This document shows, one piece after another, positions 1 to 33,660 of a DNA stretch of 33,660 nt. Within the stretch, counting starts at the first letter, position 1. Each line of letters starts with the position of its first letter. A program made the position numbers and the translations under genes. The stretch is from Ferrimicrobium sp. (lineage in GTDB: Bacteria; Actinomycetota; Acidimicrobiia; Acidimicrobiales; Acidimicrobiaceae): assembly GCF_027319265.1 (NCBI RefSeq), contig NZ_DAHVNP010000033.1, positions 1 through 33,660 of the forward strand, in the 5' to 3' direction. The notes beneath the pieces were generated by a model. That model was given only the letters and a program-made list of their open reading frames with translations. It did not search any database and was not told where the DNA came from.

Positions 1-524
1 TAGCGGTGAGATGGGCCTGGGGAGATTCAGTTCCTAACATGAAAAGAGTCTACTTGAGCTGGGAAAACCCTTCAAGCACCCCGAGATGTCCCCTCTCATT
101 TTCTCCTCATTTTGGGGGTGGGTTGTTCAGCAGAGTCCTAGTGAACTCTCCTCCGACTCCGCATGTCTCTTTGTTCGGGGCGAAGAGCTAGCTAGAGGGA
201 GCGCTGGTTCATGAGCATCTTGGCTCGATAATTCCAACGCAAGCGCCAAGAGCCGTAGGCGTCAATCATTGTGCAATTCCCTCAAGTCCTTGGACCGTGC
301 CGTGTCTACGGCGAACGAGTGCAGTATGAGGAAAGAGCCATCAGGTTCTTGGTGACGCCTCAAGCGCATTTACCTTACACCTGGTGGGCTCCCCTTTTGG
401 GTTGCGATTTGGGCATATTCCCGCTTTCCCGCTCGCACAGCATCGTCAAAGAAGCAACGTTGTCCACCTGGAAGGTCCCTCAGAGATGAGCTCCACTCTC
501 CGGCTCATCGAGTTGCAGAAGCCC
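1..524. other. Intergenic/unassigned stretch at window start
   Basis: I see no supportable gene here. Two short open frames on the plus strand (6-191 and 271-489) have no recognisable domain, no convincing ribosome-binding site and an amino-acid composition like noise. No tRNA, inverted repeat or transposase signature was recognised. It may hold eroded coding sequence, but I could not assign any. Confidence 0.4.
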
Positions 525-1328
525 CTATGACAACAACTGCGGGCCATCGTTGTAACGCCGGACCCAAGCCTCGGGAAGAGGATCCACAGGGACATCGCTA
601 TCAAGATCAGGTTCGTAACGGGTGGTAACGACTCTGGGCGGAGCGACCGTTCGGTTGACCGTGTCGGTCCTCCTTGCTTCATGGATTGGAGGAGGAGGGC
701 TCAATTGATCGAGGTGCTTGACATGGTAATGCTCGCTCGGGGAACTCGGTAGGAGCGCCCTGCGCACCCAATCCCATTGGGCTGCCTCGTGAACTGCAAG
801 GAGCTCAGCCTTTTCATCCGAAGTGAGTTCGTCACGGAGCAACATCGCCTCCCATTTGGCGATGAGTTCTGGGAAAAATCCCCGTTCCTCGCGCACTTCC
901 CAGGCCTCACCAGTGGAGAGCGATTGGACTAAGAATCCCACTCCTAACGTGTCATCGAGCCGATGGGTTCCAAATCGTGCTCTAGCACCGGTGAGGTAGG
1001 CGGCAAGGTCTCCAAGGCATGGCGAATTCTTAGAGACGACCAAGAGGTCGCTCCGGTCAAAGGGCTGATCGGGAAACACTACATCAGCGAGGGCACGCAT
1101 CGCCCAGACCCCACGGAGCAATCCATCGCAAGCATGACCATGGAAAAGAACTAGATCGGTGAGGCTCACCAGCTTGGGAACGGGATCGAGCCTCCCTTGA
1201 GCCGAACGAGTGTCAATGACTTCAAAGCTAGGGATCTGAGAACCCTGGAGCCAGGCGGGCAGATGCCAAAACTTTCGCTCGATATCATCATGGGAAATTG
1301 GCCCTTCGTCGTGAGTCGTTGATTCCAT
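525..1328 (-). CDS. FmdE-family (formylmethanofuran dehydrogenase subunit E-like) metal-binding protein
   Basis: Protein of 267 aa. Residues 63-67 form the HGHAC core, which matches the GHxCxG signature of the FmdE/FwdE family (H63, H65, C67). A second conserved-looking patch with SPCLGDLAAYLTGARARFG follows, as in FmdE proteins. The ATG at 1326-1328 was chosen because it lies 4 bases after the stop of the upstream DsrE gene; a longer open frame upstream only overlaps that gene. The tight spacing indicates one transcript with the DsrE gene. Bacterial FmdE homologues bind metal and lack a defined reaction. A role in sulfur or metal handling is inference from the DsrE partner. The C-terminal ~60 residues are Pro/Arg-rich and look family-specific. 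Confidence 0.7.
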   Translation of the reverse strand: MESTTHDEGPISHDDIERKFWHLPAWLQGSQIPSFEVIDTRSAQGRLDPVPKLVSLTDLVLFHGHACDGLLRGVWAMRALADVVFPDQPFDRSDLLVVSKNSPCLGDLAAYLTGARARFGTHRLDDTLGVGFLVQSLSTGEAWEVREERGFFPELIAKWEAMLLRDELTSDEKAELLAVHEAAQWDWVRRALLPSSPSEHYHVKHLDQLSPPPPIHEARRTDTVNRTVAPPRVVTTRYEPDLDSDVPVDPLPEAWVRRYNDGPQLLS

Positions 1329-1332
1329 GGAA

Positions 1333-1689
1333 TCAGAACCCGATGACGGTCGCACCCTCGAGTACAAAACGTACGAAAGCGTCTCTAGCATATTGGAGGT
1401 TGATGCCTCGGTCCGACAATGTCTGTTCAGCTCCCGCCGCCTGCGCGGCGTTGAGGCATGCACCGACAGGAACACCCGCTGCAATTAACTCGTCAATCTG
1501 GGTGTTGTATGCAGCTTTCACCGGATCGCCGTCTATCGCGATTAGGGCATCTTGGGCTGGTCCAAAGCAATACACCTCTAGCTCGGCACCCTGCTCGCCT
1601 GCCACCTGACGGATACGCTCTGCGACGTGGGATCCTGCGCTGAGCGAATCCGGATCACCATGAAATAGGTGAATCACGACCTTTACCAT
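1333..1689 (-). CDS. DsrE/DsrF-like small sulfur-relay family protein
   Basis: Protein of 118 aa with the DsrE-like alternating beta/alpha pattern: MVKVVIHLFHG at the start, VYCFGPAQDAL in the middle and a GVPVGACLNAA segment with a cysteine where DsrE-type proteins carry the persulfide-accepting Cys. The C-terminus ends in a hydrophobic VIGF as in many DsrE proteins. The ATG at 1687-1689 has GGGAG upstream; the longer frame to 1839 runs through the promoter/operator region and is rejected. It is the first gene of a two-gene unit with the FmdE-like gene. It resembles the DsrE gene at 29101 in length and in the position of the Cys. Persulfide binding is expected from the family, not shown here. 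Confidence 0.8.
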   Translation of the reverse strand: MVKVVIHLFHGDPDSLSAGSHVAERIRQVAGEQGAELEVYCFGPAQDALIAIDGDPVKAAYNTQIDELIAAGVPVGACLNAAQAAGAEQTLSDRGINLQYARDAFVRFVLEGATVIGF

Positions 1690-1724
1690 TGGAAACTCCC
1701 TGTTATCTTTGTCTATGACATATA

Positions 1725-1740
1725 ATACCCAACCGGGTAT
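1725..1740. promoter_or_regulatory. CsoR/CstR-like operator palindrome upstream of DsrE-FmdE unit
   Basis: A perfect inverted repeat, ATACCC-AACC-GGGTAT, sits 36 bases upstream of the DsrE start. On the minus strand a TATTAT hexamer lies at its downstream edge, so a bound protein would block RNA polymerase. The A/T-C/G-A/T layout (TACCC-N4-GGGTA) is the one known for DUF156 repressors (CsoR, RcnR, CstR). The CstR branch senses persulfide. No regulator of that family is encoded in this window. Confidence 0.6.
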
Positions 1741-1839
1741 AGCAGCTCGATATTCCCGACTCGTTCCCAGCTCCATTCTCTGTGGGCACAAAGCAACCCA
1801 AACTCGGGCGGTTTCCCTCACATGTTTGCTGTAACTCAT

Positions 1840-2147
1840 TCCAACCAGAAGGTCCTGCCTTGCTCCCTTGACTTCGCACTTTAATCAATGAGTCCTGTCA
1901 CCACCATGGTTCGCCTCACATATCAGGTGTGACATCAATGAGGAGTGCGTGGAGAGCAAGAGTCTCTGACAATCCTGCGGATACGAGTTGGACCACAGCG
2001 CCAACGTTTGAATCGGTCGTCTCGGTCCAGACGGCGATCGACCCGGAAAGCACTTCAATTCGATGTTGCCTGCTGAGATGACGATGATGCTGCCGACATT
2101 GATCTTCCCATGATCAACGATCCAACTGTAAACCCAGTCACGACGAG
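1840..2147. other. Intergenic stretch with possible 3' remnant of TDT gene
   Basis: No intact gene is supported. On the minus strand a frame beginning near 2151 reads TRRDWVYSWI and could be the shifted C-terminus of the neighbouring TDT transporter remnant, but beyond about 2100 the translation is not informative. Confidence 0.3.
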
Positions 2148-2580
2148 TCACATCACCACGAGTAGTACAAATAGGCCAAAGCCGATGTCACCCACGACTG
2201 GGAGTGACCAAGCCTGCCCGAGTCCGATCGTTGCCACAGTCATCGCCCCGACAGGGAAGGTGAACCCCCACCGTCGCTGTCCGTAGAGGATCCCTCCCTT
2301 GAGGAGGTACCTGCCAAGGATGGCGATTGCGACCACCAACCACCAAGCATCGAACCCCCAGAGGATCGTTGCAGCAAGCACTGACAGTGGCTCAATTGGC
2401 GCAGCCGAATGACCAAAGGCGAGTGGCGTGGAGTGTGCCAGATCCAAGAGTGCAGCGGCCCCTACTCCAGCCGGTCCAGAACAATCCAGAGAGACGGAGC
2501 GGACGCAGACGGCGGGAGCGCCTCGGTGATGAGACGATCATGCAGGAGTGCCAGCACTAGGAGGAACAGGACTAGCAGCC
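2148..2580 (-). pseudogene. Remnant of a TDT (TehA/SLAC1-type) transporter, frameshifted and N-terminally truncated
   Basis: Two adjacent minus-strand frames join into one recognisable protein. From about 2578 to 2468 the frame reads a hydrophobic helix, then LHDRLITEALPP and APSLWIVL, and hits a stop at about 2464. One base shifted, the reading GPAGVGAAALLDLAH continues into the long frame 2447-2148 with WWLVVAIAILGRYL and RRWGFTFPVGAMTVATIGLG, the hallmark FTFP segment of the TDT family. A single-base indel near 2475-2480 explains the break. Upstream, WGATSVVSMFELLA in yet another frame suggests a second shift near 2565. About the first half of a normal ~330-aa transporter is missing, because the TetR operator begins right there. 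Family members move tellurite, dicarboxylates, sulfite or anions, so the original substrate is unknown. Confidence 0.7.
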
Positions 2581-2630
2581 AGCAATTCGAACATCGACAC
2601 GACAGAAGTGGCACCCCAGAGCGCGCAGAA

Positions 2631-2650
2631 TATTAACTGACCAGTTAGTA
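2631..2650. promoter_or_regulatory. TetR operator palindrome overlapping a leaderless promoter
   Basis: The core TAACTG-AC-CAGTTA is a perfect inverted repeat with a 2-base spacer. Flanking bases extend it to 20 bp with one mismatched pair. It lies 7 bases before the GTG start of the TetR gene and overlaps a TAGTAT -10 box (2646-2651), giving TAGTAT-N6-GTG, the spacing of a leaderless transcript. Autorepression by the adjacent TetR protein is the natural reading (inference). Confidence 0.7.
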
Positions 2651-2657
2651 TACACAA

Positions 2658-3242
2658 GTGATCTCATCCCAGGAAACCAAGAGTCGTCTCATCGAAGCGG
2701 CATCAGAGCTGTTTTATGCCAATGGTTTTAGCACAACCAATATTGACAAAATCCTGCAACGCTCAGGGGTCTCACGGCCGACGTTATACGTTCACTTCCC
2801 GTCGAAGGACGCTCTTCTCGTTGCCGCCCTTGAGTATCGTCACTGTCAACGCGTCGCCTCGCTGGATCAGTGGGTTCGTTCAAATGCCGAAGAACCCACC
2901 GAGCAGATCTTGGCTGTCTTTGATTGGCTGGCAAACTGGCATTCGACGGAAGGATGGCGCGGCTGTGCCTTTGTCAACGCCGCAGCGGAGGTGGTTCGTA
3001 CCCCACATCCCGCGAGGGACGTCGTACGTCAGCATAAACACTGGATGCGCGATTACCTCGCTCAACTTGGGACCGATGCGGGTCTTGAGCACCCGAACCG
3101 TCTTGCAGCGCAACTCATGCTACTCATTGACGGTGCCAATGCACGAGTGCTCGTCGACGACGATCGCGCCGCCGCACTGGATGCTCGGGAGGTAGCTCGG
3201 GTTCTCATCCAGTGCCACACGAATGTCAAGCTCAACACATGA
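2658..3242 (+). CDS. TetR/AcrR-family transcriptional regulator
   Basis: Protein of 194 aa. Residues 1-50 form a typical TetR N-terminal helix-turn-helix: SRLIEAASELFYANGFSTTN, then VSRPTLYVHFPSKDALL. The remaining ~140 residues form the variable ligand-binding/dimerisation half, with a WRGCAFVNAAAE segment often seen in this family. The start is GTG at 2658, preceded by a -10 box at leaderless distance rather than a ribosome-binding site. The stop overlaps the ATG of the MFS transporter by four bases (ATGA), so both are translated from one message. It probably represses this operon through the 20-bp palindrome just upstream. The effector is unknown. Confidence 0.9.
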   Translation: MISSQETKSRLIEAASELFYANGFSTTNIDKILQRSGVSRPTLYVHFPSKDALLVAALEYRHCQRVASLDQWVRSNAEEPTEQILAVFDWLANWHSTEGWRGCAFVNAAAEVVRTPHPARDVVRQHKHWMRDYLAQLGTDAGLEHPNRLAAQLMLLIDGANARVLVDDDRAAALDAREVARVLIQCHTNVKLNT

Positions 3243-4486
3243 GCGCCTCATCAACTGACGACACCCGATCAGGAAACGAAGGCGCGAGAGACAGAACGGT
3301 TACCATCGTGCTCGGCCTAGCCCTTGGCCCAGCGGTCGTGCTTGGCCTGGCTCGCTTTGCCTACGCACTGCTATTGCCGTCGATGCGTGCAGAACTGTCT
3401 TGGTCGCTCAGCACAGCTGGGGCCATGAACAGTGCAAACGCCGTCGGCTATCTAGTAGGTGCGATCGCCTCTGCGTCACTTGCCCGTCGTTTCGGAACCC
3501 GCCGATCATTTTTGGCTGCACTCGGCATCACGGTGGTATCACTACTGCTCACGGCCGCAAGTGCTGACACTGCGATTTTGCTCATGCTGCGAGCGCTCGC
3601 TGGAGTCACTGGAGCCATCGCCTTCATCACTGGCGCTGGGCTCGTTGCCCAGCTTGCCGCCGGTCAAGTCACCCATAAGCCAGCGCTTCTGCTTGGTATC
3701 TACTTTGCAGGAGGCGGTGCTGGAATTGTGGTCTCAGGCCTATCCATCCCAGTATTGCTGGCGTATCTTTCACCAACAACCGGTTGGCGTTGGGGTTGGA
3801 TACTCCTTGGCGTCATCGGACTCGCTGCATTGATTCCCTCCTGGCGGGCGACGAGGATGACACACGAACCACCACCCCAGCCACACCACGATCGCCGTTG
3901 GCCAGCGCGCCATTTTGTAGCGATACTCAGTTCGTATGGCTTGTTTGGCGTCGGCTACATCGCCTACATGACCTTTATCGTTGCCTTCCTGCACGATGGT
4001 GGGGCTGGGGCAACCGAGATCGTTATCTTCTGGGGTCTCCTCGGTGCCGCCTCGATCATCGGAGCCTTCTTCTGGGTTCGGCCAATCTCGAGGTTACCTC
4101 GAGCTCATGGCCTTGCCGTAATCCTGGCGACACTTGCCGCCGGTGCGCTCCTACCGCTCATCTCCCGTTCCATACCTTTCACGATGGCATCGGCTATCCT
4201 GTTCGGAGGTTCCTTCCTGGCCGTAGTGACGGCCGTCACATCAGTAACTCGACGCTCGCTTCCACCACACCATTGGACACCGGCAATCGCCACACTCACC
4301 GTAGTGTTTGCCATGGGTCAAATCATCGGCCCGGTACTCACAGGAGCTATCTCCGAGGGGTCATCGGGCCTGACCATGGGGCTTGCGGTCTCGGCCGGCC
4401 TGTTGATCGTCGCTGGTCTCGTCGCGCTCGCCCAACGATCAGTCGACACTGCCCAATCGCAGCAAATCCCAATCGCCGAGGGTTAA
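3239..4486 (+). CDS. MFS transporter, YbfB/YjiJ (MFS_4) family
   Basis: Protein of 415 aa with about 12 hydrophobic segments. Its first membrane region carries GLARFAYALLLPSMRAELSW followed by MNSANAVGYLVGA, the pattern of the MFS_4 (YbfB/YjiJ) family. A cytoplasmic loop with Arg/His-rich sequence near residues 205-225 separates the two six-helix halves. The ATG at 3239 was chosen because it overlaps the TetR stop (ATGA); an earlier GTG at 3212 lies inside the TetR gene. The substrate is unknown. The regulator-transporter pair suggests an exporter induced by a small molecule (inference). Confidence 0.88.
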   Translation: MSASSTDDTRSGNEGARDRTVTIVLGLALGPAVVLGLARFAYALLLPSMRAELSWSLSTAGAMNSANAVGYLVGAIASASLARRFGTRRSFLAALGITVVSLLLTAASADTAILLMLRALAGVTGAIAFITGAGLVAQLAAGQVTHKPALLLGIYFAGGGAGIVVSGLSIPVLLAYLSPTTGWRWGWILLGVIGLAALIPSWRATRMTHEPPPQPHHDRRWPARHFVAILSSYGLFGVGYIAYMTFIVAFLHDGGAGATEIVIFWGLLGAASIIGAFFWVRPISRLPRAHGLAVILATLAAGALLPLISRSIPFTMASAILFGGSFLAVVTAVTSVTRRSLPPHHWTPAIATLTVVFAMGQIIGPVLTGAISEGSSGLTMGLAVSAGLLIVAGLVALAQRSVDTAQSQQIPIAEG

Positions 4487-5014
4487 GTACCGGTCCACAG
4501 GTTCCGAACACCCCGCACAACTGAAAGCCGGACTCAAACCCGCTCCCCCCAACACATCTGACCCCAACCTCGAATGCACTAGCCCAAAGTGCCTCCAGAA
4601 GTACTCCATCTCAGGTCGGCGGCCTAACTACCTACCTACCTACCTACCTACCGTAGGTAGGGATTTGAAAATACGTCTAGGCAGCGCGGTTCAAGGAGTG
4701 ATTCCGGGAGTAACTGTCGCTGGGAGCGTCGTACAAATCACCTGCATCTCGCACCTCGTCATTGCTCCTAGCGGTTCCACCCGATCTCGCAACCGCATTG
4801 CTTCGAGAAAGCAACACGCAATATCCCTAGAGAAAACTCACTGTCCCCATCTACCAAAGCGTATGTTTTACACAAAGCTATGGCTACGATCATCAATCGC
4901 GATGAGACAGATACGTGAGGCATCATGAATCCCACTAGGCTTAATTGAGAGCAGTGCTATTGCCCTAATGGTCCGCTGGTGTGCGGTAGGACCATGTCGA
5001 GGGAGGCCCCGAAG
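4487..5014. other. Intergenic region upstream of the SQR-like gene
   Basis: No convincing gene. A plus-strand frame at 4665-4928 has no domain or ribosome-binding site. The region holds the CTAC tandem repeat/hairpin at 4628-4661 and presumably the promoter of the flavoprotein gene at 5015. TTGAGA at 4945 and TAATGG at 4966 are weak, short-spaced candidates only. Confidence 0.4.
4628..4661. repeat. (CTAC)6 tandem repeat running into its own inverted copy
   Basis: Six uninterrupted CTAC units (4628-4651) are followed by the inverse TAGGTAGG at 4654-4661. The last two units therefore pair with the inverse in a stem of 8 bp with a 3-base loop. It is a short tandem repeat liable to slip during replication, and also a potential hairpin or protein-binding site. 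It lies about 350 bp upstream of the SQR-like gene and 140 bp after the MFS stop. Confidence 0.85.
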
Positions 5015-6307
5015 ATGAATAATGCCAAACCAACAGTCGTGATACTCGGTAGTAGTTTTGCAGGCTTGACGGCCGCCCGCTTTCTGCGTCACCATGCGGG
5101 CGAATCCATCGATCTCGTCGTCATCGACCGAAATCCCTACTTAACCTTTGTACCCAACATCCAAATGGAGGTATTTGCAGATCGAGATCCACTCGAGAGC
5201 ATGTTGATGGACACACCAAAGGTCCACTCCAAGGACGGGAACGTCTTCCTTAATGCCGAGGTAACCGCCGTCGATCCCGACGCCAAGCTGGTCCACGTGG
5301 TGCCGAACGATCGTCTTGGATCAGCGACCGAGACCGTCGCCTACGACTATCTCGTGATAGCACTTGGAAGTCGCTTGGCCTACGACAAGATCACCGGATT
5401 TGGTGAGTTTGGCGATACGGTATCCAGTACCTACTATGGCAATAAGTTGCGCCGTAAGCTCAATAACTATAAAGGTGGACCCATTGCGATTGGCTCAGCC
5501 CGTTTCCATCAGGGTCAAGAGAACAGGCCAGACTGGCTACCAACAGCAGACGCGGCTTGCGAAGGTCCACCACTCGAGCTCGCCCTCACCATGGCGAACT
5601 GGTTGAGTGAGAAGAAGCTCGGAGATGGCCACAAAATTACCCTGTTTACTCCGGGCGAGATGATCGCAGACGACGCTGGCGCTCCGATCGTTCGTCCCTT
5701 CCTCAAGATGGCCGGTGATATGGGCATGGGGTACGTGAACCAAACCCAGGACATTCAAGAGATAACGGCCGATGGCATCGAGTTTACGAACGGGACCAGC
5801 GTAGAAGCTGAGCTTAAAATCATTATCCCCGACTGGGTCCCCCACGAATTCCTCCGCGAACTTCCAATCACTGATGAACTCGGCTTTGTCCACACGGACA
5901 AGTGGATGCGTAACCCACTACACCCTGAGATCTTTGCGATCGGTGATGCTGCAGCCATTACCGTGCCAAAGCTCGGAAGTATTGGGCACCAGCAAGCTGA
6001 GATTGTAGCACGCCAGATTGCTATCGAAGTGGGTGCACCAAAAGCTCCAAAACCCGGCAAGGAGTACCATCCTGAGATTCTTTGCTTCGGTGACACCGGC
6101 GACCACAAGGGGTTCTACATCTACTCAAACGTGTGGTTCGGAGGGAAAACCAGTATCTTCAACCTTGGACATGCTTCATACGGGATGAAACTCGCCTTTA
6201 AGGAGATGTACTTCCGCACTGGAGGGCGTCCACCGAGCTTTGGCGTTCCGAGCACCCATTTACTGATGGATCATCTGCCCAATCTGTCAGAACCAGTCCC
6301 TTCATAA
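5015..6307 (+). CDS. sqr: Sulfide:quinone oxidoreductase-like FAD flavoprotein
   Basis: Protein of 430 aa, the usual SQR length. Residues 8-17 (VVILGSSFAG) form the FAD-binding Rossmann loop, and FAIGDAA at 307-313 is the second FAD motif. Two cysteines sit at SQR-like places: C182 in the ACEGPPLE block and C357 in LCFGDTGD, matching the pair that forms the sulfur bridge at the flavin (Cys160/Cys356 in the Acidithiobacillus enzyme). I do not see the third cysteine (Cys128-like) found in many SQRs. The C-terminus has amphipathic hydrophobic stretches for membrane attachment. The start ATG at 5015 has GGGAGG eight bases upstream; an upstream GTG is less likely. It would oxidise sulfide to sulfane sulfur on the membrane and feed quinone. 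Flavocytochrome-c-type or NDH-2-like alternatives are less likely given the cysteines. Confidence 0.75.
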   Translation: MNNAKPTVVILGSSFAGLTAARFLRHHAGESIDLVVIDRNPYLTFVPNIQMEVFADRDPLESMLMDTPKVHSKDGNVFLNAEVTAVDPDAKLVHVVPNDRLGSATETVAYDYLVIALGSRLAYDKITGFGEFGDTVSSTYYGNKLRRKLNNYKGGPIAIGSARFHQGQENRPDWLPTADAACEGPPLELALTMANWLSEKKLGDGHKITLFTPGEMIADDAGAPIVRPFLKMAGDMGMGYVNQTQDIQEITADGIEFTNGTSVEAELKIIIPDWVPHEFLRELPITDELGFVHTDKWMRNPLHPEIFAIGDAAAITVPKLGSIGHQQAEIVARQIAIEVGAPKAPKPGKEYHPEILCFGDTGDHKGFYIYSNVWFGGKTSIFNLGHASYGMKLAFKEMYFRTGGRPPSFGVPSTHLLMDHLPNLSEPVPS

Positions 6308-6504
6308 CAAAGCTAGCACCCACCCATGAACGTGGTTCGTGGCCGTGGCGATCTCTGCATTTCTAGCGAAGTCAGTGCAGTGGAATACTTCTCTTCACCG
6401 AAGCCCGCATTGTAAGACAAACTAGTACAACAGCCAGCTGACACCACTCCAAACGGTTGAGGAGTTTGCCACAAACGCTACAAATTCTGCGAGGTATGTA
6501 CTGC

Positions 6505-6510
6505 TAGACT
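6505..6510 (+). promoter_or_regulatory. Leaderless -10 box of the lipoate ligase gene
   Basis: TAGACT lies 7 bases before the ATG at 6518 and there is no ribosome-binding site. This is the TANNNT-N6/7-start layout of leaderless actinobacterial genes. No clear -35 element is visible. Confidence 0.55.
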
Positions 6511-6517
6511 CGACTCG

Positions 6518-7606
6518 ATGAAGAACCCGACCCCAATCCGCATCATTCAGGCATTTTCCGCCTCTCCACTTGAGTCACAAGCGATCTATCATGCGATCGC
6601 GGAGGCCTTTACACAGGACACTCCCGATACGATCTGTCTTGTTCGACCGACTAAGCCCTACATCTGCATTGGCTATCATCAAGATGCACAACGCGAGCTT
6701 GATCTTGGAACAGTAGACGATCTTGGGCTTGAGGTAATTCGGCGCCAAGTCGGGGGCGGAGCCGTCTACTTAGATGCGAACCAAGTCTTTGTGCAATGGA
6801 TATTCGCACCAAACTCGCTTCCCCACTCAATCGAGGCACGCTACCGACTCTTTATTGAACCAATTGTTGAGACATACCAAGAGTTGGGTATCGCTGCAGA
6901 GATGCGTCCCATTAATGACATCCACGTCAACGGTCATAAAATCGGCGGATGCGGTGCTGCACGTATCGGCAACGCTGAGGTACTTGTCTCGAGTTTCATG
7001 TTTGACATCGATCTCAAGACGATGGCCTCCGTTCTCCACGTTGATACCGAAAAGATGCGCGACAAGCTCTACCAAAATCTGCAGGAGTACGTGACGTGTA
7101 TCGCTCGCGAGCTCGAACACCCTCCCGAACCTGATCGAGTACTTGCAACCTACCTCACCAAGGTGGCTCGTCTCCTCAAACGCCCGATCATGCCGTCGGA
7201 ATCACCGACGGCGACTGAGCGTACTCAGCTGATCACCACCGAACAGGTGCTAGCGAATGCACAGTGGACCAATGATGGCGGAGGTCGGCGAATCGCAGGC
7301 CTCACTATTCAAGATAATGTCACCATGCATCACGCGGTCTACAAGGCTGCGGGAGGACTCATCAGATGGGTACTTTTCCTCAACGGCCAAGAGATTCTCG
7401 ATGCTTCACTTGAGGGTGACTTTACGGTCTATCCTCTCGATGCTCCACTCAAGATGGCAACAGCACTCATCGGGGAACAGCTGGATCTACTCATTGGTGA
7501 CAGATGGAACCACCTCTATGCCCAAATCGTCGAGGATGCACCTGGCCTCTCGTCGGAGGATCTCATGCGACCGCTTGCACAAATTGCAGCCGAAGTGCGG
7601 CGCTGA
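6518..7606 (+). CDS. slpl(AB): Lipoate:protein ligase of the sHdr type (sLpl)
   Basis: Protein of 362 aa with the biotin/lipoate ligase fold. Residues ~66-90 carry RRQVGGGAVYLDANQVFVQW, matching the lipoate-ligase RRxsGGGav motif. Residues ~128-145 carry NDIHVNGHKIGGCGAARI, with the catalytic-type Lys in NGHKIGG. The C-terminal ~110 residues look like the LplB/accessory domain. The length and the position 1.7 kb from two lipoate-binding protein genes fit the dedicated sLpl(AB) ligases of sulfur oxidisers, which lipoylate LbpA rather than dehydrogenase subunits (known from sHdr organisms). Its promoter appears leaderless. Lipoyl synthases LipS1/LipS2, often nearby in such clusters, are not in this window. 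Confidence 0.85.
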   Translation: MKNPTPIRIIQAFSASPLESQAIYHAIAEAFTQDTPDTICLVRPTKPYICIGYHQDAQRELDLGTVDDLGLEVIRRQVGGGAVYLDANQVFVQWIFAPNSLPHSIEARYRLFIEPIVETYQELGIAAEMRPINDIHVNGHKIGGCGAARIGNAEVLVSSFMFDIDLKTMASVLHVDTEKMRDKLYQNLQEYVTCIARELEHPPEPDRVLATYLTKVARLLKRPIMPSESPTATERTQLITTEQVLANAQWTNDGGGRRIAGLTIQDNVTMHHAVYKAAGGLIRWVLFLNGQEILDASLEGDFTVYPLDAPLKMATALIGEQLDLLIGDRWNHLYAQIVEDAPGLSSEDLMRPLAQIAAEVRR

Positions 7607-7799
7607 CATCGCGCGATGGAGTAGTACCGACACAAGCGATAGTCTTCCCACAAACAAACCATCAGGGCTTGGCCCGCTGGTGTGAGATTAACGCGACAAT
7701 GATGTCGTCAACAACCCAACCGTGGGACCTATTTGCTACCAATGGCTGACGTATGACCCCGGGCCACTTTGCAAGGCATCGTGCGCCCCTCTCGACAAC

Positions 7800-7805
7800 T
7801 AGCCT
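7800..7805 (+). promoter_or_regulatory. Leaderless -10 box of the ArsR gene
   Basis: TAGCCT is followed by 7 bases and the ATG at 7813. No ribosome-binding site lies in between, so a leaderless message is likely. This supports the ATG at 7813 over the upstream ATG at 7753. Confidence 0.45.
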
Positions 7806-7812
7806 AGAGTCA

Positions 7813-8193
7813 ATGACCAACAGCGAGGAACTAAAGGACGAGTACGAGCTCCTTGTTTCAATCATGTGCAAAGCGCTGAATGATCCTAAGCGGCTTCTGA
7901 TCCTCACCCTTCTTGGGGAGCGACCACGCACCGTCTCCAACCTCGTGGAGGAGATAGGTTCACCGCAGACCAACATCTCCCAACATCTCACCGTCCTCAG
8001 GGACCGCGGACTCGTCAATGCGACCCGAGAAGGGACCTCGGTGACCTACTCCCTCTCCCATCCCCAGATCCTCACCGCGATCACGACGCTCCGCGAAGTG
8101 ATGCATGACGAGATTGACCGAAAACAACGACTCATCGCCACCGACGAAGAGCCACTCCCGACTGCAAAGGTCTCTCGACTCCGCCAGGCCTAA
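7813..8193 (+). CDS. ArsR/SmtB-family regulator, probable sHdrR-type sensor
   Basis: Protein of 126 aa with a winged helix: KALNDPKRLLILTLL (helix 2-3), SPQTNISQHLTVLRDRGLVN (recognition helix) and TREGTSVTYSLSHP (wing). The only cysteine is C19, just before KALNDPKRL. Persulfide-responsive ArsR proteins (SqrR, BigR, sHdrR) normally use two cysteines, so this one must either work as a dimer with one Cys per chain, use another ligand, or have lost sensing. It sits between the lipoate ligase and the sHdr operon, convergent with the latter. Control of the sHdr operon is inferred from location only. The start at 7813 is preferred over 7753 because the first 20 residues of the longer version are not ArsR-like. 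Confidence 0.85.
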   Translation: MTNSEELKDEYELLVSIMCKALNDPKRLLILTLLGERPRTVSNLVEEIGSPQTNISQHLTVLRDRGLVNATREGTSVTYSLSHPQILTAITTLREVMHDEIDRKQRLIATDEEPLPTAKVSRLRQA

Positions 8194-8222
8194 TCTGCTA
8201 TGATTCTCGATGGCGTGCAAGG

Positions 8223-8873
8223 CTAGACGCCAGGTAACGCTGCCACGACCCAGTACTTGCCGGCTTCTTCTACCACGCGTAGCTGCTGAAGCCCCTCATC
8301 CGCGGGTCCTCTCATTCGCTCCCCGGTGTCAATGGCGAACTGGCTACCGTGTTGGGGGCAGGTCATGACGCCATCCTCGATCACCGCACCCCCCAAGGGG
8401 CTGCCAGCATGAGGGCAGGGACCCACCAAGCAGACCGGCTTGCCCTGGCCTTTGATCAAAATCAACTCACCGAGTTCGTGTTCAACACAGGCCAGGATGC
8501 CCAGACGACCCGCTACGTCAGCGACCGAACACAGCGGGACCAACCGCGGACGTTGCGACCCCGACTCGAACTCCTTCACAAGACGCCGGAGCAAGACTCC
8601 CAGCCCACCAGAGTTCTCGATTCTGTCCGCGCCAGCTCGCTCGGCAGCAACCCAGAGATCCTGGTCCTGAACCATCGTATGGGCGATGAGGGTAGCACGG
8701 GGATTCTGCGCGCGCACCTGGGTGATCCTCGCTAGATCGGCCTCCTCCACCAATGGAAGAAGCAGCACCTCCGCAGCAACCGGATCGGATGTGAGCTCAC
8801 TATTGCTCTGTCGCCTTGCACGCTCGACACTCATGCGAGCGACGCTGTCGTCCGAATCGACATAGATCAACAC
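8223..8873 (-). CDS. Degenerate receiver domain fused to a Rieske [2Fe-2S] ferredoxin
   Basis: Product of about 216 aa from a GTG at 8873; the start is uncertain, since the open frame runs to 8981 inside dsrE2 and an ATG at 8834 would cut the first strand. Residues ~1-100 look like a response-regulator receiver: an initial VLIYVDSDDSV strand, later RATLIAHTM and WVAAERAGADR, then a final helix. The phospho-accepting Asp position appears to be replaced (LLLPLVEEADL). Residues ~113-214 are a Rieske domain with CPH (C153, H155) and CPQHG (C172, H175), the complete cluster ligand set. It is the last gene of the sHdr operon. A soluble electron carrier, possibly docking through the receiver fold, is inference. 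I know of no described function for this fusion. Confidence 0.75.
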   Translation of the reverse strand: MLIYVDSDDSVARMSVERARRQSNSELTSDPVAAEVLLLPLVEEADLARITQVRAQNPRATLIAHTMVQDQDLWVAAERAGADRIENSGGLGVLLRRLVKEFESGSQRPRLVPLCSVADVAGRLGILACVEHELGELILIKGQGKPVCLVGPCPHAGSPLGGAVIEDGVMTCPQHGSQFAIDTGERMRGPADEGLQQLRVVEEAGKYWVVAALPGV

Positions 8874-8892
8874 GAAAGGGTCAATTTCTGCC

Positions 8893-9381
8893 TCATATGA
8901 ACATACTGATGTCAGCCTCAGCCGCCATGTTAATAAAACTCGCTGCACCGATCGGGGGTTGGATTCCGTCGATGAAATCATCCTTGCTCAGTCCGTAGAG
9001 ATCCATGGTCATCTGACAGGGGTGCAGTCGAACCTCCAGATCGAGTGCCATCTCAAGCAGCTCCGTTGGAGAAGCGACCTTGTGATCGGTTGCGAGAGTC
9101 TTGATCATCTTCGTGCCGACCCCAGCAAAGTTGATCTTGCCCAACCGCAGCCGATCGGTCCCACCCGCATCGACGAGCGACTCCGCCTTCTGCATCCAGT
9201 TGCTACCCGTCACTCTGATACTGTTCTTCTGTAGCACCCGGAGGCCCCAGAAGGTGAAAAACACATCCACCTCTAGTCCCGAAGCTGCAGCAGTCGTCGC
9301 CAATATCAACACCGGCCATACCCGATCCAAGTCATTGCTCCAGCAGATCATCGCCATCTTCTTGGTCTCATCATTAGTCAC
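8893..9381 (-). CDS. dsrE2: DsrE2-like sulfurtransferase/sulfur-carrier protein
   Basis: Protein of 162 aa of the DrsE_2 type: MAMICWSNDLDRVWPVLILA at the start, VDVFFTFWGLRVL, and HPCQMTMDLYGL with C122 at the conserved Cys place, followed by a C-terminal ASFINMAAEAD. DsrE2 proteins accompany TusA in sulfur oxidisers and move persulfide sulfur. GTG at 9381 is the start, with GGGGGA six bases upstream. It lies 21 bases after lbpA2 and its end is followed directly by the Rieske fusion. C13 is a second cysteine. Membrane helices of some DsrE2A forms are not evident, so it looks soluble. Confidence 0.82.
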   Translation of the reverse strand: MTNDETKKMAMICWSNDLDRVWPVLILATTAAASGLEVDVFFTFWGLRVLQKNSIRVTGSNWMQKAESLVDAGGTDRLRLGKINFAGVGTKMIKTLATDHKVASPTELLEMALDLEVRLHPCQMTMDLYGLSKDDFIDGIQPPIGAASFINMAAEADISMFI

Positions 9382-9402
9382 GCCGAATCCCCCTTTTCCT
9401 TT

Positions 9403-9849
9403 CTACTCAGTACATCGAAAGCACTGAATTCCCTCGCGCTCGATCATCTCGCGATAGTGCTCGAACGCTTCTGGACCATCGACCAACCCCTCCAACTCCT
9501 CATTGGTGGAGTATTCAATCAGGTAGAGCCAGCCAACCTCATAGGGGTCTCTGTTGGCCACGGCAACATCGGCATCAAAGGCGACCCGATTATTCTCCCG
9601 GATCACCCCGGTCAACGGTGAGATCAAGGGACCCACCCACTTGGCGCTCTCTAACACCGTCAACGGCCGTCCACGCGCCACGTTCCGTCCTACCGGCTTC
9701 CAACTCAACTGCACCAACCGGCCCATCCGCGTTTGGGCAACGTCGGTCATCCCCACCCGGGCAAGCCCTCCCTCGACCTTCACCCAGACATCGGCATCGA
9801 GGTCATAGTAGCGATCGGTAGGGATAGCGCACCCGGCCCACGTCTCCAT
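9403..9849 (-). CDS. lbpA2: Lipoate-binding protein (GcvH-like), second copy
   Basis: Protein of 148 aa with the GcvH fold. The lipoyl-lysine motif is LESAKWVGP with K70, preceded by RVGMTDVAQTRMG, the strand pattern of GcvH/LbpA. LbpA proteins of the sHdr system differ from glycine-cleavage GcvH and carry lipoate for sulfur-bound intermediates. It is 2 bases downstream of the first lbpA gene and shares its K70 spacing exactly, so the pair looks like a tandem duplication that diverged. C-terminal C145 (and possibly C142 in IQCFRC) is absent from plain GcvH. Start ATG at 9849. Confidence 0.88.
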   Translation of the reverse strand: METWAGCAIPTDRYYDLDADVWVKVEGGLARVGMTDVAQTRMGRLVQLSWKPVGRNVARGRPLTVLESAKWVGPLISPLTGVIRENNRVAFDADVAVANRDPYEVGWLYLIEYSTNEELEGLVDGPEAFEHYREMIEREGIQCFRCTE

Positions 9850-9851
9850 CG

Positions 9852-10292
9852 CTAACCGTCGCTACACGCAATTCCTTGATCATCGAGGAACGCCTTGTAG
9901 CGTTGTACCCCCTCGATGCCAGTCGCAAGTTCAGCGAGGTCACCCTCCCAATTACTCGGGGCAACTCTCGCAACCCAACCCTCACCATACGGATCCGAGT
10001 TCAAAAGTCCTGGAGTCCCCACCAGGCGTTCATTAACCACGAGCACCTCACCCTCAACAGGACAGGGCACAGGACCGACCCACTTGCCACTCTCGACGGT
10101 GGCGAGACTGCGGCCCTTCTTGATTGGCTTACCCGCGGCCTTCAAGGATACCGAGATAATCGTCTTCGCGAGATTCTGCGCCACATCGGTGAGTCCAATC
10201 ACTACCTCATCACCATCGGGGCGTGCCCAAACATGCTTCTCGATCAGATAGTACAGATCCTCTGGGAGCTCGCATCCGTTTTCCTTACTCAT
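9852..10292 (-). CDS. lbpA1: Lipoate-binding protein LbpA (GcvH-like), first copy
   Basis: Protein of 146 aa. The lipoyl-lysine motif VESGKWVGP has K70, and IGLTDVAQNLAKTI is the typical GcvH/LbpA strand. The ATG at 10292 was chosen because the MSKENGC start matches the family length and overlaps the stop of the preceding small gene by 8 bases; the frame to 10340 overlaps that gene more. AGGAG sits right before the start. In sHdr sulfur oxidation, lipoylated LbpA is the acceptor/carrier that the sHdr complex acts on (established for related systems). C7 and C143 are also present. Confidence 0.9.
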   Translation of the reverse strand: MSKENGCELPEDLYYLIEKHVWARPDGDEVVIGLTDVAQNLAKTIISVSLKAAGKPIKKGRSLATVESGKWVGPVPCPVEGEVLVVNERLVGTPGLLNSDPYGEGWVARVAPSNWEGDLAELATGIEGVQRYKAFLDDQGIACSDG

Positions 10293-10590
10293 CTCTCTCC
10301 TCTTCTCGATGATAACCAACTTCACTGGGATGTTCACCAATCAGATGTTGAACAAGGATATCCATCCCCACCAGCCTGATATCTGCTTCGTACTCCTCAA
10401 TGAAACCATCCTCGGGGTGTCCACGTTTGATCGCCTGCACATAGGCCTCCTCACAGAGCGGGCAGCTGACCCGGTACGAGGGTCGACTCCCTTTTGCCGC
10501 GATGGCGACGAGTTCTGGATGACGGGCAATCAGGTGTCGATGAAGACTCTCATATCCGAGATTTTCCTCCTCACAGGTCGGACACTCCAT
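10285..10590 (-). CDS. Small Cys/His protein with two zinc-finger-like halves
   Basis: Protein of 101 aa with two similar halves. The first has CPTCEEENLGYESLHRH then LIARHPE; the second has CPLCEEAYVQ and, about 40 residues later, DILVQHLIGEHPSE. Each half pairs CxxC with a His-rich helix, as in C2H2-type zinc fingers. The C-terminus is strongly acidic/basic. Its start overlaps the EMO stop by one base (TAATG) and its stop overlaps lbpA1, so it is translated within the operon. I do not know a function. Zinc binding and a structural or assembly role for the sHdr/LbpA machinery are inference. Confidence 0.7.
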   Translation of the reverse strand: MECPTCEEENLGYESLHRHLIARHPELVAIAAKGSRPSYRVSCPLCEEAYVQAIKRGHPEDGFIEEYEADIRLVGMDILVQHLIGEHPSEVGYHREEERDE

Positions 10591-12755
10591 TAGACATCCA
10601 CCAGTTCGGTCGCCTCGGTCGCCTCTGCGAAGAGTTCAACGATGTCGATCACCTTCAGCGAGTCCTCAATCCCTACCGTCTTGACCGCATCAGAGAACAT
10701 CGCGTAATCCTTGGGACAGGCAACGACGAAGTAGTCAACCCCAAGCCCCTGAGCCTCCTTGATTCGGTTGACCGACGGCCGTTCCTCCAGGTACGAATCA
10801 TCCATCCAGATTCTTCCACCCCCGGCCCCACAACAGAAGGAGTTCGCTCCATGACGTGGCATCTCGACAAGCTCACAACCAAGTCCAGCGATCACCGCCC
10901 TCGGTGTATCAAAGATACGATTGTACCGACCCAGATAGCAGGGATCGTGATAGGTCACCCTGCGTCCTAAGCTGCGCGGAGCAACCTCCTCGGTGAACAT
11001 GAGGATAGCGAGTAGCTCAGAGTAGTGGAGTACGGGCTTGTCAAGCCCAAAGGACGGATACTCATTGCGAAGCGTGTTGAAGGTATGAGGATCGGTCGTG
11101 AAGATCTTATCAAACGAGGCTTTGGAGAAGGCCGCCATATTCTGTTCAACAAGCATCTCGAAGAGCCCCTCCTCGCCTACCCGGCGTACATCGTTGCCGG
11201 CGTTACGCTCGTCATCGAAGAGAATCCCGAACGAGACCCCACTCGCATTGAGCACCTTGGCAAGCGTCTGCGAGATACTCATCAGGCGCTCATCAAAGGA
11301 GGCAAAATCACCCAAGAACCACAGATACTCAACATGCTCTTTGCGTGCATCGACGATGGGGAAGTCCAACCCCTTGGTCCAGCGTGCACGCATTCGAGCG
11401 CTCTTACCAAAGGAGTTGCCCTGGGTCGCAATATTCTGCAACGCCGACTGTAGCGTCGGCTCCATCTCTCCCCGATCAACCAACGAGCGTCTGAGCTGTA
11501 CGATGGTTGGCACGTGTTCGATACCAACTGGGCAGATCTCAACACAGGCCATACACGTGGTACAGGACCAAAGCGTCTTGTCAACGATCACGTCCCCAGC
11601 GAGTTGCCCATCACCCACCAGTGGACCCGACGCCACCGGGCGAGTTTCGGTATCGAGTAGAAGAGGGATATGCCGACTGCGGTCGACCCACTGGCGAAGG
11701 TCAAGAATAAAATCACGGGGTGAGAGCGGGGCACCAGCCGTTCGCGCAGGACAGACAGCGTGACAGCGCCCGCACTTGGTGCAAGAATCAAAGCCCAATA
11801 ACTCCCGTGGCGTAAAATCATCGATGGAGGAGTAGCCGGTCTTACCCTCTGGTGGCGCGGGAATACGCCTCGTCGTTGCGAGATCCCTGACGGCGAGATT
11901 GGTCGGGGAAGCCAACATATGCCACGCCTTTGACCAGGGAATATAGGCAACAAATGCAAGAGCCATCCCGACATGGACCCACCACAACCAGGCATGAATC
12001 GCCCGAGCACCGGCCGAGCCGACACCGAGCGAGACCAGCCCCTTACCAACCAGATAACCCAGCCAGGTCCAGCGCTCAAAACTCGGAAAACCCTCACCAT
12101 CGATGCGCAATCCCTGAATGAGGATCCCGGTGAGAAGGATTAGCAGGAGACCCACTACAAAGACCTGATCGCCGATCACGATCTTGGCCCTGGAGTACCC
12201 TCCCTCTGGACGTTGTGCCCGCGTGTAGTCGAGCGCAGTCTCGCGCGAGAACCAACGCCGATAGGTGAGCAGAATAGTTCCCACCAGCGCCGCTAAACCA
12301 GCCAGGTCAAAGACGGCGTTGTAGCCTAGATAGAACGGACCCTGAAAGAAGCTGTAGGTATGTCCGGTGATGAACCGGGAAGCATTGCCAAGGATATCGT
12401 AATCAAGGCTCAGAATCGAGGTTGCAAGAAAGAGCCCGATGAATCCCCAAAACAGCAGGAGATGGCTCACCCCAACCTTTCTCTTCGACTTGGTGACCGT
12501 CTTGTTCGCAGCGATGGTGACCAAGGAACTCGCGAACTTTGGACGCTCTGACACCTCCGGGATATCTCTGGCATCGCGTCGCCGCAACCAGGAGAAGGAC
12601 GCTGAGCGCCTTCCGTGGTTATATTCGATGACCCGCTTGAAGAAGCCGGTAAAGAAGATCGCCAAGACGACGACGGCGAGAAGATAGAACACCATCTTCG
12701 CCGTCTCGGTCTCGCCCCCGAAAATCTTCCTCGTCTCGATGACCCCAACCAGCAC
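10590..12755 (-). CDS. emo: Membrane FeS oxidoreductase, ETF:(mena)quinone oxidoreductase type (EMO)
   Basis: Protein of 721 aa. Residues ~20-280 hold six or so membrane helices of a NarI-like cytochrome b type. Then come two [4Fe-4S] motifs, C325/C328/C331/C335 (CTKCGRCHAVCP) and C398/C401/C404/C408 (CTTCMACVEICP), then two CCG domains as in HdrB/HdrD. The second CCG domain is intact (HDPCYLGRYN with C606; NSFCCGAGGG with C641-C642; C680) and the first lacks its cysteines. This layout is that of the Rv0338c-like/EMO proteins next to etfAB, which pass electrons from EtfAB to menaquinone. GTG at 12755 follows GGAGG by about 6 bases and the etfA stop by 2 bases. It is the membrane exit point for electrons from sulfur oxidation (inference from context). 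Confidence 0.87.
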   Translation of the reverse strand: MLVGVIETRKIFGGETETAKMVFYLLAVVVLAIFFTGFFKRVIEYNHGRRSASFSWLRRRDARDIPEVSERPKFASSLVTIAANKTVTKSKRKVGVSHLLLFWGFIGLFLATSILSLDYDILGNASRFITGHTYSFFQGPFYLGYNAVFDLAGLAALVGTILLTYRRWFSRETALDYTRAQRPEGGYSRAKIVIGDQVFVVGLLLILLTGILIQGLRIDGEGFPSFERWTWLGYLVGKGLVSLGVGSAGARAIHAWLWWVHVGMALAFVAYIPWSKAWHMLASPTNLAVRDLATTRRIPAPPEGKTGYSSIDDFTPRELLGFDSCTKCGRCHAVCPARTAGAPLSPRDFILDLRQWVDRSRHIPLLLDTETRPVASGPLVGDGQLAGDVIVDKTLWSCTTCMACVEICPVGIEHVPTIVQLRRSLVDRGEMEPTLQSALQNIATQGNSFGKSARMRARWTKGLDFPIVDARKEHVEYLWFLGDFASFDERLMSISQTLAKVLNASGVSFGILFDDERNAGNDVRRVGEEGLFEMLVEQNMAAFSKASFDKIFTTDPHTFNTLRNEYPSFGLDKPVLHYSELLAILMFTEEVAPRSLGRRVTYHDPCYLGRYNRIFDTPRAVIAGLGCELVEMPRHGANSFCCGAGGGRIWMDDSYLEERPSVNRIKEAQGLGVDYFVVACPKDYAMFSDAVKTVGIEDSLKVIDIVELFAEATEATELVDV

Positions 12756-12757
12756 CC

Positions 12758-13717
12758 TCAGCCTCCGACTTGATCAGTCAATTCCGGAACGAGGTCGAAG
12801 AGATCCAAGGTAGTGCCGTAGTGGGCAACCTCAAAGATCGGTGCTTTTGCGTCGGTGTTGCAGGCGATGATGACATCGGCGCTGCGCATCCCCTCAAGAT
12901 GTTCGGGTGCCCCCGAGATTCCAAAGGCGAGATAGACCGTCGGCTTGACCTTCTTGCCTGACTTACCGACCTGGTGGGGCTTTGGCAACCAACCCTGGTC
13001 GATCACCGGACGTGAGGCAGAGAGTGGTGCCTTCAACGCCTCGGCCAACTCTGCCACCAGTTCAACATTCTCCTTGGAGCCAATGCCCCGCCCAACCGAC
13101 ACGAGAAGCGGTGCAGCGGTGATGTCCACACCACTGCTGTCGGGCTCGCGAAGCTCAATCGCAACACCTTTCGCACTCACTAGTGCCCCACCGACATCGA
13201 CCACTTCACGTCTTGGCTCACCGGCCACTCGCCCAGCATCCGAGCCAAACGAACCCGGGACCACCGAGAGCACCGCCGGGAAGGCATCGATCTCCACCTC
13301 CGACATCAACTTGCCGCCATAGAGCTGCGAGGTAACCACCAGCGAACCCCCCTCCAGCACCGCGTTTGTGACGTACGAGGCGAGCACACCGCCTAATTGG
13401 GTTGCCAAGGCACCAGCCAGGTCGATCCCCACCGTACCGGTACTGACCAAAACGACCTTCGGGTTGGCGCTGCGGATGACCTCCCCAAGCGCCACCTCCC
13501 ACTGCGGCGCACAGTACGCGGCCTCCATGCCACGCATCGAGAAGAGCACATCAGCCACCCCAAAAAGATCTTGGCCAGAGGGCTCACCAGCGAGCGCGAG
13601 CGCCAGCTCACCCGAGAAGCCATCGCTGAGCTCGCGGCCCTTTCCTAACAGCTCATAGGTAACATCGGGGACCTCCCCTGCTACCGCCTCAGCTATAACC
13701 AACACATCAACCGACAT
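12758..13717 (-). CDS. etfA: Electron transfer flavoprotein alpha subunit
   Basis: Protein of 319 aa, the normal EtfA length. The C-terminal FAD domain has GRGIGSKENVELVAELAE, then PLSASRPVIDQGWLP and KPTVYLAFGISGAPEHLEGM, with NTDAKAPIFEVA near the end: the classic EtfA signature. The N-terminal domain I is alternating alpha/beta. AAAGGAAGG precedes the ATG at 13717. It pairs with etfB (order etfB-etfA) between shdrB3 and emo. In sHdr systems with EtfAB, the flavoprotein takes electrons from the FeS subunits (established context); bifurcation versus simple transfer cannot be decided from sequence. Confidence 0.95.
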   Translation of the reverse strand: MSVDVLVIAEAVAGEVPDVTYELLGKGRELSDGFSGELALALAGEPSGQDLFGVADVLFSMRGMEAAYCAPQWEVALGEVIRSANPKVVLVSTGTVGIDLAGALATQLGGVLASYVTNAVLEGGSLVVTSQLYGGKLMSEVEIDAFPAVLSVVPGSFGSDAGRVAGEPRREVVDVGGALVSAKGVAIELREPDSSGVDITAAPLLVSVGRGIGSKENVELVAELAEALKAPLSASRPVIDQGWLPKPHQVGKSGKKVKPTVYLAFGISGAPEHLEGMRSADVIIACNTDAKAPIFEVAHYGTTLDLFDLVPELTDQVGG

Positions 13718-13743
13718 CGGACCTTCCTTTCACACCTCCGGGA

Positions 13744-14514
13744 CTATACAAGACCCTTGGACTTGATAATCTCAATGATCTCCGCTGCCACTTCCTTGGG
13801 GGAACCCTTGAGCATGGTCGCTCCGGCTCCCGTCGACTCAGGGGGATAGAGCCGGCGGACCTTCACTTGAGCAGTAGTGTCGCCGACTTCGACCTCGTGT
13901 TCAGCGATCTCGCCCGTCTGCATCGCCTGGCGAATTCTTGAGATAGGCGCATACCTTGGTGTCTGCTTGGCGGCTTGGATGCCGAGCACCGCTGGTAAAT
14001 CGAGTTCGCTCACCCCCAGGAGTCCACCGCCCATCTCTTGGGTTACCCTGACTTTGGTGTCAGACCCCTCGACGCCAACCACCACCGCCGCGTGAGGAAC
14101 CTCCAGCAGGGAGCCGAGGATACCGGCGAGCTGACCATCTAAGTCATCGGCAGCCTGTACCCCAGTGAGGACCAGATCAAATGGCTCGCCAGCGAGGAAG
14201 GAGGCGAGGCGTTGGGCACGTTCGCGTGAACGAACCCAGCCATCCGGATCATTCCCCGTTAACTTGACCACTCGATCAGCCCCCTTGGCCAACGCCGCAT
14301 AGAGCGTTTGATCAACGTCTGGCTCATCGAGGGCAACGACGGTCACCGACGCCCCTAACGTATCCTTTAACGTCAACGCCTCCTCGAGGGCAGCCTCATC
14401 CCACTCATTGGAGACGAACTTGACAAACTCGCGGTCGATATCAGTCCCTGCATCGTTGACCTCCAACTCCTCAACAAGGTCCGCTAACTGCCGCATGGCA
14501 ACGACGATCTGCAT
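13744..14514 (-). CDS. etfB: Electron transfer flavoprotein beta subunit
   Basis: Protein of 256 aa. It starts MQIVVAMRQLADLVEEL and has the EtfB AMP/nucleotide-binding domain; VRVTQEMGGGLLGVSELDLP and AVLGIQAAKQTPRYAP match the EtfB signature region. Its ATG at 14514 follows the shdrB3 stop by one base, with GGAGG seven bases upstream, so it is translationally coupled. It forms a heterodimer with EtfA. About 26 bases separate it from etfA. Confidence 0.95.
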   Translation of the reverse strand: MQIVVAMRQLADLVEELEVNDAGTDIDREFVKFVSNEWDEAALEEALTLKDTLGASVTVVALDEPDVDQTLYAALAKGADRVVKLTGNDPDGWVRSRERAQRLASFLAGEPFDLVLTGVQAADDLDGQLAGILGSLLEVPHAAVVVGVEGSDTKVRVTQEMGGGLLGVSELDLPAVLGIQAAKQTPRYAPISRIRQAMQTGEIAEHEVEVGDTTAQVKVRRLYPPESTGAGATMLKGSPKEVAAEIIEIIKSKGLV

Positions 14515-14515
14515 C

Positions 14516-15823
14516 TCAACTCCTCCAATCCTCTCCTCGCATCGCGATATCTACCATCTCGGCTATATCCATCACTCGTAGCCCTTCGTTACCCGTCGAT
14601 TTTGCCGCATCCTCAAATCTGGATACCTCGTAGGGACATGCGACCGCGAGAATGTCGGCACCGGTTGCCGCCGCCTCCCTCACCCGTCGTTCGGAGAGTC
14701 GCTCCGAGAGCTGATTTGCATTGAATCCATCGAGCCACATGCCACCTCCCCCTCCGCCACAGCAGTATGAGTTCTCCCGGCACCTTCCCATCTCGAGCAG
14801 TTTGACACCGGGTATTGCCTCGATGATCTTGCGCGGTGCCTCATACTCCCCATTGTGCCGTCCTAGATAACACGGATCATGGAAGGTAACGGTGGCATCA
14901 AGGCTTCCCGCAAAGTCAATCTGATCGAGAAGAGGGGCCAGCAGCTGCGAGTAGTGAAAGGCCTCGAAGGTGTGTCCATACTTTGGATAGATCTTCTTCA
15001 AGGCATTGAACCCATGTGGATCTGGGGTGACGATACGGTTGAACTGATACTTCGCGAGCACATCGACCACCTCCTCCATCAAGGACTCAAAGAGACCCTT
15101 CTCGCCCGCCAGTCGCTGCGAGTCTCCCAACGTCTTCTCCTCGGCGCCCAAGATAGCAAAATCGACATTCAAGCTGGTCATGATGCGTGCAAAGGCTTGC
15201 GCAGCCTGTTGGCCCCTGGGATGGAAGCTCCAGTAGTCCTCCACATAGAACAACACATCGACAGGACTTGGGTCACTTGCCAACACGCGTACCTCTACTC
15301 CAGCGCCCTTGGTCCACGCGTGTCTTCGACGCGGATTCTCGCCTAAGGCATTCCCATAGCGAAACGTCTTCTCCATCACCTGTTGGAGTTCGTCAGGGAT
15401 GGTCCCCTCGACCATCGCAACCTCACGTACGGCTGGCATTACCTCGATCATGTTCACCTCTTTGGGGCAGACGCGAAGACAGTTGCCGCAGGTGGTACAC
15501 TTCCAAAGCTCATCAGATTTGAAGAGATCAAGGCCTGTCTGGACGGCCCGGTGAATCTTGCGGGGACCATACTCCGACACCAGATCGACCGGACACACCG
15601 GAACACACTTGCCACAGCCGAAACAGTATTCGAGGGAGTTGCCACCCTCGAGCGCAGCGATCTTTGCAAAGCCTGCCGCGCTATAGTCGGTCAATACCCG
15701 CGAATGGAGCATCCTTGAGGACGAACCTGAGACGTCCCACTCTCTTCCAGAGAGTGACGACGTGACAATAGCTTCGTCTAATTCGGACACTCCGGCGGGT
15801 TGCTTAGTACCCCCTATTGGCAT
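14516..15823 (-). CDS. shdrB3: sHdr FeS subunit, fused HdrC-HdrB type (sHdrB3)
   Basis: Protein of 435 aa joining HdrC- and HdrB-like halves. Two [4Fe-4S] motifs are intact: C67/70/73/77 (CFGCGKCVPVCP) and C109/112/115/119 (CTTCGNCLRVCP). Two CCG domains follow. The second has C318 (HDPCYLGRHN), C348, C354-C355 (SYCCGGGGGG) and C396. The first (about residues 195-290) contains no cysteine and is degenerate. The same layout, including the dead first CCG domain, is seen in the EMO protein downstream. The start is ATG at 15823 with GGGAG upstream; it overlaps the preceding hyp gene by 20 bases. Systems with fused sHdrB3 plus etfAB are the type II sHdr arrangement (established knowledge). Confidence 0.88.
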   Translation of the reverse strand: MPIGGTKQPAGVSELDEAIVTSSLSGREWDVSGSSSRMLHSRVLTDYSAAGFAKIAALEGGNSLEYCFGCGKCVPVCPVDLVSEYGPRKIHRAVQTGLDLFKSDELWKCTTCGNCLRVCPKEVNMIEVMPAVREVAMVEGTIPDELQQVMEKTFRYGNALGENPRRRHAWTKGAGVEVRVLASDPSPVDVLFYVEDYWSFHPRGQQAAQAFARIMTSLNVDFAILGAEEKTLGDSQRLAGEKGLFESLMEEVVDVLAKYQFNRIVTPDPHGFNALKKIYPKYGHTFEAFHYSQLLAPLLDQIDFAGSLDATVTFHDPCYLGRHNGEYEAPRKIIEAIPGVKLLEMGRCRENSYCCGGGGGGMWLDGFNANQLSERLSERRVREAAATGADILAVACPYEVSRFEDAAKSTGNEGLRVMDIAEMVDIAMRGEDWRS

Positions 15824-16550
15824 CAACCTCTCCCTTCACCCCGAGAATACGCCCCATAAACTCACCCAGATCGGGGAGGAGGCTGTTGAACTCCTTGGTC
15901 ATCCGCATTTTGATCACCGTGGATGAATAGATGCCATAGACCCCTGCAAGAAAGACATCAAGACCGTACGGACTCTGCTCGGCCGATACCGGCAGGAGGG
16001 AGGCCGCACTCAGGGTCTGGCGAAGATACTCTGAGGCAAAACGTACCTGTGCGTAGGTCTTGGCGTCATCGATCCCGTATAAGACAACGGGATCCTCGAC
16101 GATCAGGGCGAGCGCACCCGTCTCCTGCTCGGGATCGAGGACCCACCGACGCCACAGCGGATGGGTCAACGGATCGACGATATGGAGCACTTCGGAGGTC
16201 AAGTCCCGCAGAAGTCCCTGGTCTTCGTAGCCACACCCTCCAATCGTGGTAAAGACCACTAGCGGGTCTTCCCCTTTCTTGGCGAGTTCTATTCCGTCGA
16301 TGAGCACCGCAAGGTCCGCCTGGGCCATGAGTTCTCTGCGATGACGGCGCACACCAAAGATGAATCCGCACAACTGCGAGAAGATCTCTGGGCCTTCATC
16401 CAGTCGATCGATCAGCGCGACCGCTCTCTGCCTACGTTCCGCCAACTTCTCCACCAACGACACCTGGGTGGACTTCGCCACCTGAAGCGCAATCGCTGTC
16501 GAAAACTCCTGCGCGGCTTCGAGATCGGCCAGTTGGGTCTGGGTCATCAT
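15804..16550 (-). CDS. sHdr-associated conserved protein ("hyp" of the shdr locus)
   Basis: Protein of 248 aa with no recognised domain. The position between shdrA and the C2/B2-type subunit is that of the conserved hyp gene of sHdr loci. It has a helical start (LADLEAAQEFSTAIALQ), a GGCGYEDQGLLRDL patch with one cysteine, and a helical C-terminus ending MGRILGVKGEVDANRGY. The ATG at 16550 has GGTGG about 6 bases upstream; the longer frame to 16613 enters shdrA. The gap to shdrA is 10 bases. Function unknown; a complex subunit or assembly factor is inference. Confidence 0.8.
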   Translation of the reverse strand: MMTQTQLADLEAAQEFSTAIALQVAKSTQVSLVEKLAERRQRAVALIDRLDEGPEIFSQLCGFIFGVRRHRRELMAQADLAVLIDGIELAKKGEDPLVVFTTIGGCGYEDQGLLRDLTSEVLHIVDPLTHPLWRRWVLDPEQETGALALIVEDPVVLYGIDDAKTYAQVRFASEYLRQTLSAASLLPVSAEQSPYGLDVFLAGVYGIYSSTVIKMRMTKEFNSLLPDLGEFMGRILGVKGEVDANRGY

Positions 16551-16560
16551 CTGGTACCAC

Positions 16561-17607
16561 CTAGGCCAAGGCGTGGAGGTCTCGAACCGCCTTCGCGGCC
16601 GCCAAACCACCACTGGAGGCGCAATCCTCTAGATCACTCGGCCCAAGGGCGGCCCCCACCGCGTAGATGCCCGCTACCGACGTCGATACCGTGTCGAGGG
16701 GAGAGTGAGCGGCCTCAATGAAGCCGTACTTATTTTGCTTGACGCCAAGAAGTGCTGCCATCTGCCGCGTTCCAGGGGAGGCCTCCATGCCGACGGAGAG
16801 CACGACGAGATCCATCAGAACCTCCATTGGACGGCCCATCGTGGTGTCCTCGCCTCGCACAAGAAGTTTGCCATCCTTAGGGAGTACCTCGGTGATAATT
16901 CCCTTCACATACTGCACGTGATGCTTCTCCTGGGCAGGCCAGTAGATCTGGTTTTCCCAATATCCATACATACGCATGTCGATGTAGAAGATAAAGACCT
17001 CAGCCGAAGGAATCAACAACTTGATCTCCGTAGCCTCCTTCGAGGCGACGCCGCAGCAGACCTTTGAACAGTACTCGTTTCCGATCTGTCGATCACGCGA
17101 ACCCACGCACTGGACGAAACAAATCCGTTGCGGAGTCTCGCCATTGGAGGGTCGCGTCACCGCACCCTCTTTCAACATCGCCTCAAGATCCTGAAGGGCA
17201 ATGACGTCAGGGAACTCGTAGTAACCGTAGAGCTGTGTCTCACGACCGGGATCAAAATGGGTGAACCCAGTGGCAATGACGACGGAGCCAGCTTGCACCT
17301 TGGAGGTCGTAGAACCCGTCAGGACATCGAGCGCGAAGGGAGCATGGTCACCCGACACCCCCACCACCTTGGAGCTCGTGAGGATCTCGACATTCTCAAA
17401 GGATGTCAGTTGTGTGATGAGTCTGCCCATCACCTCCTCCGCGCTCTCAAGGTACGGCGTCAGCGACGCATAGTTCTCCTCAATCGGACGACCACCAAGA
17501 TATGCATTCTTCTCTATCACGGTCACTGGTGCTCCCAGCTCAGCCGCGGCGATCGCCGCCGAGATCCCAGCTGGACCACCACCTATGACGACCAATCGTT
17601 CTTGCAT
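16561..17607 (-). CDS. shdrA: sHdrA, FAD/[4Fe-4S] subunit of the sulfur-oxidising Hdr-like complex
   Basis: Protein of 348 aa, the short form typical of sHdrA. Residues 7-14 (VIGGGPAG) bind FAD. A Cys-rich stretch C163, C167, C180, C184, C185 (ICFVQCVGSRDR then EYCSKVCCG) holds the [4Fe-4S] cluster of the HdrA family. A second FAD motif (GIYAVGAALGP) lies near the C-terminus. There is no thioredoxin-reductase or ferredoxin extension, unlike methanogen HdrA. Start ATG at 17607, 18 bases after shdrB1. It is the flavin core of the complex that oxidises lipoate/persulfide-bound sulfur in the cytoplasm. Confidence 0.95.
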   Translation of the reverse strand: MQERLVVIGGGPAGISAAIAAAELGAPVTVIEKNAYLGGRPIEENYASLTPYLESAEEVMGRLITQLTSFENVEILTSSKVVGVSGDHAPFALDVLTGSTTSKVQAGSVVIATGFTHFDPGRETQLYGYYEFPDVIALQDLEAMLKEGAVTRPSNGETPQRICFVQCVGSRDRQIGNEYCSKVCCGVASKEATEIKLLIPSAEVFIFYIDMRMYGYWENQIYWPAQEKHHVQYVKGIITEVLPKDGKLLVRGEDTTMGRPMEVLMDLVVLSVGMEASPGTRQMAALLGVKQNKYGFIEAAHSPLDTVSTSVAGIYAVGAALGPSDLEDCASSGGLAAAKAVRDLHALA

Positions 17608-17625
17608 CGTTACCTGCCCCGTTCC

Positions 17626-18816
17626 CTATGCGTCAACATCTGCCCAGGTGAGGAACTCTTGTCCCCCACTCTGAAGCCGCTTGGCATCCGCTTGAAACTC
17701 AGCCCAAGCCGCCTCCCAGTCAATACCCATCTTTTCGAGCAGTGGACGATAGTTCGTCGAGTGCCAATGCAGCTGCGCCACTTTGAACGGGTGCGCACCC
17801 ATCGCTAGCGCGGCGAACTGGGCCTCGCTCATGACCGGGACGCCGACGTTGCGCTCATGCGCCTGCGCCGCAAACTGGCTCTTGTCAAGCGCCGTCACGC
17901 AACCGGTATCATGGGTCAAGACCACATCAGGATCGGCCTCTTCCTTCATCACTTCGATCTTCCTCAGCGTTGCAAAGGAGCGGGTGAAGTCACGCTGCAC
18001 GAGGATATGGCGAAAGCCAAACCCACAGCAATCAAAGAAGGTGGAGTAACTCCGTAAATCAGCCCCCAGCGCTAGTACGAGCCCACTCACTGCGGCCGTC
18101 CGCTGACCGTGATAGACATCGGGATCGAAGATCGCATCTCCTTCGACAAGTTTGTAGTAATGACATGCGGGGTGCACCGTCACCGCGATGCCAGAGACGT
18201 CGCGCACGGCCCGCGCACTGATCTCATCACGCACCGCATAGAGCCACTCTGAATAATGAATGATCTCCTCTGGCAGTACCAACTGTTTGCCGAGCCGATG
18301 GAGCACCTTGGTCACCTGCTGGCGGAGCGCCCCATCGTGGAGCAGCTCTGCCCGAACCTCCTTGTAATGACCGTACGAGGTGCCACAATGGATCAGTGGG
18401 AAGTTGCCCGTCTCATAGGCCGCCGCAAAATTCCTCACTGCCACCGCTGCCTGGGCCGCTTGGTTCGAGGTAGCCGACGCATAGTAATTCCAGGCGGTAC
18501 AGGAGGTTTGATCCTCCGGGTCGATGTAATCATAACCGAGCTTGCGCATCAACCAAAAGATCGAGGTCGAGTAGCCCGGAATGTGACCGCACTGCCCACA
18601 TGACTTGTGATGCCAAAGGTTCGCCTTTTGAATTTTCTTGATGACCCCGTACTTGGTGGGAACCTCCACAAAGTCGCCGGTAATCCGCTGTACGACAAGC
18701 TCACCCTCCGCTTCCAACTCGAAGAGACGCTCATGAAAATCCTCTGAACGACGATCCGGACCCCGTTCAAACTTCTCCTTCTTGCCAAGAATTACCGAGA
18801 CCGCACCATCACTCAT
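17626..18816 (-). CDS. shdrB1: sHdrB1, CCG-domain subunit
   Basis: Protein of 396 aa with two CCG domains that would bind noncubane [4Fe-4S] clusters. The first has C73/C76 (CGQCGHIPGY), C106 (SCTAWNYYAS) and C144. The second has C218 (HPACHYYK), C263-C264 (FFDCCGFGFRH) and C306 (THDTGCVTALDKSQ). An N-terminal ~65-residue extension precedes them. The ATG at 18816 overlaps the shdrC1 stop (ATGA), giving coupled translation. It forms the HdrB-like catalytic pair with sHdrC1 in the complex. Confidence 0.94.
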   Translation of the reverse strand: MSDGAVSVILGKKEKFERGPDRRSEDFHERLFELEAEGELVVQRITGDFVEVPTKYGVIKKIQKANLWHHKSCGQCGHIPGYSTSIFWLMRKLGYDYIDPEDQTSCTAWNYYASATSNQAAQAAVAVRNFAAAYETGNFPLIHCGTSYGHYKEVRAELLHDGALRQQVTKVLHRLGKQLVLPEEIIHYSEWLYAVRDEISARAVRDVSGIAVTVHPACHYYKLVEGDAIFDPDVYHGQRTAAVSGLVLALGADLRSYSTFFDCCGFGFRHILVQRDFTRSFATLRKIEVMKEEADPDVVLTHDTGCVTALDKSQFAAQAHERNVGVPVMSEAQFAALAMGAHPFKVAQLHWHSTNYRPLLEKMGIDWEAAWAEFQADAKRLQSGGQEFLTWADVDA

Positions 18817-19532
18817 ATCTCTATCCCTTCTTCCTCTAACTTCTCTTCCATAATCTCTTCAAGAATCATGTGGATTCCTTGATCTACCTGTGCAATCATG
18901 TCCAATGCCCCTGTCTCTAACCAGATAACGTAGAGCTCTACAAGCGTTCTATCAGCTACTTTCCAGCCCGTCGTTGTGGTGTGCATCGTCTCAGGAGGGA
19001 GCATTCTGCGCCATAGATCGAGGTTCTCTGAGACATCCTTGACTTCAGGGCCCCAGTCGGGGAATGCATCAGGTTGGAGCATGTCAGGGGAGACCTGAGT
19101 TCCTGTCGACATGATCTTGTAAATGATTCGGGAGTACCCAGCGAGGGCATCCTTGGCAGAGTGGAGACCCTCCTTGACCGCAACTTCACGCATAATGGTT
19201 ATGACCCCCCCTGGGTTATTGCCCCTTGGGCATCGCAGACAGGAAAAACACTGTGAACACTCCCAGATGTCCTCCTGCATCTGCTGGAACATCAGGTCGA
19301 TATCACGTCGGGCTGCCGCTTGGGCAATCCGGCGTGGTGAGAAGTCGTAGAACCGTGCAGAAGGACAGGCAGCAACGCAGATTCCACACTCGTAACAACC
19401 ATAGAGGTAGTCACCAAAGCGTGCATCGGTCATGACCTGCCCGATCAGCCGTTCCTTCTCTCCACGATCTACATCGGTATACCCTGCTACATGATCTCTC
19501 TTCATGTACGGGTCGAGCGTCGCTGCCGGCAT
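18813..19532 (-). CDS. shdrC1: sHdrC1, two-[4Fe-4S] ferredoxin-type subunit
   Basis: Protein of 239 aa. Two cluster motifs are complete: C46/49/52/56 (CYECGICVAACP) and C92/95/98/101 (CSQCFSCLRCP). The C-terminal ~100 residues are helical and acidic (EEIMEEKLEEEGIE). It hands electrons between sHdrA and sHdrB1. Its start overlaps the dsrE3A stop by one base and its stop overlaps shdrB1, so the three are translated together. Confidence 0.94.
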   Translation of the reverse strand: MPAATLDPYMKRDHVAGYTDVDRGEKERLIGQVMTDARFGDYLYGCYECGICVAACPSARFYDFSPRRIAQAAARRDIDLMFQQMQEDIWECSQCFSCLRCPRGNNPGGVITIMREVAVKEGLHSAKDALAGYSRIIYKIMSTGTQVSPDMLQPDAFPDWGPEVKDVSENLDLWRRMLPPETMHTTTTGWKVADRTLVELYVIWLETGALDMIAQVDQGIHMILEEIMEEKLEEEGIEI

Positions 19533-19915
19533 TAGAACGACACCACCGCATCCGCGTTCATGGCGAGATCGTTGAAGGCGGCACCGCCAATCATCTCCAC
19601 GCCATCGATCAACTCCTCGATCGCAAGATCATTGAGATCGAGCGAGGGTTGGCAGACCCAAAGACGCACGCCAAGATCTGTAGCCTGTTTCACAAAGTAG
19701 GAGAGCCGTTGACCTCGGTCGCCTTTTGGACCAATCTTGTCAACTACCGTCTTCTTTAGGAGCTGAGGACCGTACATCGTGAAATAGATCCCCACCTCCA
19801 CCTCCATCGCAGCGGCGGACGCTGCCAGGAAGAATGGGGTAGCACAACGACCAGGATCGTTCTCACCGTGCGTCTGCACATAGAGCACTTTCCCCTCGAA
19901 CTCACCGGTCCACAT
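19532..19915 (-). CDS. dsrE3A: DsrE3A-like persulfide carrier
   Basis: Protein of 127 aa with the DsrE fold: GKVLYVQTHGENDP, VGIYFTMYGPQLLKK, LWVCQPSLDLND with the conserved Cys, and a hydrophobic end AMNADAVVSF. DsrE3A next to TusA is standard in sHdr loci, where they exchange persulfide sulfur. A second Cys lies in GRCATPFFL. Start ATG at 19915. A 76-base gap separates it from tusA. It is the second gene of the operon. Confidence 0.9.
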   Translation of the reverse strand: MWTGEFEGKVLYVQTHGENDPGRCATPFFLAASAAAMEVEVGIYFTMYGPQLLKKTVVDKIGPKGDRGQRLSYFVKQATDLGVRLWVCQPSLDLNDLAIEELIDGVEMIGGAAFNDLAMNADAVVSF

Positions 19916-19991
19916 CTTCTCTCCCCCTCACTTATCGTGCGACACAAACACGCAAATTGACCTGAAACCGTCTTTGGAAAAGAACTAGGGT

Positions 19992-20228
19992 CTATCCACC
20001 CCGTTTGAGTAGAACATGAAATACATCGCCCTCTTTGGTGATCCCCAGCAGTTCATTACCGGTCCTAGAGGTCCACGCATTCATGTCCGGCTCGACCCCT
20101 GGATCAGTCGCGAGAAGCTCAAGCACCTCACCCGGTTGTAACTTCTTGATGGCCTGCGACGTCTTGATAACGGGTAACGGGCACTGTAGTCCCTTGCAAT
20201 CCAAAATCTCCGTCGGCTGCTCAACCAT
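19992..20228 (-). CDS. tusA: TusA sulfur-carrier protein
   Basis: Protein of 78 aa with the TusA hallmark: EILDCKGLQCPLPVIKTSQ, where the Cys of CPxP carries the persulfide, and a C-terminal GNELLGITKEGDVFHVLLKR strand. The ATG at 20228 gives the normal family length and has AAAGGGGGG just upstream; the longer frame to 20312 adds residues not found in TusA. It is the first gene of the sHdr operon and delivers sulfane sulfur to DsrE3A and the complex. Confidence 0.95.
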   Translation of the reverse strand: MVEQPTEILDCKGLQCPLPVIKTSQAIKKLQPGEVLELLATDPGVEPDMNAWTSRTGNELLGITKEGDVFHVLLKRGG

Positions 20229-20342
20229 ACGCCCCCCTTTTGGCACACCTCGCACTGCGCACCCGATCTCCCCTACGATCGCGGCACGCCGTACCGGTAC
20301 AAACATGCGCATTCACTCATGTTCGTACCTAATCATGTCACC

Positions 20343-20371
20343 ATATCACAGCGCAGTGACGTTTGTGTGAA
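20343..20371 (-). promoter_or_regulatory. Candidate promoter/operator of the sHdr operon
   Basis: On the minus strand TTCACA (20371-20366), a 17-base spacer and TGATAT (20348-20343) form a fair promoter about 110 bases before tusA. TCACAGCGCAGTGA (20346-20359), a near-perfect 14-bp palindrome with one mismatched pair, overlaps the spacer and -10 box. This suits a repressor site, possibly for the ArsR protein at 7813 (inference). Confidence 0.35.
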
Positions 20372-20424
20372 TTTTAAAAACATTTCTGCAGCCTCGTCTT
20401 CTCGCCCTCGCGATCTGGCCATAC

Positions 20425-21061
20425 TTAGCTTGGCTTGTCATAGTCGCATAGACTTTCGTCAGGTGTTCGCATCCCGCAGCCCCAAGAGATCATGGATCAC
20501 GCTGGGTGTATTCTTGGCGATAGCGATCATATTGGGGTGGAGTTTGGCCGCCCTCCTGCATCGCACGCCCGTGCCAAGCGAGCACGATGGCGAGGTGCTC
20601 TTTACCCTGACGGACCTTCGCACCGCGTCGGTCGGCTGCGAGATGTTCGCTACTCGGGCGGGCGCGAACCGATAATGTCCATCGGACTTACACTGGAATA
20701 TTCGGAGAGCACCTGATCAGAAGTGGACAGTCACCATCCGTGTAAGCGATCCGGCATCAGTACTCGTGATGGCCCCACTCCAAGTCACCCAAGGACGTGG
20801 CCTCGACACCGACTGGATCGGGCAATCACGCTCGCAAGAGCGCGCTGATCTCTGGCCGAGTCCTGGGCAGGCGACGACTTTCGTGGCTCAAGCATTTTGG
20901 GTGATCATTCACTGATAGGGACATATGATCCGAGGATAGCTACCCTCGTGGACGGAGGATCGACCTCAGTTCTCTTTGAGCGAACCAATCGAACGTTTCT
21001 ACTTCCCGGTGAAGCATTTGGGACTGTCGTGGTGCCCCCGGCCCAACTTCCGATTCCGTGA
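20425..21061 (+). pseudogene. Decayed gene for a membrane-anchored protein
   Basis: Coding-like pieces alternate between two plus-strand frames. The first (to 20675) carries a helix WITLGVFLAIAIILGWSLAA followed by GEVLFTLTDLRTASVG. A +2 frame gives MSIGLTLEYS (20675 on). The first frame resumes at 20721 with KWTVTIRVSDPASVLVMAPL and stops at about 20914. The second frame then gives TLVDGGSTSVLFERTNRTF and FGTVVVPPAQLP, ending at 21061. Together they read as one exported beta-rich domain with an N-terminal anchor, broken by several frameshifts. The family was not recognised. Further traces may extend to about 21160. Confidence 0.4.
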
Positions 21062-21469
21062 TGACCTATCCATGACGCTGGGCTCGTGCTTGTCAGGCAA
21101 CGATACGAGCGTCGAGAGCACTATCGCTGCACCCAGACAGTGCGAGTGAACAAAGCGGTCGCACAAGAAGCTGGCGAACTGGCATCGTGTTGAGCGCCAC
21201 GACAAGACTCACTGGCGCGCCTCAACTACCTCATCGTCGGTTCTCGCTTCTAGGCCCTTGGGTTGCCGAGTGGTACATCTATTTGTCACTCCACACCAAG
21301 TATTTGTCTCTCGACATCGAGCAGTCGCCCACCCCTCATATCAATGCGACGTACCAGACGAATCAGGACAACTCGAGCCTCGCGCCTCCGACGAGCGACC
21401 CAACCTCGAGGGGATCACCGTCTCGGCGGGCAGAACCTCCGCTACGAGCTGTGCGACACGATCATCTCA

Positions 21470-21703
21470 CTACCGGTGGCGGCGGAGGTAAGCTCCGGCA
21501 GCAGCCCGCAAGTAGAGCACCCCAATCCCAACTGCGACCACCACCGGGATCAGGGTCCAACTCGCATGGAGATACAGCCCGCAGACAGCACCTGCCACCA
21601 TCCACATCAGCGCAAGCCCCACGAGCAACAACGGAGAGGCATTGCGTCTTCCGACCTCATAGGTCGCCCCTGGGGTATACGGCCGAGCATGTGCGGGTGT
21701 CAT
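21470..21703 (-). CDS. Small membrane protein, two predicted helices
   Basis: Protein of 77 aa. After a polar 25-residue start there are two hydrophobic segments, LLLVGLALMWMVAGAVCGLY and WTLIPVVVAVGIGVLYL, and a basic tail AYLRRHR. This places both ends in the cytoplasm. The ATG at 21703 has a purine-rich AAGGAG about 14 bases upstream and AGGTTGG nearer. It is oriented like the glutamine-synthetase gene upstream of it, about 78 bases away, and may share its message. Function unknown. Confidence 0.55.
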   Translation of the reverse strand: MTPAHARPYTPGATYEVGRRNASPLLLVGLALMWMVAGAVCGLYLHASWTLIPVVVAVGIGVLYLRAAAGAYLRRHR

Positions 21704-21781
21704 GGGACCAACCTACTCCTTCACCAACGGCAATGTCCGCGCTGTATCAAGAGCTTTACCGAGCTGTTACACTCCAGAAAC

Positions 21782-23023
21782 TTAGCGGCTACCCAGATAG
21801 CGTTGTTGTTCCCAATCACTGACATATCCCTGTGACGCCTCCACCTCGGCCATCAGGTCCTCGCTGTACCTGTTGATGAGGCGGTCGTCAAAGCAGTCGA
21901 TCAGCTGATCATCGGCGACCAGTTCACGAATCGCCTGTTCTAGGCTGCGTGGCAACTGCGTTGGTGCTGTCTCAACCTGGGCAAGACCAACGCCTTCCAC
22001 GCTCTCCTCCAGTGGAGCCGGCAACTTCGCCTGCCCGATGACACCGGTCTCGGCGGCAGCGAGCAACGCAGCGATCACCAGATAAGGATTTGCCGACGAG
22101 TCCGAGCCACGGTACTCAATCGAGACGAACCCTTCACTCTTGCGACTCAGCCGCACCAAGGCCGACCGACTCGCCTGCGCCCACGTCGCGTGACTCGGCG
22201 CCTCGGCGCCCCGGTGCAGACGCCGATACGAGTTAATGGTTGGAGCGCCAAAGGCACAGAGTGCACTCGCGTGCTGCAAGACTCCGCCGATGATCTGTTC
22301 CACTCGCATCGCATCGGTGGGATCTTCGCCGGGTACCACCTGATGGATATGCATGCCAGACCCCGGCAACTCGTTCAGCGGTCGTGCCATAAAAGTTGCT
22401 ATGAGTCCCTCGGCGTACGCCAGGTCAGCGATGATCGTTCGTGCGTTCATCAACGTATCGGCGAGTGCGAGCGGGGTCGAGCCGGTGAGATTCACCTCGT
22501 ATTGCCCTGGTCCTGCCTCGTGGTGGGCTGCGCTCAGGGGAACATTGAGCGAGAGGAGCTGCTCCGCCGTCTTGGCAAGCAGTCGTTCCCCCTCTCCGCG
22601 TGCATACGAAAAATAGCCTTCCCCATCGACCGGTGTAAAGTCCGGGCGTAGAAGGTACCATTCGAGTTCTGCTGCGCCCTCCCAGTCACCTGAGGCGATG
22701 GAGGTCGTGGCCACCATCTGACGGAGGGCATGGCGGGGATCAAGTGGCCAAGGGCTACCCTCTTCGTCAAAGAGATCACAGATGACACGACCCGAACCCT
22801 GACCGCTCGGCAATAAGGTCGTTGGGTCTGGTTTGAGCACAAGATCAGTCTCGATGAGTCGGTTGCGTCCCTCTAGCGCCGAACCATCGACCCGCACTCC
22901 CTCACTGATCGCTTGATCGAAGGTTGCACCAGGGATCTGCACTGCACGGGCCGTTCCGCTGAGATCGGTGAAGACCAACTTCACCCAAGCGAAATCGCCA
23001 CCGCCTCCTAGGTTCTGACTCAA
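21782..23023 (-). CDS. Glutamine synthetase family protein (GlnA-like)
   Basis: Protein of 413 aa, shorter than GlnA-I (~470). The C-terminal catalytic domain is clear: AELEWYLLRPD, HHEAGPGQYEVNL (metal-binding Glu), GSGMHIHQ (ATP/metal His) and APTINSYRRLHRGAEAP, followed by EYRGSDSSANPYL. I see no adenylylation loop of the GlnA-Ibeta type. The TTG at 23023 was chosen because AAAGGGGA lies 6 bases upstream; the open frame to 23056 overlaps the kinase gene. Family members ligate ammonia or amines to glutamate. The substrate (ammonia versus a polyamine or other amine) is open. It follows a Ser/Thr kinase and a PP2C phosphatase in one transcript. Confidence 0.88.
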   Translation of the reverse strand: MSQNLGGGGDFAWVKLVFTDLSGTARAVQIPGATFDQAISEGVRVDGSALEGRNRLIETDLVLKPDPTTLLPSGQGSGRVICDLFDEEGSPWPLDPRHALRQMVATTSIASGDWEGAAELEWYLLRPDFTPVDGEGYFSYARGEGERLLAKTAEQLLSLNVPLSAAHHEAGPGQYEVNLTGSTPLALADTLMNARTIIADLAYAEGLIATFMARPLNELPGSGMHIHQVVPGEDPTDAMRVEQIIGGVLQHASALCAFGAPTINSYRRLHRGAEAPSHATWAQASRSALVRLSRKSEGFVSIEYRGSDSSANPYLVIAALLAAAETGVIGQAKLPAPLEESVEGVGLAQVETAPTQLPRSLEQAIRELVADDQLIDCFDDRLINRYSEDLMAEVEASQGYVSDWEQQRYLGSR

Positions 23024-23042
23024 CGACGATCCCCTTTCTCTT

Positions 23043-24023
23043 CTACCTGACGACAAGCGCGATCACGACCACCACAATGATGGCGCTCACAAACCCTACA
23101 GCAACCAGCCCAGCCCGACGGAGGTAACTTCGTGTGGTCGTCGGTTGCACCTCGCCCATGGGTGCCTCCACTGAGAAATCAAAGATCGCTGGATCGATCG
23201 TTGCGGGTTCGTTGAGATCAAGGAGGAGCGCATCAGCACTCTGATATCGGTGCTCTGGGTAGCGGCGAAAGCTATGCATCACGACCCCCTCGACATTGGG
23301 AGGGATGTCTGGATCACGTTCTCGCAGCGGCAGTGGACTTCCTTGCAGATGTCCAGCCATCACCGCTAACCAGCTGTCGCCCTCGAAAGGGACGACGCCG
23401 GTGAGCAGTTCATAGAGGATGATTCCCCAGCTGTAGAGATCACTACGGGCATCGCCACGCTGACCCCGTATCTGTTCAGGACTCATATAGTCAGGGGTAC
23501 CCTGGGCCAGCGAAAAGTGTCGCCAGGTAAGTCGGCGCGCCCCGAGGCTTACCGCACTGCCAAAGTCGCTGATCGCAACGGAGTGATCGGCGGAGATGAT
23601 CAGATTCTCCGGTTTGAGATCGCGATGCACCACCCCATGTGCATGAAGATAGGCGAGGCCGAGCGCGATCTGGCGACCGATGTCGATCGCCTCCGCAAGA
23701 GGTACCCGTCCTTGTTGGGCCATCCACTCGCGAAGGGTTTGACCCGCTCGGTACTCATGCAACAGATACGGTTCACTCGGATGCTGGGGCACCGGCAACG
23801 CCCGCTGCACATTTGGATGCTCAAGCGAGAGGGCCAGGGTGCGCTCCCTGGCGAACCGGGCATAGAGCTGGGGGTCGGCCAAGAGCTCAGGATTCGGGAA
23901 CTTTACCACCACTTCTCGGTCCCCGCGTTGATCGATGGCGAGCCAAACAGTCGCATACGCACCTTCACCAAGTGGCTCCTTCAGCACAAAACCATCAATC
24001 GAATCTCCCACCTGGTGTCCCAT
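23043..24023 (-). CDS. Membrane-anchored serine/threonine protein kinase (PknB-like)
   Basis: Protein of 326 aa. Kinase motifs are complete: GEGAYATVWLA (P-loop), VVVKFPNP (Lys), HRDLKPENLIIS (catalytic loop), ISDFGSAVS (DFG), TPDYMSPEQIRG (APE equivalent) and SDLYSWGIILYELLTG. After about residue 290 one membrane helix (VAVGFVSAIIVVVVIALVV) ends the protein, with no PASTA or other outer domain. The ATG at 24023 overlaps the phosphatase stop (TGATG). It would phosphorylate cytoplasmic targets and be reversed by the PP2C gene upstream. The glutamine-synthetase-like protein downstream is a candidate target (inference). Confidence 0.93.
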   Translation of the reverse strand: MGHQVGDSIDGFVLKEPLGEGAYATVWLAIDQRGDREVVVKFPNPELLADPQLYARFARERTLALSLEHPNVQRALPVPQHPSEPYLLHEYRAGQTLREWMAQQGRVPLAEAIDIGRQIALGLAYLHAHGVVHRDLKPENLIISADHSVAISDFGSAVSLGARRLTWRHFSLAQGTPDYMSPEQIRGQRGDARSDLYSWGIILYELLTGVVPFEGDSWLAVMAGHLQGSPLPLRERDPDIPPNVEGVVMHSFRRYPEHRYQSADALLLDLNEPATIDPAIFDFSVEAPMGEVQPTTTRSYLRRAGLVAVGFVSAIIVVVVIALVVR

Positions 24024-24901
24024 CAAGGCGTTCTCCTGAACCAGCGGCTCGACGTGCTGGTGAGCTGGGTCGGGCCTTGTTGCTCATGTACCCGAATAAT
24101 CATGATCGTTACGTTATCGGGTGCTCCACGATAGATGGCCAACTTGTTCAATTCCTCGACCACATTCGCGACCTGGGCCATCGCATCGCCAACCTCGTCA
24201 TAGAGCGCCTGGACCATCTCCTGCGGTGAGATGAGATCCCACAGCCCGTCTGAGCAGAGGACCAACACGTCACCCGTAGTTAGCTGCCGTTGGGTAACAT
24301 CAGGTGAGATGGCGAGCTCTCTGCCCAGGCACCGCGTAAGTACCGAACGCGCTGGGTGACTCGCGGCTTCGGCTGGAGAGATCAGCCCTCGTCGCATCAT
24401 CTCCCCCACCTGAGAATGATCACTCGTGAGTTGTTCGACCTTGCGTCCACGGATGAGGTAGCACCGCGAGTCACCGACATGTGCCACGAGGGCGGTGTCT
24501 GACGAGATGGCCAGTGCTGTCAGGGTGGTGGCCATGCCGTTGTTATGACAACGCAGCGCCTCATCGAGGACTGCTTGATTGGCCAGTCGAAATGCGTTTC
24601 GCAGTCGGTTCTTGATCGATTTCTCCGACGACGTGCGCCAAGTGGCTACAGCCGTCTCAACCGCAAGACGACTTGCCACCTCACCGGCATCGTGTCCACC
24701 GAGACCATCCGCCACAAGGAACAAAACGCCGCCAACTGTCTCCTGGTCTTCTACTGCAGCGGCATAGTCCTCGTTCGCCTCCCGCACCAGACCGCGATCC
24801 GATCGCAGGCTCCAGGTCAAACCTGCACCAGCACCCGACGCACGCAACAGACCATTGCCCCGCAGACGCGGTTCCCCAGACCAATCCGACATCTGAGCCA
24901 T
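24023..24901 (-). CDS. PP2C-family protein Ser/Thr phosphatase
   Basis: Protein of 292 aa with PP2C motifs: SDRGLVREANEDYAAAV (metal Asp after REANED), LFLVADGLGGHDAGEVAS, ALVAHVGDSRCYLIRG, LTSDHSQVGEMM, CLGRE and VLVLCSDGLWDLISPQEM, with RGAPDNVTIMIIRV at the end. No membrane segment, so it is soluble (PstP-like but without its helix). The ATG at 24901 has GAGGAG four bases upstream; alternatives at 24913 and 24892 are less favourable. It heads the phosphatase-kinase-GlnA-like unit. Confidence 0.93.
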   Translation of the reverse strand: MAQMSDWSGEPRLRGNGLLRASGAGAGLTWSLRSDRGLVREANEDYAAAVEDQETVGGVLFLVADGLGGHDAGEVASRLAVETAVATWRTSSEKSIKNRLRNAFRLANQAVLDEALRCHNNGMATTLTALAISSDTALVAHVGDSRCYLIRGRKVEQLTSDHSQVGEMMRRGLISPAEAASHPARSVLTRCLGRELAISPDVTQRQLTTGDVLVLCSDGLWDLISPQEMVQALYDEVGDAMAQVANVVEELNKLAIYRGAPDNVTIMIIRVHEQQGPTQLTSTSSRWFRRTP

Positions 24902-24980
24902 ACGACTCCTCAACTCGTGACCATCGACGAGGCAAACGAAGCGCCACCATCGGCATCATACTCCATCACTCATCATTATC

Positions 24981-25015
24981 GTCGGTCAAGCCACCCGCCG
25001 GGCGGCTTGACCGAC
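24981..25015. terminator. Strong hairpin after the permease gene
   Basis: Arms GTCGGTCAAGCC (24981-24992) and its exact complement (25004-25015) form a 12-bp stem with an 11-base GC-rich loop. It lies between the permease stop (25072) and the phosphatase start (24901), so it may end permease transcription. There is no clear T-tract on either side, so factor-independent termination is not certain. Confidence 0.5.
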
Positions 25016-25025
25016 TAGCGCCATA

Positions 25026-25039
25026 GCGGTAGCTACCGC
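25026..25039. repeat. 14-bp perfect palindrome
   Basis: GCGGTAGCTACCGC is self-complementary without a spacer. It lies between the hairpin at 24981 and the permease stop. It could be a protein-binding site or part of a larger structured 3' end. No function can be assigned. Confidence 0.6.
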
Positions 25040-25071
25040 CCAACATTCGCCTTGCTACTCGACGGACGCTA

Positions 25072-26622
25072 TCAGACAGCTGATCGCAGCCGCTCCTCAT
25101 GGATGCTCTTGGCATGGGTGCGCATCGGGTTCAGCAGCACCCAAAGAAAGCCGGCAGCCACCCATACCCCTACGATAATGATGGCCTTGATCGCGTCGGT
25201 CGCTCCGCTTCCACCACCAGCAATCGCAAGGTAGACCACACCGGCTAACTCGACAATATTCATCAACAGCCCGAGACCAGGAACGATCTTGTGCTTCACA
25301 AGGTGCGTATCGTGACGAGATGCGAACGCCACCAACGTGATCGCGCAGGTAATCCCATAGACCAAGAAGGTACCAATATTCGAGGCCAGCGTGATCTGGG
25401 TGAGGTTATCGACCGTGTGGACGCCATAGATCCCGATCAAGGCGGAGACGCCAGCGAGGATCCAAACACCTGCCGCCGGCGTGGCGAACTTGCCATGGAG
25501 GATACCGAGCAAGGATGGGAGTTCCTTGTCTCTTGCCATGGAGTACGAGAGGCGTACGGCCGTATTCATGCAGGCCAAGGTCGTGCCGAGAAGTGCGAGT
25601 AGCACCGTGAAGGCCACCACTAGCGCGACCGCCTCCCCTCCACCGCCAAAGAGTCGATCCACAACATTGGTCACCAGTGTGCCAATCGGCGCAGAGTCAT
25701 TCCCGGCCGCTGCATAAGGTGCTCCGTGGACGCCTGCCATGGTTGCCTTGCCAAGCACGAAATCACTCGAAAAGTATTCAAGCAGGTAACAGAAACCTCC
25801 CTGAATCGCCAGGGCGATCAGTACCCCTCGTTGGATATCCCGCTCGGGCTTCATGGCCTCTGCTCCGAGTGAGGTGATGGACTCGAAACCCACCAACAAC
25901 AGAATCGCGATGGTTGACTGATAGAGGAGGTTGATAAAATCGTGAGGCAGCAGCACCCCTCCAGCATTCGGCTGGACATACCCGGCATGCGGGTAACTGA
26001 TCCGGTAGACGATGAAAATCGCGCTGATGGCGACCAGCGTCACGATCTGCACCACGTTGATCCCAAGGGCCACCATGGTCGAGCCAGTGATGCCACGATA
26101 GGCGACATAGCCTACCAAAGCCGACGATACGATAGCGATCAATGAAAGAACGGGCCAACCTAGTTGGCTCCCATGATCGAGGTCGGACCAGATGTAGCCA
26201 ACGATGGTGGCGATGAAGGCGATCATGATCCCGGGGTAGATCCAATAGTACAGATGACTGATCCAGCCAAAGGCCAGTTTGGCCGGGCGTGCCAGTCGGC
26301 GATGCAGCTCTGATCTCTTGTCGAGAAAAGCAGCCTCTGCAAAATAGTAGGTTGATCCGGTGCCCGCATTCGGGTAGATCTTGGCAAGTTGCGAGTAACT
26401 CCAGGCGGTGAACATCGCCAATACGAATGCGAAGAGCAACCCGGTCCACATCGCAGACCCGGTGGCAGCACCATGGTTGGTCTGGGCAGCTTGCTCTTGA
26501 AACGTTGTCCACAGAAATGCGCCTGGAGCGATAAGGGCCATTCCATTAACGGTTACTCCCGTCAACGACAGTGACCGTTTGAACTCCGGTGACGAGCCCG
26601 GTGGACCTAGATCCGGTGACAT
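25072..26622 (-). CDS. APC-superfamily amino-acid permease
   Basis: Protein of 516 aa with about 12 hydrophobic segments. The first has SLSLTGVTVNGMALIAPGAF, resembling the conserved first helix of APC transporters. Later parts include GFESITSLGAEAMKPERDIQ, the APC motif in helix 6-7. The C-terminus is basic and cytoplasmic. ATG at 26622 with AAGGGG eight bases upstream. It would import (or exchange) amino acids or amines across the membrane; the substrate is unknown. Twelve-base direct repeats lie just upstream. Confidence 0.9.
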   Translation of the reverse strand: MSPDLGPPGSSPEFKRSLSLTGVTVNGMALIAPGAFLWTTFQEQAAQTNHGAATGSAMWTGLLFAFVLAMFTAWSYSQLAKIYPNAGTGSTYYFAEAAFLDKRSELHRRLARPAKLAFGWISHLYYWIYPGIMIAFIATIVGYIWSDLDHGSQLGWPVLSLIAIVSSALVGYVAYRGITGSTMVALGINVVQIVTLVAISAIFIVYRISYPHAGYVQPNAGGVLLPHDFINLLYQSTIAILLLVGFESITSLGAEAMKPERDIQRGVLIALAIQGGFCYLLEYFSSDFVLGKATMAGVHGAPYAAAGNDSAPIGTLVTNVVDRLFGGGGEAVALVVAFTVLLALLGTTLACMNTAVRLSYSMARDKELPSLLGILHGKFATPAAGVWILAGVSALIGIYGVHTVDNLTQITLASNIGTFLVYGITCAITLVAFASRHDTHLVKHKIVPGLGLLMNIVELAGVVYLAIAGGGSGATDAIKAIIIVGVWVAAGFLWVLLNPMRTHAKSIHEERLRSAV

Positions 26623-27065
26623 TGTTTTTCCCCTTCCCCCCCAACACCGCGTTGAGGTTTGCGCCGATCCTACTCATCCGTTGTTACACCGATGTTTCAG
26701 CTCAATGAAGCGTTGTTACACCACCGAAAGCACTGCGATGACGCAGCGGCTGGCTAGCTAGCGAGAACCGAGGTACTTCTGTCACCCGAAGAGGATGGCA
26801 CTCGAAGCAGGTCCCATCCTCTTGTCCTCAGCAGGAGTACTGCGACATGACTACAAGAGATCCGCATAAGGAGCGAACAACAAGCTCGTTTGCTCGCTAA
26901 CGGGCCTGATCTTCTCCTATCTCGGGGTTGGGCAGATGCTCGACCAACGTCCCATCGGTCATGGCAAAGGTGCCACACCTATCGCGGGCCCACCAGAGGG
27001 AGGGCGAACGAGAACTCGCTCGCGCCAGGCGCCGGAGCCACGTGTGCCGAGATCCACCCAGTGCA
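26623..27065. other. Intergenic region upstream of the permease
   Basis: Apart from the direct repeats and a GCTAGCTAGC self-complementary patch near 26752, I see no gene. Three short plus-strand frames (around 26890-27147) overlap the end of the next gene and look spurious. The permease promoter on the minus strand should be in this stretch. Confidence 0.4.
26679..26722. promoter_or_regulatory. Two 12-bp direct repeats upstream of the permease
   Basis: CGTTGTTACACC occurs at 26679-26690 and again at 26711-26722, start-to-start 32 bases (about three helical turns). The second copy continues as GTTAC-N6-GAAAG, close to the GTNAC-N6-GNAAC boxes of GlnR-type nitrogen regulators; the first does not fit as well. 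Regulation of the permease is plausible but unproven. Confidence 0.4.
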
Positions 27066-27374
27066 TCACTGGACATCGATCAGGAATATTCGTTCGTCAA
27101 AACCACCGTGCGTTCTACGTTTGGTGACCCGTAGTGCTTCAAGCTGATCCCAGGTCGCATGGTGCGATCCTAGGAGTGCATGAATCACCTCAAGTATGTC
27201 ACTGAGCTCCTCAAGGCAGGGGTCATCAAGGTACTCGCTTATCTCCTCTTGTAGCTTTTGCCGCAACGCCAACGTCATCTCTGACTCGCGTAGAACCCGA
27301 GTAACCGCATGCCTCCCACTTGCATCAATGATCGTGGGCACGTTATCGCGTACCAGTTTGGGAGCATCACGCAT
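27066..27374 (-). CDS. MazG/PRA-PH-like nucleoside-phosphate pyrophosphohydrolase
   Basis: Protein of 102 aa. The family signature is visible: KLVRDNVPTIID at the start, KLQEEISEYLDDPCLEELSDILEVIHAL (acidic helix pair binding Mg2+, with the EExxE...ELxDxxE pattern) and HGGFDERIFL at the end. Such proteins hydrolyse noncanonical or excess nucleoside triphosphates (house-cleaning) and are often mis-called phosphoribosyl-ATP pyrophosphatase. ATG at 27374. It stands alone. Confidence 0.8.
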   Translation of the reverse strand: MRDAPKLVRDNVPTIIDASGRHAVTRVLRESEMTLALRQKLQEEISEYLDDPCLEELSDILEVIHALLGSHHATWDQLEALRVTKRRTHGGFDERIFLIDVQ

Positions 27375-28522
27375 CAGCGACCCGCCAATCGGTACCCATT
27401 ATCGTCGCCACCAGTCTCACCTCACGCCCACCAATCCTGCCAGACCTGACCGCACCTGTATCGACATCGCCAGCGCCGCGCCTCTCCCTACCACCTGATG
27501 GTAGCAAATCCTGAACGTCACCGCACCAACACCAGCTAGCTAAGCATCGCCGTACGGGAAGGGCGACGTCGGTTGCGGCACCAGCGAATACCCCTGGCCC
27601 GGTCGTGACACCCGATAGGCTAGCGTCCCGCCTGACGCACACGAAATCAACGACTTCGCACTAGCTGTTCTAGCAAGGGCAGCACCACCAGCGCGCGAGG
27701 TACCATCTAGTCCGTCAGTGGCGCGTGCCGCCCTGCGGTGGACCACTCCAATGGTGCTGGAGCGATCGGTGGACTCGTGCCGTGTCCACCCCATCGTCGC
27801 CTGGAGACTTAGACGAACCCCGGACAGATCCTATTCACCGGCCTACTCGGCACGATAATCCCGGATCTGCTACCTCGCAGAGCTCATGGCGCACGATCGT
27901 CTTGGGTGCCACATCGCTCGGACCTTTTTTGGAAGACTTGATGCGAGCGTAGCCCCGGCGACAGAGGAACGAACCCACATCATTCGCGCTCCTGAGCGAC
28001 GTTGTAGGCGGTTGACTTCAACCGGAGACTGGCCCCGCGCTGTCGCGGCAGTGACCGACTACTGCAACATGGCAGTTGCTAACCGCACCGGCAACGAACC
28101 TCGCCTCCGATCCCATCACTACGCAAGCAAAGCCACCGGTCGCCAACACGCAGCGGCGAGATCCAACTTTGATCCTTGATCAATGCAACATGCCAGCCGT
28201 CTTCTCCAATCGGCACTCAACACAACGATCAGCGACGCAGGGAACCCTGCCCAAGGACAGCAAGAAGGACCCACCTATCAGCTCAGTGGTAACCGTAAGA
28301 GCAGCCGGGCTGAACATACGTCCATTCATTCCATTAATTGGTGAGGTTCCTAGTAGCTTATTATCACAAGAACCGATCACCCATATCATAAAAGCGAATA
28401 GCTATCTGTATCACTATTTGCGATCTCATTTATCCATCACTGTGATCGTATTTTTGCTCACCTGTGTCGACACCAACAAGAACCCCCGCTACCAACCCCA
28501 ACGACAGTTCGAACCAAAACGA
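27375..28522. other. Long stretch without a supportable gene
   Basis: Several open frames overlap here (for example 27367-27642 minus, 28076-28570 plus, 28180-28389 minus) but none shows a domain, ribosome-binding site or consistent codon bias. A small stem CTACCA-N5-TGGTAG lies at 27488-27504. The stretch could hold eroded genes. I see no tRNA, CRISPR or insertion-sequence ends. Confidence 0.35.
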
Positions 28523-28556
28523 AGAGCCAGACGACGTTCCCACGTCGTCTGGCTCT
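28523..28556. terminator. Perfect 15-bp terminator hairpin
   Basis: AGAGCCAGACGACGT (28523-28537) and its exact complement (28542-28556) flank the loop TCCC. It is 50 bases after the small gene at 28606-28761. On the minus strand it is followed by a T-rich TTCGTTTTGG, making a good factor-independent terminator for that gene; on the plus strand the tail is CTCTCTCG. Confidence 0.85.
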
Positions 28557-28605
28557 CTCTCGATCTCTAACTGAGCACTCATCGCTCAGCACCGTCAATA
28601 CCTGT

Positions 28606-28761
28606 TCAGCAACCCTTTGCGTTACGCTCCGACATCAAGTACGCCGAGAGGACCTCGGAGCGTCGGGCACTCTGACCACTCACGCTCTGACCGATACTCT
28701 CAAGCTGCATCGACCCTCGGCGAGTCATACGATGACCTAGATTAAACTCAGTGAACCTCAT
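28606..28761 (-). CDS. Small gene encoding a 51-residue protein of unknown function
   Basis: The frame from ATG at 28761 to TGA at 28606 encodes 51 aa. It starts MRFTEFNLGHRM, has a central MQLESIGQSVSGQSARR and ends SAYLMSERNAKGC. The ribosome-binding site is excellent: GGAGG eight bases before the ATG. Upstream on the same strand TATACT (28819-28814) with a TG two bases before it is an extended -10 promoter, giving a leader of about 46 bases. The 15-bp hairpin terminator follows the stop by about 50 bases. Promoter, RBS, ORF and terminator form a complete unit in about 300 bp. The protein is polar, has no membrane helix and ends in a lone cysteine. I recognise no family. A RiPP precursor, a small regulator or a dual-function RNA are possibilities only. 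Confidence 0.6.
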   Translation of the reverse strand: MRFTEFNLGHRMTRRGSMQLESIGQSVSGQSARRSEVLSAYLMSERNAKGC

Positions 28762-28813
28762 TGTTCAATCCTCCATTTCCTTAGGACTAATTCCTACTAC
28801 TTCTTCGTCATTA

Positions 28814-28819
28814 AGTATA
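28814..28819 (-). promoter_or_regulatory. Extended -10 promoter of the 51-aa gene
   Basis: On the minus strand TTGC-TATACT reads as an extended -10 element (TGnTATACT). No good -35 is visible 17 bases further up (GAATAA). The predicted start of transcription is about 46 bases before the ATG at 28761. Confidence 0.5.
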
Positions 28820-29076
28820 GCAAGATTGAGCGGTATTTATTCCCCACATTTTGGGTGTCTTGCACGCAGCAGTCCCCCACAAACAGCGCTCCCCCAATGA
28901 GAACATCAGGTGATCAAGAACGCCTCGATTGGTCATCGGGAACTCACACTCTCTGACCAGCCAGAGGCCAAACGTGTCCGTGCAGTCTACCCGGCGTTGC
29001 CAGGGCAGACGAAGCCCTATGGCGACGCCTCGCGACGTCGATGCGCACCACACAACGACTCCCTACACAACAACGA

Positions 29077-29094
29077 TACCCAGGGAGGTAGACT
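29077..29094 (+). promoter_or_regulatory. Leaderless promoter with CsoR/CstR-like site before DsrE gene
   Basis: TAGACT (29089-29094) lies 6 bases before the ATG at 29101. Immediately upstream and overlapping it is TACCCAGGGAGGTA, with TACC/GGTA ends and a C/G-rich middle, resembling the TACCC-N4/5-GGGTA operators of CsoR/CstR regulators and the perfect one at 1725. GGGAGG within it could alternatively serve as a ribosome-binding site, though 13 bases from the ATG is far. Confidence 0.4.
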
Positions 29095-29100
29095 GGCTCC

Positions 29101-29442
29101 ATGGTAAAAATAGCATTTTGGATCACCGCTGGACCAGATCAAGTTGACAAAGCGATGTCCGGACTTCGACTCGCTCAACGACTGCGAGCCAATCGTGGCC
29201 AGGACGTTCGCGTCTATCTTTTCGGTCCCGGCGTCGCGCTCGGAGAATCTTCGATCCCCGCTGTGCTCGAGGTTCTGAGTGATCTACAGGAGTCAGAGGT
29301 ACCAGTACAGGCCTGCCCTGCCAACGTCACCCAGATGGGCCTCGACGAAAAAGTCCTCACTGGCCGAGGGATTGCTCTGGAGCCGGCAGGCAATATTATG
29401 ATCGAACTGGTTGAGAGCGGCTACCAGATCATTGGCGTCTAG
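29101..29442 (+). CDS. DsrE/DsrF-like small protein, second stand-alone copy
   Basis: Protein of 113 aa with DsrE-type strands: MVKIAFWITAGPDQVDKAM, VRVYLFGPGVALGE, VPVQACPANVTQMG (Cys at the family position) and the hydrophobic end YQIIGV. It is closest in layout to the DsrE protein at 1333 (both begin MVK, have VPVxAC and end in a short hydrophobic strand), so the two are probable paralogues. It is a single gene with its own promoter and a terminator hairpin 58 bases after the stop. Substrate unknown; persulfide relay or sensing is inferred. Confidence 0.8.
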   Translation: MVKIAFWITAGPDQVDKAMSGLRLAQRLRANRGQDVRVYLFGPGVALGESSIPAVLEVLSDLQESEVPVQACPANVTQMGLDEKVLTGRGIALEPAGNIMIELVESGYQIIGV

Positions 29443-29499
29443 CACTTCACAACGCCAACTCCGGGGACTCTGTCGCGGGTGACACACAGGAGGCCAGAG

Positions 29500-29529
29500 G
29501 ATCTACTGGATGCTTACCATCCGTAGATC
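29500..29529 (+). terminator. Terminator-like hairpin after the DsrE gene
   Basis: GATCTAC-T-GGATG pairs with CATCC-GTAGATC around the loop CTTAC: a 12-bp stem with one bulged T. It lies 58 bases after the DsrE stop and before the convergent PadR gene. No T-tract follows. Confidence 0.6.
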
Positions 29530-29603
29530 CCCCTGATCACAAGTCATCATAATCCCGCCAGCTACGTGCCGGTTTCTCGTACTGCCTGGGACAAAGGGTC
29601 GAG

Positions 29604-29642
29604 CTGGTGCTACCACCAGGAAATCCTCGATGGTAGCACCAG
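29604..29642 (-). terminator. Hairpin after the PadR gene
   Basis: CTGGTGCTACCA (29604-29615) is the exact inverse complement of 29631-29642, with a 15-base loop that can itself form three pairs. It begins 6 bases after the PadR stop on the minus strand and is followed by CTCGACCCTTTG. Probably the 3' end of that gene. Confidence 0.65.
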
Positions 29643-29647
29643 ACAAA

Positions 29648-29794
29648 CTAGTTGACGAGCTTACCGAGTAGGTTCTCGATAGTAGCAAGCCGCTCCTCGA
29701 CGGTTCTAACAGCAACCGGCTCGTTTAGCACAACCGACGATGCGGTCTCAGAGGTGGAGGACCCAGATCCCCCACAATTGCATTTGCAGGACAT
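29648..29794 (-). CDS. Possible separate 48-aa Cys-rich peptide from an internal start
   Basis: The in-frame ATG at 29794 within the PadR gene has a strong ribosome-binding site (AAGGGGGTG about 5 bases upstream), unlike the leaderless start of the full gene. It would give a 48-aa product beginning MSCKCNCGGSGSS with a C-terminal helix TVEERLATIENLLGKLVN. No stop separates it from the PadR part, so either a fusion, an internal translation start, or both products occur. Cys spacing CxCxC suggests metal binding. Confidence 0.4.
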   Translation of the reverse strand: MSCKCNCGGSGSSTSETASSVVLNEPVAVRTVEERLATIENLLGKLVN

Positions 29795-30238
29795 AATTTC
29801 ACCCCCTTCCCTCTCTTGGGTGTCGAGCTTTAGGTGCCCGACATGCGATTTGCCGACGACATCAAGAGCTGCCATTTTGGCGAGCAACCGAGCGAGCGTC
29901 GCCCCGGTGTACGTCAAACTGTTATTCCAACTTCTCAGCCGGTCTCTCCCTATCGCGGTCAGTTCGTAACGCCGACGATCAGGACCTCGCTCGCTTGCTT
30001 CATCGGTGACGGACAGGGCCCCGATGCGCGTGAGGTGAGCAAGGGTCTCATACAGTCGACCGCGACTCACCGTCCCAGTGACCAGACCCTCCTCCGCGAG
30101 CCAGTTGGCGATACCATAGCCATAACACGATGCCTCCATGCAGGCCACTAGGACCGCCGCCTCAAGCAACCCCTGGATTGGAGCACCCCTCGCCTCTCTA
30201 CGATTCCCAGAATCAAAGCAACCACAACTCCCGCACAT
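29648..30238 (-). CDS. PadR-family regulator with Cys-rich N-terminus and C-terminal extension
   Basis: Protein of 196 aa from ATG at 30238. It begins MCGSCGCF, an unusual CxxCxC cluster. Residues ~20-110 form a PadR winged helix (EASCYGYGIANWLAEEG, VSRGRLYETLAHLTRIGAL, GPDRRRYELTAIGRDRL). A helical stretch follows, then from residue 149 a tail beginning MSCKCNCGGSGSS and ending in the helix ERLATIENLLGKLV. The start is leaderless: TATAGT lies six bases before the ATG. It is divergent from the ArsR gene at 30351. The two Cys clusters suggest a metal- or sulfur-sensing role (inference). Confidence 0.75.
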   Translation of the reverse strand: MCGSCGCFDSGNRREARGAPIQGLLEAAVLVACMEASCYGYGIANWLAEEGLVTGTVSRGRLYETLAHLTRIGALSVTDEASERGPDRRRYELTAIGRDRLRSWNNSLTYTGATLARLLAKMAALDVVGKSHVGHLKLDTQEREGGEIMSCKCNCGGSGSSTSETASSVVLNEPVAVRTVEERLATIENLLGKLVN

Positions 30239-30318
30239 GATCACACTATATCCAGTCTGGAGCTAGCTCAGACCCTCTCGAACATGAATCCAACAAACTT
30301 CGTTCTCTCTATATATCG

Positions 30319-30343
30319 GTATATTTAGATTTCTATATATACT
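30319..30343 (+). promoter_or_regulatory. ArsR promoter and probable operator
   Basis: TATACT (30338-30343) is 7 bases before the ATG at 30351, again a leaderless arrangement. GTATAT (30319-30324) and ATATAC (30337-30342) form an inverted repeat with a 12-base spacer that covers the -10 box. Direct CTATATAT copies at 30309 and 30333 are also present. AT-rich inverted repeats over the -10 are typical ArsR/SmtB operators; autoregulation is inferred. Confidence 0.5.
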
Positions 30344-30350
30344 GGTAGCA

Positions 30351-30698
30351 ATGGAGCTCATCGAACAATCAGTTGAACCACAAAGCATCGAACTCGGAAC
30401 GCCACTTGCAAGAGACCAAACCATCGCCTTGGCGGAGTTATGCCAAGCGATCGGCGACCCTACCCGTCTCCGCATACTATCGTCGCTAGGCACTGCCTGC
30501 ATGCCGGTAGGAATGATTGCCCAGTCCACTGGACTTCGCCAACCCACCGTCTCACACCACCTACGTATTCTCCGCGACAGGGGCCTGGTGCGTCCCGAGC
30601 GACGCGGAACTTCTGTCTACTACTGCGCCGCAAGCGAGGAGTTGCAACCCACGCTACGCGCACTTCGCTCCCTACTGAGGGATACAGTTCGTTCATGA
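30351..30698 (+). CDS. ArsR/SmtB-family transcriptional regulator
   Basis: Protein of 115 aa. Winged-helix motifs: LCQAIGDPTRLRILSSLG, GLRQPTVSHHLRILRDRGLV (recognition helix) and ERRGTSVYYCAASEE (wing). Cysteines are C31 (before QAIGDPTRL), C50 and C92, so a thiol- or metal-sensing site is possible. I see no CxCxxC metal box of ArsR/CadC. It is divergent from the PadR gene and upstream of small Cys-containing genes, which may be targets. Confidence 0.88.
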   Translation: MELIEQSVEPQSIELGTPLARDQTIALAELCQAIGDPTRLRILSSLGTACMPVGMIAQSTGLRQPTVSHHLRILRDRGLVRPERRGTSVYYCAASEELQPTLRALRSLLRDTVRS

Positions 30699-30908
30699 GC
30701 ATCCACCACGGCGACGCACAAGGAGCAATCAGGCCACTTTGGATCGCTCCGTCAATATCGCGACTGGCTATCGACGCAAGTGGCACGCAGTCACCACCGA
30801 CCCAGTTCAGGCAAGGAGCATCATATTGATTACGCAAACGACAAAATCGCAACCGATCCTAGTAGGCGGGTGCCCTACAGCAATTGATCAGATCCGAAGG
30901 CTTGAGGC

Positions 30909-31295
30909 ATGTCAATCATCCGCTTCTCGGTAATCCAAATAGGCACATCAACTGTCTCCATGCAGAACAACAATCGAACACGTCGCAAAAGACTGCGAGA
31001 ACCTAATGGCCCAACTATGAACATACTCCCATGGCCACCAGTTTTCGTCATGCCCGCAATGCTCGCCATAGCCATTCTCGTGGTCCTCAAAGGAACCTCA
31101 TGCACTATGCCATTTTCAGGTAGAATGGGCCAACCTACCAGAGATCGTGATACAACAACAGACCGGATCTCCACCGATACGCTCGACCCATTCATAACCC
31201 TACGTGAACGGCTCGCCAATGGATCACGAAGCATCGAAGAATACACAAAGCGTCTGGAAACCCTCATTCGCTCTGCGCCCTATTATCCGATGTGA
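30909..31295 (+). CDS. Small membrane protein with a C-terminal SHOCT domain
   Basis: Protein of up to 128 aa. A basic N-terminus (RTRRKRLREP) precedes one membrane helix (VFVMPAMLAIAILVVL). At about residues 92-120 lies DPFITLRERLANGSRSIEEY, the SHOCT motif (short C-terminal domain found on oligomerising or membrane proteins). Start uncertain: ATG at 30909 has GAAGG eight bases upstream, but an ATG at 31017 directly before the helix is possible. Function unknown. Confidence 0.6.
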   Translation: MSIIRFSVIQIGTSTVSMQNNNRTRRKRLREPNGPTMNILPWPPVFVMPAMLAIAILVVLKGTSCTMPFSGRMGQPTRDRDTTTDRISTDTLDPFITLRERLANGSRSIEEYTKRLETLIRSAPYYPM

Positions 31296-31403
31296 TAATC
31301 AACGGCAACACGGCGGCACCGACATAGTAATGAGAGGCGTAAGGTGATCAATATAGGATAATATAGTATTCTTTCACATCCCAATACACTGATATATAAA
31401 AGA

Positions 31404-31586
31404 TCAGCGTCGTGCCCAAAGAAGTCCATTCAGTCGTGTCCCCAACCCCATATAGGTCAATGGGAGGAGGTACAGATTACGACATTGATCACTCTCGCAG
31501 ATATGGATATAAGCAATCAACACTCCAATAACCGCCACACTGGCCAAGATGAGCCATCGCACTACTAAAAAACAACCGCAACACAA
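31404..31586 (-). CDS. Possible small single-helix membrane protein
   Basis: Frame of 60 aa from TTG at 31586 (alternative GTG at 31562, 52 aa). It reads CCGCF near the start, then a helix LILASVAVIGVLIAYIHI, then a short loop with two Cys (CESDQC) and LYLLPLTYMG. No good ribosome-binding site. It is divergent from the gene at 31629. The helix and Cys pair support a real product, but the evidence is thin. Confidence 0.4.
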   Translation of the reverse strand: MCCGCFLVVRWLILASVAVIGVLIAYIHICESDQCRNLYLLPLTYMGLGTRLNGLLWARR

Positions 31587-31602
31587 TTAATATTCGCGTC
31601 TC

Positions 31603-31632
31603 TACACTGAAGAAATGAGTAATCAACAATGA
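31603..31632 (+). promoter_or_regulatory. Leaderless promoter with a 5-codon leader ORF
   Basis: TACACT (31603-31608) is 6 bases before an ATG (31615) that opens MSNQQ and stops at a TGA overlapping the next ATG (31629) as ATGA. A leaderless ribosome would translate this micro-ORF and could restart on the downstream gene. The alternative is that 31629 has its own weak start without RBS. Confidence 0.4.
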
Positions 31633-31922
31633 CTAATACCAGCTCTACGGCAATCACCGAGCCAAGTGCAATCTCTACACCCAAGGGCGTTGACCTACTG
31701 CTCCCGCTTGACACTCCTAGGGATATCCTCGACATCTTTGTAGCGTCCTGCAACATCGGTCAATGCAGCTGCGACACAAACTTTGTCTCTAAAATTACCG
31801 GGGTCGAATTGGTTGAGGAACCAGGACTCCTTCGAGTACGGGTTTCGGGGGCTGTCACACCAGAGGAGGTACTCGCGGAGATGGGGAGCTCGGCACCTGA
31901 ACTTGAGGGAAAGCCCTCCTAA
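31629..31922 (+). CDS. Small Cys-motif protein of unknown function
   Basis: Protein of 97 aa with no recognised family. A Thr/Ser-rich start is followed by LLLPLDTPRDILDIFVASCN and then C46 and C48 in GQCSCD (C41, C46, C48 together form a CxxxxCxC cluster). The second half (KITGVELVEEPGLLRVRVSG) has beta-alpha-beta character. Its ATG overlaps the end of a 5-codon leader ORF. It lies near ArsR and PadR genes and could bind a metal or sulfur; this is inference. Confidence 0.6.
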   Translation: MTNTSSTAITEPSAISTPKGVDLLLPLDTPRDILDIFVASCNIGQCSCDTNFVSKITGVELVEEPGLLRVRVSGAVTPEEVLAEMGSSAPELEGKPS

Positions 31923-32204
31923 CGAGCAGATCTTTTCATACGATCACGCGGGGGCGTAGCCAGCGTCAGCGATGCGTTCATCACGCCCTCGATCAAATCA
32001 AAACAACAGGTACGGATAATTGAATGTTCCTCATGCATTGTAGAACCACACAAGGAAACCATTCTCATCCTGCTTAAGGAACCAACTGCCTCCCCAAGCC
32101 GATTGTAGACCTTGCTATCTGCTCTTGGGCGATGGCAACGAATCCGTCGATCCCGTCATCCCACGATAGGCATAACCTTGGGATAGGCATCCATCAACAA
32201 CACT
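31923..32204. other. Intergenic region
   Basis: No gene, repeat or structure stood out. It separates the convergent Cys-motif gene and the lipoprotein remnant. Confidence 0.4.
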
Positions 32205-32633
32205 TCACGAGCGGCTGAAAGCAAAATGCCAACGATGACCCTGGACTACTGTTGATCCTTTCCAGGTACCGCCATGCACAACAGCCTCAAATACTTCATT
32301 GTGGGGAAAGATCAGTCACATTCATGTATCCTGGAAGGTGCCATGAATAGCATAGGAAACACCAGCAAGAGACATGACCTTACCCCGGATCGCCCCTGAA
32401 TGATCTTGCCGCAGAACCATGACCACAGGGACGCCTGTTGTTCGGTCATAGAATTCACCGGTCCAGCGACCAATGATAGTGCCCTTTGCTATTCCACAAG
32501 AACTAAGGGCGCAAGAACATGCTAGGCAGACGATGATCAACCCGAGCCAAGAACGCCGCTGAATGCGTTGGTGTAGGTCCACAATGGTGGATCCGTGACA
32601 CCAAAGGCGCTGTCTTATGGTCATCCGCGTCAT
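32205..32633 (-). pseudogene. Lipoprotein gene interrupted by two nonsense codons
   Basis: The frame from ATG at 32633 (AGGAG upstream) has a signal with helix WLGLIIVCLACSCALSSC and lipobox LSSC (C46), then GRWTGEFYDRTTGVPVVMVL and DHSGAIRGKVMSLAG. It stops at 32322, at TFQDT. In the same frame, after two close stops, the protein-like sequence resumes (LIFPHNEVFEAVVHGGTWKG, then TVVQGHRWHFAFSRS) and ends at 32205. The second part has the same beta-rich character, so two nonsense mutations within a few codons best explain it. The start is 9 bases after the MFS stop, so it was probably co-transcribed. A truncated but functional 103-aa lipoprotein is possible. Confidence 0.6.
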
Positions 32634-32642
32634 CGAACGCTC

Positions 32643-33660
32643 CTATGCTCTTGGCGCGACCCACTCTGGATGCGCTCTCCACGCAGGTTCACGCTTACGT
32701 CGTTTTGGGTCGGTCTCCTTGAATAACAGCAACAGGATCAACCCCGAGAACCCTACCAGCACAGTTCCAACCCAAATCGCAGCAGATACTCCCGCGAATA
32801 CAGCTACCCCACCTAAAACAAGTGGTCCAACTGCGTATCCCCCGTCACGCCAAAGCCGATACACCCCAAGGGCACCTCCGCGCCATCTGGGATCTGCCGT
32901 ATCTCCCACCGTAGTAATGAGATTTGGATACACCAGCGCCATCCCAGCACCCATCAGTATGACGGCGAGATACCAAAGGGCATGGCCGCTGGCTCCGACA
33001 AAGACGGCGAGCCCACCGGAGATCAAAAAAGTGCCTACAGTGATAGGGAACTTGCGACCGACTCTATCAGCCAAGGCACCGCTTGCGACTTGTCCAAACC
33101 CCCATACCCAGGCGTAGATCCCCACAAGCAGTCCCACCTCGGCCAATGAGACACCTCGACGCAACAGAAAAAGTGGGAAAAAGGCTGCTACGAGACTATC
33201 AGCAAACTTGTTGATAAAGCCCGCCTGACAGACTGCCAGCATAGAACGATCATGCCAACTCATGTACACACCAAGGCGCGTCAACTTTGGAGCTGGCTGT
33301 GCTGGATGAGCTTTTGCATCCGGACCAGAACCCATCGATTCCGAGTGGGCAAAGGGCAGCGTCTCCTTTGCTGGTCCAAGAGTGACCAGAACCCCAATGA
33401 CCACCACGCCCAAAACAAGTAGATAAGGAGTGGGACGCAACCCATAGCTGGTTACGAGGAGACCAGCCAAGAAACCACCAACCCCCACCCCCACATAGCC
33501 GGCCGATTCATCGATACCGACGGCGAGTCCTCGATTCACCGGGCCGACGAGATCAATTTTGGCGGTCACCGACATCGTCCAGGTGAGTGCCTGGTTCACC
33601 CCTAGGAAAAGATTTGCGATAATCACCTGCCACCATGCCGTTGCAAAGATGATGATGAGC
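32643..33660 (-). CDS. MFS transporter, 5' end beyond the window
   Basis: The frame remains open to the window edge: residues before the apparent GTG start at 33626 (FATAWWQV) are still hydrophobic, so the gene starts outside. Visible helices include SAGYVGVGVGGFLAGLLV, then a loop with basic residues, then WGFGQVASGALADRVGRKFP, the canonical MFS loop 8-9 motif (GxLaDrxGRk). The C-terminus is basic (FKETDPKRRKREP). Substrate unknown. It is followed within 9 bases by the lipoprotein remnant. Confidence 0.88.
   Translation of the reverse strand, partial: LIIIFATAWWQVIIANLFLGVNQALTWTMSVTAKIDLVGPVNRGLAVGIDESAGYVGVGVGGFLAGLLVTSYGLRPTPYLLVLGVVVIGVLVTLGPAKETLPFAHSESMGSGPDAKAHPAQPAPKLTRLGVYMSWHDRSMLAVCQAGFINKFADSLVAAFFPLFLLRRGVSLAEVGLLVGIYAWVWGFGQVASGALADRVGRKFPITVGTFLISGGLAVFVGASGHALWYLAVILMGAGMALVYPNLITTVGDTADPRWRGGALGVYRLWRDGGYAVGPLVLGGVAVFAGVSAAIWVGTVLVGFSGLILLLLFKETDPKRRKREPAWRAHPEWVAPRA

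What the first reader, a model, noticed from the sequence alone, without database searches (positions are those of the whole stretch)
8223..20228. Complete type II sHdr sulfur-oxidation operon in an actinobacterial setting
Fourteen genes, mostly overlapping or within about 20 bases of each other (the widest gap is 76 bases), hold every expected sHdr component (TusA, DsrE3A, C1, B1, A, hyp, fused C2-B2, EtfBA, EMO, LbpA), followed by genes not usually listed as part of it. It gives a full electron route from lipoate-bound sulfur to quinone in one transcript. The order is seen directly; the pathway role is established for related organisms.
Basis: partly seen in the sequence, partly recalled or inferred. 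Interest (0 to 1): 0.8.

Follow-up and report, generated by a model that had tools for sequence, protein, structure and literature searches.

The report
Sulfur-oxidation operon in an actinobacterium
This is a real and intact set of fifteen neighbouring genes that should let an actinobacterium from an acid-loving family burn sulfur for energy; that kind of gene set is already described for actinobacteria, but it carries a small, little-noticed zinc-finger-like protein that travels with it in most of the cases looked at.

Summary
On the minus strand, 20228 to 8223, lies a tight run of 15 genes (not 14): TusA, DsrE3A, sHdrC1, B1, A, H, fused C2-B2 (=B3), EtfB, EtfA, EMO-like, a 101-aa double zinc-finger-like protein, two LbpA, a DsrE2-like and a receiver-like/Rieske protein. 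It meets the published type II rule (C1-B1-A-H-B3 plus etfAB in one cluster). The actinobacterial setting is not new: Cao et al. 2018 list Actinobacteria and Firmicutes as "Group III", and I find it, whole or cut by contig ends, in Acidimicrobium ferrooxidans, Ferrithrix, Amycolatopsis, Gordonia, Conexibacter and MAGs. Added here: the zinc-finger-like gene follows EMO in 31 of 35 testable loci and co-occurs with sHdrH in 395 genomes of the class (21 both, 4 alone, 2 sHdrH alone); the internal lipoate block of most actinobacterial copies is missing, and LipS1 and LipS2 were not found in this genome. Against a simple reading: a review lists A. ferrooxidans and Ferrithrix, both carriers, as not oxidising elemental sulfur. 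Co-transcription, function in this organism and the zinc-finger-like protein's role are inferred.

The parts
20296..20329 (-). imperfect inverted repeat (12-base arms, one mismatch, 10-base spacer) upstream of TusA; candidate operator
   Evidence: computed; it spans the upstream in-frame ATG at 20312, which favours 20228 as the TusA start; partly similar dyads, not the same letters, lie upstream of TusA in some relatives; the script found no such repeat in L015, L019 and L020; weak evidence
19992..20228 (-). TusA sulfur carrier
   Evidence: Pfam TusA 2.3e-22; Cys-16 in GLQCP
19532..19915 (-). DsrE3A-type sulfurtransferase
   Evidence: Pfam DsrE 8.6e-14 and DrsE_2 2.6e-16; the label DsrE3A rests on position and literature
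18813..19532 (-). sHdrC1, two [4Fe-4S] ferredoxin-like
   Evidence: Fer4_8; HdrC models, below their cut-offs
17626..18816 (-). sHdrB1, CCG-domain subunit
   Evidence: CCG 5.2e-9; HdrB model 3.9e-35, below its cut-off
16561..17607 (-). sHdrA, FAD/Fe-S subunit, short form
   Evidence: best PDB match 6tjr over residues 5-340, E 1.6e-73; CVGSRD..CSK.CC motif conserved
15804..16550 (-). sHdrH ('hyp'); no Pfam or NCBIfam match; the frame extends to 16613 but relatives support a start near 16550
14516..15823 (-). sHdrB3 = fused C2-B2 (Fer4 + CCG); TTG at 15826 or ATG at 15823
13744..14514 (-). EtfB
   Evidence: ETF 3.1e-24
12758..13717 (-). EtfA
   Evidence: ETF_alpha 5.4e-32
10590..12755 (-). EMO-like membrane protein: hydrophobic N-terminal part, Fer4 pair, CCG domains
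10285..10590 (-). 101-aa double CxxC...HxxxxH protein whose ATG overlaps the EMO stop (TAATG)
9852..10292 (-). LbpA (first), lysine in ESGKW; the frame extends to 10340, likely start ATG 10292
   Evidence: GCV_H 2.2e-32; Lys-86, Cys-23 and Cys-159 (numbers of the long frame) conserved in 8 of 8 rows
9403..9849 (-). LbpA (second), lysine in ESAKW
   Evidence: GCV_H 5.6e-27; Lys in 11 of 11 rows; Cys in 8 of 11, the 3 others being the block-borne paralogues
8893..9381 (-). DsrE2-like sulfurtransferase
   Evidence: DrsE_2 5.2e-45; DsrE2 model 104.8 bits, below its cut-off of 210
8223..8981 (-). response-regulator-like N-terminal domain plus C-terminal Rieske [2Fe-2S] domain; true start uncertain
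   Evidence: Rieske 9.7e-10; the four Cys/His ligands invariant in 10 of 10 rows; model and fold matches
7753..8193 (+). ArsR-type regulator, convergent with the operon, one cysteine only
   Evidence: HTH_5 1.7e-13
6518..7606 (+). lipoate-protein ligase (LplA-like)
   Evidence: LplA-B_cat 2.6e-37; lipoyltrans 3e-30, below its cut-off

Best explanation
A type II sHdr (sulfur-oxidising heterodisulfide reductase-like) operon of a member of the Acidimicrobiaceae. Most likely working: TusA and the two DsrE-type proteins pass sulfane sulfur to the sHdr complex (C1-B1-A-H-B3), which oxidises it to sulfite while it is bound to or handed over by lipoylated LbpA. The electrons pass from the sHdr/LbpA system to EtfAB and on to the membrane protein EMO, which reduces quinone. 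The ligase at 6518-7606 probably charges LbpA, and the ArsR regulator at 7753-8193 probably controls the operon. Shown here: the genes, their order, intact motifs and conservation. Inferred from related organisms: sulfur transfer, sulfite as product, the role of LbpA. Inferred only: EtfAB-EMO as exit to quinone, control by ArsR, and that the 101-aa protein is an accessory of EMO.
For: Domains and order. The type II rule, shdrC1B1AHB3 plus etfAB in one cluster (PMC11582611), is met. sHdrA matches PDB 6tjr over nearly its whole length, E 1.6e-73; that 6tjr is the Hyphomicrobium sHdrA is my recall. Both LbpA carry the lysine and the N- and C-terminal cysteines that separate LbpA from GcvH (criterion from PMC6067878). 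The order from TusA to the Rieske gene is kept in relatives: 10 of 13 loci reach the tail and all 10 have it (one cut in the last gene by its contig end; two with a lipoate block inserted); the other 3 end at contig edges. Sulfobacillus 'hdr cluster II' with etfAB and a long CCG membrane protein was described earlier (PMC4378227, passages).
Against: PMC8790237 (table seen in passages) lists Acidimicrobium ferrooxidans, Ferrimicrobium acidiphilum and Ferrithrix thermotolerans as S0 oxidation minus; the first and third carry the operon (L027, L036). LipS1 and LipS2 were not found in this genome, so LbpA maturation is unexplained. No match to SoxB (no control genome passed that model's cut-off either) or to the Pfam ATP-sulfurylase model was found, so the source of sulfane sulfur and the fate of sulfite are open. 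The ArsR lacks the two-cysteine sensor.
Confidence: 0.78

Rival explanations
1. The operon serves the removal of sulfane sulfur met during contact with sulfide minerals, or another sulfur compound than S0, rather than growth on sulfur; the host lives on ferrous iron and/or organic carbon.
For: Two carriers are tabulated as S0-negative iron oxidisers; sHdrH was not found in 2 of 6 other genomes of the genus (G002, 98% complete, and G006, 83% complete), as expected of an accessory trait; no match to SoxB.
Against: A 15-gene operon with a dedicated quinone exit is costly for mere removal; the Alicyclobacillus carrier L080 belongs to a species tabulated as S0-positive; Cao et al. report nearly all hosts of such loci as sulfur or mineral-sulfide oxidisers.
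Confidence: 0.25
2. The complex runs in the reductive direction (ETF-driven disulfide or sulfur reduction), for example during anaerobic life.
For: HdrABC-type enzymes of methanogens are reductases; EtfAB and EMO-like pairs also work in other directions in other bacteria (recalled).
Against: The set holds TusA, DsrE3A, LbpA and sHdrH, which belong to the oxidative system studied in Hyphomicrobium; sHdrA is the short form like 6tjr.
Confidence: 0.06
3. The tail genes (DsrE2-like and receiver-like/Rieske) are a separate unit that merely lies behind the operon.
For: In L039 the two lie in opposite orientation behind LbpA; no Rieske gene was found behind LbpA in L040, L152 and L154.
Against: In the relatives' loci that reach it the pair follows LbpA in the same direction in 10 of 10; the junctions are 21 and -89 bases in the window.
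Confidence: 0.25

Closest known systems
Group III hdr-lbpA arrangement of Actinobacteria and Firmicutes (Cao et al. 2018, PMC6067878)
   Same: Hdr-like genes with two or three LbpA and EtfBA, in Actinobacteria
   Different: The text that I read (section 5 and passages) names no zinc-finger-like gene and no Rieske gene; the figure and source tables were not available to me
Type II sHdr system (definition in PMC11582611)
   Same: C1-B1-A-H-B3 and etfAB in one cluster
   Different: Adds the 101-aa gene and the DsrE2-like and receiver-like/Rieske genes at the tail; the passages that I read do not mention them
Sulfobacillus hdr gene cluster II (PMC4378227)
   Same: etfAB and a long membrane CCG protein beside hdr genes; the same subunits and DsrE, TusA, lipoate genes are described for that paper's clusters
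   Different: Bacillota; its sequences were not compared here; the Alicyclobacillus locus L080 has no detected 101-aa gene
Type I sHdr of Hyphomicrobium denitrificans
   Same: C1, B1, A, H and LbpA logic with sulfur transferases; nearby ArsR-type regulator
   Different: C2 and B2 are separate there, the lip genes are linked, and sHdrR has two sensor cysteines

Membership tests
type II sHdr | shdrC1-B1-A-H-B3 and etfAB in one syntenic cluster | tested here: met
   rule
type II sHdr | C2 and B2 fused into one protein (B3) | tested here: met
   Fer4_8 at 65-124 and CCG at 313-398 of one 436-aa frame
type II sHdr | sHdrA short form with FAD part and the CxGSRD..CSxxCC motif | tested here: met
type II sHdr | oxidises lipoate- or carrier-bound sulfane sulfur to sulfite | not testable with these tools
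   needs biochemistry or physiology
LbpA | lipoyl lysine plus N- and C-terminal cysteines absent from GcvH | tested here: met
   both window proteins have them; first LbpA 8 of 8 rows, second 8 of 11 rows for the cysteines; criterion
Group III arrangement | Actinobacteria or Firmicutes, two or three LbpA, EtfBA linked | tested here: met
LipS1/S2 lipoate assembly that usually accompanies sHdr | LipS1 and LipS2 in the genome | tested here: not met
   only background scores for LipS2 and no match for LipS1 in G000; the assembly is 95.9% complete; not a defining feature, since 74.3% of sHdr bacteria have it
sHdrR sulfane-sulfur sensor | ArsR-type with two conserved cysteines | tested here: not met
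   one cysteine; criterion
EMO (ETF:quinone oxidoreductase of the membrane Fe-S/CCG kind; definition recalled) | membrane anchor, [4Fe-4S] pair and CCG domains in one chain beside etfAB | tested here: met
   quinone activity not testable here

The most novel reading that the evidence does not exclude
The 101-aa double zinc-finger-like protein is an unrecognised and near-obligatory partner of the EMO quinone branch in actinobacterial and myxococcal type II sHdr systems, needed to build EMO or to dock EtfAB/LbpA on it. In addition, the tail protein of the Acidimicrobiaceae couples a degenerate receiver to a Rieske cluster as a redox sensor of the same route.
Probability: 0.35. Interest if true: 0.55.

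Novelty: new member of a known kind. Interest (0 to 1): 0.4.

Why it matters
It shows that the type II operon is shared by actinobacterial iron oxidisers that are tabulated as not oxidising elemental sulfur, which is a testable contradiction. It also points to one small conserved protein that could bear on how electrons leave the complex, and to a lineage in which LbpA would have to be lipoylated without LipS1/LipS2.

Tried and rejected
Chance clustering was rejected because the order recurs in relatives. A type I assignment was rejected because C2 and B2 are fused and etfAB is in the cluster.

I looked for a known fold of the 101-aa protein. Foldseek gave no match at E 0.001 or better, the second look by VIA-align 2 gave nothing above Z 4.4, and a profile of 11 rows gave nothing better than E 0.0087 among PDB sequences. 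This leaves its fold undecided; it does not show it to be new. A rubredoxin-like reading (two CxxC knuckles) was considered, but four conserved histidines fit two CCHH metal sites better; coordinates of the model were not available to check geometry.

The search for sulfur oxygenase reductase in the own genome rang in no control genome, so it says nothing. The SoxB search found nothing in the own genome, but no control genome passed the cut-off either (10 of 14 gave weaker matches). The promoter scan found fewer promoter-like sites (3) than its shuffles (mean 5.0) and terminator-like sites (14) about 1.3 sd above them (mean 9.8), so it neither supports nor opposes one transcript.

Limits of the locus set: the named-genome scan used two short peptide patterns, 108 stretches matched and 57 distinct loci were confirmed, so it is not exhaustive; records near the window's genome may be left out, and 10 of the 57 are the same contigs as loci taken from the unnamed relatives. 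Many loci end before the tail of the operon, so the spread of the Rieske gene outside the family is poorly tested.

Literature limits: no listing or passage that I saw showed the zinc-finger-like or Rieske gene in an sHdr operon, but figures, supplements and most subscription papers were not readable, so I do not claim that they are unpublished.

Full report
What is there. Open frames and Pfam matches confirm a run of minus-strand genes from 20228 down to 8223. In order: TusA, DsrE3A, sHdrC1, sHdrB1, sHdrA, sHdrH, sHdrB3 (fused C2-B2), EtfB, EtfA, an EMO-like membrane Fe-S/CCG protein, a 101-aa protein, two LbpA (GcvH-like), a DsrE2-like protein and a Rieske protein. sHdrH has no Pfam or NCBIfam match and is named by place and relatives. 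The widest gap is 76 bases, between TusA and DsrE3A; the other junctions run from -89 to +26 with the longest frames, and the larger overlaps shrink if the later starts suggested by relatives are used. The ATG of the 101-aa gene overlaps the EMO stop codon (TAATG). Seven genes were tested for selection against close relatives: dN/dS is 0.014-0.18 in 13 of 19 comparisons, and 6 were saturated.

Is it a type II sHdr system? Li et al. 2024 (PMC11582611; passages) ask for shdrC1B1AHB3 and etfAB in one cluster. This is met. sHdrA aligns over residues 5-340 with PDB 6tjr (E 1.6e-73), with the cysteine motif kept; that 6tjr is the Hyphomicrobium sHdrA is recalled. Cao et al. 2018 (PMC6067878; section 5, passages) describe a lysine and two cysteines as marks of LbpA; both window LbpA have them.

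Is it known? Yes, as a kind. Cao et al. [quoted passage not shown] Sulfobacillus cluster II with etfAB and a long membrane CCG protein was described in 2014 (PMC4378227; passages).

Where the window comes from. It is contig 33 of a 2.88-Mb, 95.9% complete assembly. One genome of the same family is a single contig of 2,158,157 bases, the exact size of Acidimicrobium ferrooxidans (PMC3035218; passages). Another shares its contig length of 31,769 with a record of Ferrithrix thermotolerans DSM 19514. So the family holds Acidimicrobium and Ferrithrix; the genus of the window is not settled here. sHdrH is in 4 of 6 other genomes of the genus and in 14 of 41 genomes searched, the own one included. 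The own genome has RuBisCO. The Pfam ATP-sulfurylase model and SoxB had no match.

Gene order in relatives. Of 13 relatives' loci, 10 reach the tail and all 10 carry the DsrE2-like and Rieske genes behind the two LbpA; L016 is cut within the Rieske gene, and L021 and L026 have a lipoate block inserted. The other three (L020, L024, L025) end at contig edges. A scan of one genome for each of 84,980 species, with two peptide patterns drawn from the B3 alignment, gave 57 loci, 10 of them the same contigs as relatives' loci. They come from Actinomycetota (Acidimicrobiia MAGs, Aciditerrimonas, Ferrithrix, Amycolatopsis, Gordonia rhizosphera, Mycobacteriaceae, Nocardioidaceae and Kineosporiaceae MAGs, Conexibacter, Paraconexibacter), three 'Deltaproteobacteria' MAGs placed in Myxococcota by the tree tool, and Alicyclobacillus tolerans. 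Several are cut by contig ends; in Gordonia the stretch held ends before the Etf genes. In the B3 tree of 60 rows (the window, and the loci without 10 duplicates and the short row L083) the 56 actinobacterial rows are parted from the other 4 by a branch with SH-aLRT 100. It is a quick tree without bootstraps, and L080 and L081 have long branches.

The missing lipoate block. Most actinobacterial copies carry ligase-LbpA-LipS1-ligase-LipS2 between B3 and EtfB. In L021 the profiles give LipS1 at 221 bits (cut-off 230) and LipS2 at 197.8 bits (cut-off 270); both lie below the curated cut-offs. By the labels used for the tree, 39 of 60 rows have the block and 21, the window included, do not, with at least 6 changes. 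Of the 39, 13 rest on a ligase right behind B3 in loci that end soon after (LipS1 seen in 7 of these 13); 26 were measured by the B3-Etf distance. In the own genome LipS2 gives only background (25 bits, against 186-198 bits in G005, G008, G010, G012 and G015) and LipS1 nothing. G001, G003, G004 and G013, which carry the operon, look alike (22-28 bits for LipS2; for LipS1 one 20-bit match in G003 and none in the others). Canonical LipA is present in 24 of 25 genomes, the own one included. Tanabe et al. 2023 (PMC10332631; passages) report LipS1/S2 in 74.3% of sHdr bacteria, so lacking them is not unheard of. How LbpA is lipoylated here is open; the ligase at 6518-7606 is the obvious candidate.

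The 101-aa gene. Two CxxC...HxxxxH units are conserved. A profile finds it behind EMO in 10 of 10 relatives' loci with complete EMO, and in 31 of 35 of the 57-locus set in which EMO is found and not cut by the end of the locus (EMO was found in 39 of 57; 4 of these are cut). It was not found in L040, L074, L080 (Alicyclobacillus) and L083. The two sets overlap: the 41 finds are 34 different sequences. In 395 genomes of the class it occurs in 25 and sHdrH in 23 (I take the two draws to be the same because count and listed handles agree). Both occur in 21; the zinc-finger-like gene alone in G513, G521, G668 and G672, all under 90% complete; sHdrH alone in G635, whose contig ends at the end of EMO, and in G653, where the sHdrH match lies at a contig edge. 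Fisher p is 8e-29 (the genomes are related, so this is descriptive). All 25 matches lie beside two LbpA and 22 of 25 beside EMO within the 2.2-3.3 kb held; two of the three misses (L106, L122) lie at contig ends, the third (L105) does not show EMO in the stretch held. In the phylum sample 4 of 296 genomes have it, all four beside EMO and LbpA. In the Myxococcota loci L078 and L082 it stays at EMO although the next LbpA lies about 3.3 kb further on, so EMO rather than LbpA is the likelier partner. AlphaFold gives a confident model (pLDDT 87.9, pTM 0.78); the fold comparisons are told under Tried and rejected. I infer an accessory or docking role; a nucleic-acid-binding role is not excluded.

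The tail protein. Its N-terminal part models as a response-regulator-like alpha/beta domain, without a conserved acceptor Asp at the third strand (by eye on the rows), and its C-terminal part as a Rieske ferredoxin with all four ligands invariant in 10 rows. Beyond the relatives' loci and their duplicates, a Rieske match was seen in L039, L043, L055 and L151, in L055 not behind LbpA; it was not seen in L040, L152 and L154, and most other loci end before the place where it could lie.

Regulation. The ArsR gene converges on the operon (29 bases between the stops) and has a single cysteine, unlike sHdrR (PMC12423496, passages, which also notes many such regulators without the pair). An imperfect 12-base dyad lies at 20296-20329; it is not letter-conserved in relatives.

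Does the host oxidise sulfur? Not shown. PMC8790237 (table in passages) lists A. ferrooxidans, Ferrimicrobium acidiphilum and Ferrithrix thermotolerans as S0-minus and Alicyclobacillus tolerans as S0-plus. Carriers in my data are A. ferrooxidans (L027), Ferrithrix (L036) and an A. tolerans strain (L080). Either the first two use other sulfur compounds, or the operon is not used for growth on sulfur.

Verdict. A correct observation of a known kind of system. The parts worth following up are the EMO-linked zinc-finger-like gene, maturation of LbpA without LipS1/LipS2, and the conflict with reported physiology.

Noticed in passing
window 4979-6307 (+): FAD-dependent pyridine nucleotide-disulfide oxidoreductase; best NCBIfam match is type III sulfide:quinone reductase (5.9e-26, 91 bits, far below the cut-off of 525). 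A 95% identical gene is also adjacent in G004 (L015 17368-18753).
   Followed up: partly
window 525-1839 (-): FmdE-domain protein and a 168-aa frame without Pfam or NCBIfam match that looks DsrE-like by eye; the two frames overlap.
   Followed up: partly
L056: Further HdrA and HdrB3 matches on the same contig upstream of the main operon, suggesting a second sHdr-like copy.
   Followed up: no
L059, L062, L064, L075, L077: Type II sHdr loci (L062 cut before the Etf genes) in Amycolatopsis, Gordonia rhizosphera, a Nocardioidaceae MAG and Paraconexibacter, genera not usually thought of as sulfur oxidisers (recalled).
   Followed up: partly
L078, L079, L082: MAGs placed in Myxococcota with the EMO plus 101-aa gene pair, LipS1 and LipS2 matches and a different arrangement of LbpA.
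   Followed up: partly
L150, L152, L154: In other lineages of the class a DsrE2-like gene (28-31% identical to that of the window) sits between TusA and DsrE3A; in L153 and L154 the lipoate block follows the LbpA pair instead.
   Followed up: partly
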